Assembly: GCA_037833965.1 (NCBI GenBank)
Contig: AP031355.1
Span: 28,793,501 to 28,857,500 of the forward strand
Reading direction: 5' to 3'
Source: Marchantia polymorpha subsp. ruderalis
Taxonomy: Eukaryota; Streptophyta; Marchantiopsida; Marchantiales; Marchantiaceae
DNA length: 64,000 nucleotides
Under the pieces are notes generated by a model that saw nothing but the letters and a program-made list of their open reading frames with translations, searched no databases and was not told the origin of the DNA. Shown one piece after another: positions 1-64,000 of this stretch (the first letter of the stretch is position 1; each line of letters starts with the position of its first letter). Position numbers and translations under genes: made by a program.

Positions 1-1065
1 AGTGCGATGCATACAGAGGAGGCGGGTGGACACTATGCCACCAGGAACACGGTCACAAAGATTCTAAATGCGGGGTATTGGTGGCCGACCATGTTTAAGG
101 ATGTTCTCGATTACATCCGCAAGTGCGACAGTTGCCAGAGGACGGGGAGACCTACGCCTACAACACGCTGGCCCCTGACTCCCATCATGCCTCTAGCACC
201 TTTCGAAAAGTGGGGCATTGACTTTGTAGGGCCGATACAACCAGTGACTAGAAGTACACGAAGGCGCTACATTCTGGTAGCAACGGACTACGCCACCAAA
301 ATGGTAGAGGCCAGGGCCACCAGAAGGGATGATGCTGCCACAGTGGCAGCCTTCTTGTTTGAGTCGATCATCACACGTTACGGATGTCCCTTAGAGCTAG
401 TCAGCGACCGGGGCACGCATTTTCTGAATCAGATCATCGAAGATTTGACACGGTATTTCCACATCAAGCACCGGAAGACTACTCCATACAATCCCAAGGC
501 AAATGGACTGACGGAGAAGTCCAATGGTCTGCTGTGTAAAATACTACTCAAGGTCACGGTGAATCACGCTCACGACTGGGATACGAAGCTAGCAGCCGCT
601 CTATGGGCGTACCGGACAGCTGAGAAGATCACGACCAAACAGACACCATACTTTCTGGTGTATGGGCAACACCCGATCCTCCCGATCGAATTTGAAGTAC
701 CCACCCAACGAACGTTGGATTTGCAGAGGATGGGCGCAGAGGAGAGTCAGCTCTATAGGTTACAGGAGGTCACGCTGTTGGATGAGAGGAGACGAGACGC
801 CGAAGATCGCACCAGGAAAATCCAGCTCCGCCGAAAGGAGAGATACGATAAAAAGATCAAACCGGTACTCCTGCAGGCGGGTGATTTGGCATTGCTCTAC
901 GACAGCAGGCATGCCAGATTCCCAGGCAAACTGCACCTAAGATGGATGGGACCTTACAGGGTTGTCGAAGTCTTCCCGAATGGATCCATCCAACTTGCGG
1001 ACCTGGCCGGCGATTTGTTAGGCACCCGAGTGAACGGGTGGCGGTTGAAGAAATACCACATGTGA
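1..1065 (+). CDS. Ty3/gypsy polyprotein, integrase end (partial, 5' end outside window)
   Basis: This is the C-terminal part of a retrotransposon polyprotein; the frame is open from the window edge to a TGA at 1063. It begins in the HHCC zinc-binding domain (an HTEEAGGH segment, then CDSCQR). The integrase core follows, with WGIDFVGP (first Asp), SDRGTHF (second Asp) and NGLTEKSNG (Glu). A C-terminal segment with GDLALLYDSR and LRWMGPYRVVEV resembles the usual gypsy integrase tail. There is no chromodomain. The role is insertion of element cDNA into the host chromosome. The stop lies 37 bases before the 3' LTR at 1103, so this is the pol end of the family A element whose LTR follows. No stops or frameshifts are seen, so this copy may be fairly young. 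Confidence 0.93.
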   Translation, partial: SAMHTEEAGGHYATRNTVTKILNAGYWWPTMFKDVLDYIRKCDSCQRTGRPTPTTRWPLTPIMPLAPFEKWGIDFVGPIQPVTRSTRRRYILVATDYATKMVEARATRRDDAATVAAFLFESIITRYGCPLELVSDRGTHFLNQIIEDLTRYFHIKHRKTTPYNPKANGLTEKSNGLLCKILLKVTVNHAHDWDTKLAAALWAYRTAEKITTKQTPYFLVYGQHPILPIEFEVPTQRTLDLQRMGAEESQLYRLQEVTLLDERRRDAEDRTRKIQLRRKERYDKKIKPVLLQAGDLALLYDSRHARFPGKLHLRWMGPYRVVEVFPNGSIQLADLAGDLLGTRVNGWRLKKYHM

Positions 1066-1088
1066 GTGTTCGCGTGGGCGCTCACAAT

Positions 1089-1102
1089 TGAGGAGGGGAG
1101 CA
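1089..1102 (+). other. Polypurine tract of family A element
   Basis: A purine-rich run (tgaggaggggagca) directly precedes the TGTGGTA start of the 3' LTR. In LTR retrotransposons this tract primes plus-strand cDNA synthesis. Its position fixes the left LTR boundary at 1103. Confidence 0.7.
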
Positions 1103-1611
1103 TGTGGTACCCCACTTTTGGCAATTTTGAGGAAATTAAAACATTTTTGGAAAACTGTACCCTGGCAGCATTGTAAATAGCCTTCGGTACATCAAAACGG
1201 AGTGAATCCGGAAGATCGCGGGGATTCTCGAGGGATCTTGTAGAATCTGGGATTTGGGGTGCAGCAGTGAGGACAGGCACCACCCTCCCTGCGAGCTCTG
1301 CAGTTAGGACCCCTACGACGCAAGGCGCAAAACCCGCCTTCGGAGGTTGCGTCCGCGGCTGTAGGGAAACCCTCCATAATTAGGTCAACCCTCGGGCGCC
1401 TTGACCAAGTTAGGGTCCCGTTGAAAAGAGCTCGACGCACTGATTCCAACGAGTCCAAGAACGCTTGGAACGGATGAGGACTTAGGGAGTTATCACTATT
1501 GGAAGAAACGGAGGCGGTCGCCTACGGCGGAAAGAGTTCGCCACCGGCGCAAATTCCGCCTACGCGGAATGGGGAATCAAGTTTTGTCCTATGCGCGGAC
1601 GAAGGCGTTCG

Positions 1612-2003
1612 CCTGTGCACAGGCGAAGTAGGGTTAGGGGAGGCGCGAAGTCCGCCTACGCACAGGCGCTCGCCTGTGCACAGGCGCTTCGGCGTCGGCG
1701 GAAAATCCGCCTTGGGCCCTAGAAATGCGCCTTGTGAGGTAGAAAGTGTACGGCGCCTTCCGCGCCAGCGCAGCGCCGCATACGGCGGAAGAGCCGCCAG
1801 AGTAATCAAATCGGTACGGACCATGCGGACGGGACGGGTGGATGCGCTCTTGGACGGACGGAGTTGCGGCGGCGGAAGCGCCGACGAAGAGACAAGGAAC
1901 GGACAGACTGCACGGAGACGGCTGACCACGGTCAACGCCTTCCGCGCCAGCGCGACGCCGCGCACGGAATTCGCCTGCGCACAGGCGACCGCCTGTGCAC
2001 AGG
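1612..2003. repeat. Palindromic CCTGTGCACAGG repeats in the LTR
   Basis: The perfect 12-base palindrome CCTGTGCACAGG occurs at 1612-1623, 1673-1684 and 1992-2003, with degenerate copies such as cgcctacgcacaggcg between. The same word recurs five times inside the LTR ORF (3772-3861) and in another LTR copy (10681-10692). It is a family-specific, short interspersed palindrome of unknown function. Confidence 0.8.
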
Positions 2004-2346
2004 AGGATGAAGTTCCGTGCCGGCGGAGCATCCGCCGAGGCTCCTGCCTGCGCACAGGCAGGAGTTGAACTTTTGTCCGACATGCGGACACACGCGTCAA
2101 GGCAGAGGGGGATTGGCCGAGGGGCGGTACGAACAAGTGTACCGCGCAAGGCGGAAAACTCGCCTTCGGCGCTACGCCCCCATGTCCGCGGGGTAATACG
2201 CTCGCGGAGTTCAAATCCGCCAATTCGAGCGTGAGAGTTTAATCGACGACGGCGGAGCGTGAAGCCGCGCGTGAGAGCGAAGACCGTTCCAGCGTACAGC
2301 CGGCGCGGCCATCAAGTGAGACGTTCTTCACGACCAAGAGCCGACC

Positions 2347-5076
2347 ATGACCTTCGACCGGGCGGCGGAGAACGTCCCATTCTTGAATTCGCGATTCCAA
2401 TCTCTTGTGCGCGCTGCGCGCATCCATCTGCTGGCTGCTAAACATTCTCGACGTCGTCGCACAGGAGATTTCTTGTTGATTGAGGGAGAAGTGAATGTGC
2501 GTGATTTGGAATTGAGGGCGATTAGAGTTTGCCGAGAGAGAAAGAAGCTCGGGCGGTGCGGGAGTAGAATGAGCGGGCGAGCGAACCCCAGGAACGCAAT
2601 GTCGAGACCGAGCAGATTGCGGATGGTGCCACTTTGCCTACCACAGAACGGGCTGCGCGCTTTCGAGGAGCGCTTAATAGCAAGAAAGCTCGATTTCTTG
2701 CTATGGGGATGGAACTACATCTGTGCGAATATGGTGCGCGAGTGGCTAGAGCCACAGGGACCACCCTCGCGCGGATTGCGTCCGCATGTTGATCGGTGGA
2801 CAGTCCAAGATTGGGCGCAGGCGTTGGGAAGATGTGCTGGCATGCCAGGACATCTCCTTTTCGACAGTGAGAGCATCAAGGTGACCAAGCAGGAAGAGGC
2901 ACAATTTGTGGAGCTGTTCAAGACCGGGAGGTCTACCAAGAATGGGTAAAGGACCCGTGATTACAAGGATCGATTTCGCCGGACTTTGTCCGCGGCGCTG
3001 ATGCAATTACTGCAGCCGCACCGCGCCTGCTACATCACATTATGGCAGGTCTCTTTTGTGGAGTGCGTCATCGAGGGAACTCCAATTCACTGGGCGAGCA
3101 TCCTGCACAGGGTGATGCGACAGCACGCGTTTGAGGAGAAGGGGGGAACTCTAAACCATCTTTCTCCTTTCCTCATCAATTTTTATCGACAGCGGAATTG
3201 TTTGACAGCGGCGGAGCTTGAACATTTTCCGCCATTGTCCATCGACCATCCCGGGAAGTATGTGCGGGAGAATGAGGTCGACACTGATGCAGAGGAGTCA
3301 CCGACTTCTACCCCATCAAGGCGGAGGGACGAAGGGAGACACACTCCTGCAGCACGAGTGCCGCGGAAGCGGCGATGGAGGGAAGAGTCTGAAGAGGAGC
3401 AGCATCAAGAACCCTCTGCTCCCATTCGACCGCGGCCGCTGTGCGAGTCATACAGCCGGCCGAAGCAGAAGGCACGCAGACTGGTGTTACCAGCCGACAG
3501 TGCGGACACGGCGACGATTGCGACGGAGAAAGGAAGTGCGTCGCCAGAGAAGCATGAGGAAGCGCGGACGACCGCAGGAGCAACGGGCCACGCTGCAACC
3601 TCGACGGGAGAGAGGCCGCCTACGGGCCAAGGGCCTCCGGAGTTACCACGTGCGATGCGGACAGATGTTCCGTTTGCGCACAGACGAGCCTCCGCGGACG
3701 GACGAGCCTCCGCGGACAGGCGATCACAAGTGGACGTGGATCTACGCTTACGCGTGGGAAGGAGCAGTCCGCCTGTGCACAGGCGCTCACCTGTGCACAG
3801 GTCGCCTGTGCACAGGTCGCCTGTGCACAGGACACCTCCACACGTGCCGCCTGTGCACAGGCAAGAATCACCCCCGTTCCAACGTAGGAAGGGGAAGGAG
3901 CCGGCGGAAGAACCGCCTACGAGACACCGGCCCTCGGGGCCAGACCCTCCGGCGCACCACGCACCGCAATTTGCGCCTTCGGCGCCAGGGCCTTCGAGCC
4001 GAGGAGATACGAGCAGCGAGGCTGCAGCCGTGCCTTCGCAGGCAGCACACGTCGATGACGTGCAGCCCCACTCGGGGCAGTCGCCGACGCAATCAATGGC
4101 GACTGAAATTCTCCACTCGGATGATGACGACGGAGGCTCCACGGAAGAAATGTCAGGAGCAGAAGACACCGAGGAGGAGGAGGAGGAAATTGTTGGAGCG
4201 CCGGCGGCGGCGCTCTCTGAGCAGGTGATTCCGTTGCTGAGGTACTTGGATCGCAAGGTCGATAAATACGCCGACCCACTCCAGCCGGGATCTTACATCG
4301 AGTTAGTGCGCAGGCGGACTCGCACTAAAGTCCACACCAGCAAGCTGTTAGCTAGAGTGGACCAGGAGTTGAGGGAATTGAAGGAGAAGCATGCATGCTT
4401 GTGGGGTCAGTATAAACTTAATCAGAAATTCTACAAGCACTCCGAGAAGATGAAGGATGAGAAACTGGACGAGCTCACCAAGGAGCAGGTGAAGGTCAAG
4501 GAAGCACTCATTTCTGAGCAGGCCCAGAATCGGATTTTGTCAGAGGAGCTCGTGCGACAGACGCGGTTGTTGGAACAATGTCAGCTCGCACGGCAGGCGG
4601 ATGAAGAGTTAATCCGCAGGTTACAGTCAGAGTGTGGCGAATTGAGAGCGCAACGTGCTGAGGCAGAATCGCAATTAGTGATAATTGAAGAGGATCGCAG
4701 GAAGGAGGCGGATCGCACGAAGGTGGAGACGGCGAGGCGTGTCGCCCACTGTCTCAAGGGCTACGCCCACTGGGAAGTGAAGGCGCAGGAGAAACTCACA
4801 CTGCGTGAGTTTGAATTGCGCGCAGCCGGGTTGTTGTCAGGCGACAGTAGGAGTCGGCGGAAGGTAGCAAAGAAGCTCGATGCCTTTCTGTCGAAGGCAC
4901 AGGATACCATGTCTGCCCTCGAAGTGGAGGTGTCCGCGGCGTTGCAGCGTTTGGGACTGCGCAGTCGAGCGGAAGATTGGCAGGGTAGGGAGTTAGTGCG
5001 CGGCAGTCGGCCGCGCAGGAGACGTAGTACAGGATCCGCGGAGTGTAGTGTAGCGTGGTTCCGTGCAGGCGTGTAG
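2347..5076 (+). pseudogene. LTR-embedded ORF: coiled-coil protein of family A, one in-frame stop
   Basis: From the ATG at 2347 the frame runs to the TAG at 5074 and is broken only by TAA at 2947-2949. Two other copies (23993-24600 and 25899-26338, minus) align across the first half, and the 23993-24600 copy has a sense codon (Phe) at the stop. Restored length is about 909 codons. The N-terminal 320 residues look globular (a WGWN segment, DWAQ-LGRC, then an HLSPFLINFY segment). A Pro/Arg/Ser-rich linker follows, including PVHR repeats encoded by the CCTGTGCACAGG palindromes, then an acidic stretch (EEEEEE). The last 280 residues are a long coiled coil ending in a basic tail (RPRRRR). Layout and the TLNHLSPFLINFY-like segment recall plant 'putative transposon protein' domains, but I cannot assign a function. 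On genomic RNA it would lie downstream of pol, in the U3 of the 3' LTR. Confidence 0.75.
3772..3861. repeat. Five palindromes CCTGTGCACAGG inside the coding region
   Basis: Perfect copies lie at 3772, 3790, 3805, 3820 and 3850 (12 bases each). In frame they encode repeats of Pro-Val-His-Arg. Spacing of 15 bases between three of them keeps the frame. Confidence 0.85.
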
Positions 5077-5081
5077 CGTAG

Positions 5082-6081
5082 TGCAGTGTAGTGTTAGGTA
5101 GGACTTAGAAGGTATAAAATAGTTCCAGGCGTTTTGCCTGGGGTTCTTTCCCATCAGAAGTGCAGATCAGGAACCCATTTCCTTTGCGTGTTTGTGTCCT
5201 TGAGTTCTGTCACCACGCACGAGGAGTTACAACTTAGCGTTCCGCATTTTGTAGCTGAAGGCCTTCGGCCGAATGTTCAGAGCTAGTACATTGGTTAGAG
5301 ACTTGAGTAGTTCGGATCTGCACCTGCGGGTGACTGCCGATGCTCAGAGCCAGTGACTAGTTAGATACTTGAACAGTTTCGCCCCTACACCTTCGAGTGT
5401 TTCTTTCTGATTGTACTCCTTGGGATTTTTCCCCTGAATGCCAAAGTGAAGTTTTGCTACTTCGTGTAAGCCTTGGTTGTAAATTCAGGTTACGCTGCAG
5501 CAGGTGCCTTGAGGGTAACCCCTGTAGTATTTCTGGGAATGACAAGTGCCTGAGAATTCAAACTCTTCAATAGACTGTTGTTGTGTTACTGGAATGTTTC
5601 TCAGTGAGTCCTTCAGTGCGGACCTGTGTTCTCTGCGCGTTTTGTGAGTTGAGAGTGTTGTTCACCGCGTACGAGTGACTTCGATCCGAAGTAGGCAGTC
5701 CAAACCGGGTTTCCTACACTAGCAGCAAGCTAGTGGAAGTGTTGTAAAAGCCGGAGTTGGAAGTCACTACCCGCAGCTTTGCCGAGTGTGCTCGCGAGAG
5801 ACTTTCCCCCTGAAATCCTGAAGTAGAGGTCCTAACGGATCTCTGGGTTGTGTTTCTGTAGTTTCAGGTGTGTGTGTGTGTGTTACGCTGCACTGTGCGA
5901 CCTCCGAGTGCGCTCCGAGTGGACACTTGCAGTATTTCTGGGAGTGACAGTTGCCTGAGAATTCAAACTCCTCAATAGTCTGTTAAAACGTGACACTTTG
6001 TACCCTGTGTGTTCCTCTGTCCCTGTGGGTTCGACCTTTCTACCACTATATTGCAGTTTTAGCCTTTAGTGGGTTATTACA
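5082..6081 (+). repeat. R-U5 portion of the family A LTR, non-coding
   Basis: About one kilobase without a convincing ORF, highly similar to 22985-23992 and to the complement of 58814-59780. It contains a GT microsatellite (5868-5884), longer in the copy at 23772-23793. The conserved end reads GTGGGTTATTACA. Confidence 0.8.
5112..5119 (+). promoter_or_regulatory. TATA box of the family A LTR
   Basis: GTATAAAA lies in a block conserved at 23016 (gtataaag) and, on the other strand, near 59737. It is the likely core promoter of the LTR and marks the U3/R region about 960 bases before the LTR end. Confidence 0.6.
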
Positions 6082-9000
6082 AGAACTCCTCTCTGAACAC
6101 CTAGGAAGGTCTTCTCAGGATTCAGAGCTAGCTGCATTCTTCTACATCTAATGAGAGCTTCTCTAACACACTGCAGATGCTCACTAGCACTTGACTGAGT
6201 GCTAAAATCGTCCACAAAAACTGTCATAGACTTGTATAACAGATCCGTGAAAATATACATCACCAACCTTTGGAATGTGGCTGGTGCATTGCACAATCCG
6301 AAAGGCATGACAACCCATACAAAAGTTCCCCACGGAGTTGTGAAGGCTGTCTTATGAACATCCTGCACAGCTATGGAAATCTGATTGTAGCCAGCATATC
6401 CATCCATGAACGTGTACCTCGCATGACCTCCAACTTCCTCCAAAAGCAGCGTGATAAAAGGTAAAGGAAAGTGATCCTTCTGAGTACAGGCATTCAGCTT
6501 CCTATAATCCACACACACTCTAAGTTTCCCGTTCTTCTTCTTGACCAAAACCATAGGAGAAACCCAATCCGTGATCTCTACAGGCTTAATGAATCCAGCT
6601 TTGAGTAATCTCTCCAATTCTGCTCGAACTAACAACTGTAACTATGGGTTCATCCTTCTCTCCTTTTGTCTAATAGGCTTAGCTCTAGGGACCAGCAAAA
6701 TCCGATGCTCCACCATTTCACGAGGCACTCCCTTCAACTCATCATACGACCAAGCAAAGGTATCACTGATTTCGTCCACCAACTCACCGTACTTTCGTAT
6801 CTCATCCTCTCCTAGCTTAGAACCCATCTTCATTTGCTTCAGCTCTCCTCCTCTGATGGACACCTCCACGTATTTCTAGTCTTCCTCCGCCACATGAGTT
6901 TGTTCCTCTGAGCTGCGATACCAATCTGGAGGGACCTGAGGATAGTCCTTGACGTCTTGGCCCACTAATATTCCGGTTGATGTAGTCTTGAAATGCAAGG
7001 GTTCCTCCAACTTCGCAGGTTGAACAGTATTCTCCTCCTCTTGAGTTTCACCAACCTGCACCAACCCCACCTCAGTAACATCCAACTCGTCCAACCATGG
7101 AGTGAGACCTCCATGTATCCACTCTTCCTCCATAAGAACCTCACATGGTTCTAGCAACTGATATTCTTCTCTTTGTGAACTGATCACCTCCTTCTTGGAA
7201 ATTTCGTGATGAGAAATCATCATGGCGTCACAACCTGTATCAGGATAATCTCTCAACCACTGAGCAAACTCTCCATCATCGCTTCTGCTGTAAAAACTAG
7301 GACCTAAGCTACCTGACCCTACATCTAATCTATTTTTTCTGCCATTCGACTGAACCACTCCCACTAAAGTGTCTTCACCCTCAGCCTCGTTATTCTCTTC
7401 TTTCTTCCCTGACGATAACTCAGGATCCTCTCTCACCCTTCCACCTAAGGACCCTATTGACACCTTGACTCTATTATCTAGAGGACCATATGTGATTGAT
7501 GGCTTCAGTCCTCCCCAATCCACAATGGCATTAGCCATTCTCAACCAAGGTCTGCCCAATAGAATAGGGAAAGTGTCCCTATTCGAATGCATCTTAATCA
7601 CATGAAATGTGACAATGTACTCCTCACCACCAGTGGACAACCGGCAATCTTTAATCATCCCCACTTGTACAGCCGAAGTCTGATTGGCCATATTGATAAT
7701 GAAAGGTGAGGGGCCTGTCAGATTCTAACCTAACCTTCTCATGGTGTGTTCAGGTAGGATGTTCAAACCACTACCCCCATCAACTAATACATTGGGAATC
7801 ACCTTGTCTACCACTACCACCTCTATCTCCACAGGTTTGACATCTTGACTTCCTTTTTGCAATTGAACTCTAGCAGCGACTCGAGTCTTCGTCTTTCCAC
7901 TCCTTCTATGCACTGGTATGCCCTCCTTCAAAGTCTTACGAGCAATGGGAGATATTTCCAGCAGCTGCCCGAAAGTAATGTCTGCCTTCAGCGAACTCAG
8001 ATCTGACCACAAATTGTACTTCTTCGACTCTCTCCTTTTCTAACATCTCATGTCCTCCCACTCTTTCATGGGAATCCCCGGTCCTTCCCACTCTCTTGGT
8101 TCATTGCTTTCTGAATCTTGCGTGACAGGTGGCACTTCAGCATCATGCAGAACCTCATCTCTATTCTCCTCTGCCCTTGTAATCCTCCTTGCTCTCCTCG
8201 CCACTCTCTCAAGATCAGAGAGATGAGGAGGCTCCTCTGATGAAGTCTCCCCTTGCTCATCCTCATTTTTCTCAGTCTGCATCTTGCGATGCATAGCTCT
8301 GGTGGTGACAGTAAGGGCCGGAGCTTCATGCATAATCCCATCATCCAAATTTTTCAACTTATAACTAATCAGGTTAGCATGTGGAGGCCACTGATTCTGC
8401 CCTTGTTCGACTATTCCCTTACCAAGATCAGAACTACCACGCTGGACATCTCCATCATCGCCATTTGCAAATCTAGCATCTTGAGAGTCTGAAGAACATG
8501 GATCTGCAAATGAAACCTGTTTTCTGCTGTCACTACGAGGTTCATCTCGTGGTTCATTCTGGATAGGAATATATCTGTTCACTGTCTGCAGTCCAACAGG
8601 TGGATTGAATGTCTGGTTGCTGTTTTCATGATCATAATACAAGTTAGGGGGTCTAAGATTGTCAGAATGCTCATTCTGTGGTCTTGCACCTCTCATATTT
8701 TCTCTCGCCTGGTGAGGACTAACAGCGGGCTGAGGCATCCTAATAACTTTGTCTGGCTGCCGACATTGGTCAGAAGGATGACTACCTCCACAGTTACTAC
8801 ACCCATTAACCCCAACTTCAGACCAACACTGACCTGGATAGTGCCACCTACCACAAAAAGCATGCAATTCTTTTCTCTCCCCATTTTGACCAACCTAACC
8901 CCTAGGAGGCCCTCTGTACCCGCCTTGACCTTGGTAATTTGGTCCTTGGCCCCTTTTATGTTGCACAGGTGGGCCACCGTTCATTCTATTCTCACGGTTC

Positions 9001-9245
9001 TGCACCACCCTACAAAACTGTTTGGAGTGCCCGGATTGACCACACTGGACACACCACAGGCTTGATGAATGTCTACCTGACTCGACTGGAGGAGGAGGCC
9101 CTGGCTGTTGACTCCTGATCATCAAGGCCATCTGATCTGTGATGCTCTGCATCTGTTTCATCATGGTCTCCTGAAAACCTACCTGACTGGCATTCAATCT
9201 TTTCTCCACTTCTGCCAGGTTAGGGTCCACCGTAGGGGACACATG
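6082..9245 (-). pseudogene. Gag-protease-RT of a family A Ty3/gypsy copy, five TAG stops, both ends cut
   Basis: Read on the minus strand, one frame runs from 9245 to 6082 and is broken by five stops (8895, 8040, 7725, 6876, 6642), every one TAG, with no frameshift. In order it shows a CCHC zinc knuckle (CVQCGQSGHSKQFC), a second Cys-rich pair (CGRWHYPGQC and CSNCGGSHPSDQC), an aspartic protease segment (VLVDGGSG) and reverse transcriptase (LKAGFIKP, VDYRKLN, MPFGLCNAPATFQ, VFVDDF). Only about 60 residues precede the first knuckle: the gag N-terminus is missing and the sequence passes straight into LTR ORF sequence at 9246. The RT is cut after the FVDD region by the family A LTR ending at 6081. 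Confidence 0.88.
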
Positions 9246-9918
9246 CCTTCCGCCGAAGACGACCCTCTGAGGGTTGTTGGCTCGTCAGCCAAACTCCCCT
9301 CTGCTTCCGGCCTGCTGTCCAGTTCAACGCGCCGCTCAGTCGGCCTTCCTTCCGTTTGTCGACCTTCAGTCGCCCGACTCGTAGTCGGCCAACTGTCAGT
9401 CCGACTGTCTTCTTCCGAAGGCATCGGTGCCTTCTGCGCAGAGGTATTCGCCGACTTCCCCTGAATCTGCGCGATTATCTCCTCCTGCGTGGGCAGGATA
9501 CTCCGCCGGACCGGAGCACGCCCGGTCTCCTCAGTACTAGTTGGCACATTACGTGCCCTCTGTTTTGGTCGGCTGTGAGGCTCGTTGGTTGGCCGACTAC
9601 GAGTCGGCGCAGCTGGCACTTCCGGCTACCTGTCCTCAGGTCTCTCATCCCATTTCTGCTTTCGCGGAGCGCGCTCACTTCGACGTTCTTCTGCTGCTCT
9701 TGCTAGGGGCGGAGCCGGAGGCGGACTGGCAGGTGCCTCGTCCGGATCCGTGTCTACTTCGGCCTCCCGCGAGTATCTACCTGGGTAGCTCCGGGTCAGC
9801 AGCGGAAACCGTGTCCGCTCTGAATTTGTCAAACATCCCATCGCCCGATAAAACACAATCAGGTAAGGCGAAAGATGATTGAGGGTTCCTCCTCTCTCTT
9901 CTTGCGCATGTTGGCGCG
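9246..9918 (-). pseudogene. Middle part of the family A LTR ORF, fused to gag
   Basis: The minus-strand translation contains GGTLNHLSPYLIVFYR, SYPGRYSREAEVDTD and SSSAEG, matching the LTR ORF at about 3140-3700 and, closely, the copy at 61140-61634. At the low-coordinate side it switches abruptly to gag sequence (9245) in a different frame. At the high-coordinate side it is cut by the LTR starting at 9919. It is the continuation of the minus-strand LTR at 23993-25898, split by the insertion of 9919-23992. Confidence 0.75.
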
Positions 9919-10137
9919 TGTGGTAACCCACTTTTTGTTTTTTGTCGGAACTAAAACATTTTTGAATAGTAAGTACCGCGGCAGCAGCTGTAAATAGTAA
10001 TCGGTACGCGAAACCAGAGTAAAAAGAGGATCGAGGAAAGTCAAGGGGTTTTGGGCTTAGGACACAGTGGGACGCTTGGGACGGAACGGGCGGTTCATGC
10101 TGTAGGATCCGCTTCGAGCACCTTCAGCGGTAGATCA

Positions 10138-10260
10138 CTCATAACTTTCTCAATTCGTAACACCTTGAGTTGCTTTAGGTCTGGTTGGAAAGAGCCCAAC
10201 GCGCTGGTTCTAACGAGTTCAAGAACTTGTGAAACGAATAAGAGGTCACTGAGTTATGAG
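10138..10260. repeat. 122-base LTR module, copy 1
   Basis: The unit begins CTCATAACTTTCTCAATTCG and ends CACTGAGTTATGAG, so it is bounded by a 9-base inverted repeat (CTCATAACT/AGTTATGAG). Related units lie at 10419-10540 and 22424-22544, a diverged one at about 1383-1497, and complements near 25408-25500, 27040-27115 and 61890-61990. Confidence 0.7.
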
Positions 10261-10418
10261 TGTCGGAAGTTACTGATGGGGGGCCTTCGGCGGTAGAGCG
10301 ACTTTGGCGGTACGCCTTCGGCGGAAGAACCGCCGGAAGATGCGCCTTCGGCGGTAGACGCCTTCGGGTCAACGCCTTCGGCGATGCGGGAGAGTGCATT
10401 CGGCGGAAGAGTGAATCC

Positions 10419-10540
10419 CTCATAACTTTCTCAATTCGCAACGCCTTGACTTGGTTAGGGTCTCGTTGGAAAGAGCTCGACGCGCTGATTCTAATGAGCT
10501 CAAGAACGCCACGAACGGAGGAGGGCTCCGGGAGTTATGA
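10419..10540. repeat. 122-base LTR module, copy 2
   Basis: Same unit as 10138-10260, with ends CTCATAACT and AGTTATGAA. The interior shares GTTGGAAAGAGC and TCAAGAAC words with the first copy. Confidence 0.7.
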
Positions 10541-10744
10541 AGGTTGCAAGATACTCAGCTTTCCGCCTACCCACAGGCGAAGAAAGTTTTGTCCTATGCG
10601 CGGACGAAGGAAGTTCGCCTGCGCACAGGCGAAATAGGGTTTCGACCTAGGCGCGAAGTTCGCCTACGCACAGGCGTTCGCCTGTGCACAGGCGCTTCGG
10701 CGTCGGCGGGAAATCCGCCTTCGGCCCTAGAAATGCGCCTTCGG

Positions 10745-10748
10745 GGTT
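10745..10748. other. Candidate 4-bp target duplication GGTT (left)
   Basis: GGTT directly precedes TGTCATG at 10749 and GGTT follows ACGACA at 22277-22280. Both outer ends are TG...CA, so 10749-22276 behaves as one insertion. Gypsy elements usually give 4-6 bp, so this fits but is short. Confidence 0.5.
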
Positions 10749-11041
10749 TGTCATGTAGTTACGAGTCGGCTCACGAAGTTCAGACACTTACTATATTTAG
10801 CCGTAAAGTTAGGGTTCCGGTCACGAGGGGTATACAGTCGGGGACGGCTCGAAGAACGTCAGTTCTTTGAGTCGAGCCTGGAAGCGTTGGGAGCGTAGAG
10901 TGACTTTCCCCTTTGCGTCGACCTGGATTCTCCGAGTGTGGAGTGGGTTGGGCTTGACTCATGTTTGTGACGGTGACGGTTTGTTGCCAGTAGGGTAATT
11001 GACCGACGGGAATTCCAGTGGGGAATCTCCTGTCTATTTCA
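10749..11041 (+). repeat. Left 293-base terminal repeat of family B
   Basis: TGTCATGTAG...TCTATTTCA, matching 21866-22158 at 290 of 293 positions. It is followed by ctcgaagaac, which is not an obvious primer-binding site. It may be a complete LTR or the 3' part of a longer one (see 21748-21863). Confidence 0.85.
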
Positions 11042-13329
11042 CTCGAAGAACTCTCGACGTTTTTGTGTGTAACCGTTTTACGTTCCGTTCTGCCTCTTTG
11101 TGTTTTCGTCGGGTGTTTCTCTCTTTTGTGGTTTGTTTATACCTTTGGGCAATTTCTGTATTTGAAAGTCTGAGGAAATCAAGGTTTTAAATCGAGAAAT
11201 CTGTGCAGAAAGATTCTCAGATTTGATGTTCGGAAGTAGGGATTTTGAAGATTGCGTCGGAGTCTGAAAACTGAAGTTTCGGGATAGCATTCAGTTTTCG
11301 TTCGTGTGGCGTCGAAGGACAGTTGAAGATTATCGAACTACAGTTTGAGTGAGCATTAAGAGCCGGACAACGGATTGGAATTGAAAGAACGGGACGACGA
11401 TTTCTCTCGGTGCTGATCGCTGTGCGGTTTTTGTGACTCCTCGGTGTCTTCCTTGAGAAGGGAAGGCCGTGAAGTCGCGCAGAATTTGACTTGCTGAAGA
11501 AAACAGATTTCGAATCTTACATCGAATGTTGCCGCGCACCCGGACGTCGCTCGCGTACAGCACGAGGGAGAGGGAGGAGGTCGAGGCTGCGTGCCCGGCT
11601 CATCCTGAGAAACAGACGCCGCTTGTGGCCGCAGCAATTCTGGGGTATCTTGTCTTGTACTTCTCTTCTCGGTGAATGGCGGTTTCTATAATTATGTAAA
11701 AAGCTAGAATCGTCGATTTCCGTCCTATTTGCTTCTGGAGAGAAAGGATCAATTTTTTGGAGTAAAATTTCTTTCTACACCTTCAGTGTTCTTTCTGTCA
11801 TAACCTGTTGAACACTCGGTCTTGAAATTTGACCATGTGCTCACTTTGAGGCAAGGTCCAATTTGGATGTGAGATTCGAAGGTTCTGATTGGCCAGAGCT
11901 GTAGAAATCACTTATCCTTTCGGTAGTGACTTGAGTGCTATGAAACACTCTATCTGAGCATTCAACAGTAGTAGACATATGGGATCGAGAAACAGTCCGA
12001 TGGACTTCATCTTCAATTGCCTACTAGTCACACTCAAGCAATTGGCATCTCTCCTCGAGGCCAGTCCTGGTAAAGTCACGTGGTCGGAGTTCAAGAAGAC
12101 GAGCGTGCGTGGAAAGCAAAGATTCAAGAACTAAGATTGCGACTGGAGATAGAGAGATTTCGGCCAGCGATTGTGAAGAATAGGAATGCTTTTAGAGCAC
12201 ACGAGACTGTGATATATAGAAATATGGTCAGTGGATTTTGAGCGGCTAGCTGCACGGGAAATTTGTGCACGCAGCGACTCCCGTGGCCTTCATAAATCAT
12301 CTCGACGCGGTAGCAGGCCCTGATTTGGTAGAGAGTTGCCACAGCAAATCGTTAGCAATCGAAGAAATTTCAAGTGCTGATTTGCGTGCAGAAAACTCGG
12401 AGATAACCCGCGCGAGTGAGTTAGTGTTCCTCCCCCCTCCGAGTGGCAGTGCTTGAGCGGCCGAGCCAGCCCCGAACGGCAGGGCAGGAAAGGTAGGGCC
12501 CGAGCGCAGTCCGGATGCTGAGTGGCAAGGGCAGGGCGGCTGTAATCTCTCCCCCACTCGCTTGCTCGTTGCAGTTGGATCGAGGGCATGTACAGCTAAA
12601 GTTGGGGTGCAGCGGAGGTGGTAGTCGGCCAAGCGGACCAATCGCGGTAAGCAAGAAAATGGTGGTGGGAGGAGAACCACGTAAGGAGGGCTAACCGTGA
12701 CAGAGTGTAACCACGTTTAACAAGGTGAACTGCAGTTGGTTAGGTCAAAACGTGCAGATCAACTGTAGTCAGCATGGATTCATTTGAAGTCAAGAGCGAA
12801 AAGAACACAAGGCTCTCCACGATCGAGAATAGGGAGTGTGGCACTTGAGGCAGAAAGCAAGCGGAAGGAAGTAAGTTTGTCAGTTAGAAGGTCGACTGCA
12901 ACGGAGCACTGCCCCGAGGAGGAGTGGCTGCAGACCCTTTCCCTCCCGACCTTACTTGGCGTTTACAGCTCGGGTGTAAGAGCTGTGGTGTTTGGGATGA
13001 GCCCTGAGAAGGAGGGGAGACTCTTAGTACAGAATACCTCAGTTAAGTTAAGTACAGTTACCTCTTTAAGTTTTATCATATTAGATTTTCAGAGGTAGCT
13101 TACAGCAGGCATTTTTCTGGGTTTTTTGAATTCTAGTCAACAAGGAGTTAGTGAGGTTTTGAATTCAGTAGTTGAAGAGAATTTGTTCATAAACAGATTT
13201 ATAAAACTATTAAAACTATCTAGTGGTTTTATAGTTGAGTTGGTGTCTAGTTTCCATTTAGTGGTCTAGTTTACAGATATCCTATGAACGATCCTTGTAC
13301 ATAGTGGAGTTTTGACTTGTGAAGGGAAA

Positions 13330-13689
13330 ATGCTGCTTGGAGGAAAGGTAGACGACAGTGATATACAAGAAATCCAGACAGTGGAGGTCGTCAGCACCGA
13401 AGAACGTGATCAGGAGCAGGAGGTGACAGTGAAGCCTCAAGTAGAAGAGAATCTGGTAAACCCTGTTGTGGTAGACGAAAAAGATTCCGGGTTAGATTGG
13501 GACGAGGCACTAGCCGTGGAAAAACTTCTAGAGGAATCCGGCCTAGAGTACAGGGTATCTGAGGATGAGTTACTAGACCTTCCGCAGGATATTGCTGACC
13601 ATTTGAGAGATGTTCAGTATGTTCAAGACTGTCTTTCAGAAGAAATTCTTGTACTAGAGAAATTTCTTGATAGTCTCCCAAAGGATTGA
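13330..13689 (+). CDS. Small acidic ORF in the family B leader
   Basis: ATG at 13330, 119 codons, TGA stop. The product is very acidic (VDDSD, DEKDSGLDWDEA, EEILVLEKFLDSLPKD) with Leu-rich amphipathic stretches in the second half that could form helices. No family is recognised. About 190 bases downstream lies a run of 22 A, and AT-rich TATATATA precedes it, so the segment could be a captured cDNA or a genuine accessory gene of the element. Length and composition make chance unlikely but do not exclude it. Confidence 0.45.
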   Translation: MLLGGKVDDSDIQEIQTVEVVSTEERDQEQEVTVKPQVEENLVNPVVVDEKDSGLDWDEALAVEKLLEESGLEYRVSEDELLDLPQDIADHLRDVQYVQDCLSEEILVLEKFLDSLPKD

Positions 13690-13875
13690 TAGCAAATACT
13701 TGTAGCGTTTAGATAGGAGTTCCTGAAGGGATCGGGAGTTTGCACCCGGTTTCACTACCTGTGACGTGATGTTTTGAAAGCATTGTAAATATATATATGA
13801 CGTAGTCAATATATTGAGCTTTCAGTGTGTAGTGTGTTTGTTGAGGGGCAGTGTGATCCCTGTGTGAAGGAGAAG

Positions 13876-13897
13876 AAAAAAAAAAAAAAAAAAAAAA
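13876..13897 (+). repeat. A22 homopolymer
   Basis: Uninterrupted run of 22 adenines, 186 bases after the acidic ORF stop. It could be a fossil poly(A) tail or a slippage-prone simple repeat. Confidence 0.9.
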
Positions 13898-14577
13898 GAA
13901 AAGTTTTCAAACAATTTTTGTTTGCAATTTGGTGGAAGAGGGCATCATAGTCACTGGAGGCCCACGAAAATGGAGGGCGATGGAGATCGAATCGGGATCG
14001 CGAAGCGATGCGATGTCACGTGTGTGTTGTCTTGTTTTGTGCTGTGTTTCCTTTAGATTGGAGAGTCGTTGCTAGCTGGTTGCTTGTGTTTGGATCCTCT
14101 CCAGTCTTGCTTCCTGATGCGCGCCCGTGTAGGGGTGACGCTGATTTCCGGAGTAGTTTTACTCCTGTGTGCTGGCGATAGGGGGCTGGACTTGATCACC
14201 GGCCGGCCTATCTATGTTTCTCTCACGGTGAGACTGGAGTGATGACCAGTAGACCGTGAGAGTCTTCTTGCTGTGATGACAGGTTAGGTTGCCCATACCC
14301 CTTAGCTAGTAGGGCTAGAGTAACTTAGTGCGGCACGACGTCAGGGGCGGATTGGGTTATTGGGTGGAGATCTGGCAGTGGTGCCAGTTGAGGTCTCGTC
14401 ATCACGGAGCAGTCTAGTGGTCCTGTTGAGGACCGCGGGGGATTTACGCGGAGTGGGTTGAGGTATCGGCTACCTTCACCTATTTTGCCAGTTGTTGCGG
14501 AGCAGGACCAGAGTGTTGCAGACAGAGAGTCTTTGTTGGTGATATCGTCTAGTGTCCCCACCCCATTGATTTGGGAC

Positions 14578-17500
14578 ATGGACGGGATGTACGGGGCCGC
14601 GAAGGGCCCTCGACGTTATTCTGGTGCAGTGGGCACCATCGAGCTTGATGATTTTATTCAGGAGTTCGACACGTGGTGTGATATGCAGTTTCTGCGTAAC
14701 CCCACGTTGTTTACACCCTTCTTTGCATGGAAGGGATTATTCCAGCATTTGGAGGGGCCTCCCATGGACGATTATCATGAGTTTGGGAGAGAGTATGCTG
14801 TAGAGATTGATGCATGGAGACGGCATTGGTCTCCGAACTACTCATCCATTACCCAGGGTGGTGTGGGTACCAGTGGAGCTGCGAGTATCGGCATCAGTGG
14901 AGGTGCGAGTAGTAGCATCAGCGAGGGTACCAGTGGAGCAGTTGGCGCAACTGGTACTAGTACCAGCAGCGGTACTGTTAGCATTGCCGGTGGCAGCACG
15001 AGGCGAGATGCTGGTGGCGTACCTTCGTTTAGCCCCATTCCTGAGTTCTTCCAGAGATTGAGGAAGAATTATCAAGGGGTGAAAACGGAGAAGTTGAGGA
15101 GCCTCCAGGAGTTTGAGCGGAAGACTGGTGAGAGTCTTCGTGAGGCATACACTCGTATGCGACGGCTCATCTCAGTTACTCACGGTGTGACTGAGGCACA
15201 GGCTGTCCAGTACTGGTATCGGATTCTTGACAGAGAGTTGCGGAGGAGAGTGCGTGATGCTACTCTCATGAGCGACTCATCACCCACATTAGCCCATGTG
15301 TTTGCTCTTTCTGAGAAGATTGAGCTTAACATGGTGGAGGAGAGGGTGGTGACGTCTACATTTGCGAGGGACACGACCACTACCTCGCGTATCCCACATT
15401 GCCCAGCACAGTCTCGCCCCAGTGGGAGTCGTGGAGGTCATACACGACATCCTTCAGGTCACAGAGAGCCTAGTGCGCGGCCACCACTGCCTTCATTTTC
15501 GGGTCAGCCACAGGGACCGTCATGTTGGACATGCGGAGGTAGCCATATGAGGAAGGATTGTCCCCAGGAGCGAGAGGGACAAACTCCACAGGCTAGGCCA
15601 CAGCCAGCACAGGTGACCTGTGATCATTGTCATCGACCGGGTCACCCTCGAGAGCGTTGCTTTGACCTTCATCCTGAGTTGAGATCTGGAGGTAGAGGTC
15701 GTGGAGGTGATGCTCCGCGAGGCCGAGGTGGTAGAGGTGGTAGAGGTATCGGGGCCATTGAGCGTACCGCAGCGAGTGCTACTTCTGCCACAGAGAGCGC
15801 TATGGCTGCTCGGATTGAGCAGTTGGAGCAGAGGCTTGCTGCTATGGCCGGTCTTGGGGCGAGCACTTCCACATCTTACGAGGGAGAGGATTTCTCCTAT
15901 TTGGCCAGTGCAGCACAGGTTGAGGCATCAGTTGCAGTGACTAGAGGTGGTGCTCGCACTTCAGAGCCACGTGGTGCGACTGTGGAGTTGGACCCTCAGA
16001 GGGGTGAGGGTGGACGTCAGTCTAGACTTCCCCAGTCTTTTTTGTTGTCAGAGGTGGGTAGCAGTTCATCTATGAGACCTGCACCGCCTACTGACACTAG
16101 AGTGAGAACTGAGGTTCTTACATCATCTGTTCTGGGCGCAGACTTGCCATCTAGTGCAGTGATGCGGATGGCCACTTCAGTCTTGCGATCTCCATTGTTC
16201 TCAGCCACGGAGTTGATAGACTCTGGTATTGATTTGGCTCGAGTATTTCGGGTAGCAGCCACGTCGTGTGAGCGTGGGAGAGTCGCTGCTACTAGTGCCG
16301 AGATAAGTGAGGATACAGTTGAGGACCCATCCTCAACGTCTACATTGTTCGAGGAGACGCCTTGGCAGGCCGCAGCGGCGAGGATGGAGTCCTTACCAGC
16401 TCGCCCAGCCATTGATCGCGAGAGTATTGTCCCTGGTGTATGTATGGTGGACAATCGAAGTGGTCTATTTCGGTTAGTGAGTTCTACTGGACAGGTGTAT
16501 GTCCCAGCCAGAGTTTTGTTGGATTCTGGTGCACAGCCCTTGATGTTGGGCAAGGCTGCATGCATTAGTTTGGGCATTCGGAGGTCCGAGTTGGAACCTT
16601 GCCCATTCCAGATCCAGACATCCCTTGGTGGTGCCAGCAATAGGTCTTACTTTATGACCAGGGAGAGCATAGCGGTGCAGTTGAGGCATGATCACCCTCA
16701 TGATAGCTCGCAGTTTGGAGTTCGTGCTGTGGTTACATCAGCAGAGTCATATGATGTGCTTGTTGGTGGAGTGGTGTTATACCCGATGGGCTTCCGGATG
16801 GACTATTGGACGGAGACTGCCGCATATCGTCCTGGTTGGCAGTCCGGAGATGGACGTTTGAGCGAGCTGCCAGTGAGATTTATTTCTCGGGATCGACCTC
16901 TTGGATCTTCGTCAGCGGTCTTGGCATCTGTAGCAGGTTTTAGCAGAGTGCTTACCTGGCCCGGTGAGTTGTTGGCGGGGAACATGTCTGCCGACGATAC
17001 CTCACTCTACGAGGATGTGGAGGAGGTTGTGAGTTTCACAGCGGCGGTGACTTCACCCTTAGATGTTCCACCGTGGAGTTCGTGCCAGGCACTACAGTTG
17101 GAAGCTGATAGGTTGGTAAAAAAGGCTTGGAGTGAAGCCTCGTTACCAGCAGAGCCAGAGAGGGCTTCAGATGATCGGCTAGTTAGTGGTTCTAGAGCAT
17201 TGTCTCCATTGGTTACTACACCTATTGCATGGGAGTATTCCTCAGAGGGCGTTTGTTTGCTGGATCTTTTTGGTGGAATCAGCACAGGTTTGGCTGCAGT
17301 GTTGCAGTCAGGTATTCTCGTACGGAGATACTTATATGTGGAGAAGGACGAGACTGCACGTCGAGTCTCTTCACGACATGTTGCACAGTTGATGCGGCGT
17401 TTTCCTTTGTTGTTGCCGCGATCAGCTGTCCGAGGATTCCAGAAGGCGTTGCCTTCAGACATTTCGTTGCTGGGGGCGCAAGACCTTGACCGCGTTGGCC

Positions 17501-18447
17501 ATATTGATATGGTGATTGCGGGCTGGCCATGTCAGGGACACACACGCGCTGGACATGGGACAGGGTTGCATGATCCCAGATCTCGGATGTTTTGGGAGAT
17601 GATGCGAGTGTTACGTCATCTCCAAGTGCAGCAGACACGTTCTCCAGCATACATTCTGGAGAACGTACCATTGTTGGGTGACACTCGGGCCCAGTTGATG
17701 GCGAGTGTCCATCAAGTCCGAGCATGGATTGGATCAGCAGTACTGTTGGATGCTGCGAGGGTTGGATCACGGGCGCATCGTGCACGTTTGTGGTGGACCA
17801 ACCTTTTGCCACGTGAGATATTGCGTCATGCTTATGATTCGGTGAAGCGTGATACTAAACTCACCGTTGACAGTATCTTGGATGTTTCCCGGCACTCTCA
17901 AGTAGTGAGAGTTGCTGACAGGTCACCTATGGCGTTGGTGAACCGCGTAGGTCAGCCTCGGATGGCTTTACCTACATTTGTCAGTTATCCGGCATCACAC
18001 GCGTATCGTGATGGGGGACCTGGACTACTATGGGACAGTACCCTACATCAGTTGGTGGAGCCCAACGCTGATGAGAGAGAGCGTGCGATGGGGTTTCTTA
18101 CTGGTGTGACCGCGGCTTCTTCAGTTTCAGAGGCGTCGCGTCGTCAGGTTTTGGGTCAGGCTATGGACCTGAACTGCTTGACGTGGATTGTGAGCTTGGG
18201 TTTGGCCGAGCAACGCCGTTTGCGCGCAGATTTGGTGGTTGTAACACCACTTATTAGCTCATTGCCTACCGGGACGGTAGTAGCAATGGCTGGGGGCGAC
18301 AGGCGAGATATTTGTCATCCTTGGAGTTTATGGGACGTGACGAAAGGACTTGCCAGAGTTGCAGCCCATGCAGTTGGAGAGGATTCTCACGTGGAGGTGG
18401 CTACGAAGAAGGGTACGGAGAACCCTTCTTTGCAGTGTGTAGCGTAG
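14578..18447 (+). CDS. Gag-protease-C5 cytosine DNA methyltransferase polyprotein
   Basis: The first ATG of the frame is at 14578 (the frame is open from 14392), giving 1289 residues. Gag region: residues 1-300, with a Gly/Ser/Thr-rich insert. Two zinc knuckles follow, CWTCGGSHMRKDC (316) and CDHCHRPGHPRERC (348), then an RGG-rich basic patch. The protease active site is LLDSGAQ (Asp 649). From about 890 comes a DNA methyltransferase: motif I DLFGGISTG (896), motif IV GWPCQG with catalytic Cys 985, motif VI ENVP (1028), motif VIII RAHRARLWWTN (1065-1075), and a C-terminal EREPAMGF-like block (here ERERAMGF) with RQVLGQAMDLNCLTWIV. Motif order is the standard one, not the permuted DRM order; RARLWW and the final block look DNMT3-like. 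All core catalytic residues are present, so the enzyme may be active. Likely role: methylate CG or other sites on element or host DNA. Confidence 0.95.
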   Translation: MDGMYGAAKGPRRYSGAVGTIELDDFIQEFDTWCDMQFLRNPTLFTPFFAWKGLFQHLEGPPMDDYHEFGREYAVEIDAWRRHWSPNYSSITQGGVGTSGAASIGISGGASSSISEGTSGAVGATGTSTSSGTVSIAGGSTRRDAGGVPSFSPIPEFFQRLRKNYQGVKTEKLRSLQEFERKTGESLREAYTRMRRLISVTHGVTEAQAVQYWYRILDRELRRRVRDATLMSDSSPTLAHVFALSEKIELNMVEERVVTSTFARDTTTTSRIPHCPAQSRPSGSRGGHTRHPSGHREPSARPPLPSFSGQPQGPSCWTCGGSHMRKDCPQEREGQTPQARPQPAQVTCDHCHRPGHPRERCFDLHPELRSGGRGRGGDAPRGRGGRGGRGIGAIERTAASATSATESAMAARIEQLEQRLAAMAGLGASTSTSYEGEDFSYLASAAQVEASVAVTRGGARTSEPRGATVELDPQRGEGGRQSRLPQSFLLSEVGSSSSMRPAPPTDTRVRTEVLTSSVLGADLPSSAVMRMATSVLRSPLFSATELIDSGIDLARVFRVAATSCERGRVAATSAEISEDTVEDPSSTSTLFEETPWQAAAARMESLPARPAIDRESIVPGVCMVDNRSGLFRLVSSTGQVYVPARVLLDSGAQPLMLGKAACISLGIRRSELEPCPFQIQTSLGGASNRSYFMTRESIAVQLRHDHPHDSSQFGVRAVVTSAESYDVLVGGVVLYPMGFRMDYWTETAAYRPGWQSGDGRLSELPVRFISRDRPLGSSSAVLASVAGFSRVLTWPGELLAGNMSADDTSLYEDVEEVVSFTAAVTSPLDVPPWSSCQALQLEADRLVKKAWSEASLPAEPERASDDRLVSGSRALSPLVTTPIAWEYSSEGVCLLDLFGGISTGLAAVLQSGILVRRYLYVEKDETARRVSSRHVAQLMRRFPLLLPRSAVRGFQKALPSDISLLGAQDLDRVGHIDMVIAGWPCQGHTRAGHGTGLHDPRSRMFWEMMRVLRHLQVQQTRSPAYILENVPLLGDTRAQLMASVHQVRAWIGSAVLLDAARVGSRAHRARLWWTNLLPREILRHAYDSVKRDTKLTVDSILDVSRHSQVVRVADRSPMALVNRVGQPRMALPTFVSYPASHAYRDGGPGLLWDSTLHQLVEPNADERERAMGFLTGVTAASSVSEASRRQVLGQAMDLNCLTWIVSLGLAEQRRLRADLVVVTPLISSLPTGTVVAMAGGDRRDICHPWSLWDVTKGLARVAAHAVGEDSHVEVATKKGTENPSLQCVA

Positions 18448-18453
18448 CAACCA
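18445..18453 (+). promoter_or_regulatory. Leaky stop context UAG CAA CCA
   Basis: The methyltransferase frame ends TAG and is followed by CAA CCA, which fits the UAG-CAR-YYA rule for tobamovirus-type readthrough. The downstream RT is in the same frame with no other stop until 19081. This would give a Gag-Pro-methyltransferase product and a minor fusion with RT-integrase. Confidence 0.65.
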
Positions 18454-21400
18454 TTGACAGTGTCGCCTCCCTCTAGTGTGCCTATGGAGGAGGAGTGGGA
18501 GCCATTGATTGGTTCCCAGATCACAGGAGGAGAGAGGCGACGATTGACACAATTCCTACGAGACTATAGGAGTTGTTTTGCTTTCAGTATGAAGGAGTTG
18601 GGTGCGTTGATTGGACCCGGTATACGGATAGAATTGGCTAGTGATACGCCAATCTTCCGTCGTCCTTATCGATACAGTGAGATGGAGAGAGATTTGATTC
18701 GGAGTAGGACGTTGGACCTACTGGAGGCTGGACTAGTGGAGTTATCGCATGGTGAGTATGCGTCAGCCACTGTCATGCCGGTGAAGAAGGATGTACATGG
18801 CAACTACACGGATAGGCGCATGTGTGGAGACTACCGTCCTATCAATCGGCAGACGAAGTCCGATAAGTATGCCATGCCTACACCTGAGGAGATCTTCGAT
18901 GTGGTGGGACATGCGAGGATTTTTAGTACTTTGGATCTTCGGGCAGGATACCATCAGTTGCCAATTCGGGAGGAGGACAAAACCAAGACAGCGTTTTGGG
19001 GCGTCAACTCCCACGGCAAGGATTGTTTGTATCAGTGGCGATTCTTACCCTTTGGGTTGAAGAATGCACCTGCCGAGTTTTAGAGGGTTATGGACAGAAT
19101 CCTGGCGGGGCTGGATTTTGTCAGATGTTACATTGATGATATCTTGGTGTTTAGTGACACTGTGGAGCAACACCAAATACACTTGCAGATTGTGTTTGAG
19201 CGATTGAGGGCTCATGGTTTGAGGTTACATCCTGGGAAGTGTAAGTTCTTCCAGGAGAAGGTTGAGTACTTGGGTCATGTGATATACCCATGTGGTTTAG
19301 GAGTTCAACAAGCAAAGGTGGAGGCTATTGCACGCATCCCTCGTCCCACGGATGTGAGTAGAGTTCGTGCATTTATGGGTTTAGCGAACTACTATCGGAG
19401 GTATGTGAAGGGGTTCAGTGCTATAGCCAAGCCTTTGAACCAGTTGCTGAAGTCAGATCAGGAGTGGCAATGGGGAGATGAGCAGGAGAGAGCTTTTGTT
19501 GAGCTCAAGGCCAGGTTGGTGGCCGCTCCCATCTTGAGGAGACCTATCAGAGGTCGTCCATACCAATTGCACACTGATTGGAGTATGTTGGGACTTGGAG
19601 CGGTGTTGACGCAGCGTGATGATGAGGGCAAGGAGTTTGTGGTTGCGTACGCTAGTCGTTCGAACAATGCAGCGGAGTCGCGGTATAGTTCGTACGAGGG
19701 AGAGTGCTTGGCAGCGGTGTGGGCTGTGGCGCACTTCAGGTGTTACTTGTTTGGTACGCAGTTCACCCTTGTTACTGATCATCAACCGCTCAAGTGGTTG
19801 ATGGAGTCCGACAAGCTTACAGGGAAGCTTGCACGGTGGGCTCTCATCTTACAGGAGTACGACTTTCAGGTGGTGCATAGACCTGGAGTTGCGAACCTAG
19901 ATGCCGATGGTTTGAGTCGAAACCCATGCACTAGCCAGGAGGATGACACTGGAGCTAGATGGCATGGTGAGGTTGACGAGGAGATGGTGCCTGGTTGGCA
20001 TGCATCTGCCTTCATGTGTTGGTTACGTGGGAACTCCAGCAGAGAGGATCGTCTGACATCTTACTCTAGTCAGAGAGTAGATGGTCGATCTCCAGATCCT
20101 GAGGTTGAGGATGGTGGTGTGGATCAGCGTGATGTACACGATGATGCATTGGTGTTGGAGTTCCTACGGACCAGCATGGTGCCAGGCACAGTGGGTGCCA
20201 AGGAGCGAGATCGTGTTCTCCAACGGGCCAAGAGGTACCGATTGAAGGGATCACATGTTCTCCGAGTATGGGAGGACGGTAGGGTACGAGTAGTACCACA
20301 TCCAGCCCAGAGAGCACGCATTGTGAGGCATGCTCATGAGGAGTTGGGACATTTTGGAGTGAAGCGTACCTACAGCTTACTCCTTGGTCAGTATTGGTGG
20401 CGTGGTATGCATACTCAGGTACAGCAGTTGGTATCACGTTGCATGGTTTGTGATCGAGTGAGGGCATCATTCAATGCCCCGACACCAGTGTTACATCCAT
20501 TACCCATCATGGGGTTGGGTTACCGTTGGAGTTTGGACTTTGCTGGACCACTACCTTTGACTGTACGACATCATCGGTATGTGTTGGTGATGGTGGAGCA
20601 TTTCTCCAAGTGGATTGAGTTGGTGGCATTACCTGACAAGGCAAGTGAGGGAGTAGCGTATGCTTTTCTTGACAGAGTGCTTAGTCACTATGGTGCACCA
20701 GCTGAGGTGTTGACCGATCAGGGAACGGAGTTTCAGGGTGAGTTTCAGGTCTTGTGCGACAAGGCACTGATTGATCATCGGACCACGTCGCGAGATCATC
20801 CAGAGGCGGATGGTTTAGCTGAACGTGTTGTACAGACGGTGAAGAGGGCGTTGCGCAAGTATGGCCTGCACAAAGGTCATCTTGGGGACTGGGATATCCA
20901 GTTACCGTGGTTGGCCATGGGATATCGGTTCAGTCGGCAGGCATCCTTGGCTTCCTTCTCACCATATTTTCTATTGTACGGCCGAGATCCAGACTTGCCA
21001 ACATCGATTCGTCGTGAGTCTAGCGAGGTGGTGAACCTTGATGACCCGAATATGTGGGTGAGAGTATGTTCTCAACGTGCAGAGCTCTTTCGAAGAGTTA
21101 TGCCTGCAGCGTTTGAGAATCTTGCGATTGCTCAACATAGAGATACGTTGCGGTATGCAACCATTCGGGGAGGAGGTTATCGACCATCAATTCGTAGATT
21201 CCATGTGGGAGACTACGTCTATCTACAGCAGACTGCACCGACGACATTGGATGTGACGGCGGGACGCACCATCTTGCGGGTGCGGGAGGTGTTACCTTCT
21301 GGAGTTCTCCTGTTGGAGGGTCGTGACGGCGTTGTTTGGAAGGATCATGTGCGCAATTGTGCGCCATGCCACCTCCCAAACGTAGATGGCACTATGGACC

Positions 21401-21576
21401 CAAGCTTAGCGATAGTACGTGCTAGCTTGAGGTGCATGCTGTGTGGGTCGGTTGGTCAGGCGGCCCGTATGTTGGTGTGTGATAGGTGCTCTAGGGGATG
21501 GCACATGTCGTGCCTAACTCCGCCTATCGTTGTTATTCCGGCTGGACGATGGGTTTGTCCTCGATGTACTTCATAG
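18448..21576 (+). CDS. RT-RNase H-integrase-PHD finger (one internal TAG)
   Basis: Same frame as the methyltransferase and reached by readthrough of 18445; the first internal ATG is at 18484. Reverse transcriptase: LLEAGLVELSHGEYASATVMPVKK-type fingers, MCGDYRPINR, LPFGLKNAPAEF, and catalytic YIDD at 19129. RNase H: LHTDWSMLGLGAVLTQ through TDHQPLKWL. Integrase: HHCC zinc domain (20320-20460), then Asp 20536 (LDFAGP), Asp 20716 (TDQGTEF) and Glu 20821 (GLAERV), spaced exactly DD35E. From 21433 a PHD finger: CMLC, CDRC, GWHMSC and WVCPRC give C4HC3. A TAG at 19081 interrupts the conserved PAEF(Q)R motif, where family members have Gln, so it is a CAG-to-TAG change that would silence this copy unless also suppressed. 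Confidence 0.93.
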
Positions 21577-21733
21577 GGGTAGATGACTTGATCTTCACAT
21601 GTTATGAATTGCAGATAGGCGACTAACGATGGGGCGACATAGCACCCGGCCTACTGGTTCGCGCACCCACGAAGGTGTATAGCATGTAGTTGTAGATGGG
21701 GCTACCTGGGAGTCAGAGGGACCTGACCGCCAG
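21577..21733 (+). other. Non-coding 3' segment of family B
   Basis: Short stretch between the pol stop and the purine tract with no ORF of note. Confidence 0.6.
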
Positions 21734-21747
21734 CTAGGGGGGCGAGT
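21734..21747 (+). other. Polypurine tract of family B
   Basis: AGGGGGGCGAG inside ctaggggggcgagt sits directly before TGTGACATTTG at 21748. This argues that the 3' LTR begins at 21748, not at 21866. Confidence 0.55.
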
Positions 21748-21863
21748 TGTGACATTTGAGTGTGTACTCTCTCGCGCCTTATATGTGTGCATGTGTGTGC
21801 GTATGTGTATGTGAGTAGCATGTCAGCGATGTAGAGTGTATGGCGATATGTATTCGCACGACA
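21748..21863 (+). repeat. 116-base repeat X, first copy
   Basis: TGTGACATTTGAG...CGCACGACA, identical in all 116 bases to 22161-22276. It abuts the polypurine tract on its left and is joined through GC to the 293-base repeat on its right, so X plus the 293-base repeat could be one 411-base LTR. Confidence 0.85.
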
Positions 21864-21865
21864 GC

Positions 21866-22158
21866 TGTCATGTAGTTACGAGTCGGCTCACGAAGTTCAG
21901 ACACTTACTATATTTAGCCGTAAAGTTAGGGTTCCGGTCACGAGGGGTATACAGTCGGGGACGGCTCGAAGAACGTCAGTTCTTCGAGTCGAGCCTGGAA
22001 GCGTTGGGAGCGTAGAGTGACTTTCCCCTTTGCGTCGACCTGGATTCTCCGAGTGTGGAGTGGGTTGGGCTTGACTCATGTTTGTGACGGTGACGGTTTG
22101 TTGCCAATAGGGTAATTGACCGACGGGAATTCCAATGGGGAATCTCCTGTCTATTTCA
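21866..22158 (+). repeat. Right 293-base terminal repeat of family B
   Basis: Differs from 10749-11041 at three sites (one T/C, two G/A). It is followed by GT and then the second 116-base repeat. Confidence 0.88.
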
Positions 22159-22160
22159 GT

Positions 22161-22276
22161 TGTGACATTTGAGTGTGTACTCTCTCGCGCCTTATATGTG
22201 TGCATGTGTGTGCGTATGTGTATGTGAGTAGCATGTCAGCGATGTAGAGTGTATGGCGATATGTATTCGCACGACA
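22161..22276 (+). repeat. 116-base repeat X, second copy
   Basis: Identical to 21748-21863 and ends at ACGACA, immediately before the right-hand GGTT. It forms the outer right end of the insertion. Confidence 0.85.
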
Positions 22277-23992
22277 GGTTGGAACTTGTACGGACGCGGA
22301 CCGACGCGGACGCCTGTGGATAGGCGGCCTGTGCACAAGTGGACGGCCTGTGGATAGGCGGCCTGCGGGTAGGACGCGGACGCCTGCGGATAGGCAAACG
22401 CCTTCGGCGGAAGAGTAAAACCGTCATAACTTTCTCAATTCTTAACGGTTTGACTTACTTAGGGTCTTGTTGAAAGAGCTCGCGACGCTTGTTCTAACGA
22501 GACCAAGAACTCTTGGAACGGATAAGGCGTCACTGAGTTATGAGCGTCGAAAGCGGCTGTCATGGTTAGGAGAGAGGCCTTCGGCGTTAACATATAGAGG
22601 AGCCTTCGGCGTTAACAGTTAGAGGGGCCTTCGGCCCATGGCGGCCTGCGAGTAGGCGGCTTGCGTGTACGACGCGTGGGACCCACAGTCCTCGGATTTT
22701 GGAGAGGGAATTTTGGCCTAGGTTCAGAGATCTTGCGGGGCCCATATCTTTGCGATGGACGGTCGGATGGATCTGAAATTTTGTGGGGCCGTTGATCTCG
22801 GCCGGCCACGCATGCCTGCAAATTTTCAGCCTCAGATCTTGGATGGGAAGGCGCTGGCGGCTCTGTACAATAGGCTTAGGATTCAGGTTTAGGATTAGGG
22901 TTAGGTTTAGCTTGTAAGTTAGAGGGGAAGGCAGCCGCCGACTCCTCAGGTGTAGTATCTGTTGCGGCTCGCACCATGGCATTGCAGTGTAGTGTTAGTT
23001 AGAGCTTAGAAGGTATAAAGTAGTTCAAGGCGTCTTGCCTTGTGTTCTTTCCCAAATTCAGAAGTACAGATCAGGAACTCATCTTCTCTGCGTGTTTGTG
23101 TCCTTAAGTTCTGTCACCACGCAAGAGAAGTTACAACTTGGCGTTCCGCATTTTGTAGCTGAAGGTCTTCGGCCGAATGTTCAGAGCTAGTACATTGGTT
23201 AGAGACTTGAGTAGTTCGGATCTACACCTGCGGGTGACTGCCGATGCTCAGAGCCAGTGACTAGTTAGATACTTGAATAGTTTCGCCCCTACACCTTCGA
23301 GTGTTTGGTCCTGATTGTACTCCTTCGGGATTTTTCCCCTGAATGCCAAAGTGAAGTTTTGTTACTTCGTGTAAGCCTTGGTTGTAAATTCAGGTTACGC
23401 TGCAGCAGGTGCCTTGAGGGTAGCCCCTGTAGTATTTCTGGGAATGACAAGTGCCTGAGAATTCAAACTCTTCAATAGACTGTTGTTGTGTTACTGGAAT
23501 GTTTCTCCGTGAGTCCTTCAGTGCGGACCTATGTTCTCTGCGCGTTTTGTGAGTTGAGAGTGTTGTTCACCGCGTATGAGTGACTTCGATCCGAAGTAGG
23601 CAGTCCAACCCGGGTTTCCTACGCTAGCAGCAAGCTAGTGGAAGTGTTGTAAAAGCCGGAGTTGGAAGTCACTACCCGCAGCTTCTCTAAGTGTACTCTT
23701 GAGAGACCTTCCCCCTGAAATCTTGAGTAGAGGTCCTAACGGGTCTCTGGGTTGTGTTTCTGTAGTTTCAGGTGTGTGTGTGTGTGTGTGTGTGTTACGT
23801 TGCACTGTGCGACCTCCGAGTGCGCTCCGAGTGGACACTTGCAGTATTTCTGGGAGTGACAGTCGCCTGAGAATTCAAACTCCTCAATAGTCTGTTAAAC
23901 GTGACACTTTGTACCCTGTGTGTTCCTCTGTCCCTGTGGGTTCGACCTTTCTACCACTATATTGCAGTTTTAGCCTTTAGTGGGTTATTACA
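22277..23992 (+). repeat. Family A LTR without ORF, right half
   Basis: Continuation of the LTR broken at 10748. It holds one 122-base module (22424-22544) and a TATA box at about 23016. From 22985 it is nearly identical to 5082-6081, ending GGGTTATTACA at 23992. The region that holds the ORF in 1103-6081 is absent: without the inserted element this LTR is 2546 bases. Confidence 0.8.
22424..22544. repeat. 122-base LTR module, copy 3
   Basis: Begins GTCATAACTTTCTCAATTCT and ends CACTGAGTTATGAG, like the units at 10138 and 10419. Confidence 0.65.
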
Positions 23993-24600
23993 TAAGAAGC
24001 CGACAACTTCTTTTTCCGTCACCTTCCACAGGAGCCGTGCCCAATGAACTGGAGCTCCTGACAACACTAGCTCCACAAATCCTACTTGCCAACCATGCAT
24101 GTAAGCGGTCTTGGTCAGCTGCAATATCTGCAGCAATGCAGTCGCGACATTTCTCCGCAATCGATCTTTGTAATCCCGTTTCCGGAAACCGTTCTTGGGA
24201 TGCCTGGCAACTTTGAAAAGCTCATTGTAGGAGATTTCTTCCTCCTTGGACACCTTAACGCTATCGGCCTCGAAGAGGAGATACCCTTCCTCGCCGGCAC
24301 ACCTGCCCAACACCTACGCCCAGTCACAAATGTCCCACCTCTCTAGATGTGGGCGGAATCCGCGCGAGGGCTTCTGTCTCTCCTGCAGATATTCGCGCAC
24401 CATCTCCGGACATGTCCAGTTCCATTCCCACAGGAGGAAATCGAGCTTCAGCCCTGTTAGCACATCTTGGAATGCGCGCAGACCGATCTGCGGCACTCTG
24501 AGTGGAGACACTCGCAGCTGGGGGACCTTCGACATTGCGTTTCCTGCACACACAGACGTTCTCCCTTCCGCTCGCTCTCTCACAATCGCCGCTGCGCGTC
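23993..24600 (-). pseudogene. Family A LTR ORF, N-terminal part (minus strand), TAG stop, truncated
   Basis: Minus-strand translation matches the 2560-3110 region of the LTR ORF (GLRAFQDVLTGLKLDFLLW, RPHLERWDICDWA, LGRCAG, YKDRLRR). A TAG at 24314-24316 stands where both other copies have CAG (DWAQ). The sense codon for Phe is kept at the site of the TAA seen at 2947. The frame is cut at 23992 by the inserted LTR; the continuation is at 9918-9246. Confidence 0.8.
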
Positions 24601-25898
24601 GGCCGCTCCAGCACTAACTGCAATCACTCTCTCTTCTTGCGCGCTCAAGTTCGCTACTCGCAAGTTCTCTCCAAGGTCTGTCAAGATCCTTGCGCAACTC
24701 GTCTCCGCACTCTCTCCTCTCACTGCAGGTCTCTCCGCCCTTGCGCGTAATCTTGGAAGCTGGAAATCGCAAAATCAAGAATGAGAGAATGAGAGAGAAG
24801 AGCAGTCTTTTCTTCTCCGAATTCAAGATCGTCCAACGTTCTTACTGGTTACAATTTACGCAGCCGGCTATACGGCCTAACGGTTCGCCCTCGCATGCTC
24901 GAATTCACGTCTCCGCACTGCGCGCATTTGCATGCGTGAATGTTGAATTCTCCCCCCGCCACCGTCTTCCGGACTCGAGTTCGCCGCAGTGTATGCGTCG
25001 GCTATGTTGTCTTTTCCTAACCCGACCATCACCGGAGGCGTGTTGCTGCTGGCGTATTCCTTATCCGTCGGCGCCTTGCTGGAGGCGCACATCCAGTCGG
25101 CGCGAATTACGCCGGCGCGTATTCGTACCACTTGTTTTGTCCGTTCTGCCTCGTCTATTGCTGACGGCGCATATCCCGCCGGCGCAAATCATGCCAGCGC
25201 ATCCGCCTATCCGCGCCACGTCGGAGGCGTACATCCGGCCGGCGCTTTTCTTCCGTTGCGCAGCCGCCAAAGGCGCTTCCGCCTCTGAGTTGATTTCCTC
25301 CCATGAGCGCGTGATTCCGTCGAAGGCGCATCGCCGAAGGCGTATGGGAGTCCTTTCCGACTGTGAACCCTAGCGCGAACGGCGCATGTCCGGCTACGAG
25401 TTTTCCGATGCTCATAACTTCTTCGTCCCAGATCCATCTCCGGCGCTCTTGGGCTCGTTAGGACGAGCGTCCCGAGCTCTTCCCAATGCGACTTCAACCA
25501 ACTGGAACTACCGTGTATTCAGATTGTTATGAAGGTTTCCCCTTCCGCGCTAGCGGCGCATCGCCGAAGGCGCACCCATGGTCGGAAGCCTTCAGAGGTC
25601 TTTGCCGTTCTTCTGACGTCTTTAGCAAAATCTCCTCTGGAGGTGTCTGCGCCGGAAGCGTAGCTTCCTTAAACGCTGGAAGCGCGTGAGTAGAGACACC
25701 TCAGAAAAGGAGCTTTTGCCGAAGGCGCCGAAGACATTTGGCGCTGGTACATCCGACTTCGCGATTCTTCGTGACCTCGTGACGATCTCCTCAATCCACT
25801 CTATTTAACGTACCCTTTTCTAACTACAGACAATGCTTCGGTACTTGTTTTCTAAAATTGTTTAAATTCTGCAAAAAAACAAAAAGTGTGTTACCACA
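24601..25898 (-). repeat. Family A LTR, U3 start (minus strand)
   Basis: Begins, on the minus strand, TGTGGTAACACAC at 25898 and runs through U3 repeats rich in cgccgaaggcg into the ORF at 24600. It is inserted in the LTR ORF of the copy to its right, directly after LGRC-V-G. This is the 5' LTR of the minus-strand element whose gag-pol is at 6082-9245. Confidence 0.75.
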
Positions 25899-26338
25899 CC
25901 TACACACCTTCCTAACACCTGCGCCCAGTCACTAATGTCCCACCTCTCGGGATGTGGGCGGAATCCGCGCGAGGGCTTGTGTTTCTCCTGCAAATACTCG
26001 CGCACCATCTCCGGACACGTCCAATTCCATCCCCACAGGAGGAAATCAAGCTTCAACCTTGTCAACACATCTTGGAATGCGCGTAGACCGATATGCGGCA
26101 CTCTGAGTGGAGACACTCGCAGCTGGGGGACCTTCGACATCTTTCTTGCTTTTCCTGCACACACACAGACGTTCTCCCTTCCGCTCGATCTCTCACAATC
26201 GCCGCTGCGCGTCGGCCGCTCAGACACTGACTGAAATCGCTCTCTCTTCTCTTGCGCGCTCAATTTCGCTGCTCGCAAACTCTCTGCAAGGTCCGTCAAG
26301 ATCCTCGCGCAACTCGTCTCCGCACTCTCTCTTCTCAC
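25899..26338 (-). pseudogene. Family A LTR ORF, N-terminal fragment
   Basis: Minus-strand frame with SKVPQLRVSPLRVPHIG, LKLDFLLWGWNW and WDISDWAQVLGRC, about 80-90 per cent like the neighbouring copy by eye. It has the intact DWAQ codon. It is truncated at 25899 by the next LTR, so translation runs into LTR sequence. Confidence 0.8.
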
Positions 26339-27507
26339 TGCAGGTCTCTCCGCCCTTGCGCTTAATCTCTGAAGCTGGAAAACTCACAATCAAGAATGAG
26401 AGAATGAGACTGGAGAGCAGTCTTTTCTTCTCCGAATTCAACATCGCCCAATGTTCTCACTTGGTACAATCAAACTTGATTACGCAGCCGGCTATACGGC
26501 CTAACGGTTCTCCCTCGCATGCTCGAATTCACGACTCCGCACTGCGCGCATTCGCATGCGTGAACGTTGAATTCTCCCGCCGCCATCGTCTTCCGGACTC
26601 GAGTTCGCCGCATTGGAGCGTATGCTTCGACTAGGTTGTCTTTTCCCAACCTGCCCATCGCCGGAGGCGTATCGACGCTGGCGTATTCCTTCCCCGTCGG
26701 CGCCTCGCTGGAGGCGCACATCAAGTCGGCGCGAATTACGCCGGCGCGTATTCGTACCACTCGTTTTGTCCGTTCTGCCCCGCATATCGCCGACGGCGCA
26801 TATCCCGCTGGCACGAATCATGCCAACGCACCCGCCTGTCCGCGCCACGTCGGAGGCGTACATCCGGCCAGCGCTTCTCTTCCGTTGCGCAGCCGCCAAA
26901 GGCGCTTCCGCCTCTGAGTTGATCTCCTCTTATGAGCGCGTGGTTCCGCCGAAGGCGCATCGCCGAAGGCGTACGGGAGTCCTCTCCGACGGTGAATCCT
27001 AGCGCGAACAGCGCATGTCCGGATGCGAGTTTTCCGACGCTCATAACTTCTTTGTCCCTGATCCATCTCCGGCGCTCTTGGCGGAGCTCTTTCCAATGAG
27101 ACCTCAACCAACTAGAACTACCGTGAATCGTGATCGGTATGGAGGTTTCCCTCCCGCGCCAACGGCGCATCGCCGAAGGCGCACTCATGGTCGGAAGCTT
27201 TCAGAGGTCCTTGCCGGCTTCTGACGTCTTTAGCGACATCTCCTCCGGAGGTGTCCGTGCCGGAAGCGTACCTTCCCTAAGCGCTGGAAGCGCGTGGGTA
27301 GAGACACCTCAGTAAAGGAGATATTGCCGAAGGCGCCGAAGGCGTTTGGCGCTGGTACGTCCAACTTCGCGATTCTTCGTGACCTCGTGACAATCTCCTC
27401 AATCCAATCTATTTAACGTACCATTTCCTAACTACAGACACTGCTTCGGTACTTCTTTTCTAAAATTGTTTAAATTCTGCAAAAAAAACAAAAAATGTGT
27501 TACCACA
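26339..27507 (-). repeat. Family A LTR, U3 start of the outermost minus-strand copy
   Basis: Starts TGTGGTAACACATTTTTTG at 27507 on the minus strand and is collinear with 24601-25898. It is the outer edge of the transposon stack; unique-looking sequence begins at 27508. Confidence 0.78.
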
Positions 27508-28968
27508 AAGCCACTCATGACCGTCGAGAGATTGCCTGCCAAGGGTGTGTAATAAATATGACAGAAAAAGCTAATGAGGGAACTATACTTTATGCTTTCT
27601 GGGCAAACGTCAACCTTGGGTGTAATATTTTTCTTTTGCATGTTTCCAGCAATTATGAACCCCAGTGAGAGAAGCCCAGTTTTGCTTATTTGTTTAGATG
27701 AGTATTGAGCAGTTAGAAATCGAAGCGCTAGATTGAACTGTTTTAAGGAGTGGAGCCTGGAAAAATAGATAAGGCGAGGTTGCAATCATGACATGATCAA
27801 TGCTCTAGCATTCGCATGTCAATGTCATTTTCTTACTGCATAAAGTTAAACTTTCCTTAAGAGTGCATTTGAGGGTATCATTTCTTCCTCAAAGTCGCAT
27901 GCGAAGTTCATCCTTCGTCTCCATCTTTTTCCAGACTAAATACTCTTTACTGCCAATGAATATGTTTCTACCATTTGGTTTACACTTTAGGTTAACATTG
28001 AGATTCCTTGAAACAGAGTACCTGACCATTAAAATGCTCTACAAGACGTGATTGACTTAAAGACCTATGACTGCGAACTTATGGGGAAAAAGATAAGATA
28101 AAATATCTATTTAACTAATATTTCGTTCTACAATACTATAGGTTTAGACAAAAAGTCAAGCGTCAGAGTCTTATTCGGTCTCAAGTAAAGTAGCCGGAGA
28201 CATGTGCTTCGTGACTTCGAAGGGTAGATTCAGAGTTTCAGTTATTTATTGATATTTTATTCTTGTTTCCGAAGTGGGAATATTAATCTTAGGGGACGTG
28301 AACGCATTGCCAGAGAGCGGATATTTGTTTACCTTCAAACCTTATATCCTATACATATAAAAATAATAACGCCATGAACATACGTTATCCAAGAAAATAA
28401 GCAAAATACTTCAATAACTCTAATTACCCTCGTACTACAGATTGCCTCGAACAAACTTCAGAATTGTTACTTCAGAAATATGACTTTTAGATTTCTCTCA
28501 CTCATACATAGATCTCTGAGTGAGAAGAATGAACTCATATTTGTGCAGGGCAAGACAGAGTTGGCTGCTGAGTATCTAATAATGCTACAATATTTTTGCA
28601 ATAAGCCGAACTTGTAGGCATGCACGTCGCGTGTCAACAGAGATTTCTAATCTCAAATATTCATGAAAACTCATGGTGTTCAAATCTACCTTGGACACAT
28701 AACCATACGGCAGAATTTACCGCATAGTCCTCTTGGACAGGTAGATATGTTCATGGAGCATATGTAAGTAGCATGGATACTATGCTGCTTAATTCTAGCT
28801 TAGACAGATCGAAATCGTTAAACATACCAGCGGTAAGTTTCACGAGTCTGGTATGATACCGGGTTCATTAGTTATAAAAGCTCAAGACACAGATACAACA
28901 ACAAGCAAATCTGAACTGCTTTACCTGCTTATTCTGTACAATCCACGTGCTTTCCCATTAACTTCAGA
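27508..28968. other. Intergenic region, no gene seen
   Basis: Only short random ORFs. A TATAAAAG at 28873-28880, 95 bases before the esterase ATG, is the only recognisable signal. Confidence 0.6.
28873..28880 (+). promoter_or_regulatory. Candidate TATA box of the GDSL esterase
   Basis: TATAAAAG followed by an A/C-rich leader and then the ATG at 28969. Distance fits a short 5' UTR. Confidence 0.5.
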
Positions 28969-31381
28969 ATGAGTACTTACTCTCGAGCTCGCTGCCTTGA
29001 CTGCCCTTTTTGGCACAAGCTCGCAGCAGTCTTGTTTATGGTTGCCGTACTTACTCCAGCTCCTGCTGTCAGTGCCACTCCAATTAAAGGCAGAAATCAT
29101 GTGTGTCCCACGGCCTTCTGGAATTTCGGAGACTCGCTGACGGACACCGGAGGCACGCTTGACGTCTTCGCTTTGTCCTTGGACCCCGAGCGCAGCCCCT
29201 ATGGAGAATCGTTCTTCAAACGACCAGCTAAACGATTCTGCAACGGACGCGTTGTGCCTGACTACTTCTGTACGCTCACTCCCTGTTCACCGTCCCAAAT
29301 ACTCATATAGATCAGATCGACAGATTCAATCTTCCTGAAAGTTTTTTGGATTTATCATATGATGATATGGGTCGCCCATGTTCAGGCAAGCCTCTGATTT
29401 CAACACTGAGAGATCAGATCGCCAGAAATGTATCTAGATTATTTCAGCTTAGTGGCTAGCCCTTGATAAAGTCCTCAATACGCTCGTAGGAATGGTTGGG
29501 CCAGGAAGGATGATTTTGAGATTACGGTGCCTTTCAAGTCATGCATGTCCAGGTTGTACACCGCGACGTACCATACTTGGTTAAGATCTTCCGATTCTAG
29601 GCGTTGCTAAAAATGGTAGAGCAGCAATGTCATTGGCGATGCTGGTGTGCTCCAGGCTGACATGTCGTTATTGTTGGTGTTACAGCTCTGGCGTTCAAGT
29701 ACCCGCTGCTACAACCATATTTCCAGGCAGGTGCCTTCGATTACAACTATGGAGCAAACTTCGCTTCTGGAGGAACAACTGCTTCCAACGACACTTCTAG
29801 GAACCCGATATATCTGCTAAATCAAGTTGCCGAATTCGTCAGATTCAAGCAGAGCGCAACTTCTCAGAAGAATCAATTTGGTACGTGCCATTGTCTCCTC
29901 TCTACTTTCTTCCTAACTTTGGAACAAGGACCGGAGCTAAGAATGAGAATGAATAGTTGTGATGAAACTTCTGCCGTACTTTTACCTCGCAATATACCTT
30001 ACGGGCATTCCATTCCACTTCTTTCATCCGACCATATCTTAAACTGTCAATTGATCGAGCATGTGGGCTCCGCTTGACGGTCTCTGAGTTCCATCGACTG
30101 ATACCTTCAAGGTGTTCTCTGATTGTATATCCAGCATGCCATCCGTTCAAACAGTTTCTGCCTCGCGATGACTCGTATGGCGAAGGATTGTACACCTTTG
30201 AAATTGGAGGAAATGACGTTCTTAACGCCATCTTACTCAAAAACCAGACTGCAGCGCAAGTTGTAACTCAAGTGATCCCTGACGCCATGATGAACATCCT
30301 CGCCACTATCAAGGTAAACATTTCATGAAATAATGAAGATTCTCATAAGGTATGACTTAGTGGTAAGCGGATGAAGTACGTACAATCAAAATACTAAGTT
30401 ATCCGAGAGGAACAACGAGCCAATGTAGAGTTGAAAATTATTTTAGTACAAGGTTCAGGATGTTAGAAGATCAAGATCTAAAATCCCTGGATCAATTATA
30501 TTTTTCAATCTTCTTATTTGCCAACTTGAATGAAACATCTTCGTAACTGATTCACCCTGAGATTTAGAATTACCAGATATAAATGTTGTTCATGTGTACC
30601 TTTTGCCTTTTGATAGTTACAATTGATCAGCCAAGCGTCTTATTTCATCTCTTGTTGTCCAGATCTTAACATCAAATGGGGCAAAAAAATTTCTCTTCTT
30701 CAACACTCCTAATGCAGGCTGCAGCACCATAGCTATGACTGTTCTGGCATCCATTCCCGGGCTACAAAAGGATGATATGGGCTGTATTGTGTTTATCAAT
30801 GAGCTCGATCAAGCCTACAACAAAGCTCTTAATGATACAATTGCATCTGCTCGACTTTTATATCCTGGTAGAACGTTCTCCATCTTCAACTACTACGCTG
30901 CCAACTTGGAGATTTTGACAAACCCATCCCTTTACGGTACATTCTGAACTCAATTCTTGCAGTACAACAATTTGGAGTTGATGCATGTTCCTTGAAACGT
31001 CTTCTTCGAATGCTTGGATAACTGAAGGTCTCACGTTCTCTCGACATCTTCTGCTGTTTGATGACAGGATTCAATCCAGCTTTGACCAAGCGTGCGTGCT
31101 GTGGAGCTCCTGGATTTGGAACCCTCAACTTCAACCCACTCGTTACTTGTGGTAATCCAGGGTCCAACAAGTGTGCCAACCCGGAAGAGTATGTGAATTG
31201 GGACGGTGTACATTTTACCGACGCGTTTTACAGGCAAATCGCCTCATGGGCCCTCTCTGGAAAATTTACTGATAACCCGGTCAACTACACCTCTCTCTGC
31301 AAATTAGATTTCCGGAACTTTGCAAAGTCTTCCACTTACAACTCTGTGTATCCTCAGAGTTGCAGGGTTACTTTCACGTGA
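28969..31381 (+). CDS. GDSL esterase/lipase, five exons
   Basis: Exons by GT-AG and frame: 28969-29269, 29686-29880, 30135-30313, 30663-30936, 31068-31381, giving 420 residues with TGA at 31379. Start ATG is followed by a hydrophobic segment (LAAVLFMVAVLTPAPA), a likely signal peptide, so the enzyme is probably secreted to the wall. SGNH blocks are complete: FGDSLTDTGG (nucleophile Ser 56), the Gly block NYGANFASGGTTA, IGGND (Asn block), and WDGVHFTDAF with Asp 362 and His 365. This is a plant GDSL hydrolase of ordinary size that cleaves ester bonds of lipids, cell-wall acyl groups or acylated sugars; the substrate cannot be told. No stops or frameshifts, so it is the best-preserved gene in the window. 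Confidence 0.92.
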
Positions 31382-32466
31382 TTGACGCTGTCGGTTCTTT
31401 ACATTTACATTCATGGATCTTACGCTCGAAAAATTAGATTTCAGAAGAGTTTATAAGGGAATTTCAGTCCCTTCCAGGACGTTACTTGAGATCAAGGAAT
31501 GTTAGAAATATCTAGTTGCAAATGATCTTGATTATAACCACTAGCTATAGATTCAGATATTAATTAGATAGATATCCTTATGGAATATCATGATAAGAAT
31601 TCAATGAAGTGGTTCGAAGTCTATGTTGAAAACTAGGAATGATAGAAGTTGAGGCTATGTTGCACATACATCACATCGATTTCTAAGTGCTCAAGCAGTG
31701 AAAGAATTGTAGAGTAATCTCTTAGAATTTTTGTGTCAATCGAACTTTGAAAAAACATTTTTTACTGTAATACTTTTAGCTTTATAAAATTTTCACTAAA
31801 CATTGCAATTATTCACTTCCTTCTAATTGGTATTTGTAATCTTCTCATGGTTAATTGCCTAATCTTTGTCAAATTTTAAACGAAGGTTAATTTTTTACTC
31901 TTTGTATTAGTAAACAAAATTTGTGAATATTTTCTTCCTATTTTATGTCAGAATACTCCAAGCATTCTTTTACATCAAACTGATAATAAAAAACCATTAA
32001 TGTACAAATGTGTGTGTTTGTAAGAAGAATAATTGCTTTCATATATAAAAATTGAATGAAACACAAATCTGGAAATTTTTCTTCAATTAATTTTTAGTTT
32101 AGCACAATATATAACTTTAAAATTCATGAATATGACTTATATTGAAAAAATAATTTTTATTATCGTCTTTACAAAATTGAATATATGTTTTATTATAAGT
32201 TGCATTTCTTTTCATCATTTAAAACCTACAAATTAATGCTTAAAAAAACCTAATATAATTAGATTAAAACAAAACAAAAGTTATGAATTTTAAAACTATC
32301 AAGTGAAGTTGTTTATAAATCTTAACAACAAGACTTTACATTCCAATTTCAGAATCGAAGCTAAACAATCAAGTGCAATGTTGTGATTTCAACTGAACTT
32401 AAGTCCATTTGTGGGAGCAAGTCTAGCCAGTTTGTCGACAAGATTGGCGGGTCTAAGCACTGAACA
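31382..32466. other. AT-rich intergenic region
   Basis: Very AT-rich from about 31700 to 32340, with no ORF, repeat boundary or RNA gene that I can support. Confidence 0.6.
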
Positions 32467-34085
32467 ATGTCAAGACCAGTGGAAGGAACGATAATTGTCG
32501 GAGCCGGGACGTCAGGTCTTGCTGCCGCCGCATGCCTCAGAGAAAGAGGCGTTCCAATAACCTTGCTGGAGAAGTCCGGTTGCTTAGGCTCGATCTGGAA
32601 GGAGAGGACATATGATCGCTTGCATCTTCACACTCCAAAGGAGTTCTGTCAACTCCCGCCCATGCAGCTGCCTGCATAGTATCTGACGTATCCAAACAAG
32701 AAGCAGTTTTTGGATCATCTGCATGAATATGTGGAAGCGTTTTGATATAAAACCCATTAACAGTACACATGTGGACAGCGTACAATACGATGAAAATTCT
32801 AAGGTCTGGCGTGTTACCTCCCAAGGTTTCTCATCTAGCAATGAAATCGAGAAGGCCGAGTATACGGTCCGCTGGTTGATTGTCGCATCACGGGAGAATG
32901 CTGAGATTGTCATGCCCAAACTCCCAGGGATGAAAACTTATAGTAGGAGCATTCTGCACTCGAGAAATTATAAGTACGGTTCAGAGTACGTGGATAAGAG
33001 GGTGCTCGTAGTCGGTTGTGGAAACTCAGGGATGGAGATTGCACTAGACCTTGCCAACTTAAACGCCAAACCAAAAGTCGATTGTGGTCCGTGACTCAGT
33101 AAGGAACTCGCGTCCATTCCTCACCCCAACAACCATCAGGCGTGCATGTGATTTCCGCCGCCAGAGAGCGCTGCAGAATGTATTGGATTTCGCTGGACTC
33201 ACGGTTTTGTTTGTTCCTACATTCATATAAGGGAGGAGGTGCTGGTTGGGAAATGACTTTGGTTTTTGAGCTTGACAATCGAAGTGAAATGTGTGATACA
33301 GGTGCACGTTCTTCCATGGGACATTGTCGGAGCTTCAACCTTCGTGGTGGCTATGCGACTTTCGAAAGCCTTGCCTCTTTGGCTGACTGATTGGCTGCTT
33401 GTATTTGGCACGTGGCTGACATTGGGCAACCTGGCGAGATACGGACTAAAGAGGCCCATCGAAGGGAATCTACAGCTCAAGCAGAAAACGGGGAAGACTC
33501 ATGTTTTGGACGTGGGGACGGTCAATCAGATTAAGAATGGTCACATTGAGCTAGACAATGCATATGTGATTTCTGGTCTGGTCATATAACTATCGTCCCT
33601 CGTTTGCATGGCAAAATTTTGAAGATGTGGTTACTCTGTACTCTGGTCTTTATCCATCGATTGCATATAAATAATGACTTCCCGATGTTATGAATGTTGG
33701 TCGTTCCGAAGGTTGTAGCACTTATGACCTCTGGGGTCCGATTCAAGAATGGGGAGTTCGAATCATACGATGCAATAATCTTCGCAACAGGATATCGAAG
33801 CAATGTTCCGATGTGGCTAAAGGTGGCAAGCTGGTCCATACGTGAAGACTTTGTGAAAACTGTATCTAACTGTTGCAACGTGTTTTATTATACAGATATT
33901 TCTCTTAACCATCATGATTATTTTCCTAGTGCTTCAATGCGTGATGGATGGAAAGGAGAGAGGGTATTGTATGCCATCGGATTCACGAAGAAGGGACTTG
34001 TTGGAACTTTCATTGTATTTCACAGACGCCACGAATATCGCCGAAGACATCGGGAGAGCTTATGATCATGACATGTTGCAAACTG
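32467..34085 (+). pseudogene. YUCCA-type flavin monooxygenase, decayed
   Basis: Starts at an ATG with the FAD motif [13 protein letters not shown]. It continues through [38 protein letters not shown], the NADPH motif VVGCGNSGMEIALDLA, VHVLPW..GASTF, NLARYGLKRP, ATGYRSNVPMWLK and YAIGFTKKGLVG, all in the order of plant YUC enzymes, which make auxin (indole-3-acetate) from indole-3-pyruvate. Defects: TAG at 32677, an extra T near 32743 shifting frame, a shift near 33075, an intron without a clear donor before 33712, and a shift near 34020. One intron (about 33096-33300) is still recognisable. Not a functional gene; recent enough that most motifs survive. Confidence 0.85.
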
Positions 34086-34976
34086 CTATTTAGGTTGAGG
34101 AATACAATGGATCATTGAAGATCTGGAAGGGCTAGGGTGGCTAGCAATACTTGTCGAAGTCATAACAGATGAAGATATTGGCCATGGACAACTTCATCAC
34201 GGACACAATGTTCACAACTATGGAACGTCGAGGCAGTGAGTAGTAATTAAATAAGCTACTGACCCCTCGGAAAAACAGAGGAAGTGCTGCTCCTTCTCTT
34301 GAGCTTGACTTTCACGTACAGCACAATCACAAGGCAGTTGTTTGGGTTTCCGCGTTGAATCCGCTCTTTCTCTTGTTCGTTCGCTCCCGAAATCTTACGT
34401 GCAATTGGAATGATGTGTTCCATCCCATATATATATCCAGCTGGAAAACGTTCGAAACCATCGAAAATTCAATAATGACTCATCGATTTCGATCGCATTC
34501 AACGGAAGAACTCTCCAAGAACCCGTTCTCCCGTTCAGCTGTGCGGCACGAATTTGAATTATGACCCAAACGGGTGATATTTCAAATTTGGGCTTGGCGT
34601 GAAGGCCGAGGAAATCTGTGCTTTATAAATGTGAAACTCAGTAGCTGTCTTAATTGAAATATACAGTTTCTTCCATTCTATCCAGATTGGCGGGTTCAAT
34701 TCCTAAAAGAAGTCACGGATTTTAGTTTTTTAAGATCAAATAGCAGATCTACAAATGTTCCTTAGATACGGATGAGCGAAAAATTTAAATACGAAAGTAG
34801 CTGTGTGAAGTATATACACAAAGGTTTTTGACAATCCCTTTGTACTAGGCCACTAAAACGTTACTTATAAAATCTACATGTTGGACATAGACGATGTAAC
34901 GATGTAAAATAACGATGTAAAGCTTCAGATTCTGTATTATCTGCAATTACAAAAAAAGTCAATAAAAGCGAGAGTT
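34086..34976. other. No gene seen
   Basis: AT-rich sequence between the monooxygenase relic and the hairpin, without a supported feature. Confidence 0.5.
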
Positions 34977-35023
34977 AGAGTTGTTTGTGAGGGAGAGAAA
35001 GTCTCTCCCTCACAAACAACTCT
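34977..35023. repeat. Perfect 21-bp inverted repeat with 5-base loop
   Basis: Arms 34977-34997 and 35003-35023 pair without mismatch around AAAGT. It would form a stable hairpin in RNA or a cruciform in DNA. Arms are purine-rich on one side (GTGAGGGAGAG). Confidence 0.9.
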
Positions 35024-35109
35024 GAGAGAACCGGTTGATATTTCAGCTAGAGCTGTGCCAGCGATCTGAGTTGCACCTTTGTTGGGATAGGAAGCAATGT
35101 ACTTTTTAA

Positions 35110-35410
35110 TGATGGATTTCAGTCTTTCTGGACTCTTACAAAATTTTGTGGAAATGGCAGGAGGTCTTAAAGCGTGGGGATCCTCACAATCTGGTCTTCG
35201 TCATCAGTCAAGAACATGGATGCTCGTACATGGAAGCAGCAATTCACGCCATGGAAATGATCAACAACAGGATCAATGACCTAGAGACAGCGGCGGCCTA
35301 CTTGCAGGTGGAAGCTCCCTACTCGAGTCAGAACGCAGTGGCAGAGTACACGAGAGTATGCAGACAGTGGGTCACGGGCTCTCAGCAGCGAGAGAAAGTC
35401 TCTCGCTGCT
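35110..35410 (+). pseudogene. Fragment resembling a microbial-type (MTPSL) terpene synthase
   Basis: The frame through 35146-35400 reads KRGDPHNLVFVISQEHGCS, EAAIHAMEMINNRINDLE, then AEYTRVCRQWVTGSQQ. This looks like the C-terminal helices of class I terpene cyclases of the plant microbial-like type, which have an N-rich metal motif just upstream followed by a similar stretch. A degenerate NDG-F-SF in another frame just upstream may be the metal motif. No start, no aspartate-rich motif and a ruined C-terminus, so it is a remnant exon. Assignment is from memory of the family and tentative. Confidence 0.45.
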
Positions 35411-35726
35411 GTTACAGTGTACAAAGAAGAGGCCCGATGAAGAGGCATTTCTGCACTTCTATCTGTGAGGTGCATAAGTGGATGAGAGGTCGACGCGTCC
35501 GTTGCTTGCACCGGCTTTGAAATCAACAAAATACTCTAACAAAATACTCTGGAGAAGACATCTGCTACTGGGGCATCTACATGTAATTCAGTTGTTGCTG
35601 CTGCATATGATGAACATCGTTGTCTTGCATCGCTGGCGTCTTCTCTGTAAAGGCGACCTGAGTAGGCCGACCATGTGTGTAATACTCTGAAGGACTCGCG
35701 TTGTTGTATGCAATATGGGTATGCGG

Positions 35727-35970
35727 ATCACGGCGATTCATTGAGAAAGGCAAGGAGTGGAGCTGCCCAATTGATGTGGATTCATTGTCGGATGTTACCA
35801 ACAGCGACGATGAGGTGGACATAATTGAGAATCAAATTTATAGGGTCCAACCTAATGTGCGGCCATCTACTCAGGGTGTGCAAGATGAAATCTTGAGCAA
35901 CCTCCATCAGCGGCAATCGCTCTTTATTTTTCTCGTGGTTGTCGCTTATTGTCGGCGAGCCAAAAGTGAC
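35727..35970. repeat. Inverted repeat arm (left), within the LBD 3' region
   Basis: The complement of this stretch reappears at 36528-36744 with many changes; shared words include CAATGAATCGCCGTGAT and TTTGGCTCGCCGACAATAAG (or complements). The arms flank the LOB domain with a 557-base spacer. Confidence 0.8.
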
Positions 35971-36405
35971 ATTGTTGGCAGCATCCTCCACCAACAGTAC
36001 CCTTAGTTTCTCGGACCAAACCATTCCGTTCTCCTCCAGTATCTCGGCCTCTCGCTGAAGATATCGTAATGTCCCATACACTCCATTGACAGGATCTCGT
36101 TCCCGACCGTCAGACTCGAAGCTGACACTCTTCATCAGATCCTCGACGGAGCTCCGATTCTCTCGTATAAGCCTCAATATGTTTGCTACTCCGAAGAGCC
36201 TGTACGCGTTGGCAAACCACCTGGGCTGGTCCGGAGAGAACCATGGCGCCAGCAAGCAGTCCACAGTGCATTTCCGACTCTGGAACTTGCAAGCAGGGTG
36301 CGCTTCGTTCGGAGGGAAGCCCATGCTCGATGAAAGCACAACCAGGGAGCAATCCCGCATAGCCCTATACAAAGGGTGCGGAACGACATCAAATAACTTC
36401 ATCAT
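35782..36405 (-). CDS. LOB-domain (LBD) transcription factor
   Basis: Single-exon minus-strand ORF of 207 residues. The LOB domain reads HPACKFQSRKCTVDC, then APWFSPDQPRWFANAYRLFGVANILRLI (the GAS-like block), then RDPVNGVYGTLRYLQREAEIL (the leucine-zipper-like end). The family zinc motif is CX2CX6CX3C; here the first Cys is His (H-PA-C-KFQSRK-C-TVD-C), which could still bind zinc or could mark decay. LBD proteins are plant-specific nuclear DNA-binding regulators of organ boundaries and other development. The natural start may be the Met 15 bases or so before the Cys motif (MGFPPNEAHPAC). The C-terminal third is unlike any conserved LBD region and overlaps an inverted repeat. No frameshift in the domain. 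Confidence 0.8.
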   Translation of the reverse strand: MMKLFDVVPHPLYRAMRDCSLVVLSSSMGFPPNEAHPACKFQSRKCTVDCLLAPWFSPDQPRWFANAYRLFGVANILRLIRENRSSVEDLMKSVSFESDGRERDPVNGVYGTLRYLQREAEILEENGMVWSEKLRVLLVEDAANNVTFGSPTISDNHEKNKERLPLMEVAQDFILHTLSRWPHIRLDPINLILNYVHLIVAVGNIRQ

Positions 36406-36527
36406 GACATTTATATTTTCGGTGATATCTAATTGGAGATCGCTGTGCTATACCTACTACGCTACTCGCATCGACACATTATCGTTAGCGTATCACATCA
36501 AAAGCGCAGGTGAAATCGTCACTTTTG

Positions 36528-36744
36528 GCTCGCCGACAATAAGCAACAACCGCGAGACAAATAAGCAGCGGTTTCGCTGATGGAGCTTGCTCAAGATTGC
36601 ATCTTGCAAACCCAGAGGAGATGACCGCAGATTAGGTTTGACAGTATGAATCTGCTTCTCAATTAACTGTTGGTAACATCCGACGATGAATCCACATCAA
36701 TTGCGCAGCTCCACTCCTTGCATTTCTCAATGAATCGCCGTGAT
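36528..36744. repeat. Inverted repeat arm (right), upstream of LBD
   Basis: Diverged inverted copy of 35727-35970. In translation its plus strand gives VTSDDESTSIAQLHSLHFSM, mirroring the VTSDNESTSIGQLHSL of the LBD 3' region. Confidence 0.8.
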
Positions 36745-36759
36745 CTACTCTATAATTCA

Positions 36760-36792
36760 GTCACCAAGTATGCGTCTGTCATACTTGGTGAC
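36760..36792. repeat. Perfect 13-bp inverted repeat, 7-base loop
   Basis: GTCACCAAGTATG (36760-36772) and CATACTTGGTGAC (36780-36792) around CGTCTGT. Confidence 0.9.
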
Positions 36793-37194
36793 GACGCAGA
36801 GGGCTGTGCAATGGTGCAGTGCGCCTGCAACGTCACGATAGAGTCGGTGTTAAATAGCCCGCTGGGGTTGATCGGGCTTTTTGACGAAAGTGCCGCCTGA
36901 TCGGCACGACCACGAACATCAAATCTGATGGGCAAACATATTGGAGGGTCACAGCAACGATAGGCAAGGAATACACGATGCAAGTTACCCAAAAACTACG
37001 CTCTGCGGAGTTGTAACAACGTACGCCTGGCGATCAGCCGCGAATAAGATTGGCTGCCAATAATCGAGCCACACGGAGGTCGCGGAAATGATGTTCGCCT
37101 TATCACGAGCTTCAATTTTCATCACAACCTTCATGGGTGCACCGAATTGCCATTTCCGACTTTTCTTTATATGATTCCATTTTAAAAGCATAGG

Positions 37195-37700
37195 AAATTT
37201 ATTGGAGTTTGCTCGTTATTTGACATTCAGGCAGTCTCTTTATAAGACTCGAATCCAATTATGATGAGTTACAATTCTGTCACTAGGGACCACATGATTC
37301 AACCAGGCTACTTCCAAGTCTTCGTATACTGCTGCAATACATCGCCTTTAGTTCCAGTTCGAATTTGATGATAGATGATGTACCATAGTACATGCTGTTA
37401 GGATCCAATGAGCTGCCATTGTTAGAATTTTAGAAGAATTTTAGGGTACTGCCCTCGAGAGGGGGTGTTGTTACTATATAGATTACCGAGTGCAGTGTAC
37501 TAATAAAACTAGCACAGAATATTAGATTAGAAGATTAGTTGAATCTCCTTTGTCTTCTTCCCGTGCATTCTAGGCATATTGACGGTGGATGAACCATATC
37601 AACCATAATCTCTTGCTTACTTAAGGTACCCAACTCTCACTAATCAACTATCGAGTTGAGTTGTTACTTACAACAAATAGAACGATACACTCTAACAAAC
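37195..37700 (+). mobile_element. Copia 3' end: terminal coding scrap plus LTR
   Basis: TTATTGGAGTTTGCTCG and following bases match the end of the copia at 44740-44820. A purine tract (gagagggggtg) then leads into TGTTGTTACTATATAG, the LTR start, ending near AACAAACA at about 37700. It is the boundary of the duplicated lipase segment. Confidence 0.65.
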
Positions 37701-38526
37701 ATAAAATCAATTCTTTTGTCTTAAACGCGGTCCCTACTACCAGAGACGAGACCTTCGAGTTTTAAAAGGTTGAGTATGAGTTAACAAATGTAAGTTATGG
37801 AATTTGAGATTGCGAAACCCACACACACAAGATATTCTAAATTTTATATTTACATGTTTTACATATCGTCGCATTTACAATAGAGTATAGGTAGCAATTT
37901 TGAAAATCCCTGATATTCTCCCCAGTTGCCCTTCCGTTGAACGGGGGAGCTGTGATACAGTCTCAGTCAGTACAGTCTCCTTCAAAACTCCGTAGCAGCA
38001 TACTCCCTTCCACGTTTGAGAGATTGACTTTCGATTCGAGCTTTATGTGACTCTCTTATAATGGCCTAAAAAAGGATATGACACACTAAAGTGCACACTA
38101 AACGTGACGCAACAGAATAAATATCTGAGGTCGCTCACAATTGGACCCAACTTTTATCCCTGGAAAGAAATTCTTTCGGGCATTGGAGCTTTCTACTTTA
38201 AGAGCTTCAGAATTGCTGTCGGCCGCCGAGGAAGTGGAGAATCAGAATAATAGAGGCCATGGAGAATACCATCCGACAAACTTCTATGCTACACACGCGA
38301 AATCAACACATCATGCACTTCTTTCTGTTTTTCCTACCGGATCCTGATATAAGCATTAGTGGTTGTGAACCCACAACCACTAGTGCTTATGGAATCCTTC
38401 ATGAGAGATTACTTGATTGGAGGCTTCGGCCGCGGTCGCGTCTGCGTCGAAAATCGGGAACGTAGTGCAGGGAACAATGGAAGCTTGGCAAGGTCCAGTC
38501 AGTTTCGGCCTTCGTCCCATGCCCTT
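37701..38526. repeat. Segmental duplication flank, copy A
   Basis: Non-coding sequence downstream of lipase A, closely matching 45482-46300 (for example TTGACTTTCGATTCGAGCT and ATGTGACTCTCTTATAATGG in both). Contains the palindrome at 38349-38390. Confidence 0.75.
38349..38390. repeat. 19-bp near-perfect palindrome absent from the duplicate copy
   Basis: Arms 38349-38367 and 38372-38390 (one mismatch) around AACC. The duplicated locus at about 46117-46135 has only one arm, so the second arm arose locally after duplication or was lost from the other copy. Confidence 0.85.
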
Positions 38527-39932
38527 CTAGGTTTTAGGGTGGAGTTTGGCATTTATGAATTGATATGAGAGACGTGGATCGCTCCAGTTCCACAACATGT
38601 GTGCTGAAATGGGCCGGACACAGGTTGTGTTAGTCAGAACCAAGTGTGCAAGAGGAATCAGATGGAACGACTCCGTGTCTCCCACAATCTTCCTGGTTAA
38701 CTCGGTCACGGGAGAGTACCACTTCTTCCGATCCTGATCGACGGGTCCTTGGATAGCTTTCGTGAAGTGTGAGACAAACTTATAGCTGATGAAGTCATGT
38801 TTGTTCACATAGAGATACGGAGACCAATTGGCTTGAGCGAGTGTCTTGAACTCAGCTAATGCTTTGTTTCTCCTGTCGATGTTGTCGGTGTCGTGGTCGA
38901 CCACTGCATGGAATAATTTGCTACCAGCGCGCTTGGCAGCGTCCCTTATTCTTTCACCCTCGGCCGGCAATGCCTCGACAATCACACGTTTCACAACATG
39001 TGCGGCGCTGCGCGCCAGCGATTCCAGAGTGGTGAACGGAGGATTGAAGAAGTGGCACTCGACCAGACAGCCTTCGAGTGCCAGCCTTCGACAGACCATC
39101 AAGCCCGCTGCGGCCCCGAGTGAATGACCGGTCACGTTCACGTTGCGGTACCCATGTTTCGTAACGAGACGCCGGACCACAACCTCGAGAATTTTGATCA
39201 AGTTTGAAGAGTTCAGTTTCTCAAAAACGATCTTGGCATCGTTGTAGAGATCCACCAAAGCAAAGAGCTCAGTTCCCCTGATGGCGACTACACACTCTGG
39301 AGCCTCGGCTAAAGGACTGTCCTTATTTCGTTGGAAGACACCGAAGTACTGGTCCTTACGCTCATCCTCCAGTTCTGCACAATCATACATTTTTGGCCGG
39401 AGTCACGCAAGGTCGGATTCAGATGGGGTTCAGATTGAGATGGATCATGTAAGTCCGATACAACACGCACCTGTTGCATAGCGTCTGAGCTCGTCCTCAG
39501 TCAATACTGAATCCAAGGGGATTAGTTGATAGTGCACCTTGGTCCACCATTCCTTGTATTCTATTTCAGGTTTGCGTCTGAACCTGTCGTACATCCCATA
39601 GACCAGCCTTACGAGGATGGCACGTTTCTTGATCTTCCGCTCTCCTGCGTCACTGTCATGATCATGGGCGGACATTGAGCTTGATCAGTTACACAATATC
39701 TGACAAACCAAAGCTTCTTCAAATACACGTAATAAATTCTCATGTCTATAAACGAAGATCAGTACATGCAATATCGGAACTTAAAGTCTTATCAGTCTCC
39801 TTACTCTTGCTGATCGTTTGCGTGAAAGACCGGTTCTGGATCGTTCTTCTTTGCTTCCTTCTCCTTATGATTATTATAAACGAGGTACCCTTTATAAAGA
39901 CCCCCAACAGCAAAAAGTGCACCTACAACCAT
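38527..39932 (-). CDS. At4g10955-like alpha/beta hydrolase (lipase class 3 type), copy A
   Basis: Minus-strand exons 39805-39932, 39471-39679 and 38527-39374 join in frame with GT-AG sites to 394 residues. Exon 1 (MVVGALFAVGGLYKG then NNHKEKEAKKNDP) gives an N-terminal hydrophobic helix and charged stretch; exon 2 starts DSMSAHDHDSD. Exon 3 holds the core: CVVAIRGTE, DLYNDAKIV, VTGHSLGAAAGL with nucleophile Ser 197 (GXSXG), CHFFNPPF and GDTESFHLIPLAHLV near the end. The family consists of predicted plant lipases/esterases of unknown substrate. The frame is open throughout. Exon 1 was accepted because the same exon, splice sites and frame occur in copy B. Copies differ at many residues, so duplication is not very recent. 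Confidence 0.82.
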
Positions 39933-42900
39933 GATAACTTGTCACAGTCCAACAGAGCTTCCACTCATTCGTTTGCGAGAACGACGAAAACCACGCCTCC
40001 AGTAATTCTTCTTCGTTCAAACCTCGTGCGAAAGTGAAAGGGATGGTCGGGAATCCCCGTACAAATCCCCACCATCCCCATACAAAGACGCCCTCCTGCG
40101 CCGCCCAGACCCAGGCCTGCTCGCTCACCCCACACAATGAAGCCTCTGCCATTGCAACCGGCTTGTGATCTGATTAATATGCTGCATATGCTTGCCTTCG
40201 GTGTTTCTAGGATCACGTGGTGAATTTGACCTGCGCTGGATTTTACCTTCTGTCCGGCCACGGCTTCCGACATCGTCATCGAATCATCTCATGATCATGA
40301 TCATCTGTACCACACCGTATTCAGTGAACCCATACTCAGAAACGTTTCATCTCCCGTCCAACAATTTGAGTGGCATAAAAGTCCACGAAAGATATTACGC
40401 AGAACCTTTCTACAAGTTGAAATTATATTATAAGCTAAAAAAGGTAAACACTGACGCAGATAGTGCGCTCACTACCGAGTCTTCCGAGTCTGAGTCTCCT
40501 TCTTTCATTACATTAAAACGAAGAAGTCGATATTCCGCCCATTATCGCATAAATGTGAAACTTTCATGTGTCCCTTCTTGGTCTGAGGACAAGCTCTTTT
40601 AGAAAAAGAGATATACTGCCGTATATCTGTAGCAGACGGTGTTCTTCTTCTTCATCTTTGTCGCTTATGTTGCATGTTTATGACGGACGGTGGGTTGGTA
40701 GATGCGTTTGGATGATAGCAGGATCAGCTTCCAGGTGTCTATCTTTGAAGCTTCATTAAATCATTTGTAGAGGATTGGGCTAGCGAGATCGTCAGTTGGA
40801 TAGCCGGTGATCAATGAATAGCTGTGGAAAACAACCGGTGGACCTTTGACTGATCTTTTGACTGATAGTGATACTCGGATGTGGTTGTAGTGTTGAAAAA
40901 CAGTAAACCGTGTCACTTATATTTATTGTGTGGGTAATTTGGACGGCAAATGAGCAAAACGAAATCAAAGAAGCCCGTCAATCAGACTAAACAATTGAAA
41001 TCTCGACGATCGGGATGGGGAAACCGAGTGATAAGAGGAGAGGGATGAGAGTATGGGAAGGAGATAAGTCTGATTACCTCGGTTAGCAGGAATAGGGAAG
41101 AAAGAATCAGTGTGCAGAAAGAGGCGGGCATCACATCACAATATGAGTTTTAATTCCTCCCAACCTTTGAGCTGCTGGACGAAATCATGCTTCAAGACGA
41201 TCAAGTAATGAGCATTAATGCTAATTGCACCTTTGCTCGGCTCAGCTTAGCCCACGATGAGCTCGGTCTTTGATATTGGGATGAATTACTAAAAACTGAT
41301 CTTAGCACAATCTAAGGACACTAAGGTTCGTGCAAGTTGCACCTATTGTGCACCAGTCTTCGATTCCAATCCTCTTCGCCAGTGGTCCTGGCGTCTCGTT
41401 CACAACTACAACTGACCTTTCAGATTCTGCATGAATGCGAAGTATCAACATGCTTTGTTTACTGCTTCAACTCTCAACTCGTTCGATTTGTATGTGAACA
41501 AACTGGCTGTCAAGGTAGTATCCAAATATTAAATCATATAACTTCACTACAGAATATGTCTATAAGATCCTAATTGGATATATTACATTTGAGGATAGTA
41601 AAACTTAAGAGTTCCATGTAAAGGGTGTGATAAGCTATTTATCGCCCTTTCACGTCCTCATGAAGTAAGTGAAGAAGCAGATTGTTTATTGCCGGAATAT
41701 GCATGGAATCTGTCAGACTTGAAGTTGTGTTGAAGCTTATTTTTACGAAGCAAAATTACCGAAAGATTGTGGAATTGCAGTAAGATTTTGATAGCGATAG
41801 CCGATGCATTAAGCACACCAGCATGCTTGACCTCCATGATTATGGAAGAAGTGAGAGATGCAGCGGAAAGCATAAGATGCGTATTTTATGAAAATTTCAT
41901 AAGTCAGGATAGGCTAGAAGCATACTCACGGTTACGGTTTCGAGGTCGGGGAAGAGCCAGCTGTAACCCTTTTACATCAAGTGAGTTTTACTTTGGCAAC
42001 CATTTAGAAAAAAATGAATCATATCTTTCTGTAGCCATATGATTTTTATGAGAACTTGGAAGTCATGAGGGAGATAATACAATAGAATGAAAACGTTTTA
42101 CACGCCTTCTTCTTCTTACACGAATACACGCCTTCATCTTCTGACACGGTACTGTTTGACTTTAGTATCGGTTGAGTTCTATAGATTATTCTTATCTCGG
42201 CTTATATTCGAGCAGTACCACTGTCACAAAAGATTTTATGAAATCTTCTCTGATCAGCTGAGGACTCACTATCTAGAGAATCCAAAACGGATAACATCCG
42301 TGTTCAATTACCACACTATGTTTGACAATGCCAGTTATATACATACTTCTAACGAATAAGACAGGGCATCAGACTTCTAAAACCGTGACATTTATATATG
42401 CGCTAAGTAACACGATATCATACCCTCAAGGCGATCAATAGAGGATGTTCATGTCAGAAGAAGAAGCAATGCGCGAATAAATTAGTAGTTGCAAGTCCAA
42501 GTCAATTGTTGATGCTATGTGGCATCTGCATTGAATTATGTTTATACCCAGAACTCAAGCTACAAGGAATAAACGATTAGGGGAACAAGCACAAAGAACA
42601 GAAGCTAAGGTTTATCCGTTTGAGGTCCAAATTCAAAAACAATGTGAACATTAACTTCGAATCAATCGGAGTTGAGCCCTCACCTTAATTCAAGCATTTG
42701 ACTTGTTTTTCAAGCGTCTTCCCAATTAGCATGAGTTGCTTTTACTGTTTGGCTAGTAGATGCTAACCCACGCTCCGAGACAGGTGAAGCATCACGAGCA
42801 GACTATGTCACCATCAACAGTCCAGAGAATTTTGAGTTTTTTAAGATGATATCACAACGTTTTGCTCGTGAGTTTAAATTATGCATTAATGTAGATGTTA

Positions 42901-43155
42901 ATGCATGATCTTCGAACTTAATTAATGTTAGGGTCATCCCCCGTCGCATCAGTTTACATAACGTGACAAAGGGGGAAAAAATCATTATAAAGATTGTGAC
43001 TTTTGTCATGGACTCCACAGCTTACCCTCCCCGGCCCTGCCCTGGCGTCCCCTCCTGAGGCGATCTAAATTTAGGCCCGAGCTCCAGCCTCAGGTGCTGC
43101 TGCAGAAGGGGACAATGTTCGACGCTGTCCAGTTGGAGAAAAGGCCTGCATTGCG
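39933..43155. other. Upstream region of copy A and intergenic sequence, no gene seen
   Basis: 39933-40170 matches the region upstream of copy B (47689-47930), so shared promoter sequence is likely. A short block at 41775-41860 matches 48650-48735. The rest has only random ORFs. Confidence 0.55.
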
Positions 43156-43164
43156 AGGGTTCGC

Positions 43165-43320
43165 GTCGTCCAGTTGTTGCTACAGCGGCAAGCGTTCAAG
43201 CTGGAGGACGAGGAAGAGGACCTGAATCAGCGAAGGCGGCCGTTTGACCTCATCGGATTTCAATTTCATCGGTCCGCGTCTCTGTCTCGCGCTTGAGTGC
43301 ATTATGCGATGAACATCAGC
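43165..43320. repeat. Duplicated block shared with 47975-48125
   Basis: Both contain CGTCGTCCAGTTGTTGCTAC and CCTCATCGGATTTCAATTTC. In copy B it lies directly upstream of lipase B, here it lies 3 kb upstream of lipase A and next to a copia, so rearrangement followed duplication. Confidence 0.75.
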
Positions 43321-43359
43321 GCCGCTTGAGATTCTGGAGGTTAATCCCACACGGATTCC

Positions 43360-45481
43360 TCTGAAATTCAGGCTTGTTGCTCGTGGCTTGGAGTAAACGT
43401 CTTGATTGGAATACAACAAGACCTTTGCTCCCGGAGTCCGCTGGTCTACTCTTCGAGGAATGATAACGCTTTCTGTAGCTCTTGGTTAGGATTTGCATCA
43501 AATGGAGGTCATCTCTGCTTTTATTAATGAGAAACTACAAGAGCTGATTTACATGCAGCAGCCCCAGGCTTTGAAGAACCAGGTAGAGAGCATTGGGTGT
43601 ATCTGCTGAAACGGTCTCTATACTGGCTTGAACAATATCCTTGTTAGTGGTATGAGGAGATTGACACGCAACAATTGAACCATTAAATCTCAACGTAAAT
43701 TTCTTCCATGAAGGTAAAGCTATCACTATACTTTTACTTTACGTTGATGATGTTTTAATGTTTGGGAGCAGTTTTTCTCATGTTGTGGAAGATAAGACCC
43801 AACTTAGCTTACAGTGTAAAATGAAGGATTTAGGTAGAGTCTCTCGGTATCTTGGGGTGCACATTGTGCATACCCATACCAGGGTAAATTTTATGCATCA
43901 AACCGGCTACACTACGCACTTACTCAGTGAGTGCAGCTTGGACGTGTCACTGACCGGATCAATTTCGCTTCAGGTTGAAATTATTCTCTAAACAGATACA
44001 AATAAACCACCCGTTGACATCTCGAAATGTTGTCACCTGGTTGGAAAGCTCATTATTCTCTGTAACACTTATCCTGATAGTTTGTACGCTGTTGAACTTC
44101 TTAGTTGGTTTATGCACAAACCTGACGTGTTGAAATGAGGTTCAACGCTTTCTCTGGTACCTCAACGGCACCGTTAATTTTGGGTTGCTTTACAAAAAGG
44201 AAGAACCGCATATACAAGGTTATACCCCGTCAATATAGCTTTGGATATGTTATATTGACGCGGATTACATCAGTTGTCGATCCGTTGGAGCTTATATTTT
44301 AAACTCACAAAAAGACACGTCTCCTGGTCGTCTGAGCAACAGCCCACGGTTTCCTATAGCACACCTGAAGCGGAATACAAGGCCTTGTCGAAAGGGGGCG
44401 AAGACACTTTATGTCTCAGGCGGTTAATGCAAGAATTGAAAATCCTTCCTTCTCTGAATGTTCCGCTTTCTTGCCCTGATTCTACAATGATTCACGATCT
44501 TAGGGATGTAGGGACACCTATCATAGTAGATATGCACCTAATTTGCGATACTACAATCAGAGTGCTATTAGGCTAGCAAAAAATACTCTGTTCCAAGCCA
44601 AGACCAAGCACATTGAAGGCAAACGCCATTTCATCAGGGAAAGGGTGTTAGAGAAGAAAGTTGACCTCAAGTACATTCACAGTGAGGAGAACCCAGCGGA
44701 TTTGCTCACGAAGCACAAATTTGAAAAACATATGGAACTTTATTGGAGTTTGCTCGTAATCTCACGTTTAGGCGGTCTCTTCATAGGTCTGGAATCCAGT
44801 CATGTTGAGTTACAATTCCAGTTATTGGATTAGAATCGCAGTGCCCCAGTTCACGGTTCCAATCAGAGGCTCGAATCTGACAAAAGGGAACGAATCTAAT
44901 AAAACCGTGGTAGGTGGATATGATTGCTCACTTAAAGACGGATTAATTGATAGAGGGTGGATGCCGCTCATTTCAGCTCGACGAGTTTCGATGACTTTGT
45001 AGATGAAAGAGTCAACGACGTTGATACATTTCTTCATCTTAGCCTCACCTCCTATGTTCAATGATCGATGAGTTACAATTCCATCGGGCTACTACCACAT
45101 CCTCGTCACTATACTGCAATACAGCGCCTTTAGTTCCAGTCCGAATTTGATGTTCGATGATGTACAGTAGTACATACTGTTAGGGTCTAGTGCGCTACCA
45201 TTGTCGCAATAGACCGAGGAACTGAAGGGTATTGCTTTCGAGAGAGGGTGGTGTTAGTATATAGGTTACCGAGTGCAATGTACTAGGAAGATTAGAGTAG
45301 AAAATTAGTTGGATCTCTTTTGTCTTCTTCCCCAACATTCCAGGCAGTAGTTATATTGACGGGTTGATGAACCAGATCACCCATAACTCCTTGTTTAGTT
45401 AACGTACCCAACTATCACTAAGAAACTATCGAGCTTTGTTGTTACTTTCCACAAATAGAACTGTTAACCCCCACAAACATA
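43360..45481 (+). mobile_element. Decayed Ty1/copia element with 3' LTR
   Basis: Plus-strand fragments in shifting frames: RT start (KFRLVARGLE, FINEKLQELIYMQQP), the catalytic YVDD region (LLLYVDDVLMFGS at about 43727), FKMKDLG-like QCKMKDLGRVSRYLG, and RNase H/C-terminal parts (YSTPEAEYKALS, AIRLAKNTLFQAKTKHIE, HSEENPADLLTK). A purine tract precedes TGTTAGTATATAGG at 45252, the LTR start, which ends near 45481 (ACAAACA). Many stops and frameshifts; inactive. The 5' LTR was not found. Confidence 0.82.
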
Positions 45482-46300
45482 ACAGCATTTCTTTTTTCTT
45501 ATAGGCGTTCACTTGGAGTTCTAAATTTTGTATCATACAACTATGACATTGAAGAAATCTTAGGTATGGAATTTGACATTGAGAACCACACACACAAGAA
45601 ATTTTTAAATTTTGTATTTACATATTTTACATATCCTAGCGTTTACATTAGAGGATAGGTAGCCATTTTTCGAATCCGTAAATATCTCCCCGGTTGCTCT
45701 TCTATTGAACTGGGGAGCTGTGATACAGTTTCAGTCAGTACAGTCTCCTTCAAAACTCCCCAGCAGCATACTACCTTCCAGGTTTGAGAAATTGACTTTC
45801 GATTCGAGCTGTATGTGACTCTCTTATAATGGCCTAAAAGAGGACATCAACAAGCTAAAGTGCACACCACACGTGATGCAACTGAATAAATATCTGAGGT
45901 CGCTCGCAATTGGACCCAAATTTTATCCCTGGAAAGAAAAAGTACAAAGTGTTGGAGCTTTCTACTTCAAGAGCTTCAGAGTTCCTGTCGGCCGCCGAGG
46001 AAGTGGAGAATCAGACTAATAGAGGCCTTGGAGAATAGCATACGACAAACTTCTATGCTACATACGCGACATTAACACTGACGCACTTCTTTCTGTTTTT
46101 CCTACCAGATCCTTATATAAGCACTAGTGGTTTTGGAATCCTTCATGAGAAATTACTTGATCGGAGGCTTCGGTCGCGTCTGTTTCGAAACTCGAGAACG
46201 CAGTGCAGGGAACAGTAGAACATTGAGTGTGCTGAGGCTGCGGTACTCTTTGCTTGGCAAGGTCCAATCAGTTTCGTCCCATGCCCTTCTAAGTACAAGG
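45482..46300. repeat. Segmental duplication flank, copy B
   Basis: Matches 37701-38526 in order; only the inverted arm at 38372 is missing here. Confidence 0.75.
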
Positions 46301-47688
46301 TCATAGGCTGAGTTTGGTGTGGTTGAATTTATATGAGAGATGTGGATCGATCCAGTTCCACAACATGTGTGCTGAAATGGGCCGGATCGGGTATGTCTCA
46401 ATCGTAACCAAATGTGCAGAAGGAAACAGATGGAACGTCTCCGTGTCTCCCAGAACCAGCTTGCTAAACTCGGTCACAGAAGAATACCACTTCTTCCGAT
46501 CCTGATCGGAAGTTGCTTTCCTGAAGTGTTTGAGAAACTCACGGCAGATGAAGTCATGTTTGTTCAGATAGAGATATGGAGACCAATTGGCTTCGGCCAG
46601 TGTCTTGAACTCGGCTAATGCTTTGCTTCTCCTCTCGGTGTTGTCGGTGTCGGCCACGGCATGGAAGAATTTGCTACCAGCGCGCTTAGCAGCGTCATAT
46701 AGTTTTTCACCCTCGGCCGGCATTGCCTCGATAAAAACACGTTTCACAACATGTGCACAGCTGCGCGCCAGCGATTCTAGAGTGGCGAACGGAGGATTGA
46801 AGAAGTGGCCCTCGACCGCACCGCCTTCGAGTGCCAGCCTTCGACAGACCATCAAGCCCGCTGCGGCCCCGAGTGAATGTCCGGTCACGTTCACGTTGCA
46901 GTACCCATGTTGCGCACCGAGACGCCATACCACATAGTACAGAAGTGGGATCAGTGTTGAAGAGTTCAGTTTCTCCAGAACTATCTTGGCATCGTTGTGG
47001 AGATCCGCCAAAGCCGAGGGCTCAGTTCCCCGGATGGCGACTACCCACTCCGGAGCCTCGTCTAAAGGACTGTCCTTATTTCGTCGGAAGACACCGAAGT
47101 ACTGGTGCTGACGCTCATCCTCCAGTTCTGCACAATCATATATTTTTGCCCGCAGTCAAGCAAGGTCGGATTCAGATGGGATTCAGATTGAGAAGCATAA
47201 TGTGAGTCCGATCCAACACTCACCTTTTGCAAAGAGCTTAAGCTCGTCCTCAGTCAGTACTGACTCCAAGGGGACCAGATGATAGTGCACCTTGGTCCAC
47301 CATTCCTTGTATTCTATTTCAGGTTTGCGCCTGAACCTGTCGTACATCCCATAGACCAGCCTTGCGAGGATGGCACGTTTCTTGATCTTCCGCTCTCTTG
47401 CATCACTGTCATGATCGTGGGCCGACATTGAGCTTGATCAGTCACCCCATATCTTAGACGCTAAAGCTTCTGGCCTTCTTCCAATACAAGTAACAAATTC
47501 TCATGTCTATGAAACGACGATTGCTACAGGAAATATCGGAACTTAAAGTCTAATCAGTCTTCTTACCCATTCTGATCGTTTGCGTGAAAGATCAGTCCTG
47601 GATCGTTCTTCTTTGCTTCCTTCTCCTTGTAACTATTATAAGCGACGTACGTCCCATAGACGATCCCAGCAACCGCGATCACTTCCAT
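46301..47688 (-). CDS. At4g10955-like alpha/beta hydrolase (lipase class 3 type), copy B
   Basis: Minus-strand exons 47567-47688, 47224-47432 and 46301-47127 join in frame to 385 residues. Donors GTAAGA and GTGAGT are good matches to consensus. Exon 1 reads MEVIAVAGIVYGTYVAYNSY then KEKEAKKNDP: one possible membrane helix followed by charge. Exon 3 has WVVAIRGTE, LHNDAKIVLEK, VTGHSLGAAAGL (Ser 195), GHFFNPPFATLESLA and GDTETFHLFPSAHLV. It is tandem to copy A about 7.8 kb away, same strand. Both copies keep frame and all motifs, so selection has probably kept both. The helix suggests a membrane-anchored enzyme; this is inference. Confidence 0.83.
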
Positions 47689-48740
47689 GGCCTGGTCTCC
47701 GAAAAGGATACGAAGGTGTCTCGCCTCGTGCAAAAGTGATAGGGATGGTCGGGAATCCCCGCGCAAATCCCCGAACAAATCCCCACAATCCGCATACAAA
47801 GACGCCGTCTTGCGCCGCCAAGATCCAGGCCTGCTCGCTCACCCCACACCATGAAGCCACTGCCATTGCAACCGGCTTGTGAGCCGATTTATATTCTGCA
47901 CATGCTTGCCTTCGGTGTTTGTAGATCACGTGGTGACTTTGACCTGCGCTGCCTTTGACCTTCTGGTCCGGTTCTGACCTTCGTCGTCCAGTTGTTGCTA
48001 CAGCGGCAAGCGTTCGAGGTGGAGGAGCTGAATCAGCGAAGGCGGCCTTTTTACCTCATCGGATTTCAATTTCATCGTTTTCTCTCTCTCTCTCGCATTG
48101 TGCAATAAATGTCCGCGCCGCTTGAGAATTACTTACAGGGATTTGGCAGGAGCCTGCGTGGTAGCCGGAACCAATCCTCGACGCGACGGGAAATAAGATT
48201 TGACATGTATTGCTGCTACGATAACGGGGTGAATTTAACAAATCGAGGGTGAATTTGACAATCCCCTAGTTTTAACCATTTAGTTTACAGCATAGCTAGT
48301 CTCTCGCTAGCTCGCGGATGTCTAAAGCCAATTATTAACAGCGATATTATTATCGATGATCCTGGAACGATGATGCAAATTAAAACACCGACCTCGCGTC
48401 GTGATGAGAAAGCATAAGTACTACTGTACAGGGGAATTCTCGTTAGTGTGGTCGTCGAGGTAGCTTATCTATCTTCCTTGATTTTCTCAAATTCACATGG
48501 ATCTACTATTAACTTGTATCAAAGGTTAGAAGGTCTGAGCCTTGACGAAAAATTGTTGCAGAAGAACCAACGATGCAAAAGAAATATGTTGTTCAATTAA
48601 GTTGAGATTTCCATCGTGCATCACTCGATACCAAAATTACTGAGAGATTGTGGAATTGCAGTGACAGACTTTGACAGCGATAGCCCATGCATTAAGTACA
48701 ATAGCATGTTTGATTTCAATGAATATGGAAGAATCGTGTG
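47689..48740. other. Upstream region of lipase B with duplicated blocks
   Basis: Holds the blocks 47975-48125 (as 43165-43320) and 48650-48735 (as 41775-41860). No gene of its own is supported. Confidence 0.55.
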
Positions 48741-51700
48741 AGCGATCGAGGCAACTACAACATGAGAACTCAACGACCGTGTTGCTGTGCAATTCAATCG
48801 CCCTGATTGTTACACACGTTATCACACAAGATTTACGCCAAGGGCGTGGGTAAAGTCATAAACATATATAGCTCCGAGCTGCAGGTGGAAACGGCGTGAT
48901 TGTCAACTGGTCTCAGAAGGTGGGACTAAAGCTTGACTTTCTTGTACAAGCGAACTGGATACGTGAGCGAATGCATCAGTATGATGATACTCTCGATGTC
49001 GTCAGGCTGACAACGGACGAGTCGGAGTTTATCTTCATGGAATCATTTTCATGCAGTCTTTGATATATTCAAGCAAGTGGATGTATTCTGACAACTGAGT
49101 TGCACAAGCGCAGTCATCAAAGCATGTTCTGCTTATTTTTTGCTTTGAAGATCGGTACAATAGTATATATATAACTCTACATAATTTTTATGTTCAGAAC
49201 AAACTGAATAGCTTTTTCGGAGTTTACTAAGCACTATACAGAATAAATGAATACTCGAGGCTCTAAATTGCTGGTATGATGTTTTTTCTAATTGTACTTT
49301 CTTGATAATAGCACGTGCATTGCATAAGTTGCATAAACTCAACCAAGTGATATGCACAAATGAAAATAAATATCATAGAAAAGATTTAATATTCTAAATA
49401 ATTTAAAGATTTACTATTTTTTATGTATGACTTGTAATGTGTTTTTCAATAGATAATAAAGAGCTTAAAAAAAGAAGTGTCACACGGGTGACTTAAAAAA
49501 AAAAATTAACAATGAAAAGATAGCGTGGATAGACCCAAGATTTTTATTTGTCAATAGTCTATGGAACTCATATGAGAAACTATATTTTTCAAGAATGATA
49601 AGTGTTAAATCTCTACAGCTTTTTGTTAGTGGATCGATTTAAATGGCCTCGGTGTTGACAAACCCTTGGCGTATGCTAATTTTCGAAGATACTCATGAAA
49701 TATTTTGATATTGTAAATAATGTTTAGTTTCCACACACCTTCAATTCTTGCAGAGCATCTCAAAGACCGAACCCAAACGTGGGAGATGGTCAATTCTATG
49801 TCTATCAGTTTAGCTGATGGCAAGCTTGTTCCAACCAAATTCTAATTTAGGTTACGATAGAAAGAGCATGATACTTGCTGAAGTCAACATGAATCCTCTG
49901 AAAAAGTTGTATATTTCGAGCTTGCTTGCAAGTAAAAAGAAACTGTGTTATGCTAAACGTAAGATAACAATGACTCGTAAATTCTTATAAAGATGTGTTG
50001 TACAGTCTAAATGATGAGACAAACTTACATGTAAACTGAGATAATCTAAATAAATCAAACTGCAACTTTTGCACTACCATGCTGAAATCATAAAATCAAA
50101 AATGTAAAATGGAAAACTCTAAAGCACATAGCTTAATTGTTAAAATCGTTGAAACTCAAATGTGTTCGTTAATGTCGTTATCTTTATCGCCACTACTCTT
50201 TTAGCATCGCATACAACATGAAAGTATAAGAAATAAATGTTACCCAACACCGTATGAAAATGTGAATTCGCTCTGAACTTTGGGCTTTTCATTTTGAATT
50301 CTCTATTTTTCATATCAATGATAATTTCCGTTTTAAAACTAAGAATTTTGATCAAAGTCTGAGGAGAATATAATCATGGAAATATTTATTATAATCACAT
50401 AAAATGAATTTTTAAATTTAAGAATCAAATTAAACAAAAGAATCATACCTAAATGAAGCAATATGCACTACACCAAATAGGTAACGAAGGAGATAGAAAG
50501 ATGAAGTTAATCAGTTTTTGTAATCATTAACGGATGCAGGTGACTTCGAGTTGGAACGTCTCCGAGCGTATACGTTAAATTTAGAAGTTAGACTTGGGGA
50601 GGTTGGCGAGGAGCAGAATTGCCATTTTGGTTGGGCCTAAAATTCTCGGATTTTTTGGATTCATTCTCAAAGTGGTAAAGCGGAGATCTTCATACAAGCA
50701 TTTTCAAAGGTTCGGATATAAAGAGAAAGACTTTTCGGCGCATTTATGATCCGAGCTCCAATACGCGCTGGACTAAATGAAAGACACGAGTCCTTCTCTT
50801 ATCAGTCGACCCTTGATTGAAGTAAAGAAACACATCATGTTTCATTTGATAAAGAATTCCAACTCACTTTTAATTCTAGCCAAAATCGAAGATCCTGGCC
50901 GAGGCTGAGTTTGCTACTCCAGTCATGATCGGATTCATTCTTATTTTGCTCAGTCCTTGAGGTTCATTTAGGGCTTATAGTGTAAATTTTGGTAAATTCA
51001 ATACTTTTCGCTTTGAAAGGATTTGATTGAATTTTGAAATACAAACGAATTTAAAAACATTACTAAAGTAAATGCTTAAAAAATCAGATAAGATTTATTT
51101 TGGCATTACAGTAGAAGATATTTTGAATTTTTTCAATGCATGATTTGGAGTTGGTGAAAATGAAAATTAAGAATGTGAATTTTTAATGAATAAAATAAGA
51201 TTAAAAAAAATCGAAATGTATCTTAAGTTTAAAAAATATTCAAATAAATATTGTTACAAAATTTGAAATTATGATTTGAAACCTCTATTAGATGTGTGGA
51301 ATGACAGGAGTAAATAGTTGTGTATAGTTCGTAGTGATATTCTTTCAAGAGTATCACGGGTGTTGATTTAAGATAGAACTGTTCGATGACATACTTATCT
51401 TTCGTTACAGAGAACATTGATAGTATTGCGTAGATTTATTCTTTACGAGTCATTTCTACATAGAATTTAGAATGAGAGATGGAAATGTACGTATTAATGG
51501 ATTGGAGAAGATCCAAGCAGAGGAAATGCTTGAATTTGATAAATGTTAGACACTCCATTAAAGCGTAATTTTATGAATTGCATGGAAATGTTATGGTTGC
51601 AAGATCTCATTCATTGCTCTCATAATTTCTTTTCTATCCTTTTTTTGGCCTTCATGCATCTCATTTCCATTTTCAATTATATCATGAATTATTTAATTTC

Positions 51701-54700
51701 CTAAATTACTATCAATAGAACATTAGATCCTCAATTCCACAAACAATACAATCAATCGTGTTTCCGACTAGCTATGAAAGAAATCTAAGATACAATACGT
51801 AAACTTTTTGTCATCTTGATATGCATTTTTTAATGCTAATTTTAAGAAATATTAATTTTCATCTGTCCAAGTACATCGCAAGAAATCCAGGATTCATAAG
51901 TGGTGAAATATATAAGGCATGATGAAATATTTTCATTTGGCTACAATGAAAAAAAAATTCAAAGTGTTCATAGCTCTAGATACTCACAAGTCCATCCTAG
52001 CGATGGCGATACCTACTCGTTAGGGTAATACTAATCATCCTTACACTAGATTCTGAGAACCTACGAGTACCTACTTACTGTGCATGAACTTGACCAAACC
52101 ACTAGTATTTAGGAAGCTCCCAGTAGGATCTTGTGGAAGGGACATGAGGCTGCAACCGTCTCTTTAACAGGCTCTCTGACTGATAAAGTGGTCCATAGAA
52201 AACAAAAAGTTTTTGTCAGGTCTAGTTGCTCCTTTCATGGAGTGAGCCATCGAAGAGTCAACAAACGGGGCTCAATGAGCTGACTAGCGTTGTCCAAGCG
52301 ACTGACATAATATTCATCCCGTTTCCTTGGAGGAAATTCAGAATTCCGGCGGGGAACTACTCACATTGCTGAAATATATCCATTTACCGTGAAGTGACTC
52401 TCCCTACGAGTTCCAATCAGTAAAACTATTCAAGTTTATGTTTATGTTGTTACTGAAAGGTATGCAAGGCTTGGACCAGTAGGACCGAGTAAAGGGGTTC
52501 AAATCTGATCACCGGGTATACCCTTACTGGACCGTATGGATAGCGGGTTCAACTCCTGCCTGGGCCATACCTTTTGGCTGAGCACTACCTTCTCACAGCC
52601 TGGGCCATACCTTCCGCTTGTTCCACATCTTTTCGTTAGCTCTTTCACTAACATCATACTCACGCATTTGATTACTTTTACTCAGAGTATAGTCTTCATC
52701 ATGTTTTCTATGATATTGCATCGCTGAGACTCATTGAGTCATTCCATCTTGCATCATCAGAACTGGAAGATTCGGGAATGATTCTTCTAAAGTATGTACC
52801 TACCCTTCAAGTTGCGGGAGATTACTGTACTCGTAGATGGAAAAGGTGCTTTAAGCGTTGTAGAACGAATATGTTCAGAAATTAAGGCCCTAGGGATTAT
52901 CGCACTTAGATCTATGCTCGAACCGATTCAAATAGGATTAAAACACTTTCGCCGATACAGCCTATGGATTTTGGGGTGCCGGCTGTTCACAGTTTCTTTT
53001 ATATAGACTTTTATACAAAATCAACAGCTTTTTTAATTTTACCGATGATCTTCGCTACTAGGAAAGTATAAAGCATAAATGAGAAACAAATTATAATCAA
53101 CGGTCATTCATACTCTATAGGTGTACGTAGAAGGAGAATCTAGATTAGTTGAATTCAAGTGTAGATATATGTAGAGATTTAACTTCTTTACCTCTGGATT
53201 TTGGATGTTATATAGATTGATCATATTTTAAATATATTTTTTAAATAAATTGTAAATATCTATCATATCAATCAATTTCAATGAACTGCTTGCACAACAC
53301 TATGCAATTGTCGCTGACTATGTAGGTCTTCTAATTAAGCGGAGATTCCTGATCGTGGGTTCTGAAGTAGAGGAAGATGTTTCAATCCAGACGGGCGTGC
53401 ACGGTTTAACGAGGTAGGTCGTATGGACTCTTGAGATCATAAATTTCAATTATCAGGAGGTATTCTTCATTTAGTACGGAAGTAGACAATTTTCCGAAGA
53501 GACCTCGACTTCATATCGATCGCACGCGATTGAGTTTTCGAAGCCTCGAATCCGCTGATCTGAACAAATCCGTCAATCCGTTCTTCTGAATATAAGACTT
53601 GTCATATACATTCCCATACGATGGGCAAAAGCTTCATTCACAGACGTGGAAGCATTGTTCAATAGGTGGATGTCAATTTTACTCGAAACTGAAACTACTC
53701 ATCTCCTTTCGTTCGACAGGGAAATTTGATGGCAGTGTCAAAGTCTCTCTCAAAGTGTCTCTCTTGTCACGTCGTTCAATTTGATATCAAATTGAAATCA
53801 GTAGATGCCCTGTTCTTCATCCAGCAACATCAAAAACGATTGTTTTTTATGTTGATCTTATATACAAATCTTAATTACTGAATGGAGAGTAATATCTTAC
53901 AGCTTATTCAGACAGGAGCTACAGTTGAAAAGCCCTTCTCAGCCATAATATGGCAAAAGCCGCCGCTTCCCGTACCTCAGTGTTGGAACAGAATCAATTG
54001 ACTCCTGACACTTGGAGTCTGTCGCCATAGATTTAGCGTTGTCCTGCCCAAGCACTCTAAAAGGAAAATCCTTATGCCCATTCTGGTCTTCACCAGAAAC
54101 TTTCTCTCAGTAAATATCGTAACAAACAGATCTAAAAGTTCATGTTTTACTGAGGTCTGATTTCTCTTTGCCAGTAAGTCCGCCTTCATTTTGTGGCACC
54201 TAAACAGCCCTCAGATTTGAATAATTTTTGTTCAATTTTTTCTCTACATAATCAGTCCTTTCTTCAGAGGTGTGGATATCATTTCAATTACGCTTTCGTT
54301 CCATGTATATTTTCTCTGCAAGTACTGAACAATCATTTAATATTGTAATACTGTTATTCATAATATTAATATCATGATTTGGTACATAAAGACATCATAG
54401 GATCTGTGCATGAGTAAGTTCATATAAGTACAGCTCAAGCCTCTTTTCATCTCTGGCTGTCCTAAGACGGTATATTTGCTACATGTGCTGAACAATGTGC
54501 TCTTGCATTAAACATTTTATCTCTTCCTCCGAGGCAAAACTTACAAGTTATCACCATTGTTGGGAGTCCCCCGAAATTCCGAGAATTCAAAGTGTTAACG
54601 GAGATTGTTTGAACTTCCACGCGGCCTGATGTTCAAACAAAATGCCGCTACATAGCTGCCACTCATCAACTCACAGAAGCAGCGATTTTCACATATTTGA

Positions 54701-55544
54701 AACTAAAACAGGAATAATCAGCAAATTTCCGTTCAGGCTTGCATGATGAAGGATTGCAAGATTTACGATAAGTTTTGAACATGTTTCTTAGTTTGAAGAA
54801 AAGTGGAGAGGAAACCATCTCCTCCAATCTGTGATGGGATCATGTTCGAGAAATATCAATTCGAGACCCGACATGTCTACAAACTTTACCTGGTTGTATC
54901 TACTTGGCGGAGGATTGCTAGAAACTTTCCTTCCAACAACACCTACTTGTATCACTAGTTCTCTACTGTGCACATATACAATGGGCTGGCAATTTTGGTG
55001 GTATTTAGCTATGCTTCATGGTCTTCACTGTGAAGCCCTTTGGTGTGTTGTTAGTCATTTTGTATAATTTGCAATTTAAGAATCCGCAATAGCCATGGAT
55101 GGTGAATTATATCCAAGGTCTCTGAACTTCAACTCATCACAATAACCGTAGGCTTTATGACAATGAAAACTCATCTCCTCTATAGCTCATCACATATAAC
55201 AGTAATTAGAATCTGAGAAGTAAGAAACCTTTGAGGCATAAAATTGGGCTGAGAAATTCTCAGATGTAAAAATTTCTGGCCTCATTCACTCCGAAACCAG
55301 TTTAGCAGTTTCGGTAAAAATTAATCATACAAGTAAGTAATTAGAGAGTTTCACCTCCCAATGATGTACCGATACTACAGTTTAAGGGTCACTACTTGGA
55401 GGTGTCACTTATAGGAGGTTTCATAGCTTTAGGGTCTGAATTCTAGAGTTAAACGTGTTCGAGGTTTAAGTGGTCCACGTGTGCCACAAACTTCTCCAAG
55501 TTCATTGTTTGGAGTGTTTTTTCTCATTTTCAAGGTTCACGAAG
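48741..55544. other. AT-rich region, no gene supported
   Basis: Almost 7 kb with only short chance ORFs. A 70-codon ORF at 52794-53006 (GKGALSVVERICSEIKALG) is the only one with balanced composition; I recognise no family. No RNA gene or transposon boundary was identified. Confidence 0.5.
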
Positions 55545-57150
55545 ATTTTGCAATGTCAAAGTGTAAGACGAAATTGAAGGTGCTCAATTTTCTCAGTAAA
55601 CTAGGAGGAGCATTAGCATTTTTGATAGCACGTCCAACTGTTTCAAAAATTTGAAAGCAAAGAGAAGTTATTAGGCAGGTGGCATCAGAATCAAACAGAG
55701 ATGATGTTAAAATGATTTTTAGATCAACTCGAGTGCAGATTCTTACCGACATGGTGCATCAAAGGCATATGCACGTTGAGGTCAATGCGTCCTCGCTAAA
55801 CGTGACTAGAGAGGTGCTCAAAAACAAGGCTTTATTTTTTCTGTTTGAATGACTTCGGAGAATGTTTGAAATCGTCCGATATTATTCATCTTCAGACATT
55901 TGTTGCTTCAAATGTATGGCTGGAAAAATATCTGAAACACGTCTCAACATCTAGTGTGAAGAGGTGCGGAGAACATAACAACTTTAATTTCATCCAGGTT
56001 GAGAAACGTTTTTATGAAATTTGTGAAGCATTGATCGATGTTCCATTCCACTGTATTATCAACATTAATGAATCGGCTTTACAGCATCGCACAACATCAT
56101 CACGATCGTACTGCACAACCAATTCAGATGGATGGGATGTCAAGCGAAGCAAAAATAGAAACACAGTTACGCTCGGAGTAAGTGCTTCAGGTGAGACATT
56201 TACCATTTAAGTTATCACAAGGTGTGCTCGTTCTCGAGCTTTGAAGCATATTCCAAATATCAATAAGGCTTTTGAAATTATTTATGATCATCAACCTAAA
56301 GCCTGGCAGGATACATCATCTTATATGTGACTCTTGCACAAGTACAACATGATTGCCAAGAATCAAAACGTGGTCTTCTATATATTGCAAGATAACTGCT
56401 CATCTCATGTCTACGCGTCAAAGATTTTGGATCCATCAGGTTTACAAAAAACTTTTTTCCGATTTCAAAACTTGTGCATTATTATTTTTCCATCAAATGC
56501 TACAAGCGAATGTCAACCTCTTAATCAAGGAATCATTCGGTCTTTCAAAGCGTACTTTTGCCGTGCTCAACTGAACCACCTAATGTCTGACTAGGAACTC
56601 TAGCAAGCAACTCAACGTGCACCTTATTCTCAATTTCCAATTAATGATCATACACATTTACGTAATGTGCTTGGTTGGATCAAGTCGGCATCAGATTGTC
56701 TCCAGTAGAATACCATTCGAAGATGCTTTGTGAAAGTCAATTATCTCCCTATCATATCTTAGGTGAATTATAATCAAGATATTGATAGATTTGTTACAAG
56801 TTCAAATCAAGCGATAGATGATTTAGTGGAAATTTTGTAAGAAATTTGACTCGATGATTTTTTATCATGTTTTGCTTGATCTTGATGACGCAAGTATTGA
56901 AGAAGTTGTTGAAATTTTAATTCAGATAGATGCTCTCAATGCTACTGGATATGACAAAATTGATGATATTGACATGGTCAAGTTTGTACTTGAAGATCAC
57001 AACAAGTGCAAGCCATTCAGAGAACAATGATATTGTCCAAGTACCGACTTGAGTTACGATTGAGCAAGCGAATAGAGCTATCACTGATCTGATTGACTTC
57101 TTCTCCACTGAGTCATCTTTACCTACAAATCTTCAAGGCAATTTACTCTC
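55545..57150 (+). pseudogene. pogo/Tigger-type (CENP-B-like) DDE transposase relic
   Basis: Plus-strand fragments in several frames: an N-terminal helix-turn-helix like stretch (KLKVLNFLSKLG, RPTVSKI), then RFYEICEALIDVPFHCIININESALQHRT (first DDE region), then FYILQDNCSSHVYASKIL (catalytic DN-SSH) and FPSNATSECQPLNQGIIRSFK, the typical Tigger/pogo segment. Stops after the HTH, at 56208 and 56592 and several frameshifts show it is dead. These cut-and-paste elements insert at TA. No terminal inverted repeats were secured. Confidence 0.82.
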
Positions 57151-58808
57151 CAATCTCCAAAAAGCTTGTTGTCCGTTGATACGTCAACAACAATTCGAGA
57201 GAATTGGTTCCCTGACACAATCTACGATAGGATATATAGCAAATTATAGAAGGTTAGTACATGATAGGATAAATTTACAAACAAACGTATCTGATCATTC
57301 TTAATCAATGATGACAAATTAGGTTAATTCAATTATCAGTGACTGATTTATGCAATTATACTTTCACAATTATACAATGTTCCATGAAATTTGGTCTATA
57401 TTGCTCGCAATTCTAATTATTGTAAGAAATTTGCACTTCTCATTTAATGAATTTTGAATAATATTTTGTGGGGTGTTTCCTTACTCTGAAATTTAGAACT
57501 GTCCGTCAATTGATTCGATGTATCTTTTTTATTTTCTCAAGAGATATGCAAATTCTAGATAATGTAAGAGAGAGAATTACATAACATCTTGCTATGAAAT
57601 CCAGAACTGTCAATTGATTCAATGTATCTTTTTGATTTCCTTAGAAGTTCTACCAATTCTAGATGTAAGAGAGAGAATTACGTGATGTCACAACATCTTG
57701 CTCTTGAACTATTTGTTGATGTAACTTTTTGATTTCCTCAAGAGTTTCTACGTAAAAGATGTAAAGATTTTTTTATGTAATAAAGAAAGAAAGAAAGAGT
57801 TTTGTATCAGGATCGATCCGAGTTCTAGCCCATCATTTTTGAAATCATAATACGATATCTAAACTTAAAAAATAAAGTAGTCATCATCGATTGTGAGTGT
57901 GTGGATTGATATGGAAACCTGCCTCTCCAGGTTTCCTAATATGTTGTTCATTTCCAAATGCCGTTTGTTCCACACAAGATCCAACAAGAACTTTAGGATT
58001 CTTCGACGTCATTCTTCCCGTCAGAATTTTATCCAACAAGGACGAAATGATGACAATGATTGACGACATTATAGTATCAGAACCTTTTATTTCTTGTTCC
58101 TTCTTTTGCTTGTAAACGCAATGACAAGCTTAAGTACTTGTCACGTTTGGTGAGTTCAATCACTTGACCAACAGCGAGCAAAAAAATTTATTAAGAAGTC
58201 GAGATCTACATTAGGATTTGCTTTTTTGCCATGATTGCGTCGTTCATGAGCTGATTAGCGTCACTAAATTCATGTCAGCATTAGATTTCTTTTGTATTGC
58301 ATCCTTTCTCCACTCGAAAGAACCTTGAGAGAGACCAACTCTTCTTTTCCGAAGCTGGACCGAGCGGAATATAAACTCTGCAGAAATGCTTAACAGATAA
58401 GACAACTTCATGGATATAGATTTCACAGCCCTTCGTGAGCCTTTTCATTCACGAATTTCAAACATGTTCAAACATAATCTAATCTGACATGAAAGCTTGA
58501 GAACCTACAAGGAAACAATTACATTTACATGTTGCTATAAAGAGAAAGATGTAAGAGAGAAAGAGAGAGGTATGTGAAAGCATAACATCTTGTTCTTAAC
58601 TGAAGCACTGACACAAGATCTCCCAGTGAGGACATTTAGCTCGTGAAGAATGCTCTAGAGTTTTCCTACGAAGCTCTGTTACGAGGTCTGCCGGTGAGGA
58701 CATCTAGCTTGTGAAGAATGCTCTAAATTTTTCCTACAAAACTCTATTATGAACTCTATTACGAGATCTGCCTTTGATTACATCTAGCTCGTGAAGAATG
58801 TTCCAAAG
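57151..58808. repeat. Non-coding region with imperfect tandem repeats
   Basis: Around 57498-57720, units of roughly 110 bases repeat (sharing TCTAGAT..GTAAGAGAGAGAATTAC and ACATCTTGCT). At 58612-58813 three units of about 65-80 bases repeat (GTGAAGAATGCTCT..AGTTTTCCTACGAA..CTCT). The last unit is split by the LTR at 58814. No gene is supported. Confidence 0.65.
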
Positions 58809-58813
58809 TTTTC
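58809..58813. other. Target site duplication TTTTC (left)
   Basis: TTTTC at 58809-58813 and again at 62379-62383 directly flank the LTR ends. Confidence 0.9.
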
Positions 58814-61800
58814 TGTAATAACCCACCAAAGGCTAAAACTGCAGTATGGTGGTAAAAAGATCGAACCCACAGGGACAGAGGCAACACACAGAGTAAAAAG
58901 TGTCACGTTTAACAGACTTTTGTAGAGTTTGAATTCTCAGGCGACTGTCACTCCCAGAAATACTGCAGTGCTCGACTCGGAGGAGGATGCTCGACTCGGA
59001 GGATGCTCGGAGGATGCACAGTACAGCGTAGTCACTCAACACACACACACACACACACACCTGAAACTGGCAAAAGCACAACTCGGAGGTCGGTCAGGAC
59101 CTCCGCTTCGGATTTCAGGGGGAAAGTGTCTCAAAAGTTCACTCAGAGGTTCTGCAGGTAGTGACTCCCACTCCGGCTTTTACTGCCCTTCCGCCAGGAA
59201 CTAGCGTAGGGAACCCGGACTGGACTTCCCACTTCGGAACGAAGCCCCTTCATACGCCGTGGACGTCACCCTCGACTCACATCAACCGCAGGGGGTACAG
59301 GCCTGACTGAGGACTTAACTGAGACACAATCCAGTAACACACACACACAACCTGAATTGCAAACCAAGGCTTACACGAAGTAATAAAACTTCACTTTGGC
59401 ATTCAGGGGAAACTTCCCGTAGGAGTACAATCAGGATATGTCACTCGAAGGAGTAAGGGGGAACTGTTCAAGTCTCTAACTCGCAACCGGCTCTGAGCAT
59501 CAGAAATCACCCGCAGGTGCAGATCCGCACTACTCAAGTCTCTAACCGGGTACTAGCTCTGAACATTCAGCCGAAGGCCTTCAACTACAGCATATGGTAA
59601 CTTCGCTATGCTGCAGCTTCTCTACGTGGTGCCAGGACCAAAATGCACAAACACGCCAAGAAAGTGACTTCCTAATCTGCACTTCCGAAACTGGAAGAGT
59701 CCCAAGGCAAAACGCCTTGATCTACTTTATACCCTCAAAGGTACTAACTAACACTACGCTATCCTATCTACTACTCGCAACACTTGCACGAAACCAAACT
59801 ACGCTACTGCACTCTGCAGATCCGGTGTTGCGCCTCCTGCGCGCCGGACTGCCTCGCTCTCTATCTCTACCTTGCCAATCTTCCGACCGGCTGTGCAACC
59901 CCAGACGCCGGAGGACTGCAGTCACTTCCGACTCCAAGTGCGCCATAGTGTCGCGCGCACCCGACAAGAAGGATTCTAATTTCCTTGCTACTCGCCGCCG
60001 ACTCCGACTGTCACCCTCCGTCAACGCCGCCGTCCGAAGCTCGAACTCCCTGAGTGTGATCTTCTCTTGAGCTGCCACCTCCCAATGGGCGTATCCTTTT
60101 AGACAGTGAGTCACCCGCGTCGCCAACTCTTCTCGCGCCCGGCAGCTGCCTTCCACCTCTGCTAGCTGCATTTCCGCATCCGCGCGCTGCGCCCTCAAAT
60201 CCGCGCACTCGGATTGCAAGTTGCGCAACAACTCCTCATCCTCCTTGCGTGTACTTTGACTTTCTTCTAAGGCGCGCTTCTGGCGCGCAAGCTCTTCTGC
60301 TAAGATGCGGTTTTGTCTCCGCTCTTCCTGCAATTCCGACTCGATCTTTGCCCGTATTAGCTCGGCATCCGCCTGGTTTTTCGTCGCCGCATCCTCCCTC
60401 TGCTGTTGCAAGGTTTGGTATAGCTTCTGTGTGACCGCCAGGTGCTGTCGGAGGGTAGCGTTCCTATCCTGCAATGTTTGGCACCTAGAGGCCCAAGTGG
60501 CCACCTTGCTCCTCGTCCTGCGCTTGACAGTCTCCACGTAAGACTGCGGTTTTCCGGTACCCGAGTACTTGGATGTCTTGCGATCCAGATATCGCAGGAG
60601 TGGAACTATCTGCTCGCACAACACCCCTGTTGGCGTTTTCTGCACAGAGTCCGCTTCCTGCTCTTCCGAGCTCGTCTCATCCTCCGTTTCGAGGATTTCA
60701 GTCGCCACCGAATCCCTTGGCGACTCCCTGGAACTGTGGCGCGCAGCGGCTTCCGCCGCGACTGCCGCTCCACTCCCTGCTAAAATATCCAAGGCAGTGG
60801 GGGATCCCACTGCTTGAGCCCCTGTTCCGGCTCGATCTTCGGTTTCCGAAGGGGTCGACGCCGCAGTGACTTTTGTCACCTTTGCACCGCCCGCTTCTGC
60901 TGCCTGCACTTCCGGCGCGGTCTGCGCGGAAGGTGTCTTCGCTGGAGGTGCGTCCGCCGAAGGCGTCCGCACACTGGTCGCCGGCCCTATCCGTCTCGCA
61001 GTTGGCGAATCTGGCCGACTCTCTGTTGACCGACTCGCAGTCGGCCGACTAGCAGGTGTCCGACTGGCAGTCGGATACACCCTGCGCGTCTTCACTCCAC
61101 TTGGCCTGCTTGCTGGCGGCGTTTTCCCAGAAGTGCCTTCCGCCGAAGACGACCCTCTGAGGGTTGTTGGCTCGTCAGCCAAACTCTCTTCTGCTTCCGG
61201 CCTGCTGTCCGATTCAACGCGCCGCTCCGTCGGCCTTCCTTCCGTTTGTCAACCTTCAGTCGCCCGACTCGTAGTCGGCCGATTGTCAGTCTGTCTGTCT
61301 TCTTCCGAAGGCATTGGTGCCTTCTGCGCAGAGGTATTTGCCGACTTCCCCAGAATCTGCGCAATTATATCCTCCTGCGTGGGCAGGATACTCCGCCGGA
61401 CCGGAGTACGCCCGGTCTCCTCAGTACTAGTTGGCATTTTGCGTGCCCTCTGTTTCGGTCGGCTGTGAGGCTCGTTGGTTGGCCGACTACGAGACGGCGC
61501 AGCTGGCACTTCCGGCTGCCTGTCCTCAGGTCTCTCATCCCACTTCCGCTTTCGCGGAACGCGCTCACTTCGACGTTCTTCTGCTGCTCTTGCTGGGGGC
61601 GGAGCCGGAGGCGGACTGGCGGGTGCCTCGTCCATTGCTGACGGCGAATATCCCGCCGGCGCAAATCATGCCAGCGCATCCGCCTATCAGCGCCACGTCG
61701 GAGGCGTACATCCGGCCGGCGCGTTTCTTCCGTTTCGCAGCCGCCACAGGCGCTTCCGACTCTGAGTTGATTTCCTCCCATGAGCGCGTGATTCCGCCGA

Positions 61801-62378
61801 AGGCGCATCGCCGAAGGCGTACGGGAGTCCTTTCCGACTGTGAACCCTAGCGCGAACGGCGCATGTCCGGCTACGAGTTTTCCGACGCTCATAACTTCTT
61901 CGTCCCTGATCCATCTCCGACGCTCTTGGGCTCGTTAGGACGAGCGTCCCGAGCTCTTTCCAATGCAACTTCAATCAATTGGAACTACCGTGTATTCCGA
62001 TCGTTATGAAGGTCTCCCTTTCCGCGCTAGCGGCGCATCGCCGAAGTCGCACTCATGGTCGGAAGCTTTCAGAGGCCCGTGCCGTTCTTCTGACGTTTTT
62101 AGCAAAATCTCCTCCGGAGGTGTCTGCGCCGGAAGCGTAGCTTCCTTAAACGCTGGGAGCGCGTGAGTAGAGACATCTCAGAAAAGGAGCTTTTGCCAAA
62201 GGCGCCAAAGACATTTGGCGCTGGTACATCCGACTTCGCGATTCTTCGTAACCTCGTGACGATCTCCTCAATCCACTCTATTTAACGTACCCTTTTCTAA
62301 CTACAGACACTGCTTCGGTACTTGTTTTCTAAAATTGTTTAAATTCTGCAAAAAAAAAACAAAAAGTGTGTTACCACA
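58814..62378 (-). repeat. Solo family A LTR, 3565 bp, internally deleted
   Basis: On the minus strand it begins TGTGGTAACACAC (62378) and ends GGGTTATTACA (58814), with a perfect 5-bp target duplication and no gag-pol. So it is a solo LTR left by LTR-LTR recombination. At 61624-61632 the U3 start joins the middle of the LTR ORF through the shared word TGCCTCGTC, which explains the missing N-terminal half. A tandem repeat unit outside is restored if the LTR is removed. Confidence 0.88.
59764..61634 (-). pseudogene. LTR ORF, C-terminal two thirds, one TGA stop
   Basis: Minus-strand frame of about 620 codons, broken only at 61249-61251 (TGA, where the paralogue at about 9360 has CGA). It has the Pro/Ser/Thr-rich linker (repeats of TASR/SRPTASR type), PLLRYLDRKTSKY, then a long coiled coil (RNATLRQHLAVTQKLYQTL to ALEESQSTRKEDEELLRNLQ), THCLKGYAHWEVAAQEKITL, and a basic end (ARRRR). 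The coiled-coil and KGYAHWE blocks are well conserved with 4230-5070, which suggests protein-level constraint in the family. The N-terminal globular part is deleted. Confidence 0.82.
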
Positions 62379-62745
62379 TTTTCCTACGAACTCTGTTGGT
62401 GAACTGGAAAAAATTTGTTGAAAATGTCGAAGCAAATATTTGCCACGTGCTACTGACAGTCATTATTTGATATGTTATGTCACTAGTAGAAAATAGTGAC
62501 GTATCGTTCTTATTTGATAGATTTTAAGCTACGATCTAATGGTTCTTCACTTTTAAGTCACTATTGGGAGAATGTCACTACTAAGAGATGGCATTATTGG
62601 AAGGCGAAACTCTGTACACAATCATTCAGTAAGACAAAGTGACAATACAATCATGAATAAAATATTTCCACTGATTTTAAAATGAAAATTTTTTCCCAAT
62701 TTTTTGTTTCAGATTGATATATTTTTATTATTGTTGGAAGTAACA
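62379..62745. other. AT-rich spacer with direct repeats of GTCACTA type
   Basis: Begins with the right target duplication. Words such as AAGTCACTATTGGGAG and AATGTCACTACTAAGAG resemble 55370-55410 and may be transposon end remnants. No gene. Confidence 0.4.
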
Positions 62746-63940
62746 ATTAAAGTGGATGGTTTATTAGTGAGAGTTGGATACCTTAAGTAGCCAAGGAGTT
62801 ATGGTTGATCTTTATTATCTACCGTCAATATAACTGACTAGAATGTAGGAAAAGAAGAAAAAAAAGATTCAACATATTATTCTAATCTTCTTAGTAAAAG
62901 CATTTGATACCCTATATACTAACAACATACACTTTCAAGGGTAGTACCCTAAAAGTCTTCGGGCTATTGCTACAAAGGCAGCGCACTAAATCTTAAGAGC
63001 ATGTACTTCGGTACATCATCAAACATCAAATTCTGATTGGAACTGAAGACGATGTATTGTAGTGTAGTGATGAGTACGTGGTAATAGTCAAGTGGAATTA
63101 TGTGGCTCCTAGTGACAAATTTGTAACTCCGCATGACTAATTTTCAGTCCTATAAAGAAAAAACATGAATGTCAGATAACGAGCAAACTCCAATAGATTT
63201 ACTATGCTTTTCAAATTTGTGTTTCGGTAGTGACTTTGAGAGCAAATGAGCTGAATTCTCCTCAATGTGAATGTACTTGAGGTCAATTTCCTCCTCTAAT
63301 GCCCTATTTTTGATGAAATGATGTTTACCTTCAATGTGTTTTATCTTTGCGTGGAGCAGAGGAGTTTTTGCTAGATTAATAGTACTCAGGTTGTTGCAAG
63401 ATAGGTGCAAATCTACAATGGTCGATGTCGCTGTATCCCTAAGACCGTGAACTATTGTAGAATCAGGCCTGGAAAGCAAAAACTTTAGAAAATGAAGCAT
63501 TCTTAATTCTTGTATTAACCGTTTGAGATACAAGGTCCCATTGCCACTTCTGACAAGATCTTTCATTTCAATTCAATTGTGCTATCAAAAACAGTGGAAT
63601 GTTGTTTGGACGATCATGAGACAGGTTAGTTTGAGAGCTTAAAAAAAAAAGCAGATATTAGAACAACTAAGGAAATGTTTGTCATTATTTTTGTAAAGCA
63701 AGCCAAAGTTAACTGTGACATTGAAATACGTTTATTGCACTTTAGGCATAAACCGACTAAAAAGTTCAATAGCATATAAATTTCACAAAATTCGTCACAT
63801 ACAGCACTATCATTGTTCTAAGAGTAAAACTAAGATTTACGGGAGCAAAGATCCTGATGTAGTCCACTTCATATGTTTGCTCCAAGCCACAATCAACAAG
63901 CTTGGCTTTCAGACATATCTATGTGGGATTAATCTTGTGT
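62746..63940 (-). mobile_element. Decayed Ty1/copia element, minus strand, with 3' LTR
   Basis: From the right: RT start (KAKLVDCGLEQTYEVDYIRIF, complement of 63841-63915), then RNase H/C-terminal part 63566-63150 (NLAKTPLLHAKIKHIEGKHHFI, HIEENSAHLLSKSL). A purine-rich stretch then precedes TGTTGTTAGTATATAGG (LTR start, complement near 62915). Same family as 43360-45481. The RT middle is missing, so it is internally deleted and inactive. Confidence 0.78.
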
Positions 63941-64000
63941 TAAGAAATTAGTGTTGTTTTGACTTCATCAATGAATTTCCAAATGAGATTGGTAAAAAGA

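What the first reader, a model, noticed from the sequence alone, without database searches (positions are those of the whole stretch)
14578..21576. A plant Ty3/gypsy retrotransposon that carries its own C5 DNA methyltransferase
Seen: in one frame, gag zinc knuckles, a DSGA protease, then methyltransferase motifs DLFGG, PCQG, ENVP, RARLWW and the C-terminal block, then RT-RH-IN. Known: methyltransferases captured by retrotransposons have been reported in dinoflagellates and charophyte algae. Inference: a land-plant element has kept or gained one, with intact catalytic Cys 985, so it may methylate its own cDNA or host loci. This could protect cDNA, steer integration or rewrite host silencing.
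Basis: partly seen in the sequence, partly recalled or inferred. Interest (0 to 1): 0.95.

Follow-up and report, generated by a model that had tools for sequence, protein, structure and literature searches.

The report
Liverwort jumping gene carrying DNA methyltransferase
A mobile element in what appears to be a liverwort genome carries a DNMT3-type DNA-methylating enzyme fused to its coat protein; relatives in mosses, other liverworts and green algae suggest an old partnership between a genomic parasite and the kind of enzyme that normally silences such parasites.

Summary
The window holds an 11.5-kb Ty3-like retroelement (10749-22276) with a DNMT3-type C5 methyltransferase (MT) between protease and reverse transcriptase. 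The frame has two UAG stops. The first (18445) lies in the tobamovirus-type readthrough context (UAG CAA CCA), recurs as UAG CAA UCA in a relative 49% identical in the MT, and puts the MT in a Gag-protease-MT protein with Pol probably made by readthrough. The second (19081) breaks this copy's RT. Pol ends in a PHD finger. Repeats run A-genes-B-A-B, as published for KnitGypsy-Dnmt3 of Klebsormidium.

It is a family, not a chance insertion: named relatives come from Marchantia, Calypogeia, Riccia and Sphagnum. A sister group, including green algae, has the MT between RNase H and integrase. MT and Pol trees give the same deep split; the catalytic Cys is kept in 232 of 236 domains covering it; the MT model fits DNMT3A/B best. 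Gypsy elements with DNMT3 were published for a charophyte in 2018, so the kind is known; bryophyte and chlorophyte members, Gag-side placement and readthrough did not turn up in my literature searches. Enzyme activity, cDNA methylation and the integration route are inference.

The parts
10745..10748 (.). left copy of putative 4-bp target-site duplication GGTT
10749..11041 (+). repeat A1, element start TGTC
   Evidence: 293 nt, 99% identical to A2; 3 differences, all transitions
11042..14391 (+). leader of 3.35 kb without ORF of 150 aa or more; no TGG primer-binding site next to the end of A1
14392..18447 (+). ORF1: Gag - protease - DNMT3-type MT, ends at UAG 18445-18447 (first ATG used by relatives 14578)
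   Evidence: relatives P0001 and others begin at the same Met
15523..15660 (+). two CCHC zinc knuckles of Gag
16513..16536 (+). aspartic protease active site (LLDSGAQ)
17248..18222 (+). C5-cytosine methyltransferase domain, DNMT3 type; catalytic Cys codon 17530-17532
18445..18453 (+). UAG CAA CCA, readthrough motif UAG CAR YYA
   Evidence: same motif in L017 at 3489-3497; motif definition PMC3542737
18448..21576 (+). Pol frame: RT, RNase H, integrase, PHD; continues in the frame of ORF1
19081..19083 (+). second in-frame UAG, inside RT: lesion of this copy (relatives P0006 and L017 read on here)
19555..19860 (+). RNase H
   Evidence: PF17917, residues 156-257 of ORF 19090
20302..20802 (+). integrase: H2C2 zinc domain and rve core
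21433..21567 (+). PHD finger at the C-terminus of Pol
21736..21742 (+). putative polypurine tract AGGGGGG directly upstream of B1
   Evidence: matching tract in L017
21745..21864 (+). repeat B1
   Evidence: 120 nt, 100% identical to B2
21857..21870 (+). B1-A2 joint CACGACAGCTGTCA; its two halves are the two outer ends of the element
   Evidence: identical 14-mer at L017 7048-7061
21866..22158 (+). repeat A2
22158..22276 (+). repeat B2, element end GACA; A2-B2 joint reads CA-GT-TG
22277..22280 (.). right copy of putative target-site duplication GGTT

Best explanation
This is a copy of an old green-lineage family of Ty3-like retroelements that make a DNMT3-type methyltransferase as part of the Gag-protease-MT polyprotein. 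Most ribosomes stop at UAG 18445; a minority read through to make Gag-protease-MT-Pol, so the MT is made at coat-protein level, not at Pol level, and is packaged in the particle where the cDNA is made. I think it most likely that it methylates the element's own new DNA (CG first, by analogy with DNMT3), so that the DNA enters the nucleus already marked, while the PHD finger on integrase helps choose or read chromatin at the target. Shown: element, domains, stop context and its conservation, DNMT3-type fold prediction, conservation of catalytic residues, matching MT and Pol trees, split repeats. Inferred: readthrough itself, packaging, methylation of cDNA, role of PHD, integration of a form whose ends lie at the B-A joint.
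Against: No enzyme, readthrough or packaging test was possible. KnitGypsy-Dnmt3 MT gave no methylation in yeast, which its authors call inconclusive (PMC5890265). In the window-L017 comparison the MT (pN/pS 0.51) is less constrained than RT-RH (0.27) or integrase (0.26), close to PHD (0.51) and below Gag (0.63). Type II MTs often have EC in place of PC at the catalytic motif (98 E against 133 P of 236), so not all members need share the activity. CpG depletion of the element is slight (0.79 against 0.87 and 0.94 in flanks; MT itself 0.90) and does not show self-methylation. Readthrough motif seen in DNA of only two elements. Some integrase stretches in the Pol trees were over-long because split hits were merged.
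Confidence: 0.5

Rival explanations
1. The MT is passive or degenerate cargo, picked up once and copied along with the element.
For: Many Marchantia copies are broken (this copy has a stop in RT; P0003 has Ser at the catalytic position, P0001 has His in motif VIII). The MT is less constrained than RT or integrase.
Against: Catalytic residues are kept in nearly all covering relatives, synonymous sites are saturated while half the residues are kept, and the MT is present on both sides of the bryophyte-chlorophyte split of the family.
Confidence: 0.08
2. Related DNMT3s were captured several times independently (bryophyte type, chlorophyte type, Klebsormidium), as de Mendoza and colleagues concluded for dinoflagellates against Klebsormidium.
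For: The MT sits at two different places, before RT and between RNase H and integrase. No host DNMT3 and no Klebsormidium sequence could be put in the trees (not listed).
Against: The MT and Pol trees show the same deep split and correlated distances, expected if MT and Pol travelled together; the element MTs found each other before any recognised host DNMT3 in the listed hits.
Confidence: 0.3
3. The split A-genes-B-A-B ends are a one-off: a conventional LTR element (LTR = B plus A, TG at 21748 to CA at 22158, behind a polypurine tract) whose two-LTR circle was inserted at the middle of an LTR, or a local rearrangement.
For: B1A2 looks like a canonical TG-CA LTR after a polypurine tract, and the A2-B2 joint CA-GT-TG looks like an end-to-end LTR joint. 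L017 assembles as a circle (127-nt end overlap), which a collapsed conventional LTR element would also give. Only one genomic copy could be read.
Against: The outer ends TGTC and GACA are exactly the two halves of the joint palindrome, are flanked by GGTT on both sides, the joint 14-mer is conserved in L017, and the same repeat order is published for KnitGypsy-Dnmt3 (PMC5890265, Fig. 4 legend). Caution: a second shared 14-mer at non-corresponding places (E 0.024) shows that one 14-mer alone is modest evidence.
Confidence: 0.35
4. The first UAG is a lesion like the second one, and the intact element makes one continuous Gag-MT-Pol protein.
For: This copy does carry one certain lesion; a few Marchantia gene models run from MT into RT (P0006, P0012), though these are predicted models that may skip the stop.
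Against: L017 has the same UAG CAR YYA at the same place in an otherwise open frame; several Marchantia and metagenome proteins end there.
Confidence: 0.05
5. The MT acts on RNA or on host DNA (for example to raise or spread host methylation) and not mainly on the element's own cDNA.
For: Zinc-knuckle Gag brings it close to RNA; DNMT2-like RNA activity exists in the wider family; PHD could steer it to chromatin.
Against: Fold and profile are DNMT3, with DNMT2 far lower (4.9e-22 against 4.5e-4); related retroelement DNMT3s (SymbioDIRS) methylated CG de novo in yeast DNA (PMC5890265).
Confidence: 0.25

Closest known systems
KnitGypsy-Dnmt3 of Klebsormidium nitens (de Mendoza et al. 2018, PMC5890265)
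   Same: Gypsy domain composition, DNMT3-type MT in the polyprotein, intronless copies, repeat order A-coding-B-A-B, proposed self-methylation of cDNA.
   Different: Reported in the Pol ORF; here the MT lies in the Gag-protease ORF before a readthrough-type stop. PHD finger and stop context are not mentioned in that paper's main text (PHD 0 occurrences). Sequence relationship not tested: no Klebsormidium protein was listed.
SymbioDIRS-Dnmt3 and SymbioLINE-Dnmt of Symbiodinium (same paper)
   Same: C5 methyltransferase inside a retrotransposon; DIRS ones share the split repeats and DNMT3 class.
   Different: DIRS uses a tyrosine recombinase and LINE an endonuclease; here a DDE (rve) integrase.
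DNMT3A/DNMT3B
   Same: Fold, motif order and catalytic residues of the MT domain.
   Different: About 22-24% identity; no ADD or PWWP found by Pfam in ORF1; PCQG in place of PCND (DNMT3A residues as aligned); a PHD finger is present but on Pol.
RT-RNase H-MT-integrase-PHD elements of Haematococcus, Chlamydomonas eustigma and unnamed metagenomes (type II here)
   Same: Homologous MT and Pol with PHD.
   Different: MT between RNase H and integrase; often EC in place of PC at the catalytic motif; 17 of 285 proteins examined carry a second, adenine-methylase-like domain after PHD, which the window and L017 lack.
Tobamovirus replicase readthrough (UAG CAR YYA)
   Same: The nine-base stop context.
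   Different: Used here, if at all, between Gag-protease-MT and Pol of a retroelement; only inferred.

Membership tests
Ty3/Gypsy retroelement (Metaviridae type) | Pol order RT - RNase H - integrase with rve core | tested here: met
Ty3/Gypsy retroelement (Metaviridae type) | Gag with CCHC knuckles and aspartic protease | tested here: met
   motifs; Pfam alone did not call the window's protease, it does in relative P0018
Ty3/Gypsy retroelement (Metaviridae type) | complete LTR at each end of the integrated copy | tested here: not met
   A at the left end, B-A-B at the right; so Ty3-like by Pol, not a canonical LTR element by its ends
Ty3/Gypsy retroelement (Metaviridae type) | short target-site duplication of about 4-6 bp | tested here: inconclusive
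   GGTT on both sides, one copy only
DIRS retroelement | split direct repeats A-genes-B-A-B | tested here: met
DIRS retroelement | tyrosine recombinase in place of DDE integrase | tested here: not met
   rve and H2C2 found, no tyrosine recombinase in the three ORFs scanned
DNMT3 family methyltransferase | canonical (unrearranged) C5 motif order I-IV-VI-VIII-IX-X with PC, ENV, RxR | tested here: met
DNMT3 family methyltransferase | closer to DNMT3 than to other C5 families | tested here: met
   no tree with host DNMT3s could be made
DNMT3 family methyltransferase | de novo CG methylation activity | not testable with these tools
   needs purified protein or expression
KnitGypsy-Dnmt3 | MT within the Pol ORF | tested here: not met
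   MT before the UAG at 18445 that separates it from Pol
KnitGypsy-Dnmt3 | sequence homology to the Klebsormidium copies | not tested
   no Klebsormidium sequence was obtained

The most novel reading that the evidence does not exclude
A single, very old partnership between a Ty3-like Pol and a DNMT3 enzyme runs through the green lineage from chlorophytes to bryophytes, predating land plants. In the bryophyte branch the enzyme moved to the Gag side of a UAG readthrough stop and is delivered at coat-protein dose, so the particle methylates its own cDNA; and a DDE integrase inserts a form with ends at the B-A joint (DIRS-like split repeats without a tyrosine recombinase), a replication route not described for LTR elements.
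Probability: 0.3. Interest if true: 0.85.

Novelty: new variant of a known kind. Interest (0 to 1): 0.62.

Why it matters
It puts methyltransferase-bearing retroelements into land plants, in a genus (Marchantia) with an established model species, where function can be tested directly. [quoted passage not shown] If the partnership is old and shared, the open question why a parasite should carry the enzyme that silences parasites becomes testable across the green lineage: by dose (Gag level), by substrate (cDNA, RNA or host DNA) and by the joint use of a chromatin-reading PHD finger.

Tried and rejected
Tried without result: the window's own genome was never searched, as the genome search gave no answer ten times (the same request repeated, as the tool advised), so copies elsewhere in the host genome, their ends and target duplications could not be read. 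Viral contigs with MT gave 16 loci with partial matches of 26-43% identity, not examined one by one and read as phage or bacterial methylases; with Pol gave none; with the joint 14-mer gave 60 stretches, about what chance gives in a collection of that size by my estimate. Genome contigs gave 5 loci: L017, used here, lies in a cyanobacterial MAG and is taken as eukaryotic contamination; the other 4 are Streptomyces partial matches. P0048, from a bacterial MAG by its name, is taken the same way. No tRNA genes in the window; no canonical primer-binding site found next to A1. Repeats or inverted repeats that would mark a nested insertion in the 3.35-kb leader: none found at the settings used.

Considered and rejected: a single chance insertion (many copies); a DIRS element (rve integrase); a lesion explanation for the first stop (L017); the Gypsy integrase at 7-1065 as a copy of the same family (30% identity). 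Literature searches. They did not show a paper on MT-bearing retroelements in bryophytes or chlorophytes; the library lacks most subscription journals and preprints. A 2025 paper (PMC12344493, passages only) speaks of DNMT3 within retrotransposons as previously reported in streptophytes; I did not read its tables and supplements, so it may hold such members. The fold list shows no DRM chain; that is not evidence of difference.
Full report
What is there. The + strand frame from 14392 to 21576 holds, in order, Gag with two CCHC knuckles, a DSGA protease, a C5 methyltransferase (MT), RT, RNase H, H2C2-rve integrase and a PHD finger. Two in-frame UAG stops interrupt the frame, at 18445-18447 and 19081-19083.

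Host. The first protein search gave 44 hits, all listed: 15 are named Marchantia polymorpha (10 MARPO locus names, 5 Mp_ names; 78-96% identity in the MT region) and one is Sphagnum fallax. The best, P0001, is 95-96% identical in the MT. The host is therefore probably a Marchantia; this is inference, as the host genome could not be searched.

Family. The second search (188 hits, 120 listed) names Calypogeia fissa (4), Sphagnum troendelagicum (2), M. polymorpha (4 more), M. paleacea (1) and Riccia sorocarpa (1). The third (123 hits, 120 listed) names Haematococcus lacustris (3), Chlamydomonas eustigma (5) and Cymbomonas tetramitiformis (2); one EukProt entry bears an identifier that I read, from memory, as Chromochloris zofingiensis. 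The rest are mostly unnamed metagenome proteins. No Klebsormidium protein and no recognised host DNMT3 is in the listed rows.

Two architectures. With profiles for MT, RT region and integrase, 285 sequences (281 proteins plus the two ORFs each of window and L017) fall into: MT only 188, RT-MT-IN 46, MT-IN 24, RT-MT 20, MT-RT-IN 3, MT-RT 2, RT-IN 2 (the last two are the Pol ORFs of window and L017). So the MT lies either upstream of RT (type I: window, L017, Marchantia models P0006, P0011, P0012, and P0040, P0044) or between RNase H and integrase (type II: chlorophytes and many metagenome elements).

Trees. For 35 elements, MT and Pol trees both separate {window, L017, Sphagnum P0032, P0040, P0044} from the 30 type II elements (FastTree local support 0.92 for MT and 0.998 for Pol). 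IQ-TREE gives 99 for the MT split (47 sequences; P0032 and P0040 left out as their MT is short, 14 added, of which P0063 and P0068 are short proteins whose MT position is unknown) and 100/99 for Pol (35 sequences). Patristic distances correlate at 0.835 over 30 of the 35 elements (P0032, P0040, P0202, P0227, P0228 dropped as incomplete), with 0 of 9999 permutations as high, the largest 0.47; permutation ignores relatedness, so this is not a strict probability. Some integrase stretches were too long because separate hits were merged. The trees have no host DNMT3, so one capture is favoured, not proven.

Selection. Window against L017: MT 48.5% identical, pN 0.37, pS 0.73, ratio 0.51; Gag 0.63, protease region 0.67, RT 0.27-0.32, integrase 0.26, PHD 0.51. 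Synonymous sites are saturated, so ratios are upper bounds of a kind, but the MT is clearly less constrained than RT and integrase.

Stop and readthrough. The first stop reads UAG CAA CCA. L017, a 9285-bp contig filed under a cyanobacterial MAG but carrying a related complete set of genes, has UAG CAA UCA at the same place, with Pol in the same frame. Both fit UAG CAR YYA, the tobamovirus readthrough context (definition seen in PMC3542737; 8 of 4096 hexamers fit CARYYA). Marchantia P0001, P0002, P0005 and metagenome P0010 end within a few residues of the same point, and others such as P0018 at a similar distance. The MT is thus a Gag-side domain. Relatives read on at the second stop, which lies inside RT, so this copy is probably not autonomous.

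Ends. Direct repeats: A at 10749-11041 and 21866-22158 (99%, 3 transitions in 293), B at 21745-21864 and 22158-22277 (100%). Order: A, genes, B, A, B. The outer ends are TGTC and GACA, flanked on both sides by GGTT; their junction occurs inside, as GACAGCTGTC at 21860-21869, once in the window, and the 14-mer CACGACAGCTGTCA is identical in L017 at 7048-7061, in both cases about 100-120 bases after a polypurine tract. Such a match by chance anywhere in the two regions is about 0.005; a second shared 14-mer at non-corresponding places has E 0.024. The 2018 paper describes the same repeat order for KnitGypsy-Dnmt3 (Fig. 4 legend). A different view is a normal LTR (B1A2, TG to CA) with the copy inserted from a two-LTR circle cut in mid-LTR; one copy cannot decide. 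L017 ends overlap by 127 bases; a circle can be real or an assembly product of a repeat family.

PHD finger. It resembles CHD4, KMT2D/KMT2C and DPF fingers. From memory, the residue before the last Zn-binding His region lacks the extra Trp of H3K4me3 readers, so an H3K4me0 reader is possible. This would echo DNMT3's ADD domain but on integrase.

Comparison and novelty. Read: PMC5890265 parts 1-4 of 7 and passages; passages of PMC6338049, PMC12344493, PMC6453930, PMC3441728, PMC3542737; other papers only as listings. The kind, Gypsy with DNMT3, is known. Marchantia, Sphagnum and chlorophytes have no occurrence in PMC5890265's main text. Bryophyte and chlorophyte members, the Gag-side MT, the readthrough context and the shared MT-Pol history did not appear in ten literature searches. 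Hence: new variant of a known kind.

Noticed in passing
P0033, P0036, P0194 and 14 other proteins: 17 of 285 proteins searched, type II as far as placed, carry after the PHD finger a second methyltransferase-like domain (DPWxGTG ... SPWF); the model (pLDDT 86.1) is nearest to N6-adenine DNA methylases by Foldseek (BpuSI, M.BseCI 1.2e-5, TM below 0.6). Such elements would carry both a C5 and an adenine-type methylase.
   Followed up: partly
type II MT domains: The Pro before the catalytic Cys is Glu (EC) in 98 of 236 covering domains, unusual for C5 methyltransferases as I recall.
   Followed up: no
window 13876-13897; L017 about 8152-8177: Run of 22 A in the leader some hundred bases upstream of gag, matched by a similar A run in L017.
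   Followed up: no
window 3770-3861, 10658-10699, 22312-22373: Short tandem palindromic units of the GCCTGTGCACAGGC kind near both ends of the element and elsewhere.
   Followed up: no
window 7-1065: Integrase end (H2C2, rve) of an unrelated Gypsy element, 30% identical to this one.
   Followed up: partly
window 38527-39387, minus strand: ORF with a weak class 3 lipase match (1e-5).
   Followed up: no
L017 (CADCWO010000201.1): A contig of a cyanobacterial MAG is a eukaryotic-type retroelement with overlapping ends: contamination, or a real extrachromosomal circle.
   Followed up: partly
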